Source: Natronosporangium hydrolyticum (GTDB lineage: Bacteria; Actinomycetota; Actinomycetes; Mycobacteriales; Micromonosporaceae). Taken from it: a stretch of DNA of 64,000 nucleotides. Location of the stretch: the NCBI RefSeq assembly GCF_016925615.1, contig NZ_CP070499.1, positions 3,472,001 through 3,536,000 on the forward strand, read 5' to 3'. Positions 1 to 64,000 of the stretch are shown piece after piece (positions within the stretch are counted from its first letter, which is position 1; each line of letters starts with the position of its first letter). Under the pieces are notes generated by a model, which made no database searches, was not told the origin of the DNA, and saw only the letters and a list, made by a program, of their open reading frames with translations. Position numbers and translations under genes: made by a program.

Positions 1-543
1 CGGCGCGCCGCAGCAATGATCGACGAGGTGGGCCCCACTCACGTCAGCCTCCGGGCACTGGCCCGCCGCGCCGGGGTGTCCCACGCCGCCCCGGCTCATC
101 ACTTCGGCGACAAGCGAGGGCTGCTCACCGCCGTCGCCGCCGAGGGGTTCACGCTGCTGGCCGACCGACTAACCGCGGTGCTCGCGGACACCGGCGAATT
201 GCTCGAGGTGGGGGTGGCGTACGTCGAGTTCGCGGTGACCCACCGGGCCCACTTCGAGGTGATGTTCCGGCCCGACCTCTACGACCCCACCGCGCCAGAA
301 CTCCTGGCGGCCCGTAGCCAGAGCACCCACGCGCTCGCCGCAGCGGTCGGGACCCTCCCGGAGGCTCCGAGCGGCACCACCGGCCGCACCGAGGAGTTGG
401 CCGCCTGGTCGCTGGTGCACGGCTTCGCCAACCTCTGGCTCACCGGCGCCTTCCCGCCAGATCTCGGCGACGACCCGGCCTCGGCCGCCCGGCAGGTGGC
501 CCGTGTCCTCTTCGCCCCATCGACAGCCGACCACTTCCACTGA
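1..543 (+). CDS. TetR/AcrR-family regulator, 5' end outside window
   Basis: This is the C-terminal part of a TetR-type transcriptional repressor. The reading frame is open to base 1, and the five codons before the first ATG (base 16) read RRAAA, which looks like the end of HTH helix 1. The real start is therefore probably upstream of the window. The visible HTH reads VSLRALARRAGVSHAAPAHH, with the recognition helix followed by the usual F-G-D-K-R-G-L-L turn. The rest is an alpha-helical ligand domain of the WHG/TetR_C_33 kind. It converges on the MMPL transporter gene with about 60 bp between them. The ligand is not predictable, and control of the neighbouring transporter is possible but unproven. 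Confidence 0.85.
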   Translation, partial: RRAAAMIDEVGPTHVSLRALARRAGVSHAAPAHHFGDKRGLLTAVAAEGFTLLADRLTAVLADTGELLEVGVAYVEFAVTHRAHFEVMFRPDLYDPTAPELLAARSQSTHALAAAVGTLPEAPSGTTGRTEELAAWSLVHGFANLWLTGAFPPDLGDDPASAARQVARVLFAPSTADHFH

Positions 544-602
544 ACCGCGCTGACCGGAACTCCCCGGCGAGCGGATCCCGGCAACCGCAACCCGCCGGTC
601 CG

Positions 603-2717
603 CTAGCAGCTCTCTCGGGCTGGGTTTCCGGGCCACCACGATGCGCGGCCCAGCTCCAACAGCAGGGCCGGCGTCAACAACGACCGGACCAGGAAGGTGT
701 CGATCAGGACCCCGACCGCAACGATGAACCCGAGCTGGACGGTCAGGACCACCGGGATCACCCCGAGCAGGGTGAACGCGGCCGCCAGAATCAACCCCGC
801 GCACGTGATCACCGCACCGGTACTGGTCAGCGCTCGGAGCACCCCGGCCCGGTGCCCATGCCGGGCCACCTCCTCCCGGGCTCGACTGACCAGGAAGATG
901 TTGTAGTCGATCCCGAGCGCCACCAGGAACACGAAGCCGAGCAACACCGCCTGGTTGTCGAAGCCCGGTAGCCCCAGGACCCGGTCGAACAACAGCCAGG
1001 CGAGTCCGAACGCTGAGGCATTGGACAGGATGACCGTACCCAGCAACAGCGCGGGTGCCACGATCGCCCGCAACAGCACGATCAGCACCAGCAGGATCAG
1101 TCCAAGCACCAGCGGAATCACCCGGCGGACATCGCGGGCGGTCGCCGCATCCGTGTCCACGCTGGTGGCGGTCTCACCGCCGACTAGCGCGACGCCATCG
1201 ACCCGATCCGCCAGCGCTGCCCGCATCGCCCCAACAGTGGCTTCGGCCGCCGCACTCTCGGGCGGATCTGCCAGCACCACCGGCAGGTGCTCCCAAGGAC
1301 CGTACCGGGTGGGTTCTCCCACCTCGGCGACCCCGGCGACGCCGGCTAGCAGCTCCGCCACCTGCTCGCTCGCCCCGGCCGCGACCACCACATCGGCCGG
1401 CAACGACGAACCGCCCGGGTAATGCTCCGCCAGCACCTGCTGACCGGCGATCGCCGGGGGGTCATGGGTGAAGGTATCGGACATCGGCACGCCGACCCGG
1501 GCGCCCAGCAACCCGGCCGACATCGCCACCAGCACCAGTGCGGTCACCACCCACACCGGCCGTGGGCCCCGACCGACCAGTTGGGCCACCCGGTGCCACA
1601 CCGATCGGGGCTCCTCGACTGAGGGTGGCTCATCCACCGATGGCTGCGCTGCCGGCGATGGTGTGTAGCGGGGCACCCGCGGCCAGAAGACCCACCGGCC
1701 GAGCAACGCCAGCATCGCCGGGAACAGGGTAAGCATCACCAGCATGGTCACCACGATGCCGGCCGCCCCGACCGGGCCGATGCTCCGATTGGTGGTCATC
1801 TCGGCCAGCAGCAGGCAGAGCATGGCCAACACCACAGTGCCGCCCGACGCAAGCAGCGCCGGCCCGCTGCGCCGGACCGCGGCGAGCACCGCTTCGTAGC
1901 GGTCGGCGTGCCGCCGGAGCTCCTCCCGGTAGCGGGCGGTCAGCAGCAACGCATAGTCGGTGCCCGCGCCGAAGACCAGGGCGGTCAGAATCCCCTGAGT
2001 CATGCCGCTGATGGTCAGGTCGAGCCAGACCACCAGCAAGTAGACGACGCCCTGGGCGGCGGCCACCGCCACCAGGATGCCGACCAGCGGCACCAGCCAC
2101 AGCACCGGACTGCGATAACTGATCAGCAGCAGCAGCGCGACCGCGGCCACCGTGGCCAGCACCTGAGTCAGCTCGACGTCGAGAAACGCGCGGGCGCTGT
2201 CGACCACGAACCCGGCCGGTCCGGTGACGTAGACCGCGAGGCCGGCCGGCAGGTCCGTCTCGGCGAGCTCCCGGAGCTGCTGCGCGCCCCGGTAGCCGGC
2301 GTCCTCGTCGTCGAAGTCGACCACGATGAGGACCGCTTCACCGTCCGGGGTGGGCACCGGCTCCCCGACCACGCCGACCGTCTCGGCAGCGAACAGCTCC
2401 TGCTGCTCTGCCACCACTGCCTGGTCGCGCCCGCTCAGGCCGCCGGCGCGGTGGTACACCACCACCGCCGGCAGCCCGGTGTCAGCTCCGTACTCCGCGA
2501 GCAGCTCGCGCACCTGCGACGACTCGGCGTCGTGTGGCGCGTAGGCGGCGGTGTCGTTGACCTGCTCGCCGGCGAGCTGTCCGGCCAGCGGCCCCACGGC
2601 GGCCAGCACCACCAGCCAACCGCCCAGGATCGCCCAGGTGCTCCACCGTAGAGCAGGTCTGGAGGTCCGCGCGCTACGCACGATGACACTCTGCCTAACC
2701 GCTGTCCGCACCGGCAT
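603..2717 (-). CDS. MMPL/RND-family membrane transporter
   Basis: A 704-residue integral membrane protein of the MMPL (RND-superfamily) type, which in actinobacteria exports lipids or drugs. Both halves show the family layout: one N-terminal membrane segment (about residues 25-50), a large extracytoplasmic loop, then a block of five hydrophobic helices. The first block contains the conserved F-G-A-G-T-D-Y motif and the second contains V-A-L-G-I-D-Y-N. The chosen ATG is preceded by GGTGAG. It lies 53 bp downstream of a response-regulator gene on the same strand, so kinase, regulator and transporter probably form one transcript and the two-component system may control export. The substrate is unknown. 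Confidence 0.9.
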   Translation of the reverse strand: MPVRTAVRQSVIVRSARTSRPALRWSTWAILGGWLVVLAAVGPLAGQLAGEQVNDTAAYAPHDAESSQVRELLAEYGADTGLPAVVVYHRAGGLSGRDQAVVAEQQELFAAETVGVVGEPVPTPDGEAVLIVVDFDDEDAGYRGAQQLRELAETDLPAGLAVYVTGPAGFVVDSARAFLDVELTQVLATVAAVALLLLISYRSPVLWLVPLVGILVAVAAAQGVVYLLVVWLDLTISGMTQGILTALVFGAGTDYALLLTARYREELRRHADRYEAVLAAVRRSGPALLASGGTVVLAMLCLLLAEMTTNRSIGPVGAAGIVVTMLVMLTLFPAMLALLGRWVFWPRVPRYTPSPAAQPSVDEPPSVEEPRSVWHRVAQLVGRGPRPVWVVTALVLVAMSAGLLGARVGVPMSDTFTHDPPAIAGQQVLAEHYPGGSSLPADVVVAAGASEQVAELLAGVAGVAEVGEPTRYGPWEHLPVVLADPPESAAAEATVGAMRAALADRVDGVALVGGETATSVDTDAATARDVRRVIPLVLGLILLVLIVLLRAIVAPALLLGTVILSNASAFGLAWLLFDRVLGLPGFDNQAVLLGFVFLVALGIDYNIFLVSRAREEVARHGHRAGVLRALTSTGAVITCAGLILAAAFTLLGVIPVVLTVQLGFIVAVGVLIDTFLVRSLLTPALLLELGRASWWPGNPARESC

Positions 2718-2770
2718 CCGCTCACCGACGACGATTGCGACTACGTCCGCTGCTGTACTTGGCCGGGCAG

Positions 2771-3439
2771 CTACGTCGAGGAACGTACCAACCCGGACTG
2801 GTAGGCGAAGACCACCAGTTGGGCACGGTCACGGGCGGCCACCTTGGACATCGCGCGGCCGACGTGCGTGCGCACCGTCGCCGGGCTCAGCACCAATCGC
2901 GCGGCGATCTCCTCGTTGGTCAGCCCTTGCGCCACCAGCGAGACGACCTCTTGCTCCCGCGGGGTGAGGTTCGCCGCCTCGGGAGACGCCGCTGCTGACG
3001 GCCCGTCGACGGCGGAGGCGACGAAGGTCTCGACCAGTCGACGAGTAGCCGACGGGGCGAGGACCGCCTCGCCCTCCGCCGCCACTCGCACGGCTCGGAG
3101 CAGCTCGGCCGGGTCCGCGTCCTTCAACAAGAAGCCAGCGGCTCCCAGCCGCAGCGCCTCGTACAGGTATTCGTCGAGGTCGAAGGTGGTCAACACCACC
3201 ACCCGCACCCCCGCCAGCCCGGGGTCGGCCGCGACCTGCCGCAGCACCGCCAGACCGTCCAGCCCGGGCATCCGGACATCCAGCAGGAGTACGGTCGGAG
3301 CGTGGCGCCGGAGCATCGCCAGGGCGGCGTGCCCGTCGGCCGCCTCGCCCACCACCACGATGTCCGGTTCGGAGTCCAGCACCATCCGCACCCCGCCGCG
3401 CAGCAGCGGCTGGTCGTCGGCGATGACCACAGAGATCAC
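2771..3439 (-). CDS. NarL/LuxR-family response regulator
   Basis: A 222-residue two-component response regulator. An N-terminal receiver domain (about 1-120) carries the acidic pair D8-D9, the phospho-acceptor D54 in LLLDVRMPG and the conserved K in FLLKDA. A C-terminal LuxR-type HTH (about 155-215) reads LTPREQEVVSLVAQGLTNEE with a recognition helix S-P-A-T-V-R-T-H. Its ATG overlaps the stop codon of the upstream histidine-kinase gene (ATGA), which indicates translational coupling and a cognate pair. The MMPL gene follows and is its likeliest visible target. Confidence 0.95.
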   Translation of the reverse strand: MISVVIADDQPLLRGGVRMVLDSEPDIVVVGEAADGHAALAMLRRHAPTVLLLDVRMPGLDGLAVLRQVAADPGLAGVRVVVLTTFDLDEYLYEALRLGAAGFLLKDADPAELLRAVRVAAEGEAVLAPSATRRLVETFVASAVDGPSAAASPEAANLTPREQEVVSLVAQGLTNEEIAARLVLSPATVRTHVGRAMSKVAARDRAQLVVFAYQSGLVRSST

Positions 3440-4557
3440 GACTGCACCGGGATCGGAAGCCGCGCCCGCACCACGAACCCTCCTTCAGATCGAGGAGTCG
3501 CGGTCAGCGCGCCTCCGACCGCGCTGGCCCGTTCCCGCATCCCCGCGATGCCGTGCCCGCCGGTAGGCGCCGGCGCTGCCGCCGCCGCGCCCGCAGGGTT
3601 CCCGACTCCCTCGTCGACCACTTCGACCAGCAAGCTGTCCGAAGCGAAATTCAATCGTACGGTAGCGGCACCGACACCAGCGTGCCGCAACACATTGGTC
3701 AACGACTCCTGCAGGATCCGGTACGCGGCATGGTCCACCCCGGGCGGGAGCTGACGCGGTGCCCCGTCCCGGCATACCGCCACCGCCAACCCGCAGCGCG
3801 CCACCAGGGTGTCGAGCTGGGCCAGCCCTGGCCGCTGATCCGGCGGCTCCCGCAGATAGCCGAGCGTTCCTCGCAGATCCGCCAGGGCATCGCCGCTGGT
3901 CTGCCGGATCGCCTCCAGCGACCGCCGGGCAGCCGATGGGTCCCGGTCGAGCACATGCAGGGCGCCGCCGGACTGCATGCTGATGGCCGCGAGGCCGTGC
4001 GCCACCACGTCGTGCACCTCCCGGGCCACCCGGAGCCGGACCTCGTACGCTCGCCGGGCCAACTCCTCGCTCCGCTCGCGTTGCTCCTGCTCCTGCTGGA
4101 GCCGCACGATCAGGCCTCCCAGCAGCGGCGTGATCAGCGTGACGCTCCACACCGCGACATAGGTGACGACGTCCTCGGCCGAGACCGGCCGCTCGACCAC
4201 GACGACGGTGGTGAGCACCGCCACCATCGCGGCCAGGAAGAGGCCACCGGCGCAATGCCGGGTCGTGCGTACCGCGACCGAATACATCACCGGCACCGCC
4301 AGCAGCAGCACCGGCCCGTACGCGTACCCGCCGATCAGGTAACCGACGAGGGCGACGTGGACTGCCGCGAACGCCAGCACCGGGCGTCGGCGCCAGAGCA
4401 CCAGCGCTGCGCAGGCCAGGCCGATGGCGGCCCACCCCAGCGGGTCGAGCGGTTCCCGCGCCGGCTGGTTGGCCTCCGCCAGGCCACTGCCGATGACGAC
4501 CAGCGCTCCACAGCCCACTGCCAGCGCAAGATCACCGAGAGTGGAGCGGAGTGTCAT
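3436..4557 (-). CDS. Two-component sensor histidine kinase (HisKA_3 type)
   Basis: A 373-residue membrane histidine kinase of the NarX/DesK-like HPK7 group. The first 150 residues form a set of hydrophobic helices with no large periplasmic sensor, so it probably senses a membrane-linked signal. The dimerisation/phospho-acceptor helix reads REVHDVVAHGLAAISMQ with His182. The C-terminal ATPase domain shows an N-box (E-S-L-T-N-V-L-R-H), a G1 box (V-V-D-E-G-V-G) and a G2 box (G-H-G-I-A-G-M-R-E-R). It is translationally coupled to the response regulator, and the malate synthase gene ends 60 bp upstream on the same strand. Confidence 0.94.
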   Translation of the reverse strand: MTLRSTLGDLALAVGCGALVVIGSGLAEANQPAREPLDPLGWAAIGLACAALVLWRRRPVLAFAAVHVALVGYLIGGYAYGPVLLLAVPVMYSVAVRTTRHCAGGLFLAAMVAVLTTVVVVERPVSAEDVVTYVAVWSVTLITPLLGGLIVRLQQEQEQRERSEELARRAYEVRLRVAREVHDVVAHGLAAISMQSGGALHVLDRDPSAARRSLEAIRQTSGDALADLRGTLGYLREPPDQRPGLAQLDTLVARCGLAVAVCRDGAPRQLPPGVDHAAYRILQESLTNVLRHAGVGAATVRLNFASDSLLVEVVDEGVGNPAGAAAAAPAPTGGHGIAGMRERASAVGGALTATPRSEGGFVVRARLPIPVQS

Positions 4558-4617
4558 CGCTCGACGCTACCGTGACAGCCGACCATTCCTACCGTGCCGA
4601 CTGACCGCAGCGGCCGG

Positions 4618-6222
4618 TCAGCGCAGCTGGTCGTACGCCGGAAGGGTGAGGAACTCCTCGTAGTGCTCGGCGAGTGCCACCTGCCGGAACAACGCCGCCG
4701 CCTGGGCGAACCCGGCGGCGTCGAACGACTCGCCGGCCGCGTCCGCGATCGCCGCCAGCTCCTCCTCGATCAGGTCGTTGACGAGATGGCCGGTGACCGT
4801 CCGCCCGTCGGCGAGGCGGATGTCATTGTGCACCCACTGCCACACCTGCGATCGCGAGATCTCGGCGGTCGCGGCGTCCTCCATCAGGTTGTAGATCGCG
4901 ACCGCACCGTTGCCGCCCAGCCAGGCGGCGAGATACTGCAGGCCGACGCTGATGTTGTTGCGCAGCCCGGCCTCGGTGATCTCGCCCGGGGTGGCGGCGA
5001 CGTCGAGCAGCTCGGCGGCGCTGACCGAGACGTCGTCGCGTAGCCGGTCCAGCTGGTTCGGCCGGTCGCCGAGCACCGCGTCGAACTCCTCCCGGCAGAT
5101 CGGCACCAGGTCCGGGTGGGCAACCCAGGAGCCGTCGAAGCCGTCGCCCGCCTCCCGCCGCTTGTCCTGCCGCACCTTCGCCAGCGCCTGCTCGTTGACG
5201 GCCGGGTCGCGGCGGCTCGGGATGAAGGCCGCCATGCCGCCGATCGCGTGGGCGCCGCGGCGGTGGCAGGTGCTCACCAGCAGTTCGGTGTAGGCCCGCA
5301 TGAACGGCGCGGTCATGGTCACGGTGTTGCGCTCGGGCAACACGAAGTCACGGCCGCGGGTCCGGAAGGTCTTGATGACGCTGAAAAGATAGTCCCACCG
5401 GCCGGCGTTCAGCCCGGCCGAGTGCTCGCGAAGCTCGTAGAGGATCTCCTCCATGCAGAAGGCGGCCGGGATCGTCTCGATCAGCACGGTCGCCCGGATG
5501 GTGCCCCGCGGGATGCCCACGAGCTCCTGGGCCCGGACGAAGACCTCGTTCCAGAGCCGGGCCTCCAGGTGATGCTGCAGCTTCGGAAGGTAGAAGTACG
5601 GCCCGGCGCCGCGATCGAGCTGTCGCCTGGCACAGTGGAAGAAGTAGAGTCCGAAATCGAACAGGCTGGCCGAGATCGGCTCCCCGTCGACCAGGAGGTG
5701 CTTCTCGGGCAGGTGCCAGCCGCGCGGTCGCACCACGATCGTCGCCAGCTCGTCAGCGGGGCGCAGCGCGTACTCCTTGCCCTTCTCGTCGCGGAAGTCG
5801 ATCCGCCGATCCAGCGCGTCCATCAGGTTGAGCTGGCCGCCGACCTGATTCTCCCACAGTGGAGCGTTGGCGTCTTCGAAGTCGGCCAGCCACACCTTCG
5901 CCCCACTGTTCAGGGCGTTGATAGTCATCTTGCGGTCGGTCGGCCCGGTGATCTCGACCCGCCGGTCGACCAGCCCGGGGGCCGGCTCCGCCACCCGCCA
6001 GTCCGGGTCCTGCCGAACCGACTCGGTCTCGGGCAAGAACTCCAGCGGGCTGCCGGCGTCCAACTCCGTCTGCCGGCGAGCGCGGGCCGCGAGCAGGTCG
6101 CCCCGGTCGGCGGCGAACCGGCGCTGTAGGTCGGCGAGGAACTCTAGCGCCTCGACGCTGAGCACCTCTTCGTACCGCTCATGGATCGGACCGAGCACCT
6201 CGACGCCCTCAGGCAACTGCAT
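4618..6222 (-). CDS. aceB: Malate synthase A
   Basis: A 534-residue malate synthase of the A type, which condenses glyoxylate with acetyl-CoA to malate in the second glyoxylate-shunt step. The family signature is visible in [17 protein letters not shown]. Other family segments include [12 protein letters not shown] and [11 protein letters not shown]. Length fits type A (about 530) and not the longer type G. The gene lies downstream of the RamB-like regulator on the same strand, with a perfect 14-bp palindrome 20 bp upstream of its ATG. The same half-sites lie upstream of the isocitrate lyase gene, so the two shunt enzymes are probably controlled together although they are in different transcripts. 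Confidence 0.97.
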
Positions 6223-6242
6223 GCGCTACGCACCCCTCGTAG

Positions 6243-6256
6243 TTACTGGCCAGTAA
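6243..6256. promoter_or_regulatory. Candidate glyoxylate-gene operator upstream of aceB
   Basis: TTACTGGCCAGTAA is a perfect 14-bp palindrome in the 60-bp gap between the RamB-like gene and aceB. The same TTACT-N4-AGTAA frame occurs at 7798-7811 upstream of aceA. The repeated occurrence before both shunt enzymes argues for a shared regulator site, most simply for the adjacent RamB-like protein. This is inferred from sequence only. Confidence 0.6.
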
Positions 6257-6282
6257 GTTAAGTTCTGAGCGTACCGGACGAG

Positions 6283-7758
6283 TCAAGAATCGAGGGCGTG
6301 ACGTTCCAGGAACGCGTAGACCTCGGTGTCGTCCACCCCAGGGAAACTGCCCGGCGGCAGCGTCGCCAACACATGCGATGGCGCCCGCGCCGACGGCCAG
6401 CTCATCCCCTCCCACCGACGGGTCAGCTCCGCCGGCGGGCGACGGCAACAAGCCGGGTCCGGGCAACGCGACCGGGCCCGGGCGGCGCTCTCCTGCCCCC
6501 GGAACCACTGCGACTCCAGGTACGGCACCCCCAGGGTGATCGCGAAGTCCCGCTCCCGCCCAGGATCGACGTGGGCGATACAGAAGTGGGTGCCGTCTGG
6601 GGCATCGGTGTACTGGTAATACATCGAGTAGCGATCACCGGCGCCGAAGACCCGGCGCCCCGCCCACTGTCGACACATCCGCTGCCCCTCGATCGCGCCC
6701 AGCGGATCGACCGGGAAGGCGAGCCCGTCGTTCTCGTACGCCTTGTAGATGATGCCCCGCTCGTCGCAGCGGATAAAGTGGCAGACGATCCCCAGGTGCT
6801 CGGTGATCAGGTTGGTGAAGCGGTGGCACGCCATCTCGTAGGAGACCGCGAACCGGTCACGGAGATCCTCCACCGCGATGTCCCGGCGCTGCTTCGCCTC
6901 CCGCAGGAACGCCACCGCGGCCTGCTCTGGCACCAGCACCGCGGCGGCGAAGTAGTTCGCCTCCACCCGTTGCTGGAGGAATTCGAAGTAGCTGCGCGGT
7001 GGGGCGTGCCCCAACACCACATGCCCCAACGTCTGCAACACGATGGTCGGGGCGGTGTGCATCCCCATCGGCTCCCGGCGGACATAGATCCGCTGATGCC
7101 GCAGGTCGGCGATGGACCGCGCCGACCAGGGTAGGTCCGCCGCGTAGTGCAGGCTGAAGCCGTGCTGCGCCAGGATGCCCCGCAGCATCGCCTGCGAGAG
7201 CGCACCGTCACGGTGGCCGACCGGGGTGAGCGTCTTCGCAGCCGCCTGCTCGATCTCCGGGAAGTAGTTGGCGCGCTCGCGCATGATCCGCCGGAGCTGG
7301 GTGTTGGCCCGCCGGGCCTCCTCCGGGGTGGCCACCCGCATCGCGTCCCGGCGGCGAAGCTCGCCGTAGAGCGCGACGATGTGCTCCAACACGTCGGTGC
7401 CGACCCGCTTCGAGATTTTCAACGCCGGCAGGTCCACCTCGGCGAGCGACGGGTCCTGCGCAGCGTTGGCGATCGCGATCTCCAACTGGGCCCGCCGGTT
7501 GGGCGGTTCCCGCTCCAACAACTGCTCGGTGCTGACCCCGAGCCCTCGGGCAAGCGCTTGCAGCAGCGAAAGCTTCGGCTCGCGCCGGCCATTCTCCAGC
7601 GCGGAGAGTGCGGACGGCGCCCGGCCGACCCGCTGACCGAGCTCCGCCAGCGTCAGCCCTCGCGCTAGCCGGTAGTGCCGTAGCCGCTGCCCGAATGTGG
7701 CCAGGTCGATCTCACCCGCCCCGCCGGCCTCCGCAGAACCCTCGGTCACCTCTGCCAC
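6283..7758 (-). CDS. ramB: RamB-like acetate/glyoxylate regulator (XRE HTH plus short-chain fatty-acid-regulator domains)
   Basis: A 491-residue regulator matching the RamB/ScfR architecture. An XRE-type HTH occupies about residues 22-80 (LTLAELGQRVGRAPSALSAL). A middle IrrE/ImmA-like domain and a C-terminal short-chain fatty-acid-regulator domain with cysteines near 425-435 follow. In corynebacteria and mycobacteria RamB controls aceA and aceB, and this gene sits directly between those two. The middle domain has G-H-V-V-L-G-H at 245-251 in place of the HExxH zinc-protease motif, so the glutamate is missing and protease activity is unlikely. It is transcribed divergently from aceA across a shared operator region and precedes aceB. 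Confidence 0.9.
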   Translation of the reverse strand: MAEVTEGSAEAGGAGEIDLATFGQRLRHYRLARGLTLAELGQRVGRAPSALSALENGRREPKLSLLQALARGLGVSTEQLLEREPPNRRAQLEIAIANAAQDPSLAEVDLPALKISKRVGTDVLEHIVALYGELRRRDAMRVATPEEARRANTQLRRIMRERANYFPEIEQAAAKTLTPVGHRDGALSQAMLRGILAQHGFSLHYAADLPWSARSIADLRHQRIYVRREPMGMHTAPTIVLQTLGHVVLGHAPPRSYFEFLQQRVEANYFAAAVLVPEQAAVAFLREAKQRRDIAVEDLRDRFAVSYEMACHRFTNLITEHLGIVCHFIRCDERGIIYKAYENDGLAFPVDPLGAIEGQRMCRQWAGRRVFGAGDRYSMYYQYTDAPDGTHFCIAHVDPGRERDFAITLGVPYLESQWFRGQESAARARSRCPDPACCRRPPAELTRRWEGMSWPSARAPSHVLATLPPGSFPGVDDTEVYAFLERHALDS

Positions 7759-7797
7759 CTGTTCACCATAGCGAAAGAACTAGCGATTTTCACCGGC

Positions 7798-7811
7798 TTA
7801 CTGGGTAGTAA
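7798..7811. promoter_or_regulatory. Candidate glyoxylate-gene operator upstream of aceA
   Basis: TTACTGGGTAGTAA has perfect 5-bp arms (TTACT/AGTAA) around a 4-bp centre, matching the site before aceB. The overlapping CTGGGT-AGTA-ACCCAG is a second perfect inverted repeat at 7801-7816. It lies between the divergent ramB-like and aceA starts, about 90 bp before aceA and 40 bp before the regulator, so it could serve both promoters. Confidence 0.6.
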
Positions 7812-7900
7812 CCCAGCAACCAACGGGTAATTCTCGCAGTATTGCAGAACGCGTTGCGGCCGGCGGGACCGCCGTGACCGCGGATCGGGAGGTACGAGTC

Positions 7901-9202
7901 ATGACTGTTGCCACGAATGCGCCGGTCGACAGCCGGCAGCAGGCGATCGATGCGCTGCAGGCCGACTGGCGGGACAACCCACGCTGGGCGGGCGTGACCC
8001 GCACCTACTCCGCCGAGGACGTGGTCCGTCTTCGGGGCAGCATCCAGGAAGAACACACACTTGCCCGGCTCGGCGCGGAGCGCCTCTGGCGGCTGCTGCA
8101 CGAGGAGGACTTCGTCCCGGCGCTCGGCGCGCTCTCCGGCGGGCAAGCGGTCCAGCAGATCCGGGCCGGGTTGAAGGCGATCTACGTCTCCGGCTGGCAG
8201 GTCGCCGCCGACGCCAACCAGGCCGGCCACACCTACCCCGACCAGAGCCTGTACCCGGCCAACTCAGTCCCGCAGCTGGTCCGCCGGATCAACAACGCAC
8301 TGCTTCGGGCCGACGAGATCTGTTGGGCCGAAGGGCTCGACCAGTCGCCGTACTGGCTGGCCCCGGTGATCGCCGACGCCGAGGCCGGCTTCGGCGGAGT
8401 CCTGAACGCCTTCGAGCTGATGAAGGGCATGATCGCCGCCGGCGCGGCGGGCGTGCACTGGGAAGATCAGCTCGCCAGCGAGAAGAAGTGCGGCCACCTG
8501 GGCGGCAAGGTGCTGATCCCGACTGAGGCCCACGTCAAGACGCTCACCGCGGCCCGGCTCGCCGCCGACGTGGCCGGCGTGCCCACCGTGGTCGTCGCCC
8601 GCACCGACGCCGAATCCGCTTCACTGATCACCAGCGACGTCGACGAACGGGATCAGCAGTTCCTGACCGGCGAACGCACCAGCGAAGGTTTCTACCGGGT
8701 CCGCAACGGGCTGTCCGCCTGCATCGCCCGCGGGCTGGCGTACGCCCCGTACGCGGATCTGCTGTGGATGGAGACCTCCACACCGGATCTCGACACCGCC
8801 CGGGCGTTCGCGGAGGCGATCCGGGCGCAATACCCGGACCAGTTGCTGGCCTACAACTGCTCGCCGTCGTTCAACTGGCGCAAGCACCTCGACGACGACA
8901 CGATCGCCAAGTTCCAGCGGGAGCTGGGGCAGCTCGGCTACGCCTTCCAATTCATCACCCTGGCCGGGTTCCACTCGCTCAACCACGGCATGTTCACGCT
9001 CGCCCACGACTACGCCGACACTGGCATGAGCGCCTATGTGGCCCTGCAACAGGCCGAGTTCGCCGCCGAGCCGCTCGGCTACACCGCCACCCGCCACCAG
9101 CGGGAGGTCGGCACCGGCTACTTCGACCTGGTGGCCACCGCGGTGGCGCCCACCGCCACCACTGTCGCGTTGTCCGGGTCCACTGAACACGCCCAGTTCT
9201 AG
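7901..9202 (+). CDS. aceA: Isocitrate lyase
   Basis: A 433-residue isocitrate lyase that cleaves isocitrate to glyoxylate and succinate, the first committed step of the glyoxylate shunt. The catalytic cysteine signature K-K-C-G-H is at residues 195-199, followed by [16 protein letters not shown]. The metal- and substrate-binding segments [10 protein letters not shown] and RTDAES are also present. The ATG at 7901 is chosen because GGGAGG lies 8 bp upstream; an in-frame GTG at 7874 has no such site. It is divergent from the RamB-like gene and is followed by a strong hairpin. Confidence 0.97.
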
Positions 9203-9260
9203 CCCGCTCGCACCGCTCGCGTCTGCACCGCCGCTGCCGCGGTCGCGGTCGCGCCGCCAC

Positions 9261-9299
9261 GGTCGGGGAGCTGCCGCGGCACCAGGCAGCTCCCCGACC
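9261..9299 (+). terminator. Hairpin terminator after aceA
   Basis: Perfect 15-bp arms (GGTCGGGGAGCTGCC and its complement) enclose a 9-nt loop, 58 bp after the aceA stop codon. There is no U-tract, as is common for actinobacterial terminators. Confidence 0.7.
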
Positions 9300-9360
9300 C
9301 GCGACTTGCCCGGCCCGGATATGGTGAGGCCACCATGTTCCGAGCCGAGGCTGGTTGGCG

Positions 9361-10770
9361 ATGTCCGTAACCGTCTTCACCGTGCTGCTGGCGACCATGA
9401 CCGGGGTGTGGCTCGTCGCGTACCTTGCGCTTTTCTTGGGCACCCGCACCCGGGGCGTCCGCGCGGCACCCGCCTCCCCAGACCTCGGCCCCGAGCCGCC
9501 GGCCGTGGTCAACCTGCTGGTCAACCGGTGGCGGCTGACCCCGGACGCGGCCGAGGCGACCCTGCTGGACCTGGCCGCTCGCGGCTGGCTGGAGCTGCGC
9601 CAGACCGGCCACGAACCCCGCAACACCACTGTGCACCTGCGCCAGCCCGGCAATCCTGGACCAATACTGCCATTCGAAGCGCGAATTTTGGATCGGGTCC
9701 GGCAACTGGCCGTGGCCGGAGTCGTCCCCGTCACCGCCCTCACCTTCCGGGACCCGCGTCGAGCCGCCGCCTGGCAACGCCAACTGCACCGCGAGATCGT
9801 GGCGGACGCGCGGGCACGCGGACTGTCCCGCGGCCGGTTCAGCCCCGCCGTGCAGACCGCCCTGTCGAGCATCGCCGGAGTGGCGGCGGTCGTACCGTTC
9901 GGCGCCGCGGTGCTACAGGGATCGATCAATCCGGTGGTGCTGGTGCTGGCGATGGCCATCACCGTGGGGATCTCCACCGCGATGAACGGCCTCGCCAACA
10001 GCGAACGGGACACCCCCACCGGGCGGGCCGCGGCCAGTCGCTGGCTCGGCGTACGCAGCTGGCTCCGCGGCCATGAGGAGTTCGCGCAGCTGCCGCCGGC
10101 GGCGGTGACCCTGTGGCAGCGGTACCTCGCCTACGGCGCGGCGCTCGGCGTCACCCGGACCACGAGCGCGGTCCTCGACCTGGGCATGGGGGATGACCGG
10201 CGAGTCTGGTCCGCCTACCAGGGGCACTGGCGACGGGTCCGGATCCGGTACCCCCGGCTACGCCCCCACTACGGCCGCTCCCTACCCGGCCTGCTGTTAC
10301 AGCTGCTGGTGTTGCTGTTCATCGCCGCAGTGCTCAGCCGGTTCGGCTCGATCGCCGCCGGGCTCGCCGATTCCCGGCCAGCACCCGCGCCAATCGACAC
10401 GTTCGGGCTGGGGGCACTGGTAATCAGCGCCGCGCTGGCGGGTTACGCCCTCTACACCCTGGCTCGGGGGGTGATCGAACTAGCCCAGCCCCGGACCATC
10501 ACCGGCGAGGTGCTGTGGAGCAAAGTCGCCCGTACCCGCAAGAGCAAGCACGGCCGCCAGGGCGAGCCGCTCCTCTACCACCTCGCGGTCGACTCCGGCG
10601 GGGTGGACACCACCACCGCCTGGGGTCTGCCGGCCCAGTGGGCCCACGACCTCCACCCCGGCGACATCGCCGAGCTGACCGTCCGCCCATGGTCGCGCCG
10701 GATCACCGGCTACCGGGTGCTCCGCCCCGGCCCGCGGCGAAGCGTCATCGAACCGGTCGCGGTGCCATGA
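9361..10770 (+). CDS. DUF2207-like membrane protein
   Basis: A 469-residue membrane protein with one N-terminal transmembrane helix (about 3-25), a soluble segment, and hydrophobic helices near 165-210 and 310-380. The segment after the first helix (LLVNRWRLTPDAAEATLLDL, followed by AARGWLEL) resembles the winged-helix-like part of DUF2207/YciQ proteins, which is the basis of the call. The ATG at 9361 is preferred to an in-frame TTG two codons earlier. Its stop codon overlaps the start of a LemA gene (ATGA). Pairing of DUF2207-type and LemA proteins is common in bacteria, but the biochemical role is not established. Confidence 0.65.
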   Translation: MSVTVFTVLLATMTGVWLVAYLALFLGTRTRGVRAAPASPDLGPEPPAVVNLLVNRWRLTPDAAEATLLDLAARGWLELRQTGHEPRNTTVHLRQPGNPGPILPFEARILDRVRQLAVAGVVPVTALTFRDPRRAAAWQRQLHREIVADARARGLSRGRFSPAVQTALSSIAGVAAVVPFGAAVLQGSINPVVLVLAMAITVGISTAMNGLANSERDTPTGRAAASRWLGVRSWLRGHEEFAQLPPAAVTLWQRYLAYGAALGVTRTTSAVLDLGMGDDRRVWSAYQGHWRRVRIRYPRLRPHYGRSLPGLLLQLLVLLFIAAVLSRFGSIAAGLADSRPAPAPIDTFGLGALVISAALAGYALYTLARGVIELAQPRTITGEVLWSKVARTRKSKHGRQGEPLLYHLAVDSGGVDTTTAWGLPAQWAHDLHPGDIAELTVRPWSRRITGYRVLRPGPRRSVIEPVAVP

Positions 10771-11384
10771 CCGCCGCGGCGTACACGGTCCTCGTCCCGC
10801 TCCTGGTCGGCGTGGCGTGCGGAGCGCCGCTGCTGCTGGTGCTCGGATGGGCGATCTACACCTATAACCGGCTGGTCCGGCAGCGCAACCAGGTGCACGC
10901 CTCGTGGGCACAGATCGATGTTGAGCTACGACGCCGGCACGACCTGATCCCCAGCCTGGTCACCACGGTGCAGGCCTACGCCGGCCACGAACAGGCGGCG
11001 CTCAGCGCGGTGGTGACCGCCCGCACCCGCGCCCAGCACGCCAGCGCCGGCGGTCCGGAGCCCCGCGCCGACCCCGAACACGAACTCAGCTCCGCGCTCG
11101 GCCAGCTGTTCGCCCGCGCCGAGGCTTACCCGCAGCTACGCGCCGACCAGACGTTCCAACAGCTACACGAGCAACTCATCGACAGCGAAGACCGGGTCAC
11201 CCACGCCCGCCAGTTCTACAACAGCGCGGCGCAGACGCTACGCAACTCGGTCCAAGCGGTGCCGAGCAACCTGGTGGCCCGGGCGGGCGGGTTCCGGTCA
11301 CCGCCGTTCTTCGCGGCGATCGGCGCCGAACGCGACCGGATCCAGCTGCAGCACGGCGATCCAGTCACCGGCACCGCGCGCTAA
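10767..11384 (+). CDS. lemA: LemA family protein
   Basis: A 205-residue LemA protein. It has one N-terminal membrane helix (about 8-33) and then the diagnostic Y-N-x-L-V-x-x-R-N-Q-V segment, seen as YNRLVRQRNQVHASWAQIDV. The family pattern RRHDLIPSLVTTVQAYAGHE and the late E-D-R-V-T-H-A-R-Q-F-Y-N block follow. LemA proteins form helical-bundle domains outside the membrane, and their function is poorly defined. The start ATG overlaps the preceding stop, so the two genes are translationally coupled. Confidence 0.92.
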   Translation: MTAAAYTVLVPLLVGVACGAPLLLVLGWAIYTYNRLVRQRNQVHASWAQIDVELRRRHDLIPSLVTTVQAYAGHEQAALSAVVTARTRAQHASAGGPEPRADPEHELSSALGQLFARAEAYPQLRADQTFQQLHEQLIDSEDRVTHARQFYNSAAQTLRNSVQAVPSNLVARAGGFRSPPFFAAIGAERDRIQLQHGDPVTGTAR

Positions 11385-11433
11385 GCTCCACCGGCGACCA
11401 GTGGTGGTTACGTCCGGTCGTTACGCCCGGTGG

Positions 11434-11781
11434 TCAGGCAGGTGCCGGCCCTTCCGCCGCCGGATCGTCCGGCAGCTCGGGACGGGGCCGGTCCGGCGCT
11501 GCGGTGCCAGGCGGATACAGCTCGGGCGGCACCGGTCGGGGCGGTTGGCCGGAGCGCCGGTCGAACCGTTCCAACTCCAGCAGCGCCTCGCGATACTCCA
11601 GCTCGGCGCGGCGCTGCTCGATCTCCCGCTCTTTCGCCTTGGCCTCGGCCTGCCGGGTCTCCTCCCGTTTCAGCTCCAGCTGATGCTGACGCCGGCCCTC
11701 CACAAGCTTGATGATGGCCCCCATCCCCCCGAAGACCATGAAGATCACCAACAACGGGATCAGGATCCCCGCCGAGCCCAT
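11434..11781 (-). CDS. Small membrane-anchored coiled-coil protein
   Basis: A 115-residue protein of unknown function. Residues 5-27 form one hydrophobic helix (ILIPLLVIFMVFGGMGAIIK). A highly charged helix rich in Glu, Arg and Lys (about 30-72), probably a coiled coil, and a Pro-rich tail follow. GGGGAGGG lies just before the ATG at 11781 and fixes the start; a longer frame upstream has no such support. It converges with lemA and is divergent from pirin. Confidence 0.7.
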   Translation of the reverse strand: MGSAGILIPLLVIFMVFGGMGAIIKLVEGRRQHQLELKREETRQAEAKAKEREIEQRRAELEYREALLELERFDRRSGQPPRPVPPELYPPGTAAPDRPRPELPDDPAAEGPAPA

Positions 11782-11823
11782 AGCCCTCCCCTTCCATCGC
11801 CTTCTCCAGCGTAGAGTCGACCC

Positions 11824-12804
11824 ATGGCAGGCGCTGACCCGAGTCAGGCAACCGACAGGTACGACGCGGCGGTGGCCACGGTGGCGGAGCCCGAAAGCGT
11901 GTTGCTGCCCGGTCATGATGTGCCGCTCGGCCGTTACACGACGGTGCGGCGACTGCTGCCGCAGCGGCCCCGCCGGATGGTCGGCGCCTGGTGTTTCGTC
12001 GACCTCTTCGGCCCGGACGAGGTCGCCGGCACCCCCGGCATGCAAGTGCCGCCGCATCCGCACACCGGCCTGCAGACGGTAACCTGGCTGATGGCCGGGG
12101 AGGTCCGACACCGGGACAGCCTCGGCAGCCTCGCCACGGTCCGGCCCGGCGAGCTGAATGTGATGACCTCGGGTCACGGCATCGCCCACTCCGAGGAGTC
12201 ACCACCGGAGCATCCGCCGGTTATGCACGGCCTACAGCTGTGGGTAGCGTTGCCGGAGGCGGCCCGACACGGAGCAGCGTCCTTCGACCACCACCCGCAC
12301 ATGCCGGTGGTCGCCGACGGCGGTTTGACCACCACGGTGGTGGTTGGCGACCTCGGCGGGGTCCGGTCACCGGCGACGACGTACTCGCCGCTGCTCGCGG
12401 CCGACGTCACGGTCGCCGCCGGCACCGACGCGGCGCTACCGCTCGAACCAGACTTCGAGTACGCGGCGCTCTCGATCTCTGGCGAGGCGGAGGTGGCCGG
12501 CGCTCCGCTGGCGCCGGGCAGTTTGCTGTATCTGGGCTACGGCCGGGGCCAACTCCCGTTGGCAGCGGACCGCGACGCCCGGCTGTTTCTACTCGGCGGC
12601 GAACCGTTCGCGGAACCGCTGGTGATGTGGTGGAATTTCGTCGGCCGAAGCCACGACGAGATTGTGACCGCCCGCGAAGATTGGCAGGCCGGCCGCCGGT
12701 TCGGCACGGTCGAGGGCTACCCGGGCGACCCATTGCCGGCGCCGACGCTGCCCACCACCCGTCTGAAGGCACGCGACCGGCACGGCAACACCTTTGCCGG
12801 GTGA
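11824..12804 (+). CDS. Pirin family protein
   Basis: A 326-residue bicupin of the pirin family. The N-terminal cupin has the family metal ligands in PPHPHTGLQTVTWL (two His) and SGHGIAHSE (His and Glu). Bacterial pirins bind iron or other metals, and some show quercetinase activity or modulate enzymes; the role here is unknown. It is a single gene whose stop is only 27 bp from the inserted IS element. Before the insertion it was nearly adjacent to, and convergent with, the secreted-protein gene at 14327. Confidence 0.92.
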   Translation: MAGADPSQATDRYDAAVATVAEPESVLLPGHDVPLGRYTTVRRLLPQRPRRMVGAWCFVDLFGPDEVAGTPGMQVPPHPHTGLQTVTWLMAGEVRHRDSLGSLATVRPGELNVMTSGHGIAHSEESPPEHPPVMHGLQLWVALPEAARHGAASFDHHPHMPVVADGGLTTTVVVGDLGGVRSPATTYSPLLAADVTVAAGTDAALPLEPDFEYAALSISGEAEVAGAPLAPGSLLYLGYGRGQLPLAADRDARLFLLGGEPFAEPLVMWWNFVGRSHDEIVTAREDWQAGRRFGTVEGYPGDPLPAPTLPTTRLKARDRHGNTFAG

Positions 12805-12831
12805 CTCTCCCGCCGGGCGTCGGACGCTTAG

Positions 12832-12857
12832 TACGGCAGCCCGACTTCGTTATGTAG
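12832..12857 (+). repeat. Left terminal inverted repeat of the IS701 element
   Basis: A 26-bp terminal repeat starting TACGGCAGCCCG and ending GTTATGTAG. It differs from the right end at three internal positions. TTAG lies immediately outside. Confidence 0.93.
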
Positions 12858-12943
12858 ATGTCTGACGATGCGCTGGCGCGGCCGGGGTCGGTCTCGGCGT
12901 GTCGGCGTGCGTGAACGCGGCCGCCGGTTGATCATGCACGGCT

Positions 12944-14308
12944 GTGAGACCAAGTGAAGATCAAACGACGGCGGCCGCTGGTCACAGCGTAGACGCCCAC
13001 GGGTGGATGGAACACTTCGAGGCCGCCTTCGCGCGAATCGCCGGCCGGTTCACCCGGGTGGAGCCACGACGCCGCGCCCGGGCCTACCTGCTCGGGCTGC
13101 TCGGGCTGCTCGCCGATGTGGAGACCCGCTCATGCTGGCAGCTGGCCGAGCACGCCGGTGAAACCTCCCCGCACGGCATGCAACGGCTGCTCGCCGAGGC
13201 AGTCTGGGACCCCGACGCGGTACGTGACGATCTGCGCAGCTACGTCGCGCACGAGCTGGGCGATCCGCGGGCCGTGCTGGTCATCGACGACACTGGTGAT
13301 CTTAAGAAGGGTGTACACAGTGTGGGGGTGCAGCGTCAGTACACCGGCACTGCCGGGCGGATCGAGAACAGCCAGGTGGCGGTGTTTCTGGGCTACGCCA
13401 CCACGGGCGGTGGGTACACGCTGATCGATCGGGAGATCTACCTGCCCAGGTCCTGGACCGATCAGCCGCGGCGGTGCGCCGCCGCTGGGGTCCGGAGCAG
13501 GTGCGGTTCGCTACCAAGATCACGCTGGCGCGGCGGATGCTCACCCGGACCCTTCAGGCTGGTGTCCCGGCCGGGTGGGCCACCGCGGACGAGTTCTACG
13601 GCGGTGACCGGCATCTGCGGCGGGATCTGCAGGCCCGCGGTGTGGGCTACGTGCTGGCGGTGGCCAAGAGCCACCGGGTCAACCACCTGCACCCCGCTGG
13701 GACCCACGCGGGCCGACCGGGTCGCGGCCGGGTTGACCCGGCGGTGTTGGAACCGACGTTCGGCAGGTGATGGGTCGAAAGGTTGGCGGGAGTACGACTG
13801 GGCCTGGGTGCGGCTCGACCCACCGCCAGACGAGGACGGCGGGCACCACTTCCTGCTGGTACGTCGCGGCCGGCGGGACGGGAAGTTGGCGTTCTACCGC
13901 TGCTGGTCACCCCGGCCGGTGAGCCTGCGTGAGCTGGTGGCTGTGGCCGGGCGCCGCTGGTCGATCGCGACCTGCTTCCAGACCGGCAAAGGGCTCGGGC
14001 TCGATGAGCACCAGGTCCGCCGCTGGGGCTCCTGGTATCGGCACACGACCTTGGTGATGCTCGCCCACGCGGTGCTGGCCGTGATCGCCGCCCACGAACG
14101 CGCCCGGCCGGCCGACGCTGACGAGTCGCTGGTTCCGTTGAGTATCAACGAGATCCGGCGCCTACTGGCCAGGCTGGCACTCAACACTGTCCATTCCATC
14201 GCCCACTGGCTGGGCTGGTCACACTGGCGACGCCGGCACCAGCAACGCGCCCGGACCAGCCACTACCGACGTCGAGGCCAGCTCACACATCGAGCAGCGC
14301 CTACATAA
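12944..14308 (+). pseudogene. IS701-type DDE transposase with two compensating frameshifts
   Basis: The protein matches IS701 transposases. The N-terminal domain runs through SPHGMQRLLAEAVWD, the first catalytic Asp lies in VLVIDDTGDLKKG, the second in GWATADEFYG and the late Glu in LGLDEHQVRRW. Homology leaves the main frame at about 13490, where one C appears lost between RCAAAGV and PEQVRF. It runs in the -1 frame up to about 13690 and returns to the first frame by about 13715 (RADRVAAGL). The main frame stays open throughout because of high GC, so it can look like one intact gene while its middle third is scrambled. The second Asp is lost in that frame. Sequencing error cannot be excluded. 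Confidence 0.82.
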
Positions 14309-14326
14309 CAAACACGGGCTGCCGTA
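14301..14326 (-). repeat. Right terminal inverted repeat of the IS701 element
   Basis: Reverse complement of the left end with 23 of 26 matches. It is followed directly by TTAG, the second copy of the target duplication. Confidence 0.93.
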
Positions 14327-15466
14327 TTAGCCGCCGGTCAGCACCTGGATCTCGTACACCTCATATTCGCCGCTGTTGCCGACCTCGATGAGCACATCGT
14401 TGTCGAACTCCCCGTTGATGTGCCACCACACCCGCCACGTCGTCATCGCCACCATCCGGAACGCCCCGCCCGATTCCTGCCGGCTCGACCGCTGGTAGGT
14501 GTATCGGCAGGCGTCCGCCGGTGGGCTGAGGAAATCCATCCCCGACTCCCAGGCCACCCCCGGCCCGTCACAGACGGCCGGCGGCCGTCCCTCCCCCATG
14601 TCCCAACTGATCTGCTGTGGCTCCGCCCACGCCTCAACCAACCAGGGCCCACCTTCCGCCACCGCCTCCAGCGGCTCCGGCCAGGTCAGGTCGGTCTCCT
14701 CGGTCCACAACCACACCGGCAACCGCACCAACCCGCCGTGCGACGGTGGGGCGGTAGCGATCGTCGGCCCATGCATCTCCAGCTGGGCCACCGCCTCGGC
14801 CCACACATCCAACAACCCGGGCTCCGGATCATCAAAGTCCGGAGCCTCTTCCAGGACCACCAGCTCGCCTATGCCATCCCACTGGGCCGCGTCTGGATCC
14901 TGCTCGCCCCCGAACGGCCCGCTGCTCCAGTGCCCCAACTCCGCAGGCGACTCCGCGTCACCCTGCTCCGTCCGCTGTGGTGGGGGCGGGAAACACGACG
15001 CCAGGTAAACCAACCCATCCTCGGCAAGCTCCTCGCTATAACCAACCATCCCAGGGACGGGAGACTCGTCCTCGGCATTGAAGTAGCAGTCCCAGTCCGA
15101 ACTATAGGACCCGCGGTAATGTCCGTTCGAGCCCGGCCCACCAACGCCAGTCCATTCACATGAAATCTCTTGTGGCCCGTGGCGGTCCAGTAAATCTGCC
15201 GGGCTGTCGTTTGGGACACCAGACCGGGAACAGCCATTACCCGCCGGGCCCGCGGGAATGTCGAACTGGAAAGGCCCTTCATCCACGCCTCCACCGGTGC
15301 TGAATCCGCACGTCGCGACGTCGATCTGGGGTTGGCTTCCCGCTGGACAATCAACCGAAGGCTGCGCCACAGATCGTTCTGGCAGCAGAATCGTCGCCGT
15401 AGTCAATACTAGAGTGGGTACCGTGACCGCCGCAGAAAACCGCCAGGAAGTTCCGAATTTCAGCAC
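14327..15466 (-). CDS. Secreted protein of unknown function
   Basis: I do not recognise a family. A hydrophobic signal segment (RFSAAVTVPTLVLTTATILL) is followed by a probable cleavage after S-V-A-Q. The mature part is rich in Trp, Gly, Asp and Glu, with several cysteines that could form disulfides. I chose the GTG at 15466, which overlaps the stop codon of the lipoprotein gene (GTGCTGA), giving 379 residues; an upstream ATG at 15505 would overlap by 46 bp. The IS701 element sits exactly at its stop codon, which is part of the duplicated TTAG and so is unchanged. It probably works with the coupled lipoprotein. Confidence 0.72.
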   Translation of the reverse strand: MLKFGTSWRFSAAVTVPTLVLTTATILLPERSVAQPSVDCPAGSQPQIDVATCGFSTGGGVDEGPFQFDIPAGPAGNGCSRSGVPNDSPADLLDRHGPQEISCEWTGVGGPGSNGHYRGSYSSDWDCYFNAEDESPVPGMVGYSEELAEDGLVYLASCFPPPPQRTEQGDAESPAELGHWSSGPFGGEQDPDAAQWDGIGELVVLEEAPDFDDPEPGLLDVWAEAVAQLEMHGPTIATAPPSHGGLVRLPVWLWTEETDLTWPEPLEAVAEGGPWLVEAWAEPQQISWDMGEGRPPAVCDGPGVAWESGMDFLSPPADACRYTYQRSSRQESGGAFRMVAMTTWRVWWHINGEFDNDVLIEVGNSGEYEVYEIQVLTGG

Positions 15467-16116
15467 GGCTCGCCACCAATCGGCTCCCACTCTCGGAGAC
15501 GCCACTGCGGATTATCTCGAGGTTCAACACTTGAGGGATCGTAGAACGTTGCTTCGGCGGCAATCAACTCCTTTACTCCTGAGTGAAACACCGTAGCCGA
15601 TTCATCCGAGGAGACCGGCTCACCCGAGCCATCGATGATCCGCCAATCAGTCGCATCGACGCAGTATTGAAGGTTAACGAGCGGAACGTTCTGGTCTTCG
15701 CCACCTACATTAGCGAAGCGATCAAGATCGACCTCAACGACCTTCGCCATTTCCCAGGTAACGGCGCCGTCTCCACGCAATTCGTTCCGGGCGTTGTCAT
15801 CGATCTCGTCCCAGGTGCCCGTCAACAGAAGCCCGCCCAACTCGGGAAGCTCCGAATGCCGGGAGTTGACCGCGGGTTCGCCCTCAATGAGGATCTCCTG
15901 GTAGAGGGCGAGGAACTCGTCGACCAGGGCCGTGACCTCGTCGACGGCCGCCTGCTCCTCATCGGTCAGCTCTGGCGCCACCGGCTGCGACAACTCGGGC
16001 CGATCATCGGACGGCGGATCCGGCAGATCCGACTCCTCTTGCCCGCAGGCGGCACCGAGCAGGGCCATCGCTCCGAGAACCGCCACGAACCGCCGCCCAG
16101 CCGCTTTCGCAGTCAC
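15460..16116 (-). CDS. Lipoprotein of unknown function
   Basis: A 218-residue lipoprotein. The signal peptide ends in the lipobox L-G-A-A-C followed by G-Q-E-E, so the mature protein should be lipid-anchored on the outer face of the membrane. The GTG at 16116 is chosen because GGGGAGGG lies 7 bp upstream. The mature part is acidic, and its late segment (CVDATDWRIIDGSGEP) resembles the strand pattern of NTF2-like or similar small extracytoplasmic domains; this is only a suggestion. It overlaps the following secreted-protein gene, so the two are probably co-translated. Confidence 0.78.
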   Translation of the reverse strand: MTAKAAGRRFVAVLGAMALLGAACGQEESDLPDPPSDDRPELSQPVAPELTDEEQAAVDEVTALVDEFLALYQEILIEGEPAVNSRHSELPELGGLLLTGTWDEIDDNARNELRGDGAVTWEMAKVVEVDLDRFANVGGEDQNVPLVNLQYCVDATDWRIIDGSGEPVSSDESATVFHSGVKELIAAEATFYDPSSVEPRDNPQWRLREWEPIGGEPC

Positions 16117-16328
16117 CGCAAGACCCTCCCCTAACCAGCAACGACACACCCGGTGCGGATCAACAACGCTACTGTCGCGGACCCGTAGGCACAGTGGAGC
16201 AGTCTAGTCGCAAACCGCAACGATCGATAGTCAGCCACCTCAGGACCAGCACGGCGCAGCCCGGTAGCGAAGATCAATGCGAATATCTGGCTGCCCTGGC
16301 AACCGCTGGGTCACCATGATCTTGCGGC

Positions 16329-16428
16329 GCGGGGCGGGGCGGGGCGGGGCGGGGCGGGATGGGCGGGGCGGGATGGGCGGGGCGGGATGGGCGGGGCGGG
16401 GCGGGGCGGGGCGGGATGGGCGGGGCGG
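16329..16428. repeat. G-rich short tandem array (GGGGC and GGGATGGGC units)
   Basis: About 100 bp made almost only of GGGGC repeats interrupted by GGGATGGGC. It ends directly at the SDR stop codon. Runs of three or four G at regular spacing give strong G-quadruplex potential on the plus strand. The rest of the gap back to the lipoprotein start (16117-16328) holds no recognisable feature. Confidence 0.9.
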
Positions 16429-17151
16429 TCAGCGTCCCAGGTAGGCGCCGCCGTTGACGTGGATGACCTGGCCGGTGATGTGACGCGCGCCGGGCGACGC
16501 GACGAACTCGACGGTCGCGGCGACGTCGGCGGGGGCGCCGGGGCGCCCAACCGAGGTCTCCGCGACCAGTCGCTGCCGCCGCTGCTCACTGAGCCGCCCT
16601 TGGAAGAATTCGGTCTCCAGCACCAACCCGGGGGCGACCACGTTGGCGGTGATGCCGCGCGGGCCCAGTTTCGCCGCCAGGTCGGCGTTCCAGGCGACCA
16701 CCGCGGCCTTGGCGGCACCGTAGTCGCCACCGCCGCGGCTGCCCGCGATCGAGCCGATGGTGATGACCCGCCCGTGGTCAACCAGCCGAGGCTGCAACGC
16801 GGCGGTCACCAGGACCGCCGTGAGCAGGTTCGCTGCCAGCTGGTGGCGCCACCCCTCGGCCAGGGCCACCAGCTCGTCTGGCGACGGTGCCGGCTCCCCG
16901 GCCGCCACGATGCCGCCCGCATTGTTGACCAGCACGTCGACCTCGGCCGGCAGCTCCGGCAAGCTCGCCCGCACCGCGACCGGGTCGGCCGCGTCGAAGC
17001 TGACCGCCTGCGCGCCGATCCGCTGCGCCGCCTCGGACAGCACAGACTCCCGCCGGCCCGTGATCGCGACCCGGTCGCCGTTGGCGATGAAGGCCTGCGC
17101 GATCGCGAGCCCGATGCCGGTGCCGCCGCCGGTGACCACCACCTGCCGCAT
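16429..17151 (-). CDS. SDR-family NAD(P)-dependent oxidoreductase
   Basis: A 240-residue classical short-chain dehydrogenase/reductase. The cofactor motif T-G-G-G-T-G-I-G is at residues 7-14. N-N-A-G, the catalytic Ser in ITIGSIAG and the Y-x3-K pair in YGAAKA follow. The R residues after strand 2 (ITGRRES) suggest NADP(H) preference. Similar proteins are annotated as 3-oxoacyl-ACP reductases, but the substrate is unknown. The Shine-Dalgarno AAAGGAG overlaps a palindrome that recurs in front of the MarR gene 0.6 kb away, so MarR control is likely. Confidence 0.92.
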   Translation of the reverse strand: MRQVVVTGGGTGIGLAIAQAFIANGDRVAITGRRESVLSEAAQRIGAQAVSFDAADPVAVRASLPELPAEVDVLVNNAGGIVAAGEPAPSPDELVALAEGWRHQLAANLLTAVLVTAALQPRLVDHGRVITIGSIAGSRGGGDYGAAKAAVVAWNADLAAKLGPRGITANVVAPGLVLETEFFQGRLSEQRRQRLVAETSVGRPGAPADVAATVEFVASPGARHITGQVIHVNGGAYLGR

Positions 17152-17159
17152 GAAAACTC

Positions 17160-17173
17160 CTTTAGACCTAAAG
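17160..17173. promoter_or_regulatory. Candidate MarR operator at the SDR start
   Basis: CTTTAG-AC-CTAAAG is a perfect inverted repeat overlapping the SDR ribosome-binding site. It matches 11 of 14 positions of the site at 17734-17747 next to the MarR gene, and both copies are followed by TAG. Confidence 0.6.
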
Positions 17174-17272
17174 TAGTTGGCGTGATTTCACTATAACGCG
17201 CGGCAACCCTTCGGGGCGCTGCCGGCCGGTTCAGTCTTGACGGGCTCGCCCCACCCCAACTTGATGATCTTG

Positions 17273-17612
17273 GGGCGGGAGGGGTGCAGACCCGGTTGCG
17301 TGGCCTACGAGAGCTGCTAGCACAAACGGAGCAGCGCCGGCCGGCTGTCGCCACCGCGCCGGGGACGGTTAGGCGGGGGTCAGACTGGCCATATCGGGGC
17401 GACCACCGCCGCCCGGGCTTTCCCCGATCTGGGCATCGTTGCACCTGGGGGCGGGGGTAATCGCCGCGCAGAGAACTCGTCGAGCAGTGGGGCCCTGCCC
17501 GATCGTTCTCCGGCACGGCGCCGACAGTCGGCCGGCTGACCGGGTGGGCGCTGCTCCGTTTGGGCTAGCAGCTCTCGTAGGCCACGCAACCGGGTCCGCG
17601 CCCCTCCCGCCC
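17273..17612. repeat. Long inverted repeat (66-bp arms) between the SDR and MarR genes
   Basis: Two 66-bp arms, 17273-17338 and 17547-17612, are reverse complements at 63 of 66 positions and flank 208 bp. Weaker inverted similarity continues on both sides, for example GATGATCTTG at the left and CAAGATCAAC at the right, and CGGCCGGCTGTCG against its counterpart. The pattern suggests two inverted copies of an element of roughly 100-150 bp. No protein-coding capacity was recognised in the 600-bp gap. Confidence 0.88.
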
Positions 17613-17733
17613 AACGCCACAAGATCAACAAATGGGCGGAACGGTCGAGGGCGCGTCAGCCAGTTCGACCAAGGTCGCCTCCCGAGCCAGCAAGGGCAGC
17701 GCGTGCAGGGGAAACTCCTGCTCGCGCAGATTC

Positions 17734-17747
17734 CTTAAGGCCTAAAC
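17734..17747. promoter_or_regulatory. Candidate MarR operator upstream of the MarR gene
   Basis: CTTAAG-GC-CTAAAC lies 7 bp before the MarR ATG and resembles the perfect palindrome at the SDR start. It covers the position where a ribosome-binding site would be, which suggests autorepression. Confidence 0.5.
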
Positions 17748-17754
17748 TAGCTGC

Positions 17755-18306
17755 ATGGCGCACGACAGCACCGCTACCGACCCTGTGCCGAGCCCGGATC
17801 AGGTGGACGAGATCACCGAGGCCTGGCGACGGGAGCGACCCGCTACCCCGGTGGAGTCGATCCAGGTGATCACCCGAATCACCCGGCTGGCGAAGCTCTT
17901 CGCCGACGACCGACGGCGGACGCTCGGCCAGCTCGGGATCGACTCAGCCACCCTGGACCTGCTCGCCACCCTGCGCCGCGCCGGCCCGCCATACCAGCTC
18001 TCCCCCGGCCAACTGGCGCAGCGTGCCCTGGTCAGCGCCGGAGCGGTCAGTCAGCGGGTGGCCCGCGCGCAACGGAGCGGCCTGGTCGCGCGGCAGCCGG
18101 CCGGCGGCGACGGCCGAGGTGTCCTGGTCACGCTCACCGCCGCCGGCCACGCGCTGGTGGAACGGACCGTGGACGAGCTGCTACGACACGAGGAGACCCT
18201 GCTCGCGCCGCTTACGGCGCCGCAACGGAAGCAACTCGCGGCGACCCTTCGTGCGCTGCTGACTCAGTTGTCGGCGGCTCGCTCCGAGCCCCCTGCCGGA
18301 CACTGA
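17755..18306 (+). CDS. MarR-family transcriptional regulator
   Basis: A 183-residue MarR-type dimeric winged-helix repressor. The wHTH spans about residues 60-125: the recognition region reads LAQRALVSAGAVSQRVARAQ and the wing reads L-V-A-R-Q-P-A-G-G-D-G-R-G-V-L-V-T-L-T. Helical dimerisation segments lie at both ends. Matching palindromes at its own start and at the SDR start make these its likely targets. Its last 95 bp overlap the 3' end of the convergent PAP2 gene. Confidence 0.92.
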   Translation: MAHDSTATDPVPSPDQVDEITEAWRRERPATPVESIQVITRITRLAKLFADDRRRTLGQLGIDSATLDLLATLRRAGPPYQLSPGQLAQRALVSAGAVSQRVARAQRSGLVARQPAGGDGRGVLVTLTAAGHALVERTVDELLRHEETLLAPLTAPQRKQLAATLRALLTQLSAARSEPPAGH

Positions 18307-19186
18307 CCGAGCCGTTGCGCGGCGGCACCGCCACGTGGACGCTGGCCAACACCAACGCCATCATCAGACTCGCCGCGCCGACGATCCCGGCGGCCCCACC
18401 CGCGTACGCGGTGAAGAGTAGCTGCTGGTCATACCAGGCGGGCTGCGCCGCCAACTCCCGCGCGGTCAGGAACATCATCCCGCCTGCGCCGGCCAGCAGA
18501 ACCAGCCCCACCAGCAGCAGCGTCAACAGCGGCTTCCGGTGGCCCGGCGAGGGCCCGGCCGCCCGGTCCTGGTGGTGCGCGATCGCCAGCACCAGCCCGG
18601 CCACCGCCGCCCACACCCCCACCACGAGGAATGATGCCACCGCGTCACTGGGCCGGTGCCAGCCGGCGGAGAGCGTCGCCACCCCGGCCAACCCCGCGTA
18701 CGCGCCGCCGATCAGGCCCGCCACCCCCCGCACCGCCGGCGGCAGGACCAGCACCAGCGCCACCGCCACGGAAGCGGCGACGGTGGTGTGGCCGCTGGGC
18801 AGGCTGTTGCCGGCGCCCACCCGCTCCAGGTCGACGCCGAACTCCGGCCGCTCGATCGCGTACTTCAACACCTGGGTGGTGAGGTTCGCCCCGATGATCA
18901 GCAGGGTGGCGGCGGCCGCGAGCGCCACCCGGCGCCGCATCAACGCGATAAAACCGATCACGATGGTGGCGGCCGCCAGCGACAACACCGTCATCGCGCT
19001 CAGCACCACATCGACGACTTCGTCGATGTGTTCCTGGCCGATGCTGTTGCCGTTGAGCGCAACGGTGTCGAGCAGCTGACCACGGCGCGTGGCCACAAAC
19101 ACGCGACGGATCAGCTCGAACGCTGCCACCTGGGCAGCCACCAGCAGCAGCAGCCATGCCGCCAAGCCCCACGTCAACCGTCGCAT
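18212..19186 (-). CDS. PAP2-family membrane phosphatase
   Basis: About 324 residues with six or more membrane helices and the PAP2 catalytic signature: K-Y-A-I-E-R-P (a shortened K-x-R-P motif), P-S-G-H-T-T-V and G-W-H-R-P-S-D. Relatives dephosphorylate phosphatidic acid or undecaprenyl diphosphate at the outer face of the membrane. The C-terminal tail after the last helix is polar and overlaps the convergent MarR gene by 95 bp. The ATG at 19186 is used; an in-frame GTG lies two codons earlier. It is the last gene of a same-strand run that includes HAD, alcohol dehydrogenase and aldehyde dehydrogenase. Confidence 0.88.
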   Translation of the reverse strand: MRRLTWGLAAWLLLLVAAQVAAFELIRRVFVATRRGQLLDTVALNGNSIGQEHIDEVVDVVLSAMTVLSLAAATIVIGFIALMRRRVALAAAATLLIIGANLTTQVLKYAIERPEFGVDLERVGAGNSLPSGHTTVAASVAVALVLVLPPAVRGVAGLIGGAYAGLAGVATLSAGWHRPSDAVASFLVVGVWAAVAGLVLAIAHHQDRAAGPSPGHRKPLLTLLLVGLVLLAGAGGMMFLTARELAAQPAWYDQQLLFTAYAGGAAGIVGAASLMMALVLASVHVAVPPRNGSVSVRQGARSEPPTTESAAHEGSPRVASVAAP

Positions 19187-19271
19187 GCGCACACGTTAGC
19201 GGGTACCGGCCAAAGCGACATCCCGCATCCTGCCATGTCCTCCGACCCGATGATGCCGACGGGAGGGCGGC

Positions 19272-19949
19272 TCAACTCGTGGCCGAAGCGCCGACTGGGC
19301 GACCGGCGGGCCGCACCACCGGCAACCGGTGTCCGGCGAGCAGGTCGGCGAGCCGGCCACCGGGGTGCAGCACCTCGGCCCGCAACCCGCACTGCCTCGC
19401 CGCGTTGACATTCTCTGCCTTGTCGTCGATGAAGAGCACCTGCCCGGCCGGCTCCGCCAGCGCCCCGAGCACCGCTTCGAAGTAGGCGTGGTCGGGCTTG
19501 GCGTGGCCCACCGTGGCGGAGTAGAAACGCTGATCGAACCGGACCCGGTAACCGAGCTGGTCGTCCATGAACTCCGCGCGCGCGATGTCCTGATTGGAGG
19601 CTAGTACGCAGCGGATTCCCGCCTCCCGCAGCGTGTCCACCAGAGTCAGCGCCGCCGGGTCCGGAACGATGCCGACCTCGTACCAGTCCGCCAGGAACCG
19701 CTCGGGCTCCGCCAGCCAGCCCCAGTCCGCCAGCGCCGCCGCCAAGACCGTGCGCGGGTCCCCCACCCCGAGCAACACCTGGTCGAGGTAGAGCCGTTCG
19801 TGGAACAGGTGGTGGAAGAAGGCGTCAAGCTTCTCCCGGGGCCAGCCGTACCGCTCCTGGAAGTGGGCGTGCAGCGGGCCTGCCCGCTGCAGCACACCGT
19901 CAGCGTCGAACAGGACCGTAGAGATCGGGAGCGGGTTACCGTCAGCCAT
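19272..19949 (-). CDS. HAD-family hydrolase
   Basis: A 225-residue HAD phosphatase of subfamily IA. Motif I is F-D-A-D-G-V-L, motif II is L-A-S-N-Q-D, motif III is the Lys in G-H-A-K-P-D, and motif IV is F-I-D-D-K-A-E-N-V. The helical cap falls between motifs I and II (about 20-90). The substrate is unknown. It starts 23 bp after the alcohol dehydrogenase stop and probably shares its transcript. Confidence 0.9.
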   Translation of the reverse strand: MADGNPLPISTVLFDADGVLQRAGPLHAHFQERYGWPREKLDAFFHHLFHERLYLDQVLLGVGDPRTVLAAALADWGWLAEPERFLADWYEVGIVPDPAALTLVDTLREAGIRCVLASNQDIARAEFMDDQLGYRVRFDQRFYSATVGHAKPDHAYFEAVLGALAEPAGQVLFIDDKAENVNAARQCGLRAEVLHPGGRLADLLAGHRLPVVRPAGRPVGASATS

Positions 19950-19972
19950 CCCCGCAGGCTACCGGCCAGGCC

Positions 19973-21058
19973 TTACCGAAACATCACGACGCTACGCGCG
20001 CCGGCGCCCAAACCGGCCAGCGCGGCGCCCACCTCCGCGAGCTGGATCCGCTCGGTGACCAGGGCAGACAGCTCCAGTTGGCCGGCCCGGTACTCATCGA
20101 GCAACCTGGGCACCTCGACCACGGGATCGGTACTGCCATAGACGCTGGCCGTCAGGGTACGGGCGAAGTGGCCGATCTCGAGTGCGTTGAAGGTGAGGTC
20201 GTCGGTGCGGGACCCGAGTCCGACTACGGTGGCGCGACCACCCCGGCGCGTCGCCGACCACGCCGCCCGGATGGTCGAGGCCTTCCCGACGCACTCGATG
20301 GCATGGTCGGCCCCCCGGCCCCCGGTCAACGCCCGCACCCGGCGGCCCAGGTCGGGGCCGGGCGCCAAGAGTTCGGTGGCGCCCAGCCGGTAAGCCAGCT
20401 CGGCCTTGCCCGGCACCGGATCCACCGCGATGATCGGGTCTGCTCCGGCCAGCCGGGCCCCCTGCAGGGCGGCGAGCCCGACCCCGCCGAGCCCGATCAC
20501 CACCACCGACTCGCCGGGCCGGACCCCGGCAGCATTACGGACCGCGCCCACCCCGGTGAGTACGGCGCAGCCCAGCAGTGCCGCCTCGGGCAGCGGGATG
20601 TCCTCCGGCAGCCGGATGCAGGCCTGCTCGGCGACGACGGTCTCGGTGGCGAAGGCTCCGATCCCGAGCCCGGGGTGCAGTGGCCGCCCGGCGGCATCGA
20701 CGGCGTACTGCCGGGACCAGTCGTCGTCGGCGTGGGCGCACAGCCATGGCTCGCCCCGATCACACCACCAGCATTGCCGGCAGGCCGGGGCCCAGTTGAG
20801 CACCACCGGGTCGCCCGGCGCCAGCCCGGTCACCCCGGGACCGACCTCGGCCACCCGGCCGGCGCCCTCGTGGCCGAGCACCACCGGCACCTGGTGCCGG
20901 AGCGTGCCCTCGGCGATGGAACGGTCGGAGTGGCAGACGCCGGTAGCGTGGAGTTCGATCCGTACCTGTCCCGGGCCGGGGTCAGGCAGCGTGATCTCCT
21001 CGATCCGGAGCGGCTGCCCGACCCCGGACACCACCGCTGCGGGCACTGTCCGGCTCAT
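19973..21058 (-). CDS. Zinc-dependent alcohol dehydrogenase (MDR family)
   Basis: A 361-residue medium-chain alcohol dehydrogenase resembling the class III/NDMA-dependent group. The catalytic zinc ligands lie in GVCHSD and GHEGAGRV. The four structural-zinc cysteines are in CRQCWWCDRGEPWLC, and the NAD motif is G-L-G-G-V-G-L. Its ATG overlaps the stop of the aldehyde dehydrogenase gene. Together they would oxidise an alcohol to an acid; the acyl-CoA dehydrogenase upstream suggests use on fatty or short-chain acyl substrates. Confidence 0.93.
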   Translation of the reverse strand: MSRTVPAAVVSGVGQPLRIEEITLPDPGPGQVRIELHATGVCHSDRSIAEGTLRHQVPVVLGHEGAGRVAEVGPGVTGLAPGDPVVLNWAPACRQCWWCDRGEPWLCAHADDDWSRQYAVDAAGRPLHPGLGIGAFATETVVAEQACIRLPEDIPLPEAALLGCAVLTGVGAVRNAAGVRPGESVVVIGLGGVGLAALQGARLAGADPIIAVDPVPGKAELAYRLGATELLAPGPDLGRRVRALTGGRGADHAIECVGKASTIRAAWSATRRGGRATVVGLGSRTDDLTFNALEIGHFARTLTASVYGSTDPVVEVPRLLDEYRAGQLELSALVTERIQLAEVGAALAGLGAGARSVVMFR

Positions 21059-22491
21059 GACCGCGGCTCCGGCAGTTGCACCGAGGTGAGCTCCTGGTAC
21101 TCCGCGAGCCCGTACCGGCCGTGCTCGCGCCCGAGCCCGGAGTCGCCGTACCCGCCGAATGGAGCCACCGGGTTGAACGCCGCGCCGTTGATGTCGACCT
21201 GCCCGGTGCGCAGACGGCGCGCGACCGCCACTGCGCGCTCTGGATCGGCCGACCAGACTCCACCGGTGAGTCCGTACCGGGAGTGGTTGGCGATCCGAAC
21301 CGCCTCGTCGACGTCCCGGTACGGCAGGATCGACAGCACCGGGCCGAAGACCTCCTCCTGGGCCAGTTCGCTGCCCGGCGGCACGTCGGCGAGCACAGTG
21401 GGTGCGACGTAGTGCCCGGTCTCCGGCAGCCCGGTGGCGGCCGGTCCACCGGTCACCAGCCGCGCTCCGGCGGCTATCCCCTGCTGCACCAACGACTGGA
21501 CCCGATCTCGTTGGGCCGCGGAGACCAACGGCCCGAGCCGGGTGCCGGGGTCGGTGGGGTCGCCGACGGTGAAGCCGGCGGCGTACTCGCCAGCGCGCTC
21601 CACCGCCTCCTCGTACGCCGAGGTGTGCACCAGCATCCGGGAAAGCGCCGTGCAGGTCTGCCCGGTGTTCAGAAAGCAGTTGGCCACGCCGACCTTGACC
21701 GCGACGCGGTGGTCCGCGTCGGGCAGCAGGATGTTGGCCGACTTGCCGCCCAGCTCCAACGCCACCCGGGTGAGCTGCCCGGCTGCGGCTGCCGCGACCT
21801 GCCGGCCGGCTCTGGTGGAGCCGGTGAACGAGACCAGGTCCACGGTGGGGTCGGCGACGAGCTCCGCGCCGATCGCAGCGCCGGGACCGCAGATCAGGTT
21901 GAACCCGCCCGGCGGTAGGCCGGCGGCGTCGATGATCTCAGTGAGCAGGTAGGTCGAGAGCGGGGTCAGTTCGCTGGGTTTGAGCACCACCGGGCAGCCG
22001 GCCGCGAGCGCCGGAGCGATCTTCGCGATCGCCTGGTGGATCGGGTAGTTCCAGGGCGTGATCGCGGCGACCACGCCGACCGGTTGCCGGTACACCCGCG
22101 AGTGGCCGATCAACTCCGGCTCGGCCGCCGGCTCGGCCAGCAGGCTGAGGTAACCGTCGAGCACCTGCAGCGGCAGGCCGACCTGCAGCGACCGGGAGAC
22201 TCGCCGAGGGGCGCCCATCTCGGCGGTGATCAGATCCGCGAGTTCGTCGTGCCGGGCGGCGAGCCCGTCCCGGATCGCCCGCAGGACGGCGACCCGTTCC
22301 GGCAGGCTGGTCGCCGCCCAGACCGGGAAGGCAGCCCGGGCGGCGCTGAGCGCCCTGGCCAGGTCGGCCGGCCCGGCGTCGGGGACGGTGCCGATCACGG
22401 CGCCAGTGGCGGGATTGGTCACCGGCCGCCGCTCGTCGCTGCTGGGCGAGGCCCAGCTTCCACCAATGTAGAGAGTGTCGTGCGTGATCAC
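21055..22491 (-). CDS. NAD(P)-dependent aldehyde dehydrogenase
   Basis: A 478-residue member of the aldehyde dehydrogenase superfamily. The general-base Glu is in LELGGKSANI and the catalytic Cys in FLNTGQTCTALSR. The oxyanion Asn (ITPWNYPIHQ) and the cofactor segment F-T-G-S-T-R-A-G are present. The GTG at 22491 is chosen because GGAGG lies 8 bp upstream; an earlier GTG at 22500 would overlap that site. It lies between the acyl-CoA dehydrogenase and alcohol dehydrogenase genes. Confidence 0.94.
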   Translation of the reverse strand: MITHDTLYIGGSWASPSSDERRPVTNPATGAVIGTVPDAGPADLARALSAARAAFPVWAATSLPERVAVLRAIRDGLAARHDELADLITAEMGAPRRVSRSLQVGLPLQVLDGYLSLLAEPAAEPELIGHSRVYRQPVGVVAAITPWNYPIHQAIAKIAPALAAGCPVVLKPSELTPLSTYLLTEIIDAAGLPPGGFNLICGPGAAIGAELVADPTVDLVSFTGSTRAGRQVAAAAAGQLTRVALELGGKSANILLPDADHRVAVKVGVANCFLNTGQTCTALSRMLVHTSAYEEAVERAGEYAAGFTVGDPTDPGTRLGPLVSAAQRDRVQSLVQQGIAAGARLVTGGPAATGLPETGHYVAPTVLADVPPGSELAQEEVFGPVLSILPYRDVDEAVRIANHSRYGLTGGVWSADPERAVAVARRLRTGQVDINGAAFNPVAPFGGYGDSGLGREHGRYGLAEYQELTSVQLPEPRS

Positions 22492-22514
22492 AGATAGCAC
22501 CTCCGGGTACCGTC

Positions 22515-23666
22515 TCAGCGGAACGCGCTGACCCCGGTCAGCGCCCGACCGATGATCAGTTGCTGGATCTGGCTGGTGCCTTCGTAGACGGTGGTGACCC
22601 GGGCGTCGCGCAGATACTTGCCCACCGGGTACTCATCCACGTAACCGTACCCGCCGAAGACCTGTAGCGCGGAGTTCGCGGCGCGCACCGCGGCCTCACT
22701 CGCGTAGAGCTTGGCGATGGACGCCTCGGTCTCGAACGGCTCACCACGGTCGATGAGGTCGGCGGCCCGCCAGACCAGCAGCCGGGCGGCGTCGGTCGCC
22801 ATCGCGATCTCCGCGAGCAGTTGCTGCACCAGCTGGAAGCCGGCGATCGGACGCCCGAACTGGTGCCGGACCTTGGCGTACTCGACCGCCGCGGTCAGGC
22901 ATCCCTGCAGGATGCCAACGCAGCCGGCGGCGAGCGAGAGCCGCCCCTTGGCGAGCGCGTTCATCGCGATGGTGAAGCCCTGTCCCAGCTCCCCCAGTTG
23001 GGCGCTGGCGGGCACCTCCACCTCGTCGAGGGTGAGTTGGGCGGTAGCCTGGCCCCGCAGGCCCAGCTTCCCGTGGATCTCAGTGGCGGCGAAGCCGGGC
23101 GAGTCGGTCGGGACGAGAAAGGCGGTAATCCCCTTGGGGCCGGCCTCGCCGGTGCGGGCGAAGATCAATGCGACCTTCGCGGTGCTGCCGTTGGTGATGA
23201 ACGTCTTGGACCCGGTCAACCGCCATCGGTCGCCGACGGCGACCGCCCGAGTGGTAAGTGAGGCGGCGTCGGAGCCGGCCTCCGGTTCGGTGAGCCCGAA
23301 ACAGCCAAGTGCCTCGCCGGCGCAGAGCGCCGGCAGCCAGCGCTGGCGCTGGTCGTCGGTGCCGTACCCGGCGATGCTCCGCCCGACCAGGCCGAGCGAG
23401 ACCGAGAAGATGCCCCGGATCGACGAGTCGCCCCGGCCGAGTTCCTCGGTGACCAGACAGTACGTCAAGTGGTCGCCGCCGACCCCGCCGTCGGCCTCCG
23501 GGATGGTGAGTCCGAGCAGGCCCAACTGGCCCAACCGCCGCACGACGGTCGGGTCGACCTGCTCGGCCCGGTCCCACTCGGCCGCGTGCGGCACGATCTC
23601 GCGGTCGACGAAGTCCGCTGCCAACCGGCGCACCGCCGCCTGCTCCTCCGACAACACGAGATCCAT
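22515..23666 (-). CDS. Acyl-CoA dehydrogenase (short/medium-chain type)
   Basis: A 383-residue flavoprotein that introduces the trans-2 double bond into acyl-CoAs. Family segments are present in order: CFGLTEPEAGSDAASL, KTFITNGSTA, QVFGGYGYVDEYPV and, near the C-terminus, VYEGTSQIQQLIIGRAL, which carries the catalytic Glu. The start is at MDLVLSEEQ (GGGAG 8 bp upstream); a longer frame reaching into the operator region is unlikely. It is the first gene of the run acyl-CoA dehydrogenase, aldehyde dehydrogenase, alcohol dehydrogenase, and is divergent from a TetR gene with a palindrome between them. Confidence 0.94.
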   Translation of the reverse strand: MDLVLSEEQAAVRRLAADFVDREIVPHAAEWDRAEQVDPTVVRRLGQLGLLGLTIPEADGGVGGDHLTYCLVTEELGRGDSSIRGIFSVSLGLVGRSIAGYGTDDQRQRWLPALCAGEALGCFGLTEPEAGSDAASLTTRAVAVGDRWRLTGSKTFITNGSTAKVALIFARTGEAGPKGITAFLVPTDSPGFAATEIHGKLGLRGQATAQLTLDEVEVPASAQLGELGQGFTIAMNALAKGRLSLAAGCVGILQGCLTAAVEYAKVRHQFGRPIAGFQLVQQLLAEIAMATDAARLLVWRAADLIDRGEPFETEASIAKLYASEAAVRAANSALQVFGGYGYVDEYPVGKYLRDARVTTVYEGTSQIQQLIIGRALTGVSAFR

Positions 23667-23689
23667 CGACGCCACTCCCGATGACCAGT

Positions 23690-23708
23690 AAACTATCACT
23701 GTTAGTTT
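23690..23708. promoter_or_regulatory. Candidate TetR operator in the divergent promoter region
   Basis: AAACTA-N7-TAGTTT is a perfect 6-bp inverted repeat in the 97-bp gap between the acyl-CoA dehydrogenase start (23666) and the TetR start (23764). Position and symmetry fit a TetR autorepressor that also controls the divergent catabolic genes. Confidence 0.6.
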
Positions 23709-23763
23709 CCGGGTTCACCTTAACCTACGAGGCGCCGGAACCGAAACGAGAGGACCGCTGCTG

Positions 23764-24405
23764 ATGGCGCGGCCAGCCCGACCAGTCCTGAGCCGGCAAC
23801 GCATCATCGAGACGGCGACGACGATCATCGACACCGAGGGCCTACCCGCGCTCTCCACCCGGCGGCTCGCCCGGGAACTGCGGGTCCAGGCCCCCTCGCT
23901 CTACAACCACTTCGCCACCAAAGAGGAGATCCTCGACGCGGTCGGCGACGCGATCATCGCCGGCGTGGACCTGTCGATGTTCGGCCGGGACGCGTGGCCC
24001 GACGCGCTGCGTAGCTGGGCTCACGCCTACCGGGCGGCCTACGCCGCGCACCCGAACGTAGTGCCCTTCCTGGTCCACGGCCCTGGCCGGCGGCCGGCGG
24101 CGCTCCGGTTGGCCGACGCGGTCTACGGTGCGCTCGTCGACGCCGGCTGGCCACCCCGGTACGCCACCCGGATCGGGGCCACCATGCGGTTCTTCATCGC
24201 CGGCTCCGCGCTCGGCTCGTTCGCGCTCGGCTTCCCCGCCGATCCGGCGCTCTACGACGAGAACTATCCCCATCTGACCGACGCGCACCGGTTGAGCGAA
24301 CACCGCAGCGAGGTCGACGACGGCGCTTTCGAACTCGGGCTCGAGTCACTGATCAAAGGGTTCGAGTCGCTCTACCCCGCGGTCGTCAAGCAGCCGGCAG
24401 ATTGA
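23764..24405 (+). CDS. TetR-family transcriptional regulator
   Basis: A 213-residue TetR protein. The HTH spans about residues 10-57, including LSTRRLARELRVQAPSLYNH, F and A-T-K-E-E-I. The rest is a helical ligand domain of the TetR_C type. It is divergent from the acyl-CoA/aldehyde/alcohol dehydrogenase genes across a palindrome and overlaps the 3' end of the convergent acyl-CoA dehydrogenase gene by 20 bp. It is the likely local regulator of the catabolic cluster, perhaps responding to an acyl-CoA. Confidence 0.93.
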   Translation: MARPARPVLSRQRIIETATTIIDTEGLPALSTRRLARELRVQAPSLYNHFATKEEILDAVGDAIIAGVDLSMFGRDAWPDALRSWAHAYRAAYAAHPNVVPFLVHGPGRRPAALRLADAVYGALVDAGWPPRYATRIGATMRFFIAGSALGSFALGFPADPALYDENYPHLTDAHRLSEHRSEVDDGAFELGLESLIKGFESLYPAVVKQPAD

Positions 24406-25600
24406 CCGCGCTGGCCAGGGCGCCGCGGTGGCGGTCGGCGGAGCCGAGCGCCACCGCGGCGGACTTGGCCCGCTTCAGAAACAGGTGGGCCGGGTGCTCC
24501 CAGGTGAAGCCGATCCCACCGTGCAGCTGCACGCACTCCTCGGCCGCGGCGACCGCCACCGGGGCGCAGAACGACTGGGCCAGGGCCGCCGCCACCACGG
24601 CCTCCCCGGCAGCGCCACCGGCCTCGGTCGACTCGGCCTGCGCCAGCACCGCCGCCGCGTAGTCGGCGACCGCCCGGGCCTGGCTGACCGCCACCCAGAC
24701 ATCGGCCAGCCGATGCTTCACCGCCTGAAACGACCCCACCGGCCGGCCGAACTGATGCCGGGTCCGAACATAATCCACAGTGGTATCCAGGCACCACTGT
24801 GCCACCCCGACCTGTTCGGCCGCGAGCAGCGCCGCCCCGGTGGTGAGCGCGGTGGCCACCGCTGCCGCGCCCGCCGGCGGGTCGGTCAACCGCTGCCCGA
24901 CGGCCTGGCTCAGACGCAAATCGCACAGCGGGCGGGTCAGATCGAAGCTGGTCACGGAGTTACCGGTCACTCCGGCGGCGGTCGCCGGGACCGCGTACAG
25001 ACCGGATTCGGTCGGCACCAGCAACGTCGTCGCGGCGCCGGCATCGGCAACCCCGACCACCGCGCCGGTGAGTAGCTGATCCTCGTCGGCGACGACGGTG
25101 GGCGCCCACCGACCTGGCGGGGTGGCGAACGGCACCGTCAACGCCGCCACCGCGTCACCCGCCGCCAGCGACCGCAGCAGCTCGTCGCGGGCGGGTCCGG
25201 GCGGGGCGGCCAGCAGCGCGGCGGTGGCCAGCACCGCGCTGCCCAGGTACGGCACGGGGGCGATCGCCCGGCCCAGCTCGGTCAGCACCACCGACACCTC
25301 GCGCCAACCGGCGCCGCCGCCCTCGTACCGCTCCGGGATCGCCAGCCCGGCCAGCCCCATCTCCCGCGCCAGGGTCTGCCACAGTCGTCGGTCCGGATCA
25401 AGATCGGCCGACTCGCACCGGGCGAGCACCTGCTCCGGTGGGCTGAGCTGGGTCAACATCTCGCGCACCGCGGCGCGGAGCTGGGTCTCGGTCTCGGTCT
25501 CGACCAGGTCGACGGCGGGCGGGGCGGTGGCCGTGGCCGGGTCGGTGGCCGCAGGCGGGTCGGTGGCCGCAGGCGGGTCGGTGGCGCGCGAGTCAGTCAT
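24386..25600 (-). CDS. Acyl-CoA dehydrogenase beta-like subunit (no catalytic Glu at the usual position)
   Basis: A 404-residue acyl-CoA dehydrogenase-fold protein. A Pro/Ala/Thr-rich N-terminus (about 1-30) comes from an 18-bp direct repeat near 25543-25580. The fold segments are present (TRHQFGRPVGSFQAVKHRLA, QLHGGIGFTWEHPAH), but the C-terminus lacks the Y-E-G-T type motif that supplies the catalytic Glu in single-chain enzymes. Its ATG overlaps the stop of the next acyl-CoA dehydrogenase gene. This matches the actinobacterial alpha2beta2 FadE/ChsE arrangement, in which one chain gives catalysis and the other gives structure and FAD contacts. Confidence 0.88.
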   Translation of the reverse strand: MTDSRATDPPAATDPPAATDPATATAPPAVDLVETETETQLRAAVREMLTQLSPPEQVLARCESADLDPDRRLWQTLAREMGLAGLAIPERYEGGGAGWREVSVVLTELGRAIAPVPYLGSAVLATAALLAAPPGPARDELLRSLAAGDAVAALTVPFATPPGRWAPTVVADEDQLLTGAVVGVADAGAATTLLVPTESGLYAVPATAAGVTGNSVTSFDLTRPLCDLRLSQAVGQRLTDPPAGAAAVATALTTGAALLAAEQVGVAQWCLDTTVDYVRTRHQFGRPVGSFQAVKHRLADVWVAVSQARAVADYAAAVLAQAESTEAGGAAGEAVVAAALAQSFCAPVAVAAAEECVQLHGGIGFTWEHPAHLFLKRAKSAAVALGSADRHRGALASAVNLPAA

Positions 25601-26796
25601 CGGGGCAGGTCCTTCCAGGCGCGGTCGGTGTCTACTCGGGGTTCCGCCGGCAGCCCCAGCACCCGCTCGGCGATGACGTTCTTCAGGATCTCGGAGGTAC
25701 CGCCTTCGATCGAGTTACCCTTCGCCCGCAGGTAGCGGTAGCCCGGGTTGCGGCCGAGGAAGTCGACCTGATCCGGTCGGCGCATTGTCCAGTCGTCGTA
25801 GCGCAACCCATCGTCGCCGAGCAACTCCAGCTCCAGACTGGAGATTTCCTGGTTGAGCTGGGCGAAGCTGAGCTTGACCGCGGAACCTTCGGGGCCGGGC
25901 TGCCCCGCGGCGAGGGCCTGCCGCAGCCGCTGCGAGGTCAGCCGGGCCGCCTCGGCCCGAACCCACAGCCGCAACAGTGCATCGTGGGCGCCGCTGGTGC
26001 GCAGCTCCGGGCGCTGCCGCCAGGTCTGGGCCAACAGCCCGATCGCCCCGCCCTCCCGGGGTTGGGCGCCACCGCCGATCGAGACCCGCTCGTTCATCAG
26101 GGTGGTACGCGCGACCTGCCACCCCTGCCCGACCTCGCCGAGCCGCTGCTCATCCGGGATGCGGACCTCGGTCAGGAAGACCTCGTTGAATTCGGCCTCG
26201 CCGGTGAGCTGCCGCAGCGGCCGGACCTCGACCCCCGGGGCGGTCAGGTCGCAGATGAAGTAGCTGAGGCCACTGTGCTTCGGCACCGTCGGATCGGTAC
26301 GCGCCAACAGGATGCCCCAGCGGGCCTGGTGTGCGATCGAGGTCCATACCTTCTGCCCGGTGACCAGCCAACCATCGCCGTCCGGCACTGCCCGGGTCGC
26401 CACCGCCGCGAGGTCGGAGCCGGCGCCTGGTTCGCTGAAGAGCTGGCACCACACCTCCTCGCCGGTCCACAGCGGACGGAGGAAGCGTCGTCGTTGGGCG
26501 TCGGTGCCGTGGGCCAGGATGGTCGGCGCGGCCATCCCGAGACCGATACCGATCCGCCGGGGTTGGTTGTCCGGCGCGCCCGCGGCGGTAAACGCCGCGT
26601 CGACCGCCGGTTGCAGGTGCCGCGGGGCGGCCAACCCGCCGAGCCCGGCCGGGTAGTGGACCCACGCCAACCCGGCATCGAAACGCGCGGCGAGGAAGTC
26701 AGCACGCGGTGTCGTCACTGGATCATGCGCGGCCAGGAAGGCCGCCACTCGTTGCTGGACGTCGGCGGCGGTGACCGCGGGTGGATCGGTTGCCAT
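25597..26796 (-). CDS. Acyl-CoA dehydrogenase alpha-like subunit
   Basis: A 399-residue acyl-CoA dehydrogenase. It has the substrate/FAD segments CQLFSEPGAGSDLAAVATRA and GQKVWTSIAHQARWG, and the late IEGGTSEILKNVIAERVLGL that provides the catalytic Glu. It is the first gene of a two-gene operon and overlaps the beta-like gene by 4 bp. It most resembles FadE-type enzymes of steroid or branched-acyl degradation that work as heteromers. The substrate is not predictable. Confidence 0.92.
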   Translation of the reverse strand: MATDPPAVTAADVQQRVAAFLAAHDPVTTPRADFLAARFDAGLAWVHYPAGLGGLAAPRHLQPAVDAAFTAAGAPDNQPRRIGIGLGMAAPTILAHGTDAQRRRFLRPLWTGEEVWCQLFSEPGAGSDLAAVATRAVPDGDGWLVTGQKVWTSIAHQARWGILLARTDPTVPKHSGLSYFICDLTAPGVEVRPLRQLTGEAEFNEVFLTEVRIPDEQRLGEVGQGWQVARTTLMNERVSIGGGAQPREGGAIGLLAQTWRQRPELRTSGAHDALLRLWVRAEAARLTSQRLRQALAAGQPGPEGSAVKLSFAQLNQEISSLELELLGDDGLRYDDWTMRRPDQVDFLGRNPGYRYLRAKGNSIEGGTSEILKNVIAERVLGLPAEPRVDTDRAWKDLPR

Positions 26797-26907
26797 GCGT
26801 AATCTCCCGCCCGGTGAGGAGTGACCGTCAGCCGCATCCTACCGGCGAGTAACCACTTTTGGGGATCCCACAGCACGCGTCGTGCCTGGCCACACCGTAG
26901 ATGTAGT

Positions 26908-26920
26908 TTGTGATTCGCGT
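26908..26920. promoter_or_regulatory. Candidate XRE-type operator (partial) upstream of the methyltransferase
   Basis: TTGTGATTCGCGT matches the first nine bases of the full palindrome at 27825-27837 (TTGTGATTCACAA). It lies 66 bp before the methyltransferase start. The second half is degenerate, so this is a weaker call. Confidence 0.4.
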
Positions 26921-26986
26921 ATCAAGTGTCACACTGCTACGTACCTACACACGGATAGCACGACCCCTCTTGCCTGGAGACACCCT

Positions 26987-27799
26987 ATGACCCACACGAG
27001 CATTCCCGAACGGCCCACCTCCGCGGGAATGTACGACTACTACCTGGGCGGCGCTGCTCACACTCCGATCGACCGAGCGGCGGCTGAGCAGATCGTCCAG
27101 CTGATCCCGGCGGTCCAGGACGGCGCCTGGGCGAACCGGGGGTTCCTCCAGCGGGCGGTCCGGCGCCTCGCCTCGGAGTACGGCATCCGCCAGTTCCTCG
27201 ATCTCGGCTCGGGGCTTCCGACCCAACGCAACACCCACGATGTGGTCGCCGAGTCGGTCCCCGACGGACGGGTGGTCTACGTGGACGTGGACCCGGCGGT
27301 AGTAGCGCAGGCCGCCGACCTGCTCGACGGGGTGCCGACCGCGACCGCCGTCCAGGCCGACGTCCGGGACCCGGCCGCCATCCTCGACCATCCGGAGACC
27401 CGCCGGTTGATCGACTTCTCGCAGCCGGTCGGAGTCTTGCTGGTGGCGGTGCTCCACTTCGTCGACGACGATGACGATCCGTGGGGCCTGGTCGCGCGTT
27501 ACCTCGCCGCCGTACCCGCCGGCTCGTACCTGGCGCTGTCCCACAGCGCGGTCGGCGACCGACTCTCCGACCAGGTGCGCGACCTGAGCGAGCAGGTCTA
27601 CCGGAATACCGCACACCCGCCTACCGATCGGTCCAAGACCGAGATTGAGCAGTTCTTCCGGGGGTTGGCGCTGGTCCCGCCGCATCCCGGAGCGCCGCCT
27701 GCGGTGACCTTCGTGGGGCTCTGGGGGGCGGAGGACCTCCCAGCGGCCGATAGCGACGGTGCCCGGATGGGCTATGCGGGGGTGGCCCGAAAGCCCTGA
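26987..27799 (+). CDS. SAM-dependent methyltransferase, DUF574 type
   Basis: A 270-residue protein of the actinobacterial DUF574/Methyltransf_19 family. Typical segments are the N-terminal R-P-T-S-A-G-M-Y-D-Y-Y-L-G-G, the SAM motif I F-L-D-L-G-S-G-L-P-T, V-Y-V-D-V-D-P and H-F-V-D-D. The ATG at 26987 has GGAGA 6 bp upstream; an earlier in-frame start has none. Members are very numerous in streptomycetes and relatives and often sit beside XRE/DUF397 regulators, as here, but their methyl acceptor is unknown. Confidence 0.9.
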   Translation: MTHTSIPERPTSAGMYDYYLGGAAHTPIDRAAAEQIVQLIPAVQDGAWANRGFLQRAVRRLASEYGIRQFLDLGSGLPTQRNTHDVVAESVPDGRVVYVDVDPAVVAQAADLLDGVPTATAVQADVRDPAAILDHPETRRLIDFSQPVGVLLVAVLHFVDDDDDPWGLVARYLAAVPAGSYLALSHSAVGDRLSDQVRDLSEQVYRNTAHPPTDRSKTEIEQFFRGLALVPPHPGAPPAVTFVGLWGAEDLPAADSDGARMGYAGVARKP

Positions 27800-27824
27800 G
27801 CATGAAATTTGACAGCTGCACGTC

Positions 27825-27837
27825 TTGTGATTCACAA
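27825..27837. promoter_or_regulatory. Candidate operator upstream of the XRE/DUF397 pair
   Basis: TTGTGA-T-TCACAA is a perfect 13-bp palindrome 50 bp before the GTG start of the XRE gene. Related sites are at 26908 and 29142. Confidence 0.6.
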
Positions 27838-27887
27838 CTTAGGAGCCTGTATGCTACTACTAGGGCTCTGCTAAGGGAGGTGAGCCG

Positions 27888-28733
27888 GTGACTGTTGCCT
27901 ACGGCGCCACGGTCGCCAAACGCCGGCTGTCCCGCCGGCTCACCGAGCTGCGGGGCGCCACGACCTTCACCGCCAACCAGGTCTGTGACAAGTTGGGGTG
28001 GGGGCGCGGCAAGCTCGGTCGATTTGAGGGAAACACCTGGAAACGCCCGGAACTCAGCGACATCCGAGATCTGCTGCGTTTCTATCAGGTCAACGACGAG
28101 GAGCGGCGAGAGCTCGAAGAGCTCGCCCGCCGCGCTCGGGCCCGCGACTGGTGGCGCGAGTACGGCGACGTCTTCGGCGACACCGAGTTCCCCGGCTTCG
28201 AGGCGGACGCGACTCGGGTCTGCCTCTACATGCCGCTGGTCTTACCCGGGTTGTTGCAGACCCCCGCCTACACCGAGGCACAGATGAACGTGGCGACCCA
28301 GTCTCCGGACTGGCGCAAACGGACCCTGGAGGCCCGGCAACGCCGCCAGGAGATCCTGGACCGTGACGACGGCACCGCTCCCCGGCTGGAGGTCGTGGTC
28401 ACCGAAGCGTCGCTGCTCTACCAGTGGGGGACCCGGGAGGACCGGCACGCCCTCTTCACGCGACTGATAGAGCTAAGCCAACGCGCCAAGGTGGACCTCC
28501 GGCTGCTGCGGTTCCAGGACGGGCTGCACCCGGGGATGTGCGGCCCGATCAACATCTTCGACTTCCCCGGTGGGGAACCTCAAGCGGTCTTCCTTGAGAC
28601 CGACTTCGCGATTGAGGAGGTGAATGGACTAGCCGAGGTCGGGGCGTACAAAGAGATCTTCAGCCGGATCCGGGACGCGGCGGCAGACCCCGCCACTACC
28701 ACGGCTGAGTTGACCAGATTACGGGAAAACTAG
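27888..28733 (+). CDS. XRE-family regulator with DUF5753 domain
   Basis: A 281-residue helix-turn-helix protein (HTH about 12-65, including FTANQVCDKLGWGRGKLGRF) followed by a DUF5753 domain (about 95-275), which contains L-V-L-P-G-L-L-Q-T-P and E-A-S-L-L-Y-Q. This is the architecture of WhiJ-like actinobacterial regulators, normally encoded beside a small DUF397 protein, as here. GGGAGGTGA precedes the GTG start. It probably binds the palindrome in its own promoter; the DUF397 partner may modulate DNA binding. Confidence 0.94.
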   Translation: MTVAYGATVAKRRLSRRLTELRGATTFTANQVCDKLGWGRGKLGRFEGNTWKRPELSDIRDLLRFYQVNDEERRELEELARRARARDWWREYGDVFGDTEFPGFEADATRVCLYMPLVLPGLLQTPAYTEAQMNVATQSPDWRKRTLEARQRRQEILDRDDGTAPRLEVVVTEASLLYQWGTREDRHALFTRLIELSQRAKVDLRLLRFQDGLHPGMCGPINIFDFPGGEPQAVFLETDFAIEEVNGLAEVGAYKEIFSRIRDAAADPATTTAELTRLREN

Positions 28734-28741
28734 GAGAGAAC

Positions 28742-28945
28742 ATGTTCGACCTGTCTCAAGCAACCTGGCGGAAGTCCACCCGCAGCGGCCAGAACAACGG
28801 GGCCTGCGTTGAGGTGGCCGACAACCTGCCCGGCGTGATCGCGGTCCGGGACAGTAAGTGCCCGGCGATCGGCGCTCACGTCGTGGATCGGCACGACTTC
28901 GCTGCCTTCCTCGCGGACGTGAAGGCGGGCAGCTACGACCTGTAG
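28742..28945 (+). CDS. DUF397 small protein
   Basis: A 67-residue DUF397 protein. Diagnostic segments are A-T-W-R-K-S-T-R-S, N-N-G-A-C-V-E-V-A, V-A-V-R-D-S-K and the late F-x-A-F-L-A-D-V-K. It starts 8 bp after the XRE gene, with GGAGAG before the ATG. DUF397 proteins are partners of XRE-DUF5753 regulators; this pairing is established for whiJ-type loci. A strong hairpin follows. Confidence 0.95.
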   Translation: MFDLSQATWRKSTRSGQNNGACVEVADNLPGVIAVRDSKCPAIGAHVVDRHDFAAFLADVKAGSYDL

Positions 28946-28980
28946 TCAGTCCACTTCCGACTGACGACTGGTGGTAACCG

Positions 28981-29019
28981 CGAAGGTCCCCCGGGGTCAC
29001 GCCCCCCGGGGGACCTTCG
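28981..29019 (+). terminator. Hairpin terminator after the XRE/DUF397 operon
   Basis: Perfect 16-bp arms (CGAAGGTCCCCCGGGG and its complement) with a 7-nt loop, 36 bp after the DUF397 stop. Confidence 0.85.
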
Positions 29020-29141
29020 TGTGTTCGCCCTGTCTCAAGGCTTGACTGGCACTTTACAACGAGTTGCCATGGCAGCACACCCCGTCCCGGGCTGTTAATT
29101 CTCGAACCCGGAGGTTGTCAGCGCCCCGCGAAGGTCGTAAT

Positions 29142-29154
29142 CTGTGTTTCACAG
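29142..29154. promoter_or_regulatory. Candidate operator upstream of the GGDEF operon
   Basis: CTGTGTTTCACAG, extended to TCTGTG-TTT-CACAGA, is a palindrome about 95 bp before the GGDEF start. It matches 10 of 13 positions of the XRE-gene palindrome at 27825, which suggests the same or a related regulator. Confidence 0.5.
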
Positions 29155-29249
29155 ATGCGGAGTCGCGAAAGCGGATGACCAATGTGGTGTTTTCAGCTCC
29201 CACCACGGCGGCACGTCCGCACCAGACCACCCCCGAAGGAGCTTCCGCA

Positions 29250-29981
29250 GTGGAACCCCTCAGCTTCGCCGTCGGCGCCGGCGCGGCCGCTGCAGCCGCC
29301 CTCGGGCTAGGCGCCGGGCTCCGGCTGCACCATCGACTGCAGCGGGTCGAGGGAAACTTGGCGCGCCTACGTAACGAACTCGCTGCCGAGCGTCACGCCG
29401 CCGACCACGACCCGCTCACCGGCCTGCCCAACCGGCGGGCCTTCCAGCGGCGCGGTAGTGCGCTGCTCGCCGACCCCGGTCACCCCGCCACCGCCTGCGC
29501 GGTGATCGACCTCGACTCCTTTAAAGAGGTCAACGACACCCTGGGGCACTCCGCCGGCGATCAGGTGTTGGTCACGCTCGCCGGCCGGCTGGCCCGGCTC
29601 ACCAACGAGCAGGACCTGGTCGCCCGCCTCGGCGGCGACGAGTTCGCGGCGCTGCTCACCGATGGCCGCGGCGGCCCGGCCGACCCAGACCGGCCCGCCG
29701 TCTGCCGCCCGGATCGGTTGGGCGCCCACCTCGCCGACGTGCTCGGCGCGCCGATGGTGGTCAACGGCCGGTGGCTACGGGTCACCGCCGCGGTCGGCGT
29801 GACCCCCGTTCGCCCCGGCGCCGCGCTCAACGACCTGCTACACACCGCGGACCTGGCGATGTATCGACACAAGGCCCGCTCCACCCAGCCCGCCGCCCTG
29901 GTGACATCGCCGGCCCGAGGCATTACCGGCCAACCGGTGACCGCCCCATCCACCCCGCTACTGCAAGCACCGGCGAGGTGA
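29250..29981 (+). CDS. Membrane-anchored GGDEF-domain protein (diguanylate cyclase)
   Basis: A 243-residue protein. One N-terminal hydrophobic segment (about 6-28) and a short coiled linker precede a GGDEF domain (about 55-210). The substrate motif D-H-D-P-L-T-G-L-P-N-R-R-A-F, the metal Asp in VIDLDSFKEVNDTLGHSAGD and an intact active loop L-G-G-D-E-F are all present, so cyclic-di-GMP synthesis is plausible. GTG at 29250 is chosen because GAAGGAG lies 9 bp upstream; an ATG at 29175 lies nearer the palindrome and has no such site. It begins a tight three-gene operon with two unrecognised proteins. Confidence 0.85.
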   Translation: MEPLSFAVGAGAAAAAALGLGAGLRLHHRLQRVEGNLARLRNELAAERHAADHDPLTGLPNRRAFQRRGSALLADPGHPATACAVIDLDSFKEVNDTLGHSAGDQVLVTLAGRLARLTNEQDLVARLGGDEFAALLTDGRGGPADPDRPAVCRPDRLGAHLADVLGAPMVVNGRWLRVTAAVGVTPVRPGAALNDLLHTADLAMYRHKARSTQPAALVTSPARGITGQPVTAPSTPLLQAPAR

Positions 29982-29985
29982 GGTC

Positions 29986-30249
29986 ATGAGCACGACTCCG
30001 GTCCCCCCGTTCGTCCCCGAGGAACGCGACCCCACGCACGTCGAGCCCGCCGTCGGCTACCGATCACGCGAACCGGTCTGGGTCTACCGCCACGGCCAGT
30101 GGCACGCCGGAGCGGTCGAGGGCGCCTCGCCGATCGCGGTGATGGTCACCTACCAGCGGCAAGGTATGCGGGGCACGGTGGTCGACACGGTGCCCGCCGA
30201 GTGCCTGGTCCGCCGGGAGGAAGCACAGCCCGCCGGAGGTGAGCGATGA
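29986..30249 (+). CDS. Small protein of unknown function
   Basis: An 87-residue protein with no family that I recognise. The middle (V-W-V-Y-R-H-G-Q-W-H-A-G-A-V-E) looks like a short SH3-like beta barrel that could bind nucleic acid or peptide; this is a guess from strand pattern. The ATG lies 4 bp after the GGDEF stop with GAGGTGAGG upstream, and its own stop overlaps the next ATG. It is probably co-translated with the diguanylate cyclase. Confidence 0.7.
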   Translation: MSTTPVPPFVPEERDPTHVEPAVGYRSREPVWVYRHGQWHAGAVEGASPIAVMVTYQRQGMRGTVVDTVPAECLVRREEAQPAGGER

Positions 30250-30938
30250 TACTGAAACCCGCGCCGGGCACAACCCGCCAGTTCCCGCTGGTCTGGCCAC
30301 CGTGGCAGCCCCCCGGCGCCGACGGGCTCGCCGCGATCGTCGCCCCCACCGCATCAATCGCCTGGGCGGACGGACTACTCGCTCGGGAAGATGAACGCCT
30401 CGTGGTGTGGGCCCCCACCGGCGCCGAACCCGAATCCCAGGCGCTCGCCCGGCTGCGCTACCCCGGAGTCCGGGCGATGACGCTGGTGCCGGCCCGCAGC
30501 GACCCCCGCTGGGTCCGCCTCGCCCTGGAGTACGCCGTCCACCTCGCCGCCGGTCGTGAGTCCGACGCGCTCAGCAGCGCCTGCCTCACCAGCTGGTCGC
30601 CGCCGGTCACCCCCTCGGGCGTCGTCCGGATCCCGCACCTGGTGACGGTCGCCCGTGACGACGCGGTCACCGACACGGTGGTTTGGGAGCTGACCTCGAC
30701 CGCATCGGCTCAGCACTGGCTCGGTGGTCCACTGCCCGATCAGCACTTCTTCGAGAACCACCTGGACGCGCTGCTGCGGCTACGAGCCGCCGCCCGCCGT
30801 GGGCAGCTCCCGGTCCGGGCCGCCAACGCCGGGTTGGTGGAGCTGCTCGCCGACGCCGAGCTCTCGATTCAACTCGTCTACCAGCACGCCGCCAGATTCC
30901 GCCGGCTCCTCGGCGGCTATCTCAGCGGCCAGAGCTGA
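30246..30938 (+). CDS. Protein of unknown function in the GGDEF operon
   Basis: A 230-residue, mostly soluble protein that I do not recognise. It has no signal peptide or membrane helix, and shows mixed alpha/beta character with conserved-looking Trp and Pro clusters (LVWPPWQPPG). The C-terminal 80 residues are helical and Arg-rich. The start overlaps the preceding stop (ATGA). It converges with a small acidic protein gene and there is almost no gap between them. Confidence 0.72.
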   Translation: MILKPAPGTTRQFPLVWPPWQPPGADGLAAIVAPTASIAWADGLLAREDERLVVWAPTGAEPESQALARLRYPGVRAMTLVPARSDPRWVRLALEYAVHLAAGRESDALSSACLTSWSPPVTPSGVVRIPHLVTVARDDAVTDTVVWELTSTASAQHWLGGPLPDQHFFENHLDALLRLRAAARRGQLPVRAANAGLVELLADAELSIQLVYQHAARFRRLLGGYLSGQS

Positions 30939-30942
30939 CCGC

Positions 30943-31197
30943 TCAGCGCTGGCCCTTCGGCTTCCGTTTCGCCACTCCGCGGGACTCCATCCCGGCGTAG
31001 CCGCTGGGCGCCTCCGGCTCCTTCTCCCCCTCCGGCCCGCCAGCATCCTGGTCGGCGAAGGTCACCTCGCTATGCTCCTCGGCGAAGTCACCCCCGAGCG
31101 GCGGCGGTTCCGCCGCAGGTTCGACCTGTTCCGGCGCCTGCTCCGGGACGTCGTCCTCCGCCGACCTCCCCGAATCATGGTGGTGTGATGTGCTCAT
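30943..31197 (-). CDS. Small acidic, probably disordered protein
   Basis: An 84-residue protein very rich in Glu, Pro and Asp with a basic C-terminus (R-G-V-A-K-R-K-P-K-G-Q-R) and an N-terminal His run. GGGAGG precedes the ATG at 31197, which supports translation. No family recognised. Confidence 0.6.
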   Translation of the reverse strand: MSTSHHHDSGRSAEDDVPEQAPEQVEPAAEPPPLGGDFAEEHSEVTFADQDAGGPEGEKEPEAPSGYAGMESRGVAKRKPKGQR

Positions 31198-31228
31198 GTC
31201 GCCTCCCTCTGGTGTCAGCTGCATTAGT

Positions 31229-32179
31229 TCAGTGGAGCCTCGGCAAGATCTCCTTGGCGTACAGCTCGAAGAACCCTTCGTGGTATGGGCCGCTGTTGGC
31301 CACGTAGACCTCGTCGTACCCGGCATCGGTGTAGGCCTGGATCCGGCGCCGGTGCTCCTCGGGGTCGGGGCCGCAGACGAAGGTGTCACGGACCTGCTCG
31401 GCGGTGACCAACGAGGCCGCCTGCTCCACATGCCGCGGCGTGGCCAGCACCTGGGCGAGTTCACCGGGTAACCCCACGTTCGGCCACAGCCGGTGGGCTA
31501 GCTGGACCGCCTCTTGCTCGTCCGGCGCGTAGCAGGCCTTGAACGACCCTTGCGCCGGCTTCCCGCCGCCACCATGCTCCCGAAACCCAGCCACCGGCTC
31601 GGGCTGTGGCGCCACGCTGATGAACCCGTCGCCGATCCGGCCAGCGAGCTGCACCGCCTTGGGCCCGAAGGCCGACACGTAGACCGGCGGCGGCCGATCC
31701 GGCAGCGTGTAGAGGCGGGCCTGGGAGACGGTGTAATGGCGACCCCGAAAGTTGACCATCCGGCCGGACCACAACTCCCGCATCACCGTGACCGCTTCCT
31801 CCAACATCTCCAACCGGACGCTCGCGCTCGGCCACGCGTCACCGAAGATGAGTTCGTTGAGGGCCTCACCCGAACCCACCCCCAGCACGAACCGGTCTCC
31901 GGTGAGCACCGAACTGGTGGCGGCGGCCTGTGCCAGTACTGCGGGGTGGATCCGCATGGTCGGGCAGGTCACCGCGGTAGTGATCGGCAGCTGGCAGGCC
32001 TGGCTGAGCGCACCGATCATCGACCAGACAAACGGGCTCTCGCCCTGGGTGTCGGTCCAGGGGTGGTAGTGATCCGAGATCCACAGCGCCTCGAAACCGG
32101 CGCGCTCCGCGGCCTGTGCCTGCGCCAGCAACTGCGCCGGCCCGAACTCCTCGGTGGCGAGAAAGTAGCCGATCTTCAT
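31229..32179 (-). CDS. LLM-class F420-dependent oxidoreductase
   Basis: A 316-residue luciferase-like TIM-barrel oxidoreductase resembling the F420-dependent glucose-6-phosphate dehydrogenase group. Supporting segments are G-Y-F-L-A-T-E-E-F-G, A-L-W-I-S-D-H-Y-H-P-W, L-G-V-G-S-G-E-A-L-N-E and F-I-S-V-A-P. Such enzymes use coenzyme F420, which actinomycetes make. The ATG at 32179 has AGGAGG just upstream; a longer frame to 32278 is not supported. The physiological substrate is unknown. Confidence 0.9.
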   Translation of the reverse strand: MKIGYFLATEEFGPAQLLAQAQAAERAGFEALWISDHYHPWTDTQGESPFVWSMIGALSQACQLPITTAVTCPTMRIHPAVLAQAAATSSVLTGDRFVLGVGSGEALNELIFGDAWPSASVRLEMLEEAVTVMRELWSGRMVNFRGRHYTVSQARLYTLPDRPPPVYVSAFGPKAVQLAGRIGDGFISVAPQPEPVAGFREHGGGGKPAQGSFKACYAPDEQEAVQLAHRLWPNVGLPGELAQVLATPRHVEQAASLVTAEQVRDTFVCGPDPEEHRRRIQAYTDAGYDEVYVANSGPYHEGFFELYAKEILPRLH

Positions 32180-32382
32180 GATCCGCCTCCTGCCGATGGG
32201 CCGGGTGCTGGCAGATCTGTTCCCGAGCCAGGCGAGCCGAAACGTGGAACCGCCCACTGCTGCTGTGGCGCGGCTCACCGGCGGAGCCCGATGGTCAGGT
32301 TTGGCCCGCGCAGCGCTCGGGTATTTCTTGGTCAGCGGCCAGCTGGGGGGATGACACGTCAGGCAGCTTGGCCGGGGGGTGC

Positions 32383-32419
32383 CGCTGGTGGGGTGGCTGG
32401 TTCAGCCACCCCACCAGCG
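32383..32419. terminator. Strong perfect hairpin in a gene-free stretch
   Basis: Two 17-bp perfect arms (CGCTGGTGGGGTGGCTG and its complement) around a 3-nt loop, between the LLM gene start and the hydrolase gene end. It is about 380 bp beyond the hydrolase stop, so it may be a second terminator or belong to an unannotated short transcript. The surrounding 32180-32735 stretch holds no gene that I can support. Confidence 0.65.
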
Positions 32420-32572
32420 CTGTACTCGTTCCCGCTGCGGCGTTGGTCAGCTGGTGCCACAGAGGCGCCGGAGAGGACGAAGTCCGCCGGGCCGGCATCG
32501 AGTTAGGTCGCCCGGACCCAGTGCGACCCCTCAGCCCGGTCGAATGTACGCCACTCGACGCGCCCTGTCGGC

Positions 32573-32592
32573 CATAGGTCACCCGACCTATG
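32573..32592. promoter_or_regulatory. Inverted repeat CATAGGTC-N4-GACCTATG
   Basis: A perfect 8-bp inverted repeat with a 4-bp centre in the same gene-free stretch. It could be an operator for the LLM gene, or a small hairpin. No other copy was noticed in the window. Confidence 0.4.
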
Positions 32593-32735
32593 TCGAGCTT
32601 CTACCACCCCACTGCAGGTGTCAATAGTTTGGCGACCCATCGAATTAAGCGAACATTGATGATCGCTGAGATGAGCCGGGCATCCCGGCGGCGGAGCGGC
32701 GACGGGCCACCAACGCCCGTCCGACGACGCAATGC

Positions 32736-32775
32736 GGCGGCCGCGGTCGCTGTGGGCTAAGCGACCGCGGCCGCC
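32736..32775 (-). terminator. Hairpin terminator of the tripeptidyl-aminopeptidase-like gene
   Basis: Perfect 16-bp arms (GGCGGCCGCGGTCGCT and its complement) with an 8-nt loop, 23 bp after the hydrolase stop codon. Confidence 0.8.
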
Positions 32776-32798
32776 GGCTGACCGGCTGGGCGGGCCGG

Positions 32799-34430
32799 TC
32801 AGCTACCCGTGGAGCAGGTGAGGCCGTCCTCTGGGGCGGTCACGTCGAGCAGGTAGCTGTGGACCGCGTCGTTGACGCAGCCGGACTGGGGGTAGACCGT
32901 ATGCCCCTCCCCCTCGTAGGTCAGCACCACGCCGGTGCCGAGCAGGTCCGCCAATCGGGGCGTCGACTCGTACGGTGTGGCCGGATCGCCGGTGGTGCCG
33001 ATGACCAGGATCGGCGGCGCCCCCTCTGCCTCCCCGTACGGGTACGGGTCGGGCTCGCCGGGCCACAACACACACTCCAGTGCCATCACCGCCAGCGGGG
33101 CTCCGAAGAGGGGATGCGCTTCCCGCTGTTGCTCCTGCCGCGTCCGAACCTCCGCAACGGTCAGCTCGGAGTCGCTGTCGGCGCAGTTGATCGCGGCGTT
33201 CGCGTCGAACATGTTGGGGTAGCTGCCGTTACCGTCGCGGCCACTGTAGAGGTCCGCCAAGGTGAAGACACCCCGCGGGTCGCCCTGGCCCAGGTCGTGG
33301 ATCGCGGTGGCGAGCTGTGGCCACAACTCCTCAACGTAGAGCGACGACACCACCGCGTAGAACACCCAGCCGGCGGTCGCGTCCCGATCGCCCGGGCCCG
33401 GCACCGGGTCCTGCCGCGCCTGCTCGATCGCGTCGGTCACCACCGCGCGGGCATCGTCACCGAGCGGGCACTGCCCCGGGGTCGCCGCGCACCAGGCGGC
33501 GAAGTTGTCGAACGCCCGCTCGAAGCCAGCGGCCTGACCGCCCTCCGTGGCGCCCTCGGCGGCCCCTTCCACCCCACGGCTGGGGTCGACCGCACCGTCG
33601 AGAACCAGCGCCCGCACATTGTCCGGGTAGAGGTGGGCGTAGACCGCGCCGAGCAGGGTGCCGTAGGAGTAGCCCAGGTAGCTCAACTGCTCGTCGCCGA
33701 CCGCCTCCCGGATCGCGTCCAGGTCGTGCGCGGTCTGCCGGGTGGAGTAGTAGCTCAAGCCATCCCCGTGCGCGTCGTCGCACTTGTCGACCCGCTGCTG
33801 CGCCGCGTCGACGGCGGCGTCGAAGTCGGCGTCGCTGACCGGGTCCGGGTCGGCGCCGAAGGATTCGTCCAGGTCGGCATCGGTGAAACAGGAGACCGGG
33901 CTCGACCGGGCGACCCCGCGGGGATCGAAGCCGACCAGATCAAAATCGTCCATCACCGCATCCGGCAGACCGCCCAGCAACGGCTGCAACGAGAGATAGA
34001 CTGCGGCGTCCACACCCGACGCACCGGGACCGCCCGGGTTGACCACCAGCGAGCCGATCCGATCCGGATCGTCACCCTTGCGGACCCGGACCAACGCCAG
34101 GTCGAAGGTGTCACCCGAGTCGGGCTCGGCCCAGTCCTGCGGCACCGGCAAGGTGGTGCACTCATAGGTCCGACCGGCGGTCAACAGGCTGGCGGCGACC
34201 CCGGTGATCAGATCCATGACGATGCCGGGCAGCACGCCGGCCGGCATCGCTTGCGACAGCGCCTCCCGGGGCAGCTCCGGGCACGGTTCCCACACCACGT
34301 CGGTATCCCAGGCCGCCGGAGCGTGGGTGGGCTCCGGCTCGGCCGGCTCCTCCGTCACTCCGTTACAGCCGGCGGCGGTGACAGCGGTGGCCAGCAGGAC
34401 CGCGATCGCGATCCGGGGGGTACGTTTCAT
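32799..34430 (-). CDS. Secreted alpha/beta hydrolase, tripeptidyl-aminopeptidase (SlpD/SlpE) family lipoprotein
   Basis: A 543-residue exported alpha/beta hydrolase. The signal peptide ends in a lipobox (V-T-A-A-G-C), so it should be lipid-anchored. The oxyanion region is V-V-N-P-G-G-P-G-A-S-G and the nucleophile elbow is L-G-Y-S-Y-G-T. The C-terminal TAP-like part carries the Asp (I-G-T-T-G-D-P-A-T-P) and His (E-G-H-T-V-Y). Streptomyces relatives are mycelium-associated tripeptidyl aminopeptidases. The ATG at 34430 (M-K-R-T-P-R) starts a proper signal peptide; nine extra upstream codons are unlikely. It lies 37 bp after the HerA-like gene on the same strand. Confidence 0.92.
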   Translation of the reverse strand: MKRTPRIAIAVLLATAVTAAGCNGVTEEPAEPEPTHAPAAWDTDVVWEPCPELPREALSQAMPAGVLPGIVMDLITGVAASLLTAGRTYECTTLPVPQDWAEPDSGDTFDLALVRVRKGDDPDRIGSLVVNPGGPGASGVDAAVYLSLQPLLGGLPDAVMDDFDLVGFDPRGVARSSPVSCFTDADLDESFGADPDPVSDADFDAAVDAAQQRVDKCDDAHGDGLSYYSTRQTAHDLDAIREAVGDEQLSYLGYSYGTLLGAVYAHLYPDNVRALVLDGAVDPSRGVEGAAEGATEGGQAAGFERAFDNFAAWCAATPGQCPLGDDARAVVTDAIEQARQDPVPGPGDRDATAGWVFYAVVSSLYVEELWPQLATAIHDLGQGDPRGVFTLADLYSGRDGNGSYPNMFDANAAINCADSDSELTVAEVRTRQEQQREAHPLFGAPLAVMALECVLWPGEPDPYPYGEAEGAPPILVIGTTGDPATPYESTPRLADLLGTGVVLTYEGEGHTVYPQSGCVNDAVHSYLLDVTAPEDGLTCSTGS

Positions 34431-34466
34431 GTCCGGCAGGTTAGCCGGCCCACGCAAACCCGATTC

Positions 34467-37400
34467 CTATTCATGATCCAACGTGATCTTCGCCAACACC
34501 TCTTCGGGAGTGAGCGCGCTGGCGGGATGGTGGCTCAGGCACAACGGCGCCTGCAGCTTGCGGAAGCCGGCACCCTCGATCGCGGCGTAGAACTCACCCT
34601 TGCCCAGCCGCCCGATGTCCGGCACCTCCCCCGCCTTGGCCCGCGCCAACTCCTTCGCCGCGGCGATCTGCGCGGGCACGTTGAGCAGTCCGAAGAACTG
34701 CGTCGACGCGTTGCCGGAGATCTGATTGTGCAGGCTCTTCGGCGCCTGGGTAGCGAAGACCAACCCCAGGCCGTACTTGCGGGCCTGGGCGGTGAGCGCG
34801 ATCGTGCTCTGGGTGCACGGCGTCATCCCCTGCGCCGGGGCCAGGGTCGCCGCCTCATCCATGACGAAGAGACCGCCGAGCGGCCGGTCGCCGGCCGGGT
34901 GCTGTTTGATCCAGGCGAACAGCGCCAGCTGCAGCTGGTTGACGAAGCTCTGCTTGCTCTCGTTGGAGGCCAAGCCGACGAAGCTAACCACCGAGATCCG
35001 GGAGCGCCGGCCCGGCGCCGGGGTCAGCAGCACCCCCGGGTCCACTGGCGCGCCGACCTCGCTGGCGAAGAGTCGATCGTTGACCGTCGCGGCCCGCAGA
35101 TTCTGGGCGAGTTCGTTGGCGAGCTTTGTCGCCTCGTCGAGCTGGCTGACGCCCTCCGGCAACTCCGAGAGCAGCTCGATGAACCCAGCCAGCTCGCTGC
35201 TGCCCTGCCTGCCATAGTGGCGCAGCGCCTCCCGCAGCACCGCCTGGCCGCGGCTCGCCTTCGGCGTCTTGCCCTCCACCCGGGCCCGTGGTGCCAGCGC
35301 CGCCACCGCCGCCTCCACGGCCTGCTCGAACTCATCTGGATCGCCGCGGACTTCGGCGAAATCGGGCAGCGGCTGGAAGCTCAACGGTCGGCCGGCGAGG
35401 GTGCCCGGGGTCCAGATCACCACCTCGGTATGGGCGAGGTAGTCGGCGGCGGCGGCTTCGTCGCCGGGCCACCAACCGGCGGGCGGCTCCGGCCACGGGT
35501 CGCCCAACCGCGCCAGGTCGTTGTTCGGGTCCAGCACGATCGCGGAGACGCCCTGCCGGGCACACTCCTCGACCAGCCGTCGAATCAGAACGGTCTTACC
35601 CGACCCGGAGCCGGCGAAGATCACGGTGTGTCGGCGCAACGCCGCCAAGTCGACGCCGACCGGCTCGCCGTCCTCCCTGGCTCTGCCAACCAGGACCGCG
35701 GGTGCCGTCGACGCTTCGCTGTCGGGTTTGTGGGGTGGCAAGGGCTCCGTGCCTATCGTTCCGGACCCCTCCGGCGTCGTGTCGTCGAGCCCCGGGGCAA
35801 GGTCCTCGACGACGTCGAGGAAGGCTGCCTGGAACAGCGCAATGCCGTGCGCCGGTCGCCTGGCCGCCAGCCATGGCCGCAACGCGTCGATCCCGCGCGC
35901 CTCTAACAACTCCCGCAGCGCAGTCAAGGTTCGGACGTCGTCGTCCGGCAGCGGCAGCACCTCCCCGCCAGCTTTGTGGAAGGTCTCCAGCGTCTCAGCT
36001 GTACGCCGGCCGCGATTCCAATCTTCGTTGCGGAGCAGGAACAGCCGTCGCTTCGGTACCCCCTCGGTGAGCCCGGCCGCGGTCATCGCGTTTCGGACCC
36101 GATTGAGCTCTGAGTTGCCGTGGGCCGGGGCGACCGCCCGGAAGCACCAGTGGACCTCGTCCTCGCGCTGCTCGGCGAGGCTGCGCCGGAGGCGGGCATG
36201 CAACGCCGGCCTCCGGCCCGGGGGAGGGTCGACATAGAAGCCCGCGCCCGCGGCGTCCGCCTCCGCTATCCATATCGTCAGGCCGGCGTGCAGCAACCCC
36301 GGCATCCGCGTGTCCTCACTCCGAAGCGCCAGGGCAAGGGTCGGATCGACGCTCGCCCGCAGCTCGGCGAACTCCTGGTCCAAGGAGACCAGCTCCGCCT
36401 CGGTGGCGCGCCGCGCCGGGCGGCCGGCCGGGCGCTGAGGGGTGTCACGCAGGTCCGAGAGCTCCCGGACCTCGCCGTCCCGTAGACACGCCCGCACATG
36501 CGTATCGACGGTTATCAGCAGTTGGCGGGGGGTGAACTTCCTCGCGCGAGCGAACGCGACCGGTGCGATCGGCCAGGTCGGATACGGCGGGGTGAAGCCC
36601 ACCTCGGCGAATCGTTCCGTGAACCTCCTCGCCACGAGCTGTTCGGCCAGCTCCGGAGTCGGAATACGCCACAGGGTCGCGGTCGGCTTGAACCGGTCCT
36701 GCACCGTATCGGTCGCGTAGTTGCGCACCATCTCCCAGACCTGCGGCAGACAGGAGACTATCGAGAGCGTCCGCCGAGTCGCTTCCCGTAGCGCCATCAG
36801 CCCGCCCGCAACCTGCTCCAAAACAAGCGCTTGCCGTAAGCGGTCCTCCGGGGATCCCGCGAGCCCGGTCTCGCTGCCGGCCGCCGACTTCACTGACTGA
36901 GCGATAAGCAGATCGATCTGGTCGACCGCGATGACGGTCGGGCCGGTCAGCGCGAGCAAGCGGGAGAGCTCTCGGACCACATCCTGGGAGGTGTGCCGGC
37001 TGCGCCGGATGCCCCACCGCGCCCGCTCGCCGTGTTCGCCCTCGTCGTTGCCGCAGAGGTACGCATGGCCGATGTCCTGCTGTTCGAAAACGTCGGAGGC
37101 CAGCAACACCAACGCCCGCAGCGTGTGCTGGCAGGCCATCCCGACCTGCGGACTGGCCTTGCGGAGCTGATCGACGAACGCGTCCAGGCTCGCCCGGGAA
37201 AGTTCAGCCTCCCCGACCGCCGCCTGCCGCACTGCCGGCGGGGCCCCAACCAGCTCAGCCAGCCGGCGTAGGAATCCGGTAAGCTGGCTGCCCTCGCCCG
37301 CATCCCGCGGCAGATCCTCCACCATCGAAAGCGCAGCGCTACGCCAGAAGGTGCTCGCGTCCCGCAGGCCAATCAAGAAGAAGTAACCGTCGGCCAGATG

Positions 37401-37643
37401 GAGCTGCTCGCGCACCCAGCCCAGCAGATGCGTCTTGCCGGAGCCGCGTTGCCCTAGGACCGCGACCCCGACCGGGCTGGATCCGTCGCTACGCACGGCA
37501 TCAGCGATGCCTGCGAGGATGGTTCTCTCTGCTTGCAGGTGCAAGCCCGCCACATGGAACGGTGTCGCACGCCAAACGTCATCGGGGGTGGGCGCCCAGT
37601 TGAAGCTGAGCGCTTCCAACGCGTCGCGTTCGGCCTCGTTCAT
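34467..37643 (-). CDS. Double ATPase: N-terminal AAA module fused to a C-terminal HerA/FtsK-like ATPase
   Basis: A 1058-residue cytoplasmic protein with two P-loop modules. The first (about 25-400) resembles Orc/Cdc6-like AAA ATPases: Walker A G-Q-R-G-S-G-K-T at 64-71 and Walker B T-V-I-A-V-D-Q-I-D near 236-244. A middle region (about 420-600) with mixed alpha/beta pattern is not recognised. The second (about 640-1058) is HerA/DUF87-like: G-S-G-S-G-K-T at 678-684, I-V-L-D-P-N-N-D-L-A, the Walker B V-M-D-E-A, and V-F-A-T-Q-A-P-K-S-L-H-N. HerA-type proteins are DNA translocases and recur in defence and conjugation systems. The ATG at 37643 overlaps the stop of the upstream wHTH gene. Confidence 0.87.
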   Translation of the reverse strand: MNEAERDALEALSFNWAPTPDDVWRATPFHVAGLHLQAERTILAGIADAVRSDGSSPVGVAVLGQRGSGKTHLLGWVREQLHLADGYFFLIGLRDASTFWRSAALSMVEDLPRDAGEGSQLTGFLRRLAELVGAPPAVRQAAVGEAELSRASLDAFVDQLRKASPQVGMACQHTLRALVLLASDVFEQQDIGHAYLCGNDEGEHGERARWGIRRSRHTSQDVVRELSRLLALTGPTVIAVDQIDLLIAQSVKSAAGSETGLAGSPEDRLRQALVLEQVAGGLMALREATRRTLSIVSCLPQVWEMVRNYATDTVQDRFKPTATLWRIPTPELAEQLVARRFTERFAEVGFTPPYPTWPIAPVAFARARKFTPRQLLITVDTHVRACLRDGEVRELSDLRDTPQRPAGRPARRATEAELVSLDQEFAELRASVDPTLALALRSEDTRMPGLLHAGLTIWIAEADAAGAGFYVDPPPGRRPALHARLRRSLAEQREDEVHWCFRAVAPAHGNSELNRVRNAMTAAGLTEGVPKRRLFLLRNEDWNRGRRTAETLETFHKAGGEVLPLPDDDVRTLTALRELLEARGIDALRPWLAARRPAHGIALFQAAFLDVVEDLAPGLDDTTPEGSGTIGTEPLPPHKPDSEASTAPAVLVGRAREDGEPVGVDLAALRRHTVIFAGSGSGKTVLIRRLVEECARQGVSAIVLDPNNDLARLGDPWPEPPAGWWPGDEAAAADYLAHTEVVIWTPGTLAGRPLSFQPLPDFAEVRGDPDEFEQAVEAAVAALAPRARVEGKTPKASRGQAVLREALRHYGRQGSSELAGFIELLSELPEGVSQLDEATKLANELAQNLRAATVNDRLFASEVGAPVDPGVLLTPAPGRRSRISVVSFVGLASNESKQSFVNQLQLALFAWIKQHPAGDRPLGGLFVMDEAATLAPAQGMTPCTQSTIALTAQARKYGLGLVFATQAPKSLHNQISGNASTQFFGLLNVPAQIAAAKELARAKAGEVPDIGRLGKGEFYAAIEGAGFRKLQAPLCLSHHPASALTPEEVLAKITLDHE

Positions 37644-38281
37644 TCCGGACCGATCGATATCAAATGCTTCTGCTGATTTCCGATCCACACCGCTGCCGCC
37701 CGGTCCGCATCGGTCAGGGCCAGTTGGTCAGAGGCTGGGGCCAGGGCGACCTGTGGATCGTCACTGAGCTCCAGCAGAGCTTCATCGACCTCGTCGCTGG
37801 CTGCGGCGCCTAGGAGCGGCCGCAGCTGCGCGAGCCGGACCCAGCCGCCGGGCCGGTCGACGAGCTCTTGGTACGCCTTGCGGGCCCGGGCCGCCAACTC
37901 CGAGGTGTTCGCTGGCGAGTGGGTCAGCGGATCCTCCCTGGAGAAGAACTCGGGTAGGCTGATGCCGAGCCGGTCCAACCCTCGCTGCACATTGGCCAGC
38001 AGTGCATACGCCGCGCCCCCGCCGGCACCGAGCCCCGGCGGGACCGGGACCTCGGCCTGCTGGCGACCCCACCGCCACCCCGCCTCTGTGAGCTCCAGGT
38101 GATACCGCTGGCCCTCTCGGCGGGCCGAGATCAACTCCGCCGTCACCAGCCGCTCACGGAAATTCTTCTTGAGCTCGCACCGGAAGTGGTTGGTGAGTTC
38201 TGAGTTCGCCACCTCCCGAGCCTCCGCCATGAGGATCATCAATACCGAGCGCTGCACCAGGGTCAGCTTCTCGTCCGACAT
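37640..38281 (-). CDS. Winged-helix protein coupled to the AAA-HerA gene
   Basis: A 213-residue protein of unknown function. The N-terminal 90 residues look like a winged helix (L-T-L-V-Q-R-S-V-L-M-I-L-M-A-E-A, then E-L-T-N-H-F with a wing near R-R-E-G-Q-R-Y-H-L-E-L-T-E-A-G). The rest is helical. The ATG at 38281 has GAAGGGA upstream. It is the first gene of the minus-strand operon and its stop overlaps the AAA-HerA start, so the two products probably act together, perhaps as a DNA-binding or adaptor subunit. Family name not recognised. Confidence 0.75.
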   Translation of the reverse strand: MSDEKLTLVQRSVLMILMAEAREVANSELTNHFRCELKKNFRERLVTAELISARREGQRYHLELTEAGWRWGRQQAEVPVPPGLGAGGGAAYALLANVQRGLDRLGISLPEFFSREDPLTHSPANTSELAARARKAYQELVDRPGGWVRLAQLRPLLGAAASDEVDEALLELSDDPQVALAPASDQLALTDADRAAAVWIGNQQKHLISIGPE

Positions 38282-38430
38282 CCCGAGTCCCTTCACGTCC
38301 GGGGCGGCGCCGCCCCAAGCCCAGAAATGTTGGCCGGTCTCGTCCCCCTGAGCATATCCCGCGATCGTCCTACATCAATCTACGATCATTCGATAGGCTT
38401 CGTTCAAACATCGGCCGCTTGTCGCTGATT

Positions 38431-38459
38431 GTCGCATGAGGATGAGCCGATCATGCGAC
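38431..38459. promoter_or_regulatory. Palindrome in the divergent promoter region of the HerA and trypsin-NACHT operons
   Basis: GTCGCATGA-N11-TCATGCGAC has perfect 9-bp arms and a 29-bp span. It lies in the 232-bp gap between the wHTH start (38281) and the Trypco1-like start (38514). A 20-bp centre-to-centre spacing suits a dimeric regulator on one DNA face, so it may coordinate the two operons. Confidence 0.55.
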
Positions 38460-38513
38460 CCGCCTGCGGGGGCGGTGCCTCCTATGATGGCGAGGTTTGA
38501 ACGGAGGTCGATT

Positions 38514-38825
38514 GTGGCGGCAACCCAGATCGTCAGCTATCAGGTCGATGATCAGACAACAGTGGAGATTGAGGCCGCCCTGGCAGAGGGCTACCTGCCA
38601 GCGGGCAGGGGGGAAGACGTAGTCGGGTGGGTCAAGCAGGCCGCAGCGCCATCGATCCGGGCTGCTGGCGTCGTGTTGGCGCAAGCCCAGGAGCTGGCCC
38701 CCGACGAGGTCTCGGTCACCTTCGGGGTAAAGGTCGCGGGCCGGGTCAACTGGCTGGTGGCGCAGACCGCCAGCGAGGGAACCTTCCAGGTGGCCCTCAC
38801 CTGGCGACGGAGTTCGGACGGTTAA
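38514..38825 (+). CDS. Trypco1-like (CU044_2847-type) small protein
   Basis: A 103-residue protein. The C-terminal half (P-D-E-V-S-V-T-F-G-V-K-V-A-G-R, then A-S-E-G-T-F-Q-V-A-L-T-W) matches the pattern of trypsin-co-occurring domain 1. Those small proteins accompany trypsin-like peptidases in actinobacterial conflict systems. The GTG at 38514 is chosen because GGAGG lies 6 bp upstream; earlier in-frame ATGs run through the operator. It ends 4 bp before the trypsin-NACHT-WD40 gene, so the two are translationally linked. Its job may be to anchor or regulate the protease. Confidence 0.83.
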   Translation: MAATQIVSYQVDDQTTVEIEAALAEGYLPAGRGEDVVGWVKQAAAPSIRAAGVVLAQAQELAPDEVSVTFGVKVAGRVNWLVAQTASEGTFQVALTWRRSSDG

Positions 38826-38829
38826 CCGG

Positions 38830-41800
38830 GTGCCGACCCGCCTCACCTCGCCCCCGGACTCGTGGACCGCCGCGGTCCACCCGGGCCCGGACGACTGCCG
38901 GATCCTCGGCACCGGCGTGGTCATCGCCGAGCACCGCGTCCTGACCAGCGCACACATACTGCGAACCGCACAGGGGCGGCGCAATCGCGTCTGGGTCGCC
39001 TTCCCCAAGGCCGGCGTGCCCTACCAGGAACGGCGGGAAGCCCACTGCCGATTCATCGGGGATCCCCGCGATCTCGACCTTGCCGTGCTGGAGCTGGTGC
39101 ACCCCGCCCCGGCAGCGGCACTGCCGGCTCGAATACGCTGTGTACCCGCGGACGAACTCCGCAACCTTGACTGGTGGACGTTCGGATTTCCAGCTAGCCA
39201 CCAGGGCGCCGGCAACGAAGCGCACGGCCGGGTCGGCGCGACGCTGAGCTACGGCACGGTCCAGCTGGAGGTCCACCCGGCTTCCCTGCTTGATCAAGGC
39301 TTCAGCGGCAGCGGCGTCTGGGCCTCGGAGTACGCTGCGGTGGTAGGACTGGTGACCGCCGCTGCCGCGGTCGGCCGTGGCCAGGGCAACGGCTTTGCCT
39401 TGACCCTTGACTGGATCGACCACGAACTGCCCGATCTGGAGCTGCGCCGGATCGGACGCTGGCGCGCCGAGGCGGCCGACGACCGGGCGCTGGCGGCCTG
39501 GGGGTGGCGCCGCCGGCCCGATCCGGCACTCGGACGGCACTGGTCGCCACGCAGCCAGGGGGTGCTCAGCAGCGAGGAGCCGGGATGCGGTTTCCACGGT
39601 AGACGGCGGGCGCTGACCGACCTGCTGGAGTGGCTGAACGCGCTCCCCGACGGGCGATTGTTGGTGGTCACCGGCTCGCCCGGGGTAGGCAAGTCGGCGC
39701 TACTCGGCAGGATCGTGACCACCTCAGATCCCGAGTTGTCGGCGCAACTGCCCGCTCAGGACGACGCTCTCCGGGCGCCACTCGGGTCGGTCACCTGCGC
39801 GGTGCACGCCAGCGGAAAGACCGCTACCGAGGTCGCCGCCGAAATCGCCCGCGCCGCCTCGGTAGCCATTCCCGCAAGTGCTGAGGAGCTGGTGCCGGTG
39901 CTGCGACGCCGGCTACGCCTTCAGCCGGGCCGGTTCACCCTGATCCTGGACGCGCTCGACGAGATGGCCTCACCCGACCAACCGCGGCTCATCCAGCAGG
40001 TGCTCCCCTTGCTGGTCGAGCCTGGTCCAGGGGCGGCCCAGGTCGTCGTTGCTACCCGCCGCGCCGATCAGCAGGGTGACCTGCTCGAGGCATTTGCCGA
40101 CTCCGCCGTCGTCATGGATCTCGACCGACATCCCTATATGGCCGAGGCTGACCTGGTCGCCTACGCCACCGCCGTACTCCAGCGGTGGGGAGCAGACCGT
40201 GCCGACCACCCGTACCGACCAGCGGCCGCAGCCGCGCCGGTCGCCCAGCGAATCGCGGCGTGCTCCGGCGGCAACTTCCTGATCGCGGGACTGATCGCAC
40301 GAGGCCATGCCCGGGACGACACCGAGCCGGTCGACCCGGCCGACGTCTCCTTCTCACCAACCGTCGATGCCGCCCTCGAGTCGTACCTGGCCGGACTGGC
40401 GCCGGTCGGGACCAGCTCAGCCAGACTTGCGCTCACGGTGCTGGCCTATGCGGAGTCGCCCGGGATTCCGCTGCCGATGTGGCACGCTGGGATCGCCGCG
40501 CTCGGCGGAGATGCCGAAGAGCTTCAGCTGGCGGAGTTCGCTCACGGGCCTGCGGCTAACTTTCTCGTAGGCACCGACTCTGGTCCGTCAGTGCGGGGTT
40601 ACCGACTGTTTCACCAGGCGCTCGCCGACGCGCTCCGGCGCGCCCGAGAGACGAGCGGCGTCAGCAACGCTGCTGACCAGGCCAGTCTGTTGGCCGTGTG
40701 GCTCCGACAAGGCCGTGGCACTGGCTGGACCACCGCCTACGACTACCTGCTGCGGCGGTTGCCGGTCCACGCGGAACAGGCGGGAGCGGTGGACGAACTG
40801 CTCTGCGACGACAGTTACCTGCTGCATGCGGACCTCGCGGCGATCAGTCGAGTGACCCAGGCGGCGGGCTCGGGGCTTAGCCGACGCCGCGCCCGGTTGC
40901 TACACCGGACACCTCAAGCGGTTACCGCCGAACCGATGACCCGTGCGGCGTTGTTCTCCGTGTCTGACCTCATCGACCAGCTAGCGACCGGCTTGCCCGC
41001 GAGTCGTGCGCCGTATCAAGGACGTTGGGCACACACCCGCCCCCGCGGCGAGCACACATCGCTCGAGGGCCACACGACCGCCGTACTCGCCGTCTCCTCC
41101 GTACCAGGGCCCGAGGGTGATCTGCTCGCCTCGGCCGGCGCCGATGGCACGATCCGGCTCTGGGACCCCGCGACCGGCCAGCCCAAACGCGTGCTCGATG
41201 GTCACACCGACCAGGTGTACGCCCTCTGTGCGCTGCCCGGCTGCCTCGGTTACTCGCTCGCCTCGGCCGGCGCCGACCACACCGTACGGGTCTGGGACGT
41301 GGTGAGGGGCGAGCCCGGGCCGGTCATGGCCGGCCACACCGATTGGGTCCGTGGGCTGTGCGCGATCACCGTAGCCGAGCGACCGCTGCTCGCCTCGGCC
41401 AGCGACGACCACACGGTCCGGCTCTGGGACCCCATGAGCGGTGACCAGCTCGGCAAGCTGCCGCACCCCGGCTGGGTCACGGCGGTCTGCCCGGTCACGG
41501 TAGCGGGCACGACGCTACTCGCCACTGCTGGTCTCGATCTCCCGGTTACGTTGTGGGATCCGGGCACCGGGGAGCGGGTTGGCGAATTCGCCGCTCCGCC
41601 CTACTGGTTAACCTCGCTGGCGGCAGTCTCCGTCGCGGAGCGGGAACTGCTCGCCGGTGCCGGATACGGCAACGGGCTCTGGTTATGGGATCCCGGCAAC
41701 GGTCAGCCCGGCCAACTGGCGGCTGCGATCGACGCTCCGGTAGCTGCGTTGGCCACGCTACCGCCCGGCGGGCGAAGTCAGCTCGCAGCGGCGGGCGAAG

Positions 41801-42882
41801 ACCGCTTAGTCAGGCTATGGGACCCGGCCACGGGCCGACTGGGCCCGGTACTGGCTGGCCACACCGACCAGGTAAGGGGAGTCTGCGCCGTCAAGGCCGG
41901 TGGTCGATCACTGCTCGCCTCCGCTGGCGACGACGGCACCGTTCGACTGTGGGATCCGAGCACCGGGGCAGCTGAGCGGGTGCTTGACGGCGCTGGGCTG
42001 GTGGCCCGGTTGGCGCTGTCGACCGCTGCTCACCCCAGAGTAGTCGCCGCCGCTGGTGGGGACGGTGATGTCCACCTCTTCGATCTGGTTACCGGTCGTC
42101 CGGGGAGACGGCTCGCCGCCGGCCCGGCCGCTGCCACCAGCATCTGCCCCCTGCCAGCTTCAGTTACTAGCTTCGCGGTCGGTACGGACCATGGCGCTGT
42201 CCAGCTATGGGAGCCGGAGAGCGGCTCGATCCGGATGCTCTCAGCAGGTCGTCCCGGCGCTCCGATCACAGGCGTCGCAGCCGTGGCCGGTCCAGCGGGC
42301 TACCTAGTCGCTGCCGCCAGCGATGACGAATGGGTCCGGCTTTGGCGCTTGGAGACCCGTAACCTGGAGCTGGTGCTTCACCACCTGTGCCGGGTGACCG
42401 CGATCTGCGCCGTGCCGACCTCCGGTGGCGAGCAGCTACTCGCCACCGCAGACGAGGACGGCGTGGTGCGGCTGTGGGACCCGGCCAGCGGAGAACGGCT
42501 CCACAGCCTTCGAGGGCACCACGCCGCCGCCACCGCGCTGTGCTCGGTCACCACCGGCGGGCGGCAGTTGCTCGCCTCGGCCAGCGAAGACCGGGGCATC
42601 CTGGTCTGGGACCCGGAGACCGGCGACCGGGTCGCCACCTTGCCGGGCCACTCTGGACGGGTAACTGACCTGTGCCCGGTCCAGATCGGCGAGGGCGACC
42701 AGCTGCTCGCCTCCACCAGCGAAGACCGCACGGTGCGGCTCTGGGAGCCGGCCAGCGGCGCCTGCCGGCATCAGATCCCCGTCTACCATCCCGCCCTCGC
42801 CTGCCGGTACACCGACGGCATCCTGGTGCTCGGGTTGACCGCCGGCATCCTCGCCATCGACCTCCGGCCGACCCTACTCTGA
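38830..42882 (+). CDS. Trypsin-NACHT-WD40 protein (protease-NTPase sensor)
   Basis: A 1350-residue cytoplasmic protein with three parts. The trypsin-like peptidase (about 10-200) has His42 in V-L-T-S-A-H, Asp83 in D-L-D-L-A-V and the nucleophile Ser159 in G-F-S-G-S-G. The STAND/NACHT-type NTPase (about 250-560) has Walker A G-S-P-G-V-G-K-S-A at 282-290 and Walker B L-I-L-D-A-L-D-E at 371-378. From about 730 to the end there are thirteen clear WD40 units, most ending R-L-W-D-P, plus a degenerate last one, enough for two seven-bladed propellers. STAND proteins oligomerise when the propeller senses a ligand; here that would activate the protease. The GTG start lies 4 bp after the Trypco1-like gene. 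Confidence 0.93.
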   Translation: MPTRLTSPPDSWTAAVHPGPDDCRILGTGVVIAEHRVLTSAHILRTAQGRRNRVWVAFPKAGVPYQERREAHCRFIGDPRDLDLAVLELVHPAPAAALPARIRCVPADELRNLDWWTFGFPASHQGAGNEAHGRVGATLSYGTVQLEVHPASLLDQGFSGSGVWASEYAAVVGLVTAAAAVGRGQGNGFALTLDWIDHELPDLELRRIGRWRAEAADDRALAAWGWRRRPDPALGRHWSPRSQGVLSSEEPGCGFHGRRRALTDLLEWLNALPDGRLLVVTGSPGVGKSALLGRIVTTSDPELSAQLPAQDDALRAPLGSVTCAVHASGKTATEVAAEIARAASVAIPASAEELVPVLRRRLRLQPGRFTLILDALDEMASPDQPRLIQQVLPLLVEPGPGAAQVVVATRRADQQGDLLEAFADSAVVMDLDRHPYMAEADLVAYATAVLQRWGADRADHPYRPAAAAAPVAQRIAACSGGNFLIAGLIARGHARDDTEPVDPADVSFSPTVDAALESYLAGLAPVGTSSARLALTVLAYAESPGIPLPMWHAGIAALGGDAEELQLAEFAHGPAANFLVGTDSGPSVRGYRLFHQALADALRRARETSGVSNAADQASLLAVWLRQGRGTGWTTAYDYLLRRLPVHAEQAGAVDELLCDDSYLLHADLAAISRVTQAAGSGLSRRRARLLHRTPQAVTAEPMTRAALFSVSDLIDQLATGLPASRAPYQGRWAHTRPRGEHTSLEGHTTAVLAVSSVPGPEGDLLASAGADGTIRLWDPATGQPKRVLDGHTDQVYALCALPGCLGYSLASAGADHTVRVWDVVRGEPGPVMAGHTDWVRGLCAITVAERPLLASASDDHTVRLWDPMSGDQLGKLPHPGWVTAVCPVTVAGTTLLATAGLDLPVTLWDPGTGERVGEFAAPPYWLTSLAAVSVAERELLAGAGYGNGLWLWDPGNGQPGQLAAAIDAPVAALATLPPGGRSQLAAAGEDRLVRLWDPATGRLGPVLAGHTDQVRGVCAVKAGGRSLLASAGDDGTVRLWDPSTGAAERVLDGAGLVARLALSTAAHPRVVAAAGGDGDVHLFDLVTGRPGRRLAAGPAAATSICPLPASVTSFAVGTDHGAVQLWEPESGSIRMLSAGRPGAPITGVAAVAGPAGYLVAAASDDEWVRLWRLETRNLELVLHHLCRVTAICAVPTSGGEQLLATADEDGVVRLWDPASGERLHSLRGHHAAATALCSVTTGGRQLLASASEDRGILVWDPETGDRVATLPGHSGRVTDLCPVQIGEGDQLLASTSEDRTVRLWEPASGACRHQIPVYHPALACRYTDGILVLGLTAGILAIDLRPTLL

Positions 42883-44763
42883 CCGTGCTGGCGCGCCCGG
42901 TCGCCAGGCCCGGGACGCCGCTGGTCGCCACCCACCGCCGAGCGCCCGAAGTGCATTGAGGATGACCACCACGTCGATCCCCTCCTGCACCACCGCGCCG
43001 ACCGCCGGCGGCAGTTGCCCGAACGCGGCAACCGCCATCGCCGCCAGTGACAGCGCCATCCCCACTGCCGCGCTCTGGGTCGCGATCCGGCGGGTACGGG
43101 CGGCGATCGCGACGGTGTCAGCGAGCCGTTCCAGCTCGTCCACGGTCATCACCGCGTCGGCTACCTCGGCCGCCACGGTGGCGCCGCGCGCCCCCATCGC
43201 CACCCCGACGTCGGCGGTGGCCAGCGCCGGGGCGTCGTTCACACCGTCGCCGACCATGACCGTCACCCCGCGGCGGGTCTCCTGTCGCACCCGTTCGACC
43301 TTGTCTGCCGGGGTGCAACCGGCCACCACCTCGTCGACTCCGACGGACCGCCCGACCTGCTCCGCCACCAGCTCCCGGTCCCCGGTCACCATGATCAGCC
43401 GTCGCAGCCCGGCTGCCCGCAGCCGGTTGACCGTGGCGGCGGCGTCCGGCCGGATCGGGTCCCGCAGCCGCAGCCCACCGGCCAGGCCACCGTCGAGGCT
43501 CACCCAGGCGATCGCGCTGCCATCGCTCGCTGCCCGGTGCCGCAGCGCCACCGCCCAGGGCGGTGGATGCCCATCGAGCTGCCCGACCCGGACCGGTTCG
43601 CCGTCGACCAGCCCGTGGATGCCCGCCCCGGGCTCCTCGGTGACCTCGGTCGGCACCGGCAGCGGCAACGACCGTGCGACCGCCGCCTGCACGATCGCGG
43701 TAGCGAGCACATGTGGCGAGAGCTGCTCCAACGCCGCGGCGGCCCGGAGCACCCGGTCGCCATCGACGCCGGGGGCCGGGACCGTCTCGGCCAACTCCGG
43801 GCGTCCGCCGGTGAGCGTGCCGGTCTTGTCCAGCAGCAGCGTCTCCGCCCGGCCGAGCCGTTCCAGGGTTCCGCCGCCGCGCACCACCACGCCCCGTCGG
43901 GCGGCCCGGGACATGCCGGCGACGATCGCGATCGGCACCGCCAACAGCAGCGGGCACGGGGTAGCCACCACCAACACCGCGACTGCCCGCACCGGGTCGC
44001 CCGAGAGCAACCAGGCAAGTCCGGCGACGAGCAGCGAGGCTGGCAGAAACCAGGTCGCGTACCGGTCGGCGAGCCGGACCGCGGGCGCCGTCTCGGCGGT
44101 GGCCGCCCGCGCTAGTTCGACGATCCCGGCGTAGGTGCTCTGATCAGCCGTGGCGGTGGCGAGCAGCCCGAACCCGGGCCCGGCGTTGATCACACCGCTG
44201 GCGACCGCCTCCCCCACCGCCCGCTCGACCGGCCTCGACTCGCCGGTGAGCACCGATTCGTCGAGCACCGCCGGGTCCTCCGCGACCCCGTCGACCGGCG
44301 CTACCTCACCCGGGGCGACCAGCAGCCGGTCACCGGCGGACACCTGCGCCAGCGGCACCACCTCGACGGCGCCCTCGGCGGTTCGCCGACGCGCGCTGCG
44401 CGGGGCGTGCGCGACCAACGCGCTCAGGTCGCGGGCGGCTCGGCGCTCCGCGTACGCCTCCAGCGTGCGGCCGGTGGCGAGCATCAGGCCGACGATCGCG
44501 CCAGCGAGATACTCGCCCACGGCGAGGCTGCCGGCGAGCGCGAGGACCGCGATCGCGTCCACCCCGGTCTGGCCGCGGCGAAGCGCCCGCACCACCCAGT
44601 AGCACGCGGGCACCAGCGACACCACCGTCGCCGCCGCCCACAACACCTCGGCGCCGGTCGGCACCCCGGCCAACCAACCGGCGCCGCCCAGGACGAGCAG
44701 GGCGCCCACTAAGGCCAGCAGCGTCCAACTAATGGTCGGCTGGTCCGGGCTGCGCTGCGCCAT
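42874..44763 (-). CDS. Heavy-metal P1B-type ATPase without N-terminal metal-binding domain
   Basis: A 629-residue cation-transporting P-type ATPase. It has the phosphorylation motif D-K-T-G-T-L-T, the actuator T-G-E-S and the hinge G-D-G-V-N-D-A-P-A-L. The transmembrane metal motif is T-P-C-P-L rather than the usual C-P-C or S-P-C. There is no HMA domain at the N-terminus. The ATG at 44763 has GGAGG 5 bp upstream. The metal is uncertain. Its 3' end overlaps the convergent trypsin-NACHT-WD40 gene by 9 bp. A CopZ-like chaperone gene and csoR lie 3 kb away. Confidence 0.92.
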   Translation of the reverse strand: MAQRSPDQPTISWTLLALVGALLVLGGAGWLAGVPTGAEVLWAAATVVSLVPACYWVVRALRRGQTGVDAIAVLALAGSLAVGEYLAGAIVGLMLATGRTLEAYAERRAARDLSALVAHAPRSARRRTAEGAVEVVPLAQVSAGDRLLVAPGEVAPVDGVAEDPAVLDESVLTGESRPVERAVGEAVASGVINAGPGFGLLATATADQSTYAGIVELARAATAETAPAVRLADRYATWFLPASLLVAGLAWLLSGDPVRAVAVLVVATPCPLLLAVPIAIVAGMSRAARRGVVVRGGGTLERLGRAETLLLDKTGTLTGGRPELAETVPAPGVDGDRVLRAAAALEQLSPHVLATAIVQAAVARSLPLPVPTEVTEEPGAGIHGLVDGEPVRVGQLDGHPPPWAVALRHRAASDGSAIAWVSLDGGLAGGLRLRDPIRPDAAATVNRLRAAGLRRLIMVTGDRELVAEQVGRSVGVDEVVAGCTPADKVERVRQETRRGVTVMVGDGVNDAPALATADVGVAMGARGATVAAEVADAVMTVDELERLADTVAIAARTRRIATQSAAVGMALSLAAMAVAAFGQLPPAVGAVVQEGIDVVVILNALRALGGGWRPAASRAWRPGAPARSE

Positions 44764-44869
44764 CGTCACCTCCGGCACCGATCAGCCGGCCGCGGCCGGC
44801 GTCACTCACCCATCATCCTGCGCAACGTCGGCGGTTGGGGGCAGAGTCGAAAGTCCGGGGCGACGACGC

Positions 44870-46171
44870 TCAGCGCGGGGTAGGCGGCCGCCCCGGCCCG
44901 GCGCGCTTGCCGCTCGACAACCGCACCTGCGTGATCGCGTGCCGGTCGATCGCGACGATCTCCGCGGTCCAACGGTCGATCGAGACCCGTTCACCGGCTT
45001 GGCTCGGCAGGTGCCCGAGCGCAGTGATCACCATGCCGGCCACAGTGGTGTAATCGCCCTTGGGCCGGTGTTCGAGCTCGACTCCCACATCGGGTAGGTC
45101 GTGCACCGGAAAGGTGCCCGGCAACAACAGCGCGCCGTCCTCGTCCCGGCGGGCCGCTTGGACATCCCGGTCGGTCTCGTCGTAGATCTCGCCGATCACC
45201 TCTTCGACCAGGTCCTCCAGGGTGACGATGCCGGCGACCGCGCCGTGCTCGTCGACGACCAACGCGAACTGCTGGCGATCGGCCTTGAACCGGCGCAACG
45301 CCTCGGCGGCGTGCAGCGAGTCCGGCAGCGGCACCACCGGTCGTAGCAGGTCGGTGAGCTGCCGGCGGTCGCTGGTGACCAGGTCCCGCAGGTTCACCAC
45401 CCCGAGCGTTTCGTCCAGGTTGCCGTTGCGCACCACCGGGGCTCGGGAGTGGCCGGAGCCGGCCAACTGGCCGCACGCCTGTTTGATGCTGGTATCGGCA
45501 TCGAGCGTGAACACTGAACGGCGGGGCACCAGCACCTGCCGCAGCCGCCGTTCGGTGATCTCGATCGCCCCGGCGATGATCAGGCGCTGCTCAGCGGTGA
45601 ACCCCCGGTGCGCGGAGACCAGATCCCGGATCTCCGCCGGAGTCATCTCGTCCCGGTGTTTGCTGGGGTCGCCGCCGAAGAGCCGAACCGCGGCGTTGGT
45701 CGCCCGGCCGAGCAGCCAGACCGCCGGGGTGGCGATCGTGGAGACCACATACAGCGGCCGCGCCACCACCAGCGACCACCTCACCGCGTGCTGCATCGCG
45801 ATCCGCTTCGGGGTGAGCTCACCGAAGACCAGCATGAGGAAGGTGAGCATGAGCGTGATCGTGAGCACCGCCGCTGGCTGCGCCGCAGGCCCGAGCGGCT
45901 CGTACGCCGGCAGGATCAGCTGTGCCAAGGTCACCGCGGCAGTAGCGGAGGCGAGAAACCCGGCGAGCGTGATCCCGATCTGGATGGTGGCGAGGAACCG
46001 GTTCGGGTCCCGCGCCAGTTTGGCCAGCACTTCCCCGCTGGTGGAAGCGCGCTCCAGCCGACGGAGCTGACCCTCCCGCAGCGAGATCAGCGCGATCTCG
46101 CTGCCGGCGAAGACGGCGTTCAGTGACAGCAGCACGACGAGGAGGATCACCTGCGGTAGGTAGTCACTCAC
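44870..46171 (-). CDS. CNNM/CorC (hemolysin-like) membrane protein
   Basis: A 433-residue protein of the CNNM/HlyC-CorC family, linked to magnesium or cobalt efflux. The DUF21 membrane domain (about 1-190) has a conserved G-E-L-T-P-K-R segment. A CBS pair follows (about 205-330), ending with L-E-D-L-V-E-E-V-I-G-E-I. The C-terminal CorC_HlyC domain (about 345-425) is complete. It is on the same strand as the P-type ATPase with a 106-bp gap, so co-transcription is possible but not evident. Confidence 0.93.
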   Translation of the reverse strand: MSDYLPQVILLVVLLSLNAVFAGSEIALISLREGQLRRLERASTSGEVLAKLARDPNRFLATIQIGITLAGFLASATAAVTLAQLILPAYEPLGPAAQPAAVLTITLMLTFLMLVFGELTPKRIAMQHAVRWSLVVARPLYVVSTIATPAVWLLGRATNAAVRLFGGDPSKHRDEMTPAEIRDLVSAHRGFTAEQRLIIAGAIEITERRLRQVLVPRRSVFTLDADTSIKQACGQLAGSGHSRAPVVRNGNLDETLGVVNLRDLVTSDRRQLTDLLRPVVPLPDSLHAAEALRRFKADRQQFALVVDEHGAVAGIVTLEDLVEEVIGEIYDETDRDVQAARRDEDGALLLPGTFPVHDLPDVGVELEHRPKGDYTTVAGMVITALGHLPSQAGERVSIDRWTAEIVAIDRHAITQVRLSSGKRAGPGRPPTPR

Positions 46172-46348
46172 GACTCACCTCCCCGCCACGCCCCCGCCCT
46201 GGGCATGGCTCCAGAACCACAATCCTCCACAGTGTGAACCTACCAGTTACGCCCGGCGCTGGCGCTACCCCGATCGCGCTCCGCAACCTTCCAATCACCC
46301 GACATCGCCGTACCCGGGTTGCCGGTTGGCCGGCGGTACGGTGGCCAC

Positions 46349-47377
46349 ATGGCCGCCTCGACCAACCCGGACCTGCTCGCGGCACAGGCGCGCGCGGCGC
46401 TGGACCGCGACGCCTATGACTACCTGGCCACCGGCGCCGGCCAGGAGGTCACGCTGACCGAGAATCTCGCCGGCTGGCGACTGCCACTGCGGCCTCGAGT
46501 GCTCCGCGATGTCAGCACTGTAGACACCGAAACCTCGCTGCTGGGTACGCCGGTCGCGGCACCGCTCGGGGTGGCGCCGCTCGGGTTCCAGCGATGGTTC
46601 CACCCGGACGGCGAGGTGGCCACCGCCAAGGGCGCCGCCGCCTCGTTGTTCGTGCTGTCGATGCGGGCGACCACCGGTTTCGATCAGCTCACCCCGGTGG
46701 CTGGCCCCTGGTGGTGCCAGGTGTACCGGCTCCAGGACCGGCAGCTCACCGTCGAGACGATCCGGCAAGCCGTCGCCGCTGGCGCCCGGGCGCTGGTGCT
46801 GACCGTGGACACCCCGTACGCCGGGGAGAAAGCCCGCCCCACGGAACCACCCGCCGGCCTGCCGGTGAACGCGCTGCTGCCCGGCCAGCCAGGCTGGGAC
46901 GACCCCCGGTGCTGGGTCGCCGCCGACCTCAGCCTCGCCGACATCGGCTGGTTCCGGGAGATCTCCGGGCTACCGGTGGTGGTCAAGGGGGTGCTCCGGG
47001 GCGACGATGCCCGCGAGTGCCTGGCCGCTGGCGCGGCGGCGATCTGGGTCTCCAACCACGGCGGCCGGCAACTCGACGGTGCGGTCGCCACCGCCACCGC
47101 TCTGCCGGAGGTGGTCGCGGCCGTGGCCGACCGCGCCGAGGTCTACGTTGACGGCGGGGTCCGCTCGGGCCGGGACGTGGCCCGGGCGCTCGCGCTCGGG
47201 GCGCGGGCCGCCTTCCTCGGCCGGCCGGTGGCGTGGGCACTGGCGGCGGGTGGGGTGGCGGGAGTTCGCTCGCTGCTCGACGGGATCCACGCCGAACTGT
47301 GGGAGGCGATGGCGCTGCTCGGCTGCGCCACCGTCGACGAGCTGATACCGGACCTGGTCACGGGACTCGCTCAGTAG
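46349..47377 (+). CDS. FMN-dependent alpha-hydroxy-acid oxidase/dehydrogenase
   Basis: A 342-residue member of the glycolate oxidase/L-lactate oxidase family, which oxidises L-2-hydroxy acids to 2-oxo acids with FMN. The active-site signature S-N-H-G-G-R-Q-L-D carries the catalytic His and Arg. The FMN segment V-Y-V-D-G-G-V-R-S-G-R-D and V-V-K-G-V-L-R are also present. Start at M-A-A-S-T-N (46349); an earlier in-frame start is less likely. It is a single gene. Whether it is an oxidase or a membrane-linked dehydrogenase cannot be told. Confidence 0.92.
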   Translation: MAASTNPDLLAAQARAALDRDAYDYLATGAGQEVTLTENLAGWRLPLRPRVLRDVSTVDTETSLLGTPVAAPLGVAPLGFQRWFHPDGEVATAKGAAASLFVLSMRATTGFDQLTPVAGPWWCQVYRLQDRQLTVETIRQAVAAGARALVLTVDTPYAGEKARPTEPPAGLPVNALLPGQPGWDDPRCWVAADLSLADIGWFREISGLPVVVKGVLRGDDARECLAAGAAAIWVSNHGGRQLDGAVATATALPEVVAAVADRAEVYVDGGVRSGRDVARALALGARAAFLGRPVAWALAAGGVAGVRSLLDGIHAELWEAMALLGCATVDELIPDLVTGLAQ

Positions 47378-47390
47378 GCACCCCGCCTCC

Positions 47391-47409
47391 TATACCGGGA
47401 GGGGGTATA
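47391..47409. promoter_or_regulatory. CsoR-type operator upstream of the copper chaperone gene
   Basis: TATACC-N7-GGTATA, with a G-rich centre, fits the T/A-flanked C/G-tract inverted repeat bound by CsoR-family copper repressors. It lies 57 bp before the copZ-like start, and the CsoR gene is immediately downstream of that gene on the other strand. Confidence 0.8.
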
Positions 47410-47465
47410 GTAGGCGCACGCCACCGGTTACCGATCCGCACCCCGGACCAGAAGGAGACTCCGCG

Positions 47466-47675
47466 ATGATGTCGCACACCTACACCGTCAAGGGCATGAC
47501 CTGCGACCACTGCGCTCGCTCGGTGACCGAGGAGGTCAGCAAGGTCGCCGGGGCCGTCGAGGTCACCGTCGACCTCAAGGCGGGTGAGGTGACGGTGACC
47601 AGCACCGGCCCGGTCGACGACCAGGCGGTGGCCGAGGCCGTCGAGGAGGCCGGGTACGAGGTCGTCACCGCCTGA
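47466..47675 (+). CDS. CopZ-like heavy-metal-associated chaperone
   Basis: A 69-residue HMA domain with the metal motif G-M-T-C-D-H-C and the usual beta-alpha-beta-beta-alpha-beta length. It would carry Cu(I) in the cytoplasm to an exporter or a repressor. AAGGAG precedes two adjacent ATG codons, either of which could start it. Control by the CsoR operator just upstream is likely. Confidence 0.94.
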   Translation: MMSHTYTVKGMTCDHCARSVTEEVSKVAGAVEVTVDLKAGEVTVTSTGPVDDQAVAEAVEEAGYEVVTA

Positions 47676-47698
47676 CCGGCAGGCGGCGACGGGTGCGG

Positions 47699-48001
47699 TC
47701 AGCCCCGCTTCATCAACCTGCCGACCGCGCCCATCATCTCGGTCGCCATCTCGTCGGCGCGGCCATCGGTCGCACCTTCGTGCATGCAGTGCCGCACGTG
47801 ACCGTCGAGCAGGCCCAACGCCACCTTGTCGAGCGCCGCCTGGATCGCCGAGATCTGTGTGATCACGTCGATGCAGTAGCGATCCTCGTCGACCATGCGC
47901 TCGATGCCGCGTACCTGACCCTCGATCCGGCGCAGTCGAGCCTGCAACTGCTCCTTGGAGGCGGTGTAGCCACGGGTGGGCGGGGTGGGCGCGCTGGGCA
48001 T
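47699..48001 (-). CDS. csoR: CsoR-family metal-sensing repressor
   Basis: A 100-residue all-helical repressor of the CsoR/RcnR family. The Cu(I) ligand set Cys-His-Cys is visible as Y-C-I-D-V, then H-V-R-H-C. Family segments are R-L-R-R-I-E-G-Q-V-R-G-I and A-A-L-D-K-V-A-L. The ATG at 48001 is used; upstream codons are low in family similarity. It converges on the copZ-like gene (24 bp between stops), and the operator at 47391 is its probable target. Confidence 0.95.
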   Translation of the reverse strand: MPSAPTPPTRGYTASKEQLQARLRRIEGQVRGIERMVDEDRYCIDVITQISAIQAALDKVALGLLDGHVRHCMHEGATDGRADEMATEMMGAVGRLMKRG

Positions 48002-48058
48002 GCCCCAAGGATAGCGGCCGCCGGACCGACTGCCCGCCGGTAGGCTGACGGTCAACCC

Positions 48059-49279
48059 CTACCCGGTAAGGGAGTCCAGCGGAGGCCCGACGTAGCTACC
48101 GGTGAGCCGGAACCGCAGGCCCGGCTCCTGGTACTCCTCCAGTGCGTGGGCGAGCCACCCGGCGGTCCGGCCGATAGCGAAGATCGCCTCCCCGGCGTCG
48201 GCGGGCATCTGCGCCACCTGTGCGAGCGCGGCGAGCGCAAACTCGATATTCGGCGGGCTCGGTGACCGTTCGCGAGCGGCGGCGACCAGACCGTCGATCC
48301 CGGCCCGAACCGCCGGCGCGGCCGGCAACTCGGGCAACCGCGCCAGCAACGCCGCCGCCCGGACGTCGCCGTCCGGATAGGCACGGTTGACGTGCGGGTC
48401 GAAGCCGGCGACCCGGCCGTCAGTGCGCAGCCGCTCGGAGAAGACCCCCACCGGATCGCCCGACTCGATCGCCTCGGCGAGGACCCGGTGGGCGTGGTTG
48501 GCCGCAGCGCCGTGCAACGGCCCGTCGAACGCGGCCAGCCCGGCCGCCACCACCGCGTACGGGTGGGCCCGGGTCGAGGCGGCCACCCGGGCGGCCACGG
48601 TCGAGGCGGCGAGGTCGTGGTCGGCGACGAGCACCAGCGCCGCGTTGAGCGCCTCCACCCCGGCGGGCACAGTGGGAGCGCCGGTCAGTCGGGGCCACAA
48701 CCGGTCGGCGAGTCGGCCGGCCTGCGGTTCAGCGCCCCGCAGCGGCAACGCGTCGATCATGGTGGCGAGCATCGTCGAACCGGTGGCGACCACCGCCGCC
48801 GGGTCGGTTCGGAACCGCATCGGGTCGGCCGCCGAGGCCAGCGTGAGCAGCACCCTGATCCGGTCCGTCAGCCGGGTCGCGGTGGGCAGCGAGGCAGCCG
48901 CGGCGCGAGCCGGCTCGACCAGCTCAGCGGGTGCGGTGAACGAGCAGGCGGAGTCCAGCTGCCCGGTCCACAGCCAGTGCGCCACCGTCTCGAACGACTC
49001 GGCAGCGGCGAGCTCGACCGCGTCCCGGCCACGGTAGCCGAGCCGGCCCTGGTCGATCAGGGTCAGCGCGGTCCGCACCGCCGGCGCCGCCGCCATCGGC
49101 CGGCCGCCCCGGCGCCCGTTGCGGGCGGCGAGCAGCGCCACCTCCGCCGGGTCGAACCGGCTCCCCTTCCCGCCCGGTGCCCGGGCGCGGCTGAGCAGGC
49201 CGCGGCTGACGTACGCGTACACCGTCTCCGGCTTGACGCCGAGCTGGTCGGCGACCTGTGCCGTGGTCAACCCGGTCAT
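48059..49279 (-). CDS. Citrate-synthase-family protein with N-terminal DNA-binding domain
   Basis: A 406-residue protein. Residues 1-60 form an excisionase/MerR-like HTH (LTTAQVADQLGVKPETVYAY, then V-S-R-G-L-L). The rest has the citrate synthase fold, including the conserved first His in G-P-L-H-G-A-A. The usual second-His loop G-F-G-H-x-x-Y is replaced by GFDPHVNRAYPDGD, which is longer and lacks G-H. The third position reads N-I-E-F, with Glu for Asp. Such fusions are annotated as citrate synthases, but the altered loop and added HTH allow a metabolite-sensing regulator. It is divergent from an ordinary citrate synthase gene across a multi-site palindrome. Confidence 0.85.
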   Translation of the reverse strand: MTGLTTAQVADQLGVKPETVYAYVSRGLLSRARAPGGKGSRFDPAEVALLAARNGRRGGRPMAAAPAVRTALTLIDQGRLGYRGRDAVELAAAESFETVAHWLWTGQLDSACSFTAPAELVEPARAAAASLPTATRLTDRIRVLLTLASAADPMRFRTDPAAVVATGSTMLATMIDALPLRGAEPQAGRLADRLWPRLTGAPTVPAGVEALNAALVLVADHDLAASTVAARVAASTRAHPYAVVAAGLAAFDGPLHGAAANHAHRVLAEAIESGDPVGVFSERLRTDGRVAGFDPHVNRAYPDGDVRAAALLARLPELPAAPAVRAGIDGLVAAARERSPSPPNIEFALAALAQVAQMPADAGEAIFAIGRTAGWLAHALEEYQEPGLRFRLTGSYVGPPLDSLTG

Positions 49280-49290
49280 GAAGGTCCTTA

Positions 49291-49313
49291 CGTTGATTCG
49301 TCAACGTTGACGA
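49291..49313. promoter_or_regulatory. Overlapping palindromes between the two citrate-synthase-family genes
   Basis: TCGTCAAC-GTTGACGA (49298-49313) is a perfect 16-bp palindrome. CGTTGA-ttcg-TCAACG (49291-49306) overlaps it. Three half-sites of TCAACG type are thus spaced in the 78-bp divergent gap. The HTH of the adjacent citrate-synthase-like protein is a candidate to bind here. Confidence 0.65.
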
Positions 49314-49357
49314 TACATGACAACCTGAGCAGGATGGGGCCGCAGAAGGGAGCGATC

Positions 49358-50497
49358 ATGAGTCAGACAATCGAGGTGCCCCGCGGCCTGGCCGGCGTGG
49401 TGGTCACCGACACCGAGTTGAGCGATGTCCAAGGGGAAGCGGGCTTCTACCACTACCGGCAGTACTCCGCGGTAGACCTCGCCGAGCAGTGCAGCCTGGA
49501 GGAGGTCTGGGCGCTGCTGCTCGACGGCGAGCTGCCGAGCCCGGCGGCCCGCGACTCGTTCGCCGCTGAGGTGGCGCGGCTGCGCACGCTGCCGCCCGCG
49601 CTGCGACCACTACTGCCGGCGATCGCCACCACCGCCGGCCCACTCGACGGACTACGAACCGCCCTCTCGCTCGCGGGAGCGGCGCGGAACGCCCGGGCAC
49701 TACGGGACCTGAACCCGGCGCAGCGCCGGATGGACGCGCTCTTCGCCGGTGCGGTGACCCCCACCATCGTGGCGGCGCTGCACCGGCTGCGCCACGGCCA
49801 ACAGCCGATCGACCCCCACCCGGAGCTGCCGTACGCCGCGAACTACCTCTACCAGCTCACCGGCGTCGAGCCGGACCCGCGCCACGCCCGCGCCATCGAG
49901 CAGTACCTGATCTCGACGATCGAGCATGGATTCAACGCCTCCACCTTCACTGCCCGGGTCATCGCGGCCACCGGCGCCGACCTGTTCGCCTGCCTCTGCG
50001 GCGCGATCGGGGCGCTCTCCGGACCGCTGCACGGCGGCGCGCCCAGCCGGGCGTTGGAGACCCTGGAGGAGATCGGGACCCCGGACCGGATCGATGCCGA
50101 GATCCGGCGCCGGATCGCCACCGGCGAACGGATCATGGGCTTCGGCCACCCGGTCTACCGCACCGCCGACCCGCGGTCGGTGCTGCTCCGCAACCTCGCT
50201 ACCGCCCTCGGGGGCGAGCTGGCGGAGTTCGCCATCACAGTGGAGGAAAGGGTGCTGGCGCTGCTCGCCGAGTTGAAGCCGGGCCGGCCACTACACACCA
50301 ACGTGGAGTTCTACGCGGCGGTGGTGATGGACCAGTGCGGCCTGCCGCGTGACCTGTTCACCCCGACCTTCGCCTGCAGCCGGGTGATCGGTTGGGGCGC
50401 GCACATCCTGGAGCAGGCGCAGGATCCGAAGATCATCCGACCAGCCGCACGCTACACCGGTCCGCCGGCCCCGCAACCGGTGCCGACGATCGGGTAA
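49358..50497 (+). CDS. Citrate synthase / 2-methylcitrate synthase
   Basis: A 379-residue citrate synthase. The active-site segments are intact: G-P-L-H-G-G-A-P, G-F-G-H-P-V-Y-R and the late N-V-E-F-Y. The length matches the short bacterial (type I-like/methylcitrate) group rather than the longer GltA. The ATG at 49358 has AAGGGAG upstream and follows the palindrome region; the long open frame upstream of it is only non-coding GC effect. It would condense acetyl-CoA (or propionyl-CoA) with oxaloacetate. Confidence 0.93.
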   Translation: MSQTIEVPRGLAGVVVTDTELSDVQGEAGFYHYRQYSAVDLAEQCSLEEVWALLLDGELPSPAARDSFAAEVARLRTLPPALRPLLPAIATTAGPLDGLRTALSLAGAARNARALRDLNPAQRRMDALFAGAVTPTIVAALHRLRHGQQPIDPHPELPYAANYLYQLTGVEPDPRHARAIEQYLISTIEHGFNASTFTARVIAATGADLFACLCGAIGALSGPLHGGAPSRALETLEEIGTPDRIDAEIRRRIATGERIMGFGHPVYRTADPRSVLLRNLATALGGELAEFAITVEERVLALLAELKPGRPLHTNVEFYAAVVMDQCGLPRDLFTPTFACSRVIGWGAHILEQAQDPKIIRPAARYTGPPAPQPVPTIG

Positions 50498-50545
50498 ACG
50501 GCTGGTTCCCGCTGGCTGAACCGCCCTCCGGTAGTCTCACCAGCC

Positions 50546-51514
50546 ATGACCCACAGCGCCGCCCCGTCGTCGGATTCCGCTGCCGCCGAGTCGGTTCCCA
50601 CCGAGTCCACTCCGGCGCCGGTGAGCCCGGCCCCGGCCATGATCCCCCCGGTCAGCGCCCCGCCGGCCACGGTCGACGCGCCGTGGCCGGCGCTGCTGCG
50701 GCTGCGCCCACGCCGGGTGATCGCCGCCGCCGCCACGCTCGTCATCACCGCCTGGGCGGTCTTCCTGGCGGTCGACATCGCCAACCTCGGCGGAGTCGGC
50801 GACCAGCTGCCGAAGCCGATGTGGACATACCTGTTCAACGACCACCTGGTCGAAGTAAGCCAGTGGTTCGTGTACGCGGTGCTCATCCTCGCCGCCGGAT
50901 ACCTGGCGGGGCGGCTCGCCGGCGGCCGGTACGCCGGCGCCGCCACCTTCTTCTTCCTGATCGGCCTCGGCCTCGGGTTCATGCTCGTCGAAGAGTCCGG
51001 CGACATCCGGCACGCGATCAGTGGCGCCGTCCGGCTCCACCTGGGAGAGACCGTCGCCGGCCTGCCGTACCAGGTCTTCTCAGACGTCCCCTACTTCGCG
51101 GCGCTGGCCGCGCTGCCGCTCTACGCGGTGCTGCGCCACGGCCGCCACGTGTGGCGGGTCCCGCCGATCCGGCCGTACCTGGTCACCTCGGTGACGTTGT
51201 ACGCGTTCGCGTCGATCGGCTCCGGGCTTCGCCACCTCGGCGACCTCTACAGCACGCTCGGCGCCGGGATCGACCGGGTCTTCTTCGGCGGCCGCTTCCC
51301 GGCCGCGCCCGACCAGACCCAGGAACGCGCCCACTACTTCGTAGTGGACGGGCTGATCGAGGAGTCGGTGGAGCTGTTCGCGGTCTGCTGCATGTTCGCG
51401 GTGGTGCTGGCCTTCGCGGCGCACGTCCGCGCGCAGCGGCCGGCCGTACTGGCCGCAGCTGCGCCGGCCGCGCCGGCACCGACGCCGGCCGCCTCCCCAC
51501 CCGCGCCGGTGTAG
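50546..51514 (+). CDS. Membrane protein of unknown function
   Basis: A 322-residue protein. A Pro/Ser/Ala-rich N-terminal 50 residues precedes about six hydrophobic helices (roughly 60-80, 105-125, 133-153, 175-195, 210-230, 275-300) and an Ala/Pro-rich tail. I recognise no family. The tract E-E-S-G-D-I-R-H and the late E-E-S-V-E-L-F-A in membrane helices are acidic for such positions and could be functional. Confidence 0.75.
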   Translation: MTHSAAPSSDSAAAESVPTESTPAPVSPAPAMIPPVSAPPATVDAPWPALLRLRPRRVIAAAATLVITAWAVFLAVDIANLGGVGDQLPKPMWTYLFNDHLVEVSQWFVYAVLILAAGYLAGRLAGGRYAGAATFFFLIGLGLGFMLVEESGDIRHAISGAVRLHLGETVAGLPYQVFSDVPYFAALAALPLYAVLRHGRHVWRVPPIRPYLVTSVTLYAFASIGSGLRHLGDLYSTLGAGIDRVFFGGRFPAAPDQTQERAHYFVVDGLIEESVELFAVCCMFAVVLAFAAHVRAQRPAVLAAAAPAAPAPTPAASPPAPV

Positions 51515-51530
51515 TGGCACTATTACTCAT

Positions 51531-52166
51531 GTGACCAGTTCCGATTCCCGGCGGGAGCGGGCCGCGCTGTGCGACCTGCTGGCCCGACTCGGTCCCGACC
51601 AGCCCACGCTCTGCGCAGGCTGGCAGACCCAGGATCTCGCCGCCCACCTGCTGGTCCGGGAGCGGCGCCCGCTCGCCGCTGGCGGGTTCGCGTTCAGCCG
51701 GCTGGCGAGCTACGCCGACCGGGTCCAGGGCGAGATCGCCCGCCGCCCCTTTCCGGAGCTGGTCGACGAGCTGCGCCGACCACCTCGGTGGGCACCCACC
51801 CGCCTGGGCTGGGTCGACGGAGCGATCAACAGCATGGAGATGTTCATCCATCACGAAGATGTCCGACGCGCTCAACCGCAGTGGCAGCCCCGACCGCTAC
51901 CGCAGAGCCTCGCCGACACCCTGTGGCGGCGGGTGCGGGCGATCGCACGGTTTCGGCTTCGGCGCTTCCCGGCGCCGGTGGTCGTCGTTTCGCAGGGCCA
52001 CGGCGAGCTCCGCACCGGCCGGCCCGGTCCGGAGCCGGTCCAGCTCACCGGCGATCCCGGCGAGTTGGTGATCTTCCTCTCCGGACGGCAGACCCACAGC
52101 CAGGTCACCGTCGCCGGGCCAGCCCCGCTCACCGCCCGGATCACCAGCGCCAACCTCGGGCTATGA
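51531..52166 (+). CDS. TIGR03085-family putative metal-binding protein (DinB/MDMPI-like)
   Basis: A 211-residue protein matching the actinobacterial TIGR03085 family. The N-terminal four-helix bundle (T-L-C-A-G-W-Q-T-Q-D-L-A-A-H-L) resembles mycothiol-dependent maleylpyruvate isomerase. The conserved M-F-I-H-H-E-D-V-R-R-A is also visible. The His residues could bind a metal. The physiological function is unknown. Its GTG start is 17 bp after the preceding stop. Confidence 0.88.
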   Translation: MTSSDSRRERAALCDLLARLGPDQPTLCAGWQTQDLAAHLLVRERRPLAAGGFAFSRLASYADRVQGEIARRPFPELVDELRRPPRWAPTRLGWVDGAINSMEMFIHHEDVRRAQPQWQPRPLPQSLADTLWRRVRAIARFRLRRFPAPVVVVSQGHGELRTGRPGPEPVQLTGDPGELVIFLSGRQTHSQVTVAGPAPLTARITSANLGL

Positions 52167-52185
52167 CCCAGGTACGCTGCGGGGC

Positions 52186-53136
52186 ATGCCGAGCGCCCGG
52201 ACCCACTGGCGACGCGCGTTGCGGCGCGGCGCCGCAGCGATAGCCGCACCCGCCCTGCTCCTCACCGGCTGCACCGCCAGCGCGACGATGGTGGCCAAGC
52301 CGGTCGCGAACGCCAGCCCACTAGCCGAGTTCCTCGGCACGCCACCCCGCGACCAGCTGACCCTGCCCCAGCTCGACCAGGCCGAGCGCGACCGCCAGGA
52401 TCTCGTCACGGAGCTGGTGGCCGAGTGCATGCTCGACGCCGGCTTCGAGTATGTCGCGGTGCCGATCAGCGAACGGATCGGCAGCGAACTGCTGGCCGCC
52501 TACGAGTTGCCGCCCCGGGAATTCGCCCACCGGTACGGGTACGGTGCGACCACCATCGACGTGGAGCCGTACCAGGACCCCAACACCGAACTCCGCGACC
52601 AGCTCCTGCCGGCCGAACAGACGGAGTACGACGAGGCGCTGTGGGGAGACCCGGCCGCGGGCGGGGGCTGTTACCTGCGCTCCTCCGGCCAGGTTTACGG
52701 CGACCCCGCCGACCGGGAAGCCGGCTGGACCGAGTTCGCCGACCTGACTGGAGAGATGAACCAGCTATATCAGGAGATCGACACCGACCCCCGGCTCGCT
52801 ACGGCGCACGCCCAGTGGGCGGAGTGCATGGCCGACGCCGGCCACCCCGACCTGACCGAGCCACGCGACGCCCGGCAGTCGGTCTTCGACCGGTTGCCCG
52901 GCGGGGTGCCGCCGGCCGATCCGACGCTCGATCCGGGCCCCGTCGACTCTCCCGACCCGGACCGGCGGGCGGAGGTCCGCGAGTACGAGCTGGCGCTCGC
53001 CCCGGTCGACTACGAGTGCCAGCGCCGACATGTCCTCGGGGTTCGGCGCGCCGTAACGCTAGAGCTGGAGCAGTCCTTCATCGACCGCCACCAGGCGGAG
53101 TTGACCCGCTACCGGGATTGGCTCGGCGACGGCTGA
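52186..53136 (+). CDS. Lipoprotein of unknown function
   Basis: A 316-residue lipoprotein. The signal peptide ends in the lipobox L-L-L-T-G-C, preceded by paired arginines. The mature region is rich in Asp, Glu and Tyr, with Cys residues in E-C-M-L-D-A-G and again E-C-M-A-D-A-G. The two similar Cys-containing motifs suggest an internal duplication. No family recognised. It is in a loose run of plus-strand genes with small gaps. Confidence 0.8.
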   Translation: MPSARTHWRRALRRGAAAIAAPALLLTGCTASATMVAKPVANASPLAEFLGTPPRDQLTLPQLDQAERDRQDLVTELVAECMLDAGFEYVAVPISERIGSELLAAYELPPREFAHRYGYGATTIDVEPYQDPNTELRDQLLPAEQTEYDEALWGDPAAGGGCYLRSSGQVYGDPADREAGWTEFADLTGEMNQLYQEIDTDPRLATAHAQWAECMADAGHPDLTEPRDARQSVFDRLPGGVPPADPTLDPGPVDSPDPDRRAEVREYELALAPVDYECQRRHVLGVRRAVTLELEQSFIDRHQAELTRYRDWLGDG

Positions 53137-53252
53137 TAGACCGGTGATTTCGCCGATGCGGCGGCGGACCGAGGCTCGCGACGATGGTGGGCATCGATCC
53201 GCCGGGGCCCGCCACCAGGGAGGTGGCGACCCCGTTCCCGCAAGGAGGCGTC

Positions 53253-54197
53253 ATGCCCCGATTCTCCGCTTCAGAGCTGGCGGACCGACCGCCGGACCTT
53301 ACCCCGCAACGCCACCGTCGGCGCTGGCTCGCCCGCGCCGCCGCCACCATCGCCACCGCGGTGGCGCTCACCGTCGGCAGCACCGCGGTCGCCCCGAGCG
53401 CACTCGCCGACGAACAGTTTTGGCGGGGGCCGAACCCGACCGAGAGCGCCCTGGAGGCTCCCAGCGGCCCCTACACCACCAGCTCCACCCGGGTCTCCTC
53501 CCTGGTCAGTGGCTTCGGCGGCGGCCGGATCTACTACCCGGTGACCACCAGCGACGGCACCTTCGGCGCGATCGCGATCTCGCCCGGGTACACCGCCAGC
53601 TGGTCCACCATCGACTGGCTCGGACCGTTCCTGGCCTCGCACGGTTTCGTGGTGATCGGCATCAACACGAACTCCCGCTTCGACCAGCCCGGTTCGCGCT
53701 CCACCCAGCTGCTCAACGCCCTGGACTACCTCGTCGACCAGAGTTCCGAGCGGCATCGGGTAGACCCGGACCGGCTGGCGGTCTCCGGCCACTCGATGGG
53801 CGGCGGTGGCGCGGTCCAGGCCACCCGGACCCGCACCTCGCTGCTGGCCTCCGTGCCGCTCACCCCGTGGCACCTATCGTCGCTCTGGGGCGGGGTCCAA
53901 ACTCCCACCATGGTGATCGGCGGTCAGCGGGACGCTGTCGCCCCGGTCCGCTCCCACTCGATCCCGATCTACGAGGCGATCCCCGGCTCCTCCCAGAAGG
54001 CGTACGCGGAGATGCGGGGCGAGGGCCACTACTTCCCGCTGTCCCGGGACGCGACAGTGGGCAAGCTGATCGTCTCCTGGTTGAAGCGGTTCGTCGACTT
54101 CGACACCCGATACGAGCAGTTCCTGTGCCCACCGCCAGCGACTGGGCTGTTCAGCGACTTCTCCGACTACCGGGACACCTGTCCGCACACGACCTAG
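53253..54197 (+). CDS. Secreted cutinase / PET-hydrolase-like polyester hydrolase
   Basis: A 314-residue exported alpha/beta hydrolase very like Thermobifida cutinases. After a signal peptide (cut near residue 52, A-L-A-D), the mature protein starts R-G-P-N-P-T-E. Landmarks are G-F-G-G-G-R-I-Y-Y-P, the oxyanion Tyr113 in S-P-G-Y-T-A-S, the nucleophile Ser181 in G-H-S-M-G-G-G-G, Trp206 in L-T-P-W-H-L, Asp227 in G-Q-R-D-A-V-A-P and His259 in G-E-G-H-Y-F. A C-terminal pair Cys292/Cys310 matches the family disulfide. It should hydrolyse cutin-like and possibly synthetic polyesters; the residue after the His is Tyr rather than Phe. AAGGAGG precedes the ATG. Confidence 0.93.
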   Translation: MPRFSASELADRPPDLTPQRHRRRWLARAAATIATAVALTVGSTAVAPSALADEQFWRGPNPTESALEAPSGPYTTSSTRVSSLVSGFGGGRIYYPVTTSDGTFGAIAISPGYTASWSTIDWLGPFLASHGFVVIGINTNSRFDQPGSRSTQLLNALDYLVDQSSERHRVDPDRLAVSGHSMGGGGAVQATRTRTSLLASVPLTPWHLSSLWGGVQTPTMVIGGQRDAVAPVRSHSIPIYEAIPGSSQKAYAEMRGEGHYFPLSRDATVGKLIVSWLKRFVDFDTRYEQFLCPPPATGLFSDFSDYRDTCPHTT

Positions 54198-54209
54198 CCC
54201 GCACATCTC

Positions 54210-54255
54210 CCCGGTGTCCGGGGTGCCGGCGATCGCCAGCGCCCCGGACACCGGG
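54210..54255 (+). terminator. Hairpin terminator after the cutinase-like gene
   Basis: Perfect 14-bp arms (CCCGGTGTCCGGGG and its complement) with an 18-nt loop, 12 bp after the stop codon. Confidence 0.75.
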
Positions 54256-54323
54256 CGGTCACGCTCCGGGACGGCGTAACCGGCGATCGACAGCAATGAT
54301 ACTCGCGGGTAACAATAGCGATC

Positions 54324-57077
54324 GTGGACACCGCCCGCAGCCGCAGCGACCCGCCAGCCCTGACCGGCCGGCTACCCGGCCGCGCCGACCAGCAAGCGGC
54401 GATCGATGAGCTGCTAACCGCCGCCGCCGCCGGGCACGGCGCAGCGTTGCAGCTGGTAGGAGAGCCAGGCATCGGCAAGAGCGTGCTGCTCGGCCACGCC
54501 ACCACCGCCGGCCGCCACGCCGGCTTCACCACCCTCACCACCGCCGGAGTGGCGGCCGAGGCGTCGCTGCCCTACGCCGCCCTGCACCGGCTGGTGCGGC
54601 CCCTGTGCCAACCGGCCCCGGCCCTGCCAGCCGCCCAGCTCACCGCCTTGTCTGAGCTGCTCGGCGGCGGTCCCGCCCCGCTCGGCACCGGGGAACTCGT
54701 CCGGTGCACCGCGCTGCTCACCCTGCTCGACACCGCTACCCGCGACCGACCCCTGCTGTGCTGCGTGGACGACCTCGACCGGCTCGACGCCGCCTCCCAG
54801 GATGTGCTCGGGCTGGTCGCCCGGCGGCTCGCCGGCACCCGGATCGCCCTGATCGCGACCGCCCCGAACCCGAGCCTCGCCGGGGTGCCGACCACCCGGC
54901 TACCCCCGCTGCCCGCCGCGGCGGGTCGGGCGCTGCTCGCCGACCAGACCCGCGGTGTCCGCCCGGCCGGTGCCCCGCTCCCCGAGCCGCTCGTCCGGCA
55001 TCTGCTCCAGCTCGCCGGTGGTATCCCACAAGCACTCTGCGACCTCGCCGGCGCGCTCTCCCCCGCCCAACTCGCCGGCGACGCGCCGGGTCCGGCAAGC
55101 CTGCCGCCGGAGAGCCACCTGCGCCGCACCTACCAGCAGCGCGTCGGCCAACTGCCGGCCGACACCCAGTGGTTGCTGCTACTCATCGCCGCCGAGCGCC
55201 GGTTGCCCGTACGCTGCCTGGTCGCGGCAGCCGCCCGCTCTGGGGTGGACATCGCCGCCCTAGCCCCCGCCGAACGTGCTGGGCTGATCCAGACCAGCGG
55301 CGAGGTGGTGCGGTTCGTCCGACCGCTAGTGCGCACCCTGGTCGCCGAGGCGGCGCCGCTGCCGCAGCGGGGCAGCGCCCTGGTCTGCGTCGGCGAGGCG
55401 GCCGCGACCACCGGCGACCACCGCCGGGCCGCCAGCGCACTGGCCCGCGCCGCCAACCTCACCGGCCAGCCCGCCGAGGCCGCCCGCCGCCAGGTCCTCG
55501 CAGCCCGGTACGCGTGGCTCGGGGGCCACCCGGGCCGCGCCCGCCGGCTACTGCACCGCGCCCGATCCGGCGCCACCGGCAAGGTCGCCGCCGAACTACG
55601 ACTCCTGCACAGCGAGATCGAGCTCCGCGCCGGGGAACCCGCCAACGCCCTCGCGACGCTCCTGCCAGCCGCGACGGTGCTCGCCGAGCACCGTCGCGAC
55701 CTGGCGCTCCGCGCGCTGCTGTGGGCGGTGGAGGCGGCCTGGTTCACCGGCGCCCAGCAGCCCTACGCCGAGATCGCCGACCAACTCCGGGCGTTGCGCC
55801 CTACCGAGACCGGCGCGTCCGAGACCGGCGCGGTGGCCGAACAGCAGATGCTCGCCTACCTGGCGGGCTTCACCGAGACCTTCCAGGGCCGCCCGCAGGC
55901 CGCGGTCGGTGCGCTCCGGCAGGTGGTGAGCCTGGCCGAGCAGCTGCCCGAACCGGCGGGGTTGACCCTCGCCGCCTGGGCGGGCCTGCTGCTCGCCGAC
56001 TACCCCACGGTGCAACGGCTCGCTACCCGGGCGGTGGCGACCGGCCAGGACCGCGGCGATGTCGCGGCGCTGCCGCTGGCGTTCGAACTGCTGGCGCGGG
56101 CACGCTTCGCCCTGGGCGACTTCGACGCTGCCGAGGTCGGCTGCCGCGACGGTCTCCGCGCCGCCCACGCCAGCGGTCAACCCGGCTACGCCGCCGACCA
56201 TCTGGCGCTGCGCGCGGTCCTCGCCGCAGTGCGAGGCGACGCACCAGGGTGCCGTCACTGGCTCGGCCAGCTCGCGCTCCCGCGCGGCGCCGGACCCAGC
56301 AGCCGGCCGGCGGCCCTGGCCCAGTGGGCGCTGGCGGTGCTCGAGCTCGGCGCCGGTCAGCCGGGCGCGGCCGCGGACCGGCTAGCGGCGGTCGGCGACC
56401 CCGGGTCGGGTCGGGGCCAGGTCACGGTCCAGTTGATGGCCGCCCACTGGTTGGTCGAGGCGGCGGTAACCGGCGGCCGACAACGGCAGCGGGCGCGCAG
56501 CGTACTGGCGGTCTTCTCCCGCTGGGCCGGCGCCACCGTCGGCCACCTACCCTCGGCGCTCGCCGCCCGGTCCCGGGCGCTGATGGCGCCGCCGGGCAGC
56601 CCGGCCGCGGTCAGCCACTTCGCCGAGGCGCGCCGGCTGCACCAACTCGACGGCGGCGAGTTCGAGCAGGCGCGGTGCGAACTGCTCTACGGTCAGGCGC
56701 TGCGGCGGCTCCGGCGACCCCGGGAGGCGCGGGCGCATCTGCACCAGGCGTGGGAGATCTTCGCCCGGCTCTCCCTACCAAGCTGGGCGCAGCGGGCGGG
56801 GTCAGAGCTCCGGGCGGCGGGCGAGCCCGTCACCGTCCATAGTACAAACCATCCGGTCCCGGCGGCTGACGCGTTCGCCCACCCGGCCACCGACCCCGAG
56901 CCCGCGCTCACCGCTCAGCAGCGCCGGATCGCCGAATTGGTGGCTCGGGGCGCGACCAACCGGGAGGTCGCCGCCCAACTCTTCCTGAGCCCTCGTACGG
57001 TGGACCATCACCTGCGCAACATCTTCCACCGGCTGGGCATCAGGTCCCGAGTAGAGCTGGCCCGCCGGTTCGGCTAA
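54324..57077 (+). CDS. LAL-type LuxR-family transcriptional regulator
   Basis: A 917-residue large ATP-binding LuxR regulator. The N-terminal AAA/STAND module has Walker A G-E-P-G-I-G-K-S-V at about 49-57 and Walker B L-L-C-C-V-D-D-L-D. A long helical (TPR-like) middle follows. The C-terminal LuxR HTH (about 860-917) reads LTAQQRRIAELVARGATNRE, with S-P-R-T-V-D-H-H-L. Such proteins are often pathway-specific activators; no biosynthetic cluster is visible here, and the cutinase-like gene upstream is a possible but unproven target. GTG start. Confidence 0.93.
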   Translation: MDTARSRSDPPALTGRLPGRADQQAAIDELLTAAAAGHGAALQLVGEPGIGKSVLLGHATTAGRHAGFTTLTTAGVAAEASLPYAALHRLVRPLCQPAPALPAAQLTALSELLGGGPAPLGTGELVRCTALLTLLDTATRDRPLLCCVDDLDRLDAASQDVLGLVARRLAGTRIALIATAPNPSLAGVPTTRLPPLPAAAGRALLADQTRGVRPAGAPLPEPLVRHLLQLAGGIPQALCDLAGALSPAQLAGDAPGPASLPPESHLRRTYQQRVGQLPADTQWLLLLIAAERRLPVRCLVAAAARSGVDIAALAPAERAGLIQTSGEVVRFVRPLVRTLVAEAAPLPQRGSALVCVGEAAATTGDHRRAASALARAANLTGQPAEAARRQVLAARYAWLGGHPGRARRLLHRARSGATGKVAAELRLLHSEIELRAGEPANALATLLPAATVLAEHRRDLALRALLWAVEAAWFTGAQQPYAEIADQLRALRPTETGASETGAVAEQQMLAYLAGFTETFQGRPQAAVGALRQVVSLAEQLPEPAGLTLAAWAGLLLADYPTVQRLATRAVATGQDRGDVAALPLAFELLARARFALGDFDAAEVGCRDGLRAAHASGQPGYAADHLALRAVLAAVRGDAPGCRHWLGQLALPRGAGPSSRPAALAQWALAVLELGAGQPGAAADRLAAVGDPGSGRGQVTVQLMAAHWLVEAAVTGGRQRQRARSVLAVFSRWAGATVGHLPSALAARSRALMAPPGSPAAVSHFAEARRLHQLDGGEFEQARCELLYGQALRRLRRPREARAHLHQAWEIFARLSLPSWAQRAGSELRAAGEPVTVHSTNHPVPAADAFAHPATDPEPALTAQQRRIAELVARGATNREVAAQLFLSPRTVDHHLRNIFHRLGIRSRVELARRFG

Positions 57078-57085
57078 CTCACGAT

Positions 57086-57109
57086 GATCATGGACCTAGG
57101 TACATGATC
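57086..57109. terminator. 24-bp near-perfect palindrome between convergent genes
   Basis: GATCATG, then ACCTAGGT, then CATGATC, with one mismatched pair. It lies 9 bp after the LuxR-gene stop and 64 bp from the kinase-gene stop. It could be a bidirectional terminator or a protein-binding site. Confidence 0.55.
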
Positions 57110-57173
57110 GGAGCCATTTTCGACCCCTAACCTCATGGTCAACTGAGGGCGGTCAGTACGGCGAGCGCCGGCC

Positions 57174-58595
57174 TCACGCGAAGTCGAGCGCCAGCCCGAG
57201 CAGGACGAAGAGGAAAGCCAGCAGGATCCCCACCGCGCCGCAGATCACCCCGGCGACCGCCATCCCGCGGTTGGTGGCTTCACCGTTCATGGCCTTGCGC
57301 ACACCGATCACACCGAGCACGACACCCGCGATGGCTACCGGTAGGCCGAATAGCCCACAGCACACTCCGAACGGGATACCGAGAATGCCAAAGATCATGC
57401 CGAGCAGGCCGAAGGTGTTCTGCGGGCCACGCTGGTGGGGGTAGGGCGGCGCGGGCGGGTAACCGCCTGGTTGGCCGAACCCCGCTGGACCGTAACCCGG
57501 CGGCGGCCCCGGGGCTGGATAGGATGGTCCAACCTGGGCCGGTGGTGGATACCCGGTCGCCGGGAATCCCGCGGCCGGCGGGGTCATCGGTGCCGGCCCA
57601 CCGGTCGGCGAGTAGCCGGAAGAAGAGGGCGCACCCTGGAACCCGCCGGAGGACGGCGAGAAACCCGGCGCACCTGGCGCGGCATCGGCGGAGACCGGCG
57701 CGGCCGTCGCAGCCGGCGGCCCAGACTGCGGCCCGGCTGGCGGCCCCGCCGACGCCGGCACCGACGCCCGGCCGGCGGCACCACCCGACGCCGCCTTCCT
57801 GGCTGCTCGGGCAAACGCCGCGGCCGACGACCACCGCTCCTCCGGCGAGACCGCCAACGCCTGCTCCACCACGTCCCGGACCTGCCCCGGAATCTCCGGC
57901 GGCAACGGCGGCGGCGGCCCTTCGGTGCGCTTCATCGCGATCTCGAAGGGATTCTCGCCGGGGAAGGGTCGGTCCCCGGTCAAGCACTCGTAGGCCACCA
58001 CGCCCAGCGCATACACGTCGGACTGGGCGGTGGCGGGCTTGCCCAGCACCTGCTCCGGCGCCAAATAGGACATCGTGCCGATCAACGCCCCGGTGGCGGT
58101 CAACGGCGCCGAGGCCACGGTGCGGGCAATCCCGAAATCCGTCAGCACCACTCGGGTCCCGTCGGCAACCAGCAGATTGCCCGGCTTGACATCCCGGTGC
58201 ACCACCCCGGTGTCGTGCGCGGACTGCAACGCATCGGCCGCTTGCGCGACCATCGACATCGCCTCGGCCGGTGCGAGGCGGCCGGTCCGATAGAGCCGCT
58301 GCGACAACGACTCGCCGTCGATGTACTCCATGACCAGAAAGGCCAGCTCGGGGTCGCTGTGATAGTCGTGGACGCCCACCACCCCGGAGTGCTTGATCCG
58401 GGCCATCGTGCGGGCCTCCACCAGGAACCGCTCCCGAAACTCGGGCAGCTCCAGCAGCTCCTGCCGCACGATCTTGACCGCGACGGTCCGGTCCAGGGCG
58501 GTATCGGTGCCCCGCCACACCTCTCCCATGGCACCGCCGCCGATCCGCTGATCCAACCGGTACCGTTGCCCGAGCACATCTCCCGGACCCGACAT
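57174..58595 (-). CDS. PknB-type Ser/Thr protein kinase with C-terminal DUF4190-like membrane domain
   Basis: A 473-residue membrane kinase. The kinase domain (about 8-270) has the Gly loop G-G-G-A-M-G-E-V-W, Lys in V-A-V-K-I-V, the catalytic loop H-R-D-V-K-P-G-N-L-L and D-F-G-I-A. A Pro/Gly-rich linker (about 280-395) follows. The C-terminus has two long hydrophobic segments resembling DUF4190, so the kinase is tethered from its C-terminal end. GGGGGAGAGG precedes the ATG. There are no PASTA repeats, so the input signal is different from PknB itself. Confidence 0.93.
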   Translation of the reverse strand: MSGPGDVLGQRYRLDQRIGGGAMGEVWRGTDTALDRTVAVKIVRQELLELPEFRERFLVEARTMARIKHSGVVGVHDYHSDPELAFLVMEYIDGESLSQRLYRTGRLAPAEAMSMVAQAADALQSAHDTGVVHRDVKPGNLLVADGTRVVLTDFGIARTVASAPLTATGALIGTMSYLAPEQVLGKPATAQSDVYALGVVAYECLTGDRPFPGENPFEIAMKRTEGPPPPLPPEIPGQVRDVVEQALAVSPEERWSSAAAFARAARKAASGGAAGRASVPASAGPPAGPQSGPPAATAAPVSADAAPGAPGFSPSSGGFQGAPSSSGYSPTGGPAPMTPPAAGFPATGYPPPAQVGPSYPAPGPPPGYGPAGFGQPGGYPPAPPYPHQRGPQNTFGLLGMIFGILGIPFGVCCGLFGLPVAIAGVVLGVIGVRKAMNGEATNRGMAVAGVICGAVGILLAFLFVLLGLALDFA

Positions 58596-58817
58596 GGACC
58601 TCTCCCCCTACAGCTTCGGCACGGACCAGGTCACCGTAGCCGACCCTCGCTACCGGTGCGCACCGGCCGAGCCGGTGTAGCCCTCCGTCCACCCGGGTAC
58701 CGATACGGGCATAACCGACCGTGACCACGCTGCCGGGCCAGCGCCGGGTGTGACCGCCTACCTCGGTGGGTGCGGATACTCAGGCCACCGCCGGCACCGA
58801 TTCTTAGTCTGGGAACC

Positions 58818-60230
58818 GTGACCAGTATCCGAGAAGCCGCCGCACAGACTCCCTCGCGGCGAGAACGCCATATCGACCTGCTGCGCGCGGTCGCCATCGG
58901 CGCGGTGGTCACCGGCCACTGGCTGATGATCGCGGTCGAGTACGACGGCCAGGGTGAGCTGACCGGGTTCAGCGCGCTCGGTGAGCTGTCCTGGAGCCAC
59001 CCGCTCACCTGGGTGTTCCAGGTGATGCCGGTCTTCTTCATGGTCGGTGGCTTCGCCAACGCAGCCTCGCTCACCGCCCACCGGCGACGCGGCGGCAGCG
59101 ACGCGGGCTGGCTGCTTGACCGCAGCGCCCGGCTGGTGCGCCCCACCACCGTGCTGCTGGTGGTCGTGGCGGCACTGGCCGCCACGGCGAGGCTGCTGGG
59201 GGCCGACCCGGAACAGGTGGGGATGGCGACCTGGCTGGTCTCGATCCCGCTCTGGTTCCTCGTCGCGTACCTGGGCATGATCGTGCTGAGTCCGGTGATG
59301 TACTCGCTGCATCAACGGTTGGGGCTGCTGGTGCCGGTCTTGTTGCTGTTGCCGGTGCTGCTCGGCGACGTGCTCCGCTTCCAGCTCGGTGCGGAGGAGC
59401 CCGGCTACGGCAACTTCCTCTTCGCCTGGCTGGCGATCCACCAGATCGGCTTCGCCTGGCACGATGGTCAGCTACCCAACCGCCGGTCGGTGTCGCTGCC
59501 GCTGCTGCTCGGCGGCTTCACCACGCTGCTGCTGCTCACGACGGTCGGCCCGTATCCGGTCAGCATGGTGACGGTACCGGGCGAGCTGATGCAGAACTCG
59601 TCCCCGCCGACCCTGGCCATGGTGGCGCTGGCCGCCACCCAACTCGGCTTGATCCTGCTGTTGCGCAATCCGTCCGAGCGGTGGCTGCAACGACCCCGGG
59701 TCTGGACCGTGGTAGTCGCGGTCAATGCGGTAATCCTGACCGTGTTCCTCTGGCACATGAGCGCGGTGGTCTTCGCCTCTGTCGGGCTGCACGCCCTGGG
59801 TCTGTTACCGACCCCGCCGGTCGACAGCACCGCCTGGCTGTGGTGGCAGCTGCCGTGGCTGCTGATCCTGGCGCTGGTGCTAGCCGGGCTGGTGCTGGCC
59901 TTCGGCCGGGTGGAGGCGCGGGCGATGCCTAGCGCCAAGGCGGCCGAGTCCGGCCCGCCCCGGCTGCTCCCGACACCGGTGGCGGACGCGGTCGCCGGCA
60001 CGCCCGGTCGGCTACTGGTGATCACCGTCGTCGGGTATGCGGCGACGCTGGGTGGCCTGCTCGGGATCGCGATGGCGGAGCTGGGCGACTACGACGGGTT
60101 CTTCGGCCTCCCGACCGGGGCGTTGCTGGGTTACCTGGCCGGCGCCGGGGTGCTGCGGCTGGCCCGCGGCTGTTGGCAGTCCCGGTTGGCCGCCGCCAGC
60201 AAACCGAGTCGCGAGTCGCAGCCCGTCTGA
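58818..60230 (+). CDS. Membrane acyltransferase (acyltransferase 3 family)
   Basis: A 470-residue integral membrane protein with ten or more helices. The N-terminal R-H-I-D-L-L-R-A-V-A-I and G-H-W-L-M-I segments match the acyltransferase 3 family, which modifies sugars, peptidoglycan or lipids. V-M-P-V-F-F-M-V-G-G-F-A-N and the L-L-D-R-S-A-R-L-V-R-P segment are also typical. GTG at 58818 is used; the upstream in-frame ATG at 58770 is possible. The preceding 58596-58817 gap holds no gene. It converges on the DUF559-type gene, with the palindromic repeat between them. Confidence 0.9.
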   Translation: MTSIREAAAQTPSRRERHIDLLRAVAIGAVVTGHWLMIAVEYDGQGELTGFSALGELSWSHPLTWVFQVMPVFFMVGGFANAASLTAHRRRGGSDAGWLLDRSARLVRPTTVLLVVVAALAATARLLGADPEQVGMATWLVSIPLWFLVAYLGMIVLSPVMYSLHQRLGLLVPVLLLLPVLLGDVLRFQLGAEEPGYGNFLFAWLAIHQIGFAWHDGQLPNRRSVSLPLLLGGFTTLLLLTTVGPYPVSMVTVPGELMQNSSPPTLAMVALAATQLGLILLLRNPSERWLQRPRVWTVVVAVNAVILTVFLWHMSAVVFASVGLHALGLLPTPPVDSTAWLWWQLPWLLILALVLAGLVLAFGRVEARAMPSAKAAESGPPRLLPTPVADAVAGTPGRLLVITVVGYAATLGGLLGIAMAELGDYDGFFGLPTGALLGYLAGAGVLRLARGCWQSRLAAASKPSRESQPV

Positions 60231-60290
60231 CCGTCCCGTCCCGTCCTGTCCCGTCGGGTCTCGTCTCCGATCACCCCGCGCTTCGCCTCG

Positions 60291-60355
60291 GTGATCAACT
60301 TCCCTGGAGCTGTACGGCACGCGGCGTGTCGTACAGCTCCAGGGAAGTTGATCAC
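60291..60355. repeat. 65-bp near-perfect palindromic repeat, copy 1
   Basis: Two 32-bp arms around one base, with a single mismatch, starting GTGATCAACTTCCCTGGAGC. The sequence recurs at 61488-61544. It lies between convergent genes, and its right edge contains the TGA stop codon of the DUF559-type gene. It can fold into a very stable cruciform or RNA hairpin. Confidence 0.95.
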
Positions 60356-61350
60356 GAACGGCCTACGTTTCGGCGGCTCGCCAGGACCGCCCGGATCTCC
60401 TGGCGGACCGACTCGGTCTCGGTGACGAGCCGCCGATGGCTGAACCGCACCACCAGGATGCCGAGGGTCGCGAGCAACGCATCCCGACGCAGGTCGCGTT
60501 CCCGCGCTCGCCGGTCGCCATGGTGCGCGGCACCGTCGAGCTCGAAGTCGACCTGCTCCGCCTCAGCAAATACGTCCAGATAGATGCTCCGACGACCAAC
60601 CGGCAGCCGCACCTGTCGACGGAACCGCGGCATGCCTGGACCCGTGAAGACGTGCTGGTGTCCCCAGATCTCCAATGGGCTCAGACAGCCGGCGGCCAGC
60701 AGGGAGACCAATTCCGCGTACTCGGTGCGGCCCGGCAACCGCACCCTGCTCGCCAACCCCGCTTGCAGCCGGTCCGGAGTGGTAAGCCGGTCGGCCACCG
60801 CGTTGATCAGGGGGCCGCGTCGCTCGCCGACCGGGAGCACCGCCCAAGCGTCCACCAGCGAACGGTCGAGCGGCGTCACCAGGTGTTGGTCGCGCTCCAG
60901 CACATGCGGAGGCTGTGCCCGGAAGTCGCCACGGCGATGCACCTCGACTCCCGGGAACCCAACGATCGCAGGTTGCGATCGCAACCGCACCGACGGCGGC
61001 ACGGTCACGTGCACCGGCTCGGTGGACACCGGCTCGTGCAGCCCCCACACCGCGAGCGCACTGGTGTGGCTCAGCGCTCCTCGCTGGTCGAGCCACGCCA
61101 ACGCCGCCCGGAGGTTCAGGCGCGGTTCGGCCGGCGCACGGCCATCGCGCGCCCGCCCCTCCCCCGCCCGACGACTCTGGGCCCGCCCGTCGGGACCTCG
61201 CCCGTCGAGATAGACCCCCGGCAAGACTCGGCGCAGCTCACCGAGCCGGTTGGCGTGGTCGAGCACCCACCCCGGCACCACCTCGCTAGCCTGTGCCCGG
61301 GTCAGCACCCCGCCGCTGCGAGCCAGCAACATGTCCAACTCTGGATTCAC
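60352..61350 (-). CDS. DUF559/Vsr-like endonuclease-fold protein with AbiEi-type N-terminal domain
   Basis: A 332-residue protein. The N-terminal segment (G-G-V-L-T-R-A-Q-A, L-P-G-V-Y-L) resembles the winged-helix domain of AbiEi-type antitoxins. The C-terminal 110 residues look like the DUF559 Vsr-related nuclease fold: Y-L-D-V-F-A-E-A-E-Q-V-D-F-E-L-D-G and a late V-V-R-F-S-H-R-R. Such proteins are very common in actinobacteria as single genes without a toxin partner, as here. Starts with GTG; an internal ATG at 61332 is an alternative. Flanked on both sides by copies of the palindromic repeat. Confidence 0.85.
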   Translation of the reverse strand: MNPELDMLLARSGGVLTRAQASEVVPGWVLDHANRLGELRRVLPGVYLDGRGPDGRAQSRRAGEGRARDGRAPAEPRLNLRAALAWLDQRGALSHTSALAVWGLHEPVSTEPVHVTVPPSVRLRSQPAIVGFPGVEVHRRGDFRAQPPHVLERDQHLVTPLDRSLVDAWAVLPVGERRGPLINAVADRLTTPDRLQAGLASRVRLPGRTEYAELVSLLAAGCLSPLEIWGHQHVFTGPGMPRFRRQVRLPVGRRSIYLDVFAEAEQVDFELDGAAHHGDRRARERDLRRDALLATLGILVVRFSHRRLVTETESVRQEIRAVLASRRNVGRS

Positions 61351-61487
61351 GGGTCGAGGATGGCGAGCTCAGTCACCGATTCGCCACCCCCTGACGATCA
61401 ACATGTGGATAGCGACCCGACTGTGGAAAACTGCCCACCGGGCCTGCGGGTGGACAGAGCGATCAGGCCCCAGCTAACCCGCCAAGG

Positions 61488-61544
61488 TCAACTTCCCTGG
61501 AGCTGTACGACACGCTGCGTGTCGTACAGCTCCAGGGAAGTTGA
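61488..61544. repeat. 57-bp perfect palindromic repeat, copy 2
   Basis: Two perfect 28-bp arms around one base, nearly identical to the copy at 60291-60355 but with a trimmed left end. It directly abuts the TGA stop codon of the next minus-strand gene (61545-61547); the continuing TGATCAC matches the edge of copy 1. Confidence 0.95.
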
Positions 61545-62186
61545 TCACGGGCGAGGGGCAGGGCGGTCGGGGGTGGGGTGGTCGGGGGCGGGACGGTCGG
61601 GGGCGGGGCGGTCGACCAGTCTGAGTAGCAGCGCTGTCACACCTACTGCCGCCACCATGCCCAGCGCCAGGAAGGCGGTGGCCGACCAGGTCGCCGGTGC
61701 CGGCAGCGCCACCACCGCCAAGCCCACCGGGGTGGCGACCGCGAGCACCGCGCCGGCCCGGACCGCGTACTGGCGGAACACCGCCCTCGGGATGACCGTC
61801 TCGGGTCGCAGCTGCGCCGCCACCGCCGCCGCACTGTGGTGCAGGTAGAGCAGCACCGCCACCGGGGCCACCAGCAGCAAGGGGTTGCCCACCCCATCGG
61901 AGAGCTGGAGCGCCACCAGTCCGACCGAGACCAGCGACAGCAACAGTGGCCACCGTCCACCCGGGCGGGCGGCGGCCACCAGCGCGAGCCCCGCCGCGAG
62001 CGGCAGCGCCGCCCCGAGCCGGCTGGGCGGTGCGGCGAACAGCACCGTGAGCGCACCGGTGAGGCCCACCAGCGACCGCATGGCCAGGCCCGCCCGAGTG
62101 GTTCGACCTGCCCAGGCCCGGAGCTGGGCCGCGTAGTGGAGCATCCGTTCCAGCAGCGGATGGCGCAGGCCGGATCGACGGTTCAT
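61545..62186 (-). CDS. Membrane protein in the MoxR-DUF58 operon
   Basis: A 213-residue protein with about six hydrophobic helices and a Pro/Asp/Arg-rich repetitive tail (D-R-P-A-P repeats). No family recognised. The ATG overlaps the DUF58 stop (ATGA), so it belongs to the MoxR-DUF58 operon. In that position many genomes have a TgpA-like transglutaminase, which this is not. Its stop codon lies at the edge of the palindromic repeat. Confidence 0.78.
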   Translation of the reverse strand: MNRRSGLRHPLLERMLHYAAQLRAWAGRTTRAGLAMRSLVGLTGALTVLFAAPPSRLGAALPLAAGLALVAAARPGGRWPLLLSLVSVGLVALQLSDGVGNPLLLVAPVAVLLYLHHSAAAVAAQLRPETVIPRAVFRQYAVRAGAVLAVATPVGLAVVALPAPATWSATAFLALGMVAAVGVTALLLRLVDRPAPDRPAPDHPTPDRPAPRP

Positions 62187-63496
62187 CGCGCCATCACCCG
62201 CGCGGTGGTGGCGAGCCGGGCCACATGCCGCAGCATCAGGTCGAGGCTGCCGGCCCCCTGCCAGGGTTCGACCGGCACTCCGGCGGCCCGGAGCCGGCCG
62301 ATGGTGTTTGCCCGCTCTACCTGCCAGAGTCGGGTCGCGACCGAGGTCCACGCTCCCTCGACCGGCGGGCGTACCTGCTCCGGCAGCGTGTCCACGGTGA
62401 CCAGGGAACGGCCGGTGCGGGTCAGCGTCGCGAGCAGCTGGGCACTCTGCAGGTCCAGCAACGGCGTCAGCACGATCACCAGTGCGGTGGGCGGTTTGAG
62501 GCCGCTGCTCAGCAGCCGGGTGTTGGGGGCGAAGCCGGTCGGGGTGCGGTCGGTCGCCACCAACCACTCCAGCGCGGACAGGTACTGCCGGCGCCCGGTG
62601 CCGGCGCGCAGCCGGCGCAGCCGCTGACCGTACTCGACCAGCGCCACCCGGTCGCCCTGGTGGGCGAAGTGTTCGGTGATCGCCGCAGCGGCGCGAACCG
62701 TCCGGTCGAGCACGCTGTCGCCGCCGCCGAGACCGCCCGGCACTCCGGCCTCTAGCCGGACATCCAGCAGCAGCAACACTTCGGCGTCGCGTTCGGCGAA
62801 GGTGGTGTTGACATGCGGCTGACCGGTGCGCTGGGTGACCCGCCAGTTCAACCGGCGCAGCCGGTCACCGGGTTGAAAGAGTCGGACGTCGGCCAGCTCC
62901 CCGCCCTCGCCGGGGCGTCGGGAACGGTGCTGGCCGACGATGCCACCGGCGCGCGGCATGGCCTGCTCGGCGTCGAAGCTCTCGGCCGCCGGGTACACCG
63001 CCAGCGGCAGCGCCGGCAGCGGCTCGCCGTCGGCTACGAGCAACCCGTCACAGGCGACGGTCCGCGCGACCGCGGGCCCCAGCCGGTACCTCCCCCACCG
63101 CCGCGCGGTGCCCTGCAACAGCAGGCCGGTGGTGGTGCCGGCGGGGAGGGCGGCGGCGTAGTACCCGACCCCGTGCCGGGGGGTGATCCACGGCGGCAGC
63201 TGCGCATGCACCACACACAGCAGCGGGTACGGGGTGTCGTTGTCGACCCGGACCCGGCCGACCACCGGGCCGCCCTCGACGCTGGTGGGCTCGTCGAGTA
63301 GCAGCTTCGCGGCCGGCGGCTGCCCGGGGCGGCGACGCAGCGCCAGGGCGGTCCCCACCGCCACCGGCACCGCCAACAGCACCAGCTCCCGGGTGCCCAG
63401 TAACGCCGCCGTGAGCAGCGTCAACGCCACGACCAGGGTGGCCCGGTAGAGCGCCCGGGTGGGCCGCCAGCCGGCGCCGGCGACGGGTGTGCTCAC
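62183..63496 (-). CDS. DUF58 domain protein
   Basis: A 437-residue protein. Two N-terminal membrane helices (about 15-55) and then a DUF58/vWA-like domain with the diagnostic P-G-D-R-L-R-R-L-N-W-R segment. Such proteins are paired with MoxR ATPases and are proposed to act in complex assembly or chaperoning. The GTG at 63496 overlaps the MoxR stop codon (GTGA) and is preferred to a longer frame reaching 63676, which would run inside the MoxR gene. Confidence 0.9.
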   Translation of the reverse strand: MSTPVAGAGWRPTRALYRATLVVALTLLTAALLGTRELVLLAVPVAVGTALALRRRPGQPPAAKLLLDEPTSVEGGPVVGRVRVDNDTPYPLLCVVHAQLPPWITPRHGVGYYAAALPAGTTTGLLLQGTARRWGRYRLGPAVARTVACDGLLVADGEPLPALPLAVYPAAESFDAEQAMPRAGGIVGQHRSRRPGEGGELADVRLFQPGDRLRRLNWRVTQRTGQPHVNTTFAERDAEVLLLLDVRLEAGVPGGLGGGDSVLDRTVRAAAAITEHFAHQGDRVALVEYGQRLRRLRAGTGRRQYLSALEWLVATDRTPTGFAPNTRLLSSGLKPPTALVIVLTPLLDLQSAQLLATLTRTGRSLVTVDTLPEQVRPPVEGAWTSVATRLWQVERANTIGRLRAAGVPVEPWQGAGSLDLMLRHVARLATTARVMAR

Positions 63497-64000
63497 CGGC
63501 CGACTCCCTGGTGGTAGCGGTGCACCGGATCGTCGGGGTCGGGCCGGCTCGCCGGCACGGGGGCACCACCGCCCGTTTCGGTGCCCTGGTAAACCGGGAG
63601 GGAGTCCGAGGCGGGGACCGCCACCTGGTCGCAGATCTCGGCGACCACCTCGGCCGGGTCGAGCTGCCGCAGCCACATCTCCGGCCGGAGCGTGATCCGG
63701 TGCGCCAACGCGGCTGGTGCGACGTGCTTGACGTCCTCTGGGGTGACGTAGCCGCGGCCGGCCATCGCTGCCCGGGCCCGGGCGACCAGCAGCAGCGCCA
63801 GCGAACCGCGGGGCGAGGCACCGACCTGGACGCTGCGGTGTTCGCGGGTCGCGGCGACCAGGTCCACAAGGTACGCGCAGACCGAATCCTCCACCGCCAC
63901 ATCCTCCATCGCCAGCTGTGCCCGGCGCAGGGTGGTGAGGTCGATGACTGGTTCCAGTATGGCTTGTTCGCGGCGGCGGGCCATCCGGCGTTGCAGCACT
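63493..64000 (-). CDS. MoxR-family AAA ATPase, 5' end outside window
   Basis: The C-terminal 168 residues of a MoxR AAA+ ATPase. The visible part is the lid domain: G-A-S-P-R-G-S-L-A-L-L (sensor 2 region), A-R-A-R-A-A-M-A-G-R-G-Y-V-T-P-E-D-V and H-R-I-T-L-R-P-E, then a short polar tail. The P-loop lies beyond base 64000. It begins the MoxR-DUF58-membrane protein operon. Confidence 0.92.
   Translation of the reverse strand, partial: VLQRRMARRREQAILEPVIDLTTLRRAQLAMEDVAVEDSVCAYLVDLVAATREHRSVQVGASPRGSLALLLVARARAAMAGRGYVTPEDVKHVAPAALAHRITLRPEMWLRQLDPAEVVAEICDQVAVPASDSLPVYQGTETGGGAPVPASRPDPDDPVHRYHQGVGR

What the first reader, a model, noticed from the sequence alone, without database searches (positions are those of the whole stretch)
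34467..38281. AAA (Orc-like) plus HerA fusion with a coupled winged-helix partner
One 1058-residue chain carries two complete P-loop ATPase modules of different kinds (Walker A at 64-71 and 678-684), separated by about 180 residues with no fold that I recognise. HerA proteins normally have a separate NurA nuclease; here none is present, and the middle region or an external partner would have to provide it. The ATGA overlap with the wHTH gene points to a stable complex.
Basis: partly seen in the sequence, partly recalled or inferred. Interest (0 to 1): 0.62.

Follow-up and report, generated by a model that had tools for sequence, protein, structure and literature searches.

The report
DNA-pump defence with swapped effector
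A bacterial gene pair encodes a two-motor DNA-handling machine that in most relatives travels with a DNA-cutting enzyme, but in this genome's version the cutter is gone and a protease-plus-alarm-ATPase module sits in its place, hinting that one defence core can drive very different weapons.

Summary
Window 34467-37643(-) encodes a 1058-residue chain with an AAA+ and a HerA/FtsK-type ATPase, coupled by ATGA to an upstream ~214-aa putative wHTH gene. The pair is conserved: 87 of 87 related loci examined have that wHTH gene immediately upstream, 79 overlapping by 1 or 4 bases. The "unrecognised" middle (415-615) is a confidently modelled alpha/beta domain resembling PD-(D/E)XK restriction nucleases, but the metal-binding motif is gone in 85 of 85 sequences: an inactive nuclease fold. 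An active-looking nuclease (DUF559) is encoded directly upstream in 42 of 87 loci, and also in an alphaproteobacterial plasmid operon. These five domains (AAA+, inactive REase, HerA, wHTH, active REase) are those published for Orc/CDC6-HerA "HerA-FtsK capture" anti-invader systems (PMC10853773), so the class is not new. New here: in one clade (12 of 87 loci, window included) the nuclease is absent and a divergent Trypco1 + trypsin-STAND-WD40 pair is present, in 11 distinguishable genomic contexts and with matching phylogenetic distances. I read the window as a capture-type defence core whose nuclease effector was exchanged for a protease/STAND module. Function is inferred; nothing here is experimental.

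The parts
34467..37643 (-). AAA+ / inactive-REase-like / HerA fusion gene, 1058 aa
36474..37556 (-). AAA+ module (residues ~30-390), Walker A 64-71, Walker B 240-244, invariant R317
   Evidence: AAA_16 4.4e-9; conservation; model
35799..36401 (-). middle domain (residues ~415-615): PD-(D/E)XK-like fold, metal-binding motif lost, basic conserved residues H482 R484 H498 R502 R515 R532 R538
   Evidence: models; structural matches; conservation
35709..35798 (-). disordered linker (residues 616-645)
   Evidence: pLDDT <50 at 618-645
34470..35708 (-). HerA/FtsK-superfamily motor (residues 646-1058), Walker A 677-684, Walker B 928-931
   Evidence: DUF87 3.1e-12; mad8 1.8e-21; Z 28.0 Sso HerA, 27.7 DndH-C
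37640..38281 (-). putative winged-helix partner, 213 aa from ATG 38281 (218 aa from GTG 38296); 4-base ATGA overlap with the fusion gene
38297..38513 (.). divergent intergenic region; lacks the GGCAGAATCGG element found here in 10 of 12 loci of the clade
38514..38825 (+). Trypco1 (trypsin-co-occurring domain 1) gene, 103 aa (an upstream ATG at 38436 gives 129 aa)
   Evidence: PF19493 8.7e-14
38830..42882 (+). trypsin-like / STAND P-loop / WD40 protein, 1350 aa; triad H42-D83-S159 present, Walker A GSPGVGKS, DALDE

Best explanation
The window holds a variant Orc/CDC6-HerA 'capture' anti-invader system. Shown by sequence and model: a wHTH-type protein and a single chain with AAA+, nuclease-fold (inactive) and HerA/FtsK motor domains form a fixed two-gene core. 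In many relatives the core's operon starts with a DUF559 nuclease; in the window's clade that gene is absent and a divergently transcribed Trypco1 + trypsin-STAND-WD40 pair is present. Inferred: the wHTH protein and the basic inactive-nuclease domain recognise or hold invading DNA, the AAA+ ring loads or gates the complex, and the HerA motor pumps the captured DNA. In the common form the DNA is fed to the DUF559 nuclease. In the window form, engagement of DNA (or of a phage component sensed by the WD40 propeller) activates the STAND ATPase and so the trypsin-like protease, giving a cell-level (abortive) response instead of DNA cleavage.
For: Core pairing 87 of 87 loci, 79 overlapping by 1 or 4 bases. 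Middle domain: among the 20 best VIA rows I count 17 nuclease-fold entries (VC1899 Z 7.4, Card1 6.5, LlaBIII 6.1, Avs4 6.0, EndoMS 5.8, MspJI, FokI, Cap4...) (fold labels of several entries recalled). No conserved lysine; position 500 is A/C/S/G and 502 is R in 85 of 85. DUF559 upstream, same strand, 42 of 87 (PDB 3hrl 9.4e-12), and in a Methylobacterium aquaticum plasmid operon whose fusion protein is 39% identical and a Tsukamurella record. Window clade: 12 trypsin-type rows + 1 contig-edge row, SH-aLRT 98; no such nuclease beside the cassette in those 12 loci or L062 (the one hit is an unrelated DUF559 gene ~22 kb away in the window); 6 of 8 whole genomes with the cassette have no full-length family nuclease anywhere. 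Cassette linkage kept while flanks change: 1 of 66 locus pairs shares an immediate flank family; distance matrices of fusion and trypsin-STAND correlate r=0.82, 0 of 2000 permutations as high. Of 9 trypsin-STAND homologues at E<1e-100 in 397 genomes, 8 lie beside the fusion gene (against 27). Trypco1 is missing in exactly the two loci whose trypsin lost H and S (L052, L055). Published class with the same five domains: PMC10853773, section 22 read whole.
Against: No experiment. 28 of 87 loci, mostly mycobacterial, have neither DUF559, trypsin-STAND nor family 42 beside the core, so the core may act alone. Prevalence in the family is high for a defence gene (207 of 350 genomes), and no copy was found in phage or viral collections. 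Trypsin catalytic residues are lost in 2 of 12 loci, so proteolysis is not always needed. The STAND-WD40 pair is divergent, not co-operonic, and one genome (G723) has it away from the fusion gene, while a more remote relative in G487 also lies elsewhere. The window copy is odd: Walker-B-adjacent Q932 is A only here (84 of 85 have Q), and the promoter-like element is missing. The distance correlation could also arise from simple shared descent. Structural matches of the middle domain are weak (best Foldseek E 0.027; Z below 8).
Confidence: 0.55

Rival explanations
1. The wHTH + AAA/HerA core and the Trypco1/trypsin-STAND pair are two independent defence units that happen to stay neighbours as one mobile cassette; the core needs no local effector.
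For: 28 of 87 loci have the core without any of the three partner types; the partner pair is on the opposite strand; G723 carries a trypsin-STAND homologue apart from its fusion genes (against 27).
Against: The partner pair and the DUF559 nuclease never occur together beside the core (0 of the 54 loci that have one of them); the partner is in all 12 clade members whose flank is held, across differing flanks.
Confidence: 0.25
2. A cellular DNA-repair or DNA-segregation translocase (HerA-NurA or FtsK type) rather than a defence system.
For: HerA structural match Z 28.0; found in 207 of 350 genomes of the family; intact motor motifs in 85 of 85.
Against: No NurA in the genome; patchy (absent in 1 of 3 congeners), with changing flanks; relatives on a plasmid; partner exchange and STAND/trypsin/Trypco1 neighbours are hallmarks of conflict systems (PMC7159879, PMC10853773).
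Confidence: 0.12
3. The middle domain is itself the active nuclease, so no external nuclease is needed.
For: Nuclease-like fold; invariant D472, H482, D569 and near-invariant H498 could conceivably form an unusual site.
Against: No conserved (D/E)xK and no conserved lysine in 85 sequences; Methylobacterium has the same kind of strand without (D/E)xK (HVCYRA) yet keeps DUF559.
Confidence: 0.05
4. A derived piece of the MADS system, its HerA module being Mad8.
For: mad8 model matches 38 of 38 HerA modules tested (best 6.8e-22).
Against: Only the motor matches; among 10 neighbours only a citrate-synthase-like gene gives a 26-residue HTH match to mad1 (3.1e-4), and no methyltransferase or other mad gene is listed.
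Confidence: 0.03

Closest known systems
Orc/CDC6-HerA 'HerA-FtsK capture' systems (Rakesh, Aravind, Krishnan 2024, PMC10853773; section 22 read whole, other passages by find)
   Same: AAA+ ATPase, inactive REase after the AAA+ core, HerA/FtsK motor, wHTH, and (in 42 of 87 relatives) an active REase-type gene in the operon
   Different: All three of AAA+, inactive REase and HerA on one chain with the wHTH as a separate upstream gene; nuclease is DUF559 (word absent from that paper's main text); the window's clade replaces it by Trypco1 + trypsin-STAND-WD40
Mad8 of the MADS anti-phage system (PADLOC mad8; system described from recall)
   Same: closest named defence HerA motor by profile (1.8e-21)
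   Different: no AAA+ or inactive-REase fusion in the 314-position model; no other mad gene found among 10 neighbours apart from one 26-residue HTH match
HerA-NurA repair complex
   Same: DUF87 motor, Z 28.0 to Sso HerA
   Different: no NurA in the genome, no HAS barrel seen, extra AAA+ and nuclease-fold domains
SIR2-HerA / DUF4297-HerA (Nezha-type) anti-phage complexes
   Same: HerA motor paired with a separate effector protein; Z about 18-27
   Different: effector here is DUF559 or trypsin-STAND; motor carries AAA+ and wHTH partner
Trypco/trypsin NTP-dependent conflict systems (PMC7159879, passages read) and AVAST type 1 (Avs1b)
   Same: Trypco1 + trypsin-like domain with a STAND ATPase; Avs1b model hits residues 26-164 at 7.9e-8
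   Different: here tied to an AAA/HerA/wHTH core, not to MoxR-vWA-VMAP

Membership tests
Orc/CDC6-HerA capture systems | HerA/FtsK motor with intact Walker motifs | tested here: met
Orc/CDC6-HerA capture systems | Orc/CDC6-family AAA+ ATPase | tested here: inconclusive
   AAA_16 above cut-off, ORC-CDC6-like PF24389 E=0.005 below cut-off; PDB profile search gave no specific Orc hit
Orc/CDC6-HerA capture systems | inactive REase domain after the AAA+ core | tested here: met
   fold matches are weak (Z <= 7.4)
Orc/CDC6-HerA capture systems | iREase sits between AAA+ core and a C-terminal wHTH in the same chain | tested here: not met
   after 415-615 comes the linker and HerA; the wHTH-type protein is a separate gene
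Orc/CDC6-HerA capture systems | active REase in the operon | tested here: not met
   absent beside the core in the window and its clade; met in 42 of 87 relatives by DUF559
Orc/CDC6-HerA capture systems | wHTH component | tested here: inconclusive
   weak winged-helix matches: DUF6293_C in 6 of 66 members, best 4.8e-4; no structure predicted
HerA-NurA | NurA nuclease encoded in the genome | tested here: not met
   0 of 1; control rings in 7 of 14
HerA-NurA | N-terminal HAS beta-barrel before the motor | tested here: not met
   only two strands (649-655, 661-665) between a disordered linker and the P-loop; no HAS-barrel family listed
MADS | mad8-type motor | tested here: met
MADS | rest of the mad gene set, with methyltransferase, alongside (recalled) | tested here: not met
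   10 neighbours; only a 26-residue HTH match to mad1 in a citrate-synthase-like gene
Trypco/trypsin conflict module | Trypco1 gene next to a trypsin-like domain | tested here: met
Trypco/trypsin conflict module | MoxR-vWA-VMAP ternary partners | not tested
   no dedicated search; none named among the neighbours scanned
Anti-phage/anti-plasmid defence (function) | protection measured in cells | not testable with these tools
   -

The most novel reading that the evidence does not exclude
One conserved DNA-capture motor (wHTH + AAA/inactive-nuclease/HerA) has an exchangeable effector port: in its history the partner nuclease was swapped for a protease-carrying STAND sensor (window clade) and, in 5 loci, for another P-loop ATPase protein of 581-722 aa. 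DNA capture would thus be wired to proteolytic, caspase-like suicide signalling instead of DNA cutting.
Probability: 0.4. Interest if true: 0.75.

Novelty: new variant of a known kind. Interest (0 to 1): 0.5.

Why it matters
If true, it makes effector exchange in HerA-type defence directly testable: the same core occurs in natural loci with a nuclease, with a trypsin-STAND module, or with neither, sometimes in one genome (the window genome carries both forms). It would also give the Trypco1/trypsin conflict proteins a candidate upstream trigger, and it supplies a defined three-gene operon family (DUF559-wHTH-AAA/HerA) common in Mycobacteriales for experimental work on the predicted, untested 'capture' idea.

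Tried and rejected
Distant HerA-like hits outside the order (about 800-1000 aa, 27-31% identity; neighbourhoods) were read as a separate stand-alone DUF87 family and dropped, because only the HerA part matches and no AAA+ or wHTH partner was seen. Split versions (two pieces, e.g. G616, G505, G718) were read as insertions in the linker, not separate genes; not pursued.

The search for an active site in the middle domain (all conserved D/E/K/H/Q columns) found no (D/E)xK. Pfam (61 members) and PDB-sequence profiles of the middle domain gave no meaningful family. PDB profile of the wHTH gave calmodulin noise, with AspA wHTH at 0.031. The full-length structure search could not test the AAA+ part: all rows shown are filled by the motor.

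Viral contigs and phages held no relative. The paper searches for Mad8/MADS listed no paper on the Mad8 protein itself. The literature searches for this combination were made; only listings were seen, and one search's two hits name HerA once each. No statement that the family is absent from the supplementary data of PMC10853773 is possible: supplements could not be read.

Rows dropped: L074 and L079 (fragmentary fusion genes in my gene calls) were left out of the 85-row alignment and tree. L062 and L099 lack enough upstream DNA and are labelled 'edge'. The 80 named loci are the best 80 of 324 confirmed, so counts per 87 are biased to close relatives. The window's genome and its relatives in the genome search are unnamed.
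Full report
1. What is there. The fusion ORF runs 34467-37643 on the minus strand and starts at an ATG that overlaps the stop of the upstream gene (ATGA), giving 1058 residues; my codon-usage gene caller picks the same start. Pfam places AAA_16 in the N-terminal third and DUF87 in the C-terminal third; PADLOC's best model is mad8 (1.8e-21). Phage families match only the motor. The window genome holds a paralogue, 55% identical, at 2,493,925-2,497,200.

2. Distribution. In a draw of 396 genomes of the phylum, full-length relatives appear in 6 genomes, all of the same order. In the order 95 of 397 genomes have it (E<=1e-30), in the family 207 of 350 (E<=1e-100), in the genus 2 of 3. In genome contigs 324 candidate stretches encode a relative and the best 80 were kept: Micromonospora, Actinoplanes, Nonomuraea, Streptosporangium, Pseudonocardia, Kribbella, Mycolicibacterium, Rhodococcus and others. 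A 39% identical copy lies on a Methylobacterium aquaticum plasmid. No copy was found in phage or viral-contig collections.

3. The two-gene core. Two of the other eight (L074, L079) have fragmentary fusion calls. The winged-helix assignment itself rests on weak profile matches (DUF6293_C in 6 of 66, best 4.8e-4; HTH_27 in 3 of 66); its C-terminal half has a conserved motif to which these scans gave no convincing family.

4. The middle region. AlphaFold2 with 85 sequences gives mean pLDDT 90.7; the segments below 50 are 257-261 and 618-645. Residues 415-615 show helix-strand-strand-strand-helix-strand order, as in restriction nucleases. Folded alone (pLDDT 88.9, pTM 0.80), its best structural neighbours are mostly nuclease-fold proteins: VC1899 (Z 7.4, rmsd 3.7, 121 aligned), Card1 (6.5, 4.4, 115), Cdn1, Can2, LlaBIII (6.1), Avs4 (6.0), EndoMS (5.8), MspJI, Bse634I, EcoT38I, FokI, Cap4; by my count 17 of the first 20 rows, the others being acetyl-CoA carboxylases (I assigned several fold labels from recall). 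All Z are below 8 and the best Foldseek E is 0.027, so the assignment rests on consistency and topology, not on one strong match. In the strand that carries (D/E)xK in active enzymes, the positions are A/C/S/G (500) and R (502, 85 of 85); no lysine is conserved in the domain, while H482, R484, R502, R515, R532, R538 are unchanged in 85 of 85 and H498 in 84. I read it as an inactive, basic, probably DNA-binding nuclease fold.

5. The motor. The C-terminal part matches Sulfolobus HerA (Z 28.0, rmsd 4.2, 322 aligned) and the C-terminal domain of DndH (Z 27.7, rmsd 4.5, 329 aligned) equally. All 38 motor domains tested match mad8. There is no room for the HerA HAS barrel (two strands after a disordered linker) and no NurA in the genome. 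Q932 next to the Walker B is Q in 84 of 85 and A in the window alone.

6. The partner at the effector position. Neighbour clustering found three gene families tied to the core. (a) A nuclease, 86-394 aa as called (the shortest a fragment beside a fragmentary fusion gene), with a C-terminal DUF559 domain (Pfam 3e-14 to 5e-9 in the six members scanned; PDB 3hrl 9.4e-12; invariant D250, E261, D263, H267) at position -2, same strand, in 42 of 87. (b) A 1291-1368 aa trypsin/STAND/WD40 protein, opposite strand, in 12 of 87, with Trypco1 between in 10 of those 12: the window type. (c) A 581-722 aa P-loop protein in 5 of 87 (the one scanned: AAA_16 only at 0.03). 28 of 87 have none of these. No locus has both (a) and (b) beside the core; in the trypsin-type loci the only DUF559 match is an unrelated gene ~22 kb away in the window.

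7. History. In the 85-row tree the 12 trypsin-type rows and one contig-edge row form one group (SH-aLRT 98) with the window as first branch, among DUF559-type groups; all partner labels need 11 changes against a shuffled mean of 42.2. The tree is midpoint-rooted and quick, so direction (loss of DUF559, gain of trypsin-STAND) is inferred; the three-gene operon in Methylobacterium supports DUF559 as the older state. Of 66 pairs of trypsin-type loci, 1 shares a gene family in the two genes next to the cassette, and the distances of fusion and trypsin-STAND proteins correlate (r 0.82; 0 of 2000 permutations as high; 0.74 without the window). In 397 genomes, 9 trypsin-STAND homologues score better than 1e-100 and 8 of these lie next to a fusion gene; G723 is the exception, and its own fusion gene has a DUF559 nuclease beside it. 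Six of the eight genomes with the window-type cassette have no full-length family nuclease elsewhere; G000 and G766 have one beside their second fusion copy, the G766 copy being interrupted by a stop.

8. The trypsin. The window has H42, D83, S159. L052 and L055 lost H and S, and these are the two loci in which Trypco1 was not found even in six frames. The STAND Walker A and DALDE motif are intact in 12 of 12.

9. Mechanism and literature. PMC10853773 (abstract, section 22 whole, other passages by find) describes Orc/CDC6-HerA neighbourhoods with an inactive REase, an active REase, a HerA/FtsK and a wHTH 'in various arrangements', and proposes that the motor intercepts invader DNA. PMC12839542 (outline and passages) repeats this and adds a BREX-related form. 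That is the same domain set as here, so the class is known; the fused order, DUF559 and the trypsin-STAND exchange are not in the text I read. PMC7159879 (passages) defines Trypco1 as a companion of trypsin-like peptidases in conflict systems; PMC10907252 (passages) calls it an adapter. Steps shown here: gene order, linkage, folds by prediction, loss of motif. Steps inferred: DNA capture, pumping, hand-over, protease activation, defence.

10. Verdict. New variant of a known kind. The fusion is not a lone oddity but the core of a widespread actinobacterial system; the interesting point is the exchange of a nuclease for a protease/STAND module, suggested by comparative evidence and open to test.

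Noticed in passing
L038 (G000:C1:2485001-2505000), 7323-18578: The genome's second copy is the DUF559-wHTH-AAA/HerA type and lies next to a RAMP-superfamily gene (PF03787 1.7e-15) and a Cas_APE2256-like gene, i.e. a type III CRISPR-like neighbourhood. PADLOC's 'Type III coevolved' HerA model also hits the window chain (1.4e-8).
   Followed up: partly
L163 8293-13261 and L042 6502-11368: The three-gene operon sits inside the ribosomal-protein operon, between rplN and rpsQ, in Tsukamurella (annotated) and apparently in genome G278: a possible integration hotspot.
   Followed up: no
intergenic region upstream of the wHTH gene in L052-L071 and L039: A conserved block (GTCGG(A/T)T.., GACCTTGC, ~16 bases, GGCAGAATCGG), perhaps a promoter/operator, occurs 47-121 bases upstream in 10 of 12 trypsin-type loci and, at other distances, in 1 of 40 DUF559-type and 1 of 5 family-42 loci; missing in the window and, as matched, in L064.
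   Followed up: partly
L052, L055: Loss of trypsin catalytic H and S coincides with absence of Trypco1 (2 of 12 loci, both changes together), suggesting that Trypco1 serves the active protease.
   Followed up: partly
window 34467-37643, residue 932: Q after the Walker B DEA is A only in the window (84 of 85 have Q); possible slowed or altered ATPase.
   Followed up: no
L068, L090, L103, L118, L128 position -2: A third partner type, 581-722 aa with a P-loop (GGSSxGKT in the two read), takes the nuclease's place; the one scanned gives only a very weak AAA_16 match.
   Followed up: partly
window 32799-34430(-): TAP-like alpha/beta hydrolase just downstream of the fusion gene matches PADLOC's C3a206 candidate at 1.5e-99; probably an ordinary secreted peptidase family; it does not cluster as a common neighbour.
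   Followed up: no
window 60352-61350(-): An unrelated DUF559 protein, not part of this system.
   Followed up: no

Follow-up and report, generated by a model that had tools for sequence, protein, structure and literature searches.

A divergent locus joining a trypsin-NACHT-WD40 protein to a wHTH-HerA core in Natronosporangium hydrolyticum, a candidate protease-armed conflict system

Do two gene pairs that diverge from one short intergenic region belong to a single system, and if so, of which kind? The question is raised by a locus of Natronosporangium hydrolyticum in a stretch of 64,000 nucleotides of contig NZ_CP070499.1 (hereafter the window), where four intact genes form two divergent pairs: a Trypco1 protein followed by a trypsin-NACHT-WD40 protein on the plus strand and a tandem winged-helix (wHTH) protein followed by an AAA-HerA double ATPase on the minus strand. 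On balance, we consider it probable that these four genes are one inherited unit and represent a protease-armed variant of the conflict systems of the HerA/FtsK-capture type.

Gene content of the window locus

The features of the locus are collected in Table 1. Both gene pairs proposed in an earlier note on this DNA were confirmed. On the minus strand, the AAA-HerA gene is best started at 37643 and its ATG overlaps the wHTH stop (ATGA), while on the plus strand 4 bases separate Trypco1 from the trypsin-NACHT-WD40 gene, whose product has an intact catalytic triad (H42-D83-S159) and retains the NACHT Walker residues K288 (motif A) and D377 (motif B). The extent previously given to the locus (38281-42882) leaves out the AAA-HerA gene (34467-37643).

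Table 1. Coordinates of the genes, domains and spacer in the window.
Feature	Position	Strand	Length and basis
AAA-HerA double ATPase	34467..37643	-	1058 aa; ATG; Pfam hits and gene call
N-terminal AAA domain (residues 1-400)	36444..37643	-	AAA_16
AAA-HerA middle domain (residues 408-612)	35808..36422	-	Secondary structure of the model and alignment
HerA motor (residues 649-1058)	34470..35699	-	VIA-align to HerA and DndH C-domain
Tandem winged-helix (wHTH) protein	37640..38281	-	AlphaFold2 model; neighbor of HerA at 67/67 loci
Divergent spacer between the operons	38282..38513	.	232 bp
Trypco1 protein	38514..38825	+	PF19493, NF041216
Trypsin-NACHT-WD40 protein	38830..42882	+	1350 aa; PF13365, NACHT/AAA_16, WD40

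Trypco1 was identified with PF19493 (E 8.7e-14) and NF041216 (E 8.5e-12). Its best start is the GTG at 38514, which yields 103 aa and is preceded by a ribosome-binding site (GGAGGT, 38503-38508), so that the start at 38436 in the list of open reading frames is less likely. The neighboring protein comprises a trypsin domain (PF13365, E 1.8e-9), an NTPase module matched by NACHT (E 4.7e-6) and AAA_16 (E 1.6e-8), and a WD40 part (E 1e-57). Depending on whether the wHTH protein starts at ATG 38281 or at the alternative GTG 38296, it is 213-218 aa long; its AlphaFold2 model (pLDDT 90.8) displays two winged helices, for which Foldseek returned ArsR/MarR-like folds (E about 0.02).

In the AAA-HerA protein, a single polypeptide carries both an AAA_16 (E 4.4e-9) and a HerA DUF87 match (E 3.1e-12) in Pfam, the AlphaFold2 model reaches a pLDDT of 88.7, and none of the Walker residues in either ATPase varies among 48 relatives. 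The AAA domain, with Walker A GQRGSGKTH and Walker B VIAVDQID, matched AAA_16 in 28 of 28 members and ORC-CDC6-like families weakly, in 7 of the 28 at E<0.1; a fold search with the AAA and middle domains gave a list filled by HerA-motor matches, and membership of the AAA domain in the Orc/CDC6 group is a tentative assignment. The model gives the middle domain an alpha-beta-beta-beta-alpha-beta topology that resembles restriction endonucleases (REases), and the alignment lacks a (D/E)xK motif. Sequence comparison of this domain with PDB and Pfam returned no convincing match; an inactive REase-like (iREase) domain is a weak assignment based on the predicted fold. The HerA motor itself was structurally matched by VIA-align to HerA (4d2i, Z 29.8) and to the C-domain of DndH (7es4, Z 28.7). 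In a distant relative (L041:9977-15585), a second, shorter AAA-HerA-like gene lies directly downstream of the first, which suggests a tandem duplication.

No nuclease gene was recognized at the window locus, where the partner is the trypsin-NACHT-WD40 protein, and a Pfam scan detected no defense genes among the surrounding genes examined. Because synteny of the flanking genes (a TAP-like hydrolase and a CBS-domain protein) breaks down in the relatives that were checked, comparison with an empty site gave no insertion boundary. Elsewhere in the window (26882-28733), an S-adenosyl methyltransferase (PF04672) adjoins an HTH_31-DUF5753 regulator, a pair that is common in actinobacteria.

Linkage across the family and exchange of partners

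A survey of 355 genomes of Micromonosporaceae, the bacterial family of the window, together with earlier hits yielded 71 examinable trypsin-NACHT-WD40 loci. At 47 of them, spread over nine genera, the gene is divergent from wHTH-HerA, while the remaining 24 are unlinked. This arrangement is far beyond chance and bears out the earlier proposal that the two operons belong together; the opposite outcome, that such trypsin genes never occur beside the AAA-HerA/wHTH pair, is refuted by these 47 co-occurrences. In the NACHT tree, a single branch (SH-aLRT 90; support 100/99 on a smaller, careful tree) separates linked from unlinked loci, so that one change explains the distribution, and the window member itself sits on a long branch. 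With all linked loci on one side of this branch, a single joining of the two operons in this lineage, retained ever since, is probable; because the linked loci all come from one bacterial family, it may also be one event that was maintained by co-regulation. The HerA and trypsin trees are largely in step, with a distance correlation of r 0.84 (46 loci) and 22 of 43 splits in common. Among 395 genomes sampled from the class Actinomycetes, 43 contained a close relative of the AAA-HerA protein and 3 a close relative of the trypsin protein, and the sole trypsin match outside the family has Trypco1 and no HerA.

The spacer between the operons measures 232 bp (38282-38513) when the wHTH start is placed at ATG 38281. 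A shared region of this length with a palindrome had been noted earlier, and both are present: a perfect 16-bp palindrome at 38301-38316 is joined by an inverted repeat at 38431-38459. Neither was found in the spacers of seven further linked loci used for comparison, which led us to reject the palindrome as a shared operator. Linked loci instead have in common an element composed of CCGATTCTGCCGA followed about 21 bases on by GCAAGG, which was present at 42 of 47 linked versus 2 of 24 unlinked loci and was confirmed to lie between both operons at 40 linked loci. The window spacer, unlike most, is without it.

Seen from the other side, 67 loci with an AAA-HerA relative were surveyed for partners, and at every one of them the wHTH gene adjoins the AAA-HerA gene. 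Next to this core we found a DUF559 nuclease at 32 of the 67 loci (conserved D272, E283-x-D285 and H289), an NTPase-repeat protein at 10 (3 of those also with DUF559), an AIPR protein at 8 (conserved D60 and Q95-x-K97), and the divergent trypsin-NACHT-WD40 protein at 7. One further trypsin case is split across contigs, with HerA at L046 and trypsin on another contig, L092; within the wHTH gene, exactly 121 bases are common to both contigs. At 2 more loci (L071:13487-15668 and L074:12161-14387), the core stands beside an AAA_15 gene of OLD-like type and what may be a TOPRIM-type partner; these two neighborhoods resemble PARIS or OLD systems. More than one partner class was present at 3 of 65 loci versus 12.3 expected, and trypsin together with another class at 0 of 7 versus 4.4 expected (p 0.001), both expectations being taken from label shuffles that ignore shared ancestry. 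All HerAs linked to trypsin, that of L046 included, group in a single clade (SH-aLRT 99). The genome of the window encodes a second wHTH-HerA core (L053; G000:C1:2485560-2505500) with a DUF559 nuclease instead of the trypsin protein.

These partners, DUF559, AIPR and OLD/TOPRIM-type, support the conflict-system role that was originally proposed. The accompanying expectation of defense-island enrichment is better described as suggestive than as statistically established: PADLOC matches do occur, including CRISPR I-G, OLD, Wadjet and Pycsar types, but within 10 kb they are found near (73 proteins) and farther away (75 proteins) alike, and apparent kinase cross-hits are among the matches listed for 60 control proteins. 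Separately, two DUF559-type wHTH-HerA operons (L050:11791-14474 and L062:4974-7723) have apparent type I-G CRISPR genes just downstream, a call based on Cas7g/Cas56g matches in the scanned set and on fitting gene lengths.

Could the two operons be separate modules that have a divergent promoter in common and are co-inherited without any functional cooperation? We consider this improbable. Trypco1-trypsin-NACHT-WD40 does occur without HerA at 24 loci, most wHTH-HerA loci are without trypsin, the linkage originated once, within a single bacterial family, and the spacer element is missing in the window; yet all 47 members of the clade, from nine genera, have kept the linkage, the trypsin protein replaces other partners and does not accompany them, and the linked clade retains NACHT and HerA after loss of the triad and Trypco1.

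Joint loss of Trypco1 and the catalytic triad

Trypco1 is a named domain that to our knowledge has no experimentally established role. At every locus with Trypco1 the triad is intact (52 loci, to which L181 is added with its histidine out of frame). Conversely, none of the 13 loci with a dead triad has a Trypco1 gene nearby, be they linked to HerA (L076, L077, L196, L198, L204, L205 and L206) or unlinked (L183, L187, L189, L193, L194 and L200). Whole-genome searches in 7 dead-triad genomes found no Trypco1 in 2 and copies solely elsewhere in 5. On the tree, the triad was lost independently 4 times, and all of these losses are among 7 losses of Trypco1. As an independent-pairs test of Trypco1 versus triad had only 3 informative pairs (p 0.25), the association rests on these four events and not on a significance test. 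The pattern of co-loss fits the idea that Trypco1 would matter only to an active protease. Trypco1 is not a strict requirement, since five unlinked loci keep the triad with Trypco1 undetected.

The same loci bear on the possibility that the trypsin domain is mainly regulatory or a binding module, with the output residing in HerA or elsewhere and a live triad processing Trypco1 or the disordered linker of AAA-HerA. At the 7 linked loci with a dead protease, both histidine and serine are lost while the reading frame stays open and wHTH and HerA are preserved, and the Walker motifs are intact in the two of these loci that were inspected (L076 and L077); proteolysis is therefore not essential to every member. 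In vWA-MoxR systems, too, nearly all trypsin domains in the effector position are inactive (PMC7159879), and the AAA-HerA model contains a low-confidence linker (residues 617-646) ahead of the HerA motor. We nevertheless regard a mainly regulatory or binding role of the trypsin domain as unlikely. Trypco1 and an intact triad are retained at 40 of 47 linked loci (counting L181 with its out-of-frame histidine), which argues that protease activity is usually under selection. The linker was rejected as a protease site, its length being variable in all partner classes and not separating protease-linked from nuclease-linked HerAs. At two loci with a dead protease (L076:8093-11956 and L077:8052-11981), it extends to about 270-290 low-complexity residues, whereas no other HerA in the comparison exceeds 112; this long insert was considered as an extra domain and turned out to be merely low-complexity linker.

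A possible mechanism and comparison with known systems

Going beyond the observed gene content, conserved linkage, exchange of partners and joint loss of Trypco1 and triad, we infer a defense function by analogy with related systems, along the following lines. The wHTH and AAA-HerA proteins would form a constant core, with the probable task of engaging and moving the DNA of invaders, and a variable slot next to it would provide sensor and output. In most relatives, this slot is filled by a DUF559 nuclease, sometimes together with the NTPase-repeat protein, or by an AIPR nuclease, and in the window by the trypsin-NACHT-WD40 protein, which is of STAND type, together with the small Trypco1 protein. 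Upon activation, NACHT may oligomerize and thereby switch on the trypsin domain, whose target would be Trypco1, HerA or a protein of the host; Trypco1 would act only with an active protease, either regulating it or serving as its substrate. The mechanism first proposed, in which HerA would inspect or move DNA, the propeller sense a cue and the protease be released on a host target, is likewise hypothetical. More specifically, and as a possibility that we hold tentatively, the HerA core might gate a STAND-linked protease rather than a nuclease, with Trypco1 as a proteolytic switch (substrate or restraint), which would explain its absence wherever the triad is dead.

It is very unlikely that wHTH-HerA is not an immune core but a module, domesticated or selfish, by which a mobile element segregates or transfers DNA: relatives of HerA and FtsK do have roles in segregation, conjugation and packaging, and the motors of TrwB, VirB4 and FtsK match the HerA half too, but the core is accompanied by nucleases, STAND-like NTPases and OLD/TOPRIM-type genes, the neighbors scanned include type I-G CRISPR genes, and the nearest structural relatives include defense HerAs as well as DndH.

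What emerges for the four-gene unit is a DNA-motor core, probably immune, with swappable partners: most relatives have a nuclease, and the window has a protease. If true, HerA systems would extend from DNA cutting to proteolysis, and the absence of Trypco1 whenever the triad is dead provides a directly testable lead on the role of this protein.

Several known systems share parts of this architecture. SIR2-HerA (Nezha) and DUF4297-HerA use the same HerA motor fold and likewise pair HerA with a separate effector, but they are without AAA fusion, wHTH subunit and protease. BREX-Related Capture (PMC12839542) also combines an AAA+ ATPase, a DNA-binding wHTH protein, HerA/FtsK and a STAND NTPase, while its PglZ, DUF4007, GNAT and TGT components were not seen at the window locus. 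Trypco1 genes adjoin multidomain trypsin genes in VMAP and related conflict systems of multicellular bacteria (Kaur et al. 2020, PMC7159879), as in the window, which differs in having wHTH-HerA next to them and no MoxR-vWA ternary core; HerA appears in that article solely in a reference, and VMAP-C is absent from the window locus, its only match in the genome (C1:1195299) being 2.3 Mb away.

AVAST and Hachiman use trypsin-like proteases fused to defense proteins as proteolytic switches, and protease-activated pro-nuclease pairs of Hachiman, AVAST, Lamassu and DRT resemble our locus in the N-terminal trypsin-like fusion and the separate upstream partner gene, although the partner is an MBL-fold nuclease there and Trypco1 here (PMC12799240). 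The window protein does not qualify as AVAST type 1: it matches Avs1b partially, over the trypsin region (residues 26-164, E 2e-7, 28.5 bits versus a cut-off of 1500), and no MBL gene adjoins.

The closest comparison is with the HerA/FtsK capture systems, which are predicted to intercept invader DNA and combine an Orc/CDC6-type AAA+ ATPase, wHTH, iREase, HerA and an active nuclease (Rakesh, Aravind and Krishnan 2024, PMC10853773). The earlier remark that no published system adding an AAA-HerA translocase and a wHTH subunit was known needs to be amended. Trypsin and WD40 are absent from the main text of that article, and a Trypco1-trypsin-NACHT-WD40 partner for wHTH-HerA is undescribed in the open-licence papers searched, though an earlier description elsewhere is possible. 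The window locus differs from these systems by its protease partner in place of a recognized REase effector, and its AAA domain is an AAA_16 domain that is weakly ORC-CDC6-like. It shares with them the AAA ATPase, the HerA motor and the winged-helix protein, its middle domain may correspond to the inactive REase that lies there between the AAA core and a C-terminal wHTH, and through the relatives of the window the likeness extends to an active nuclease partner, DUF559 or AIPR.
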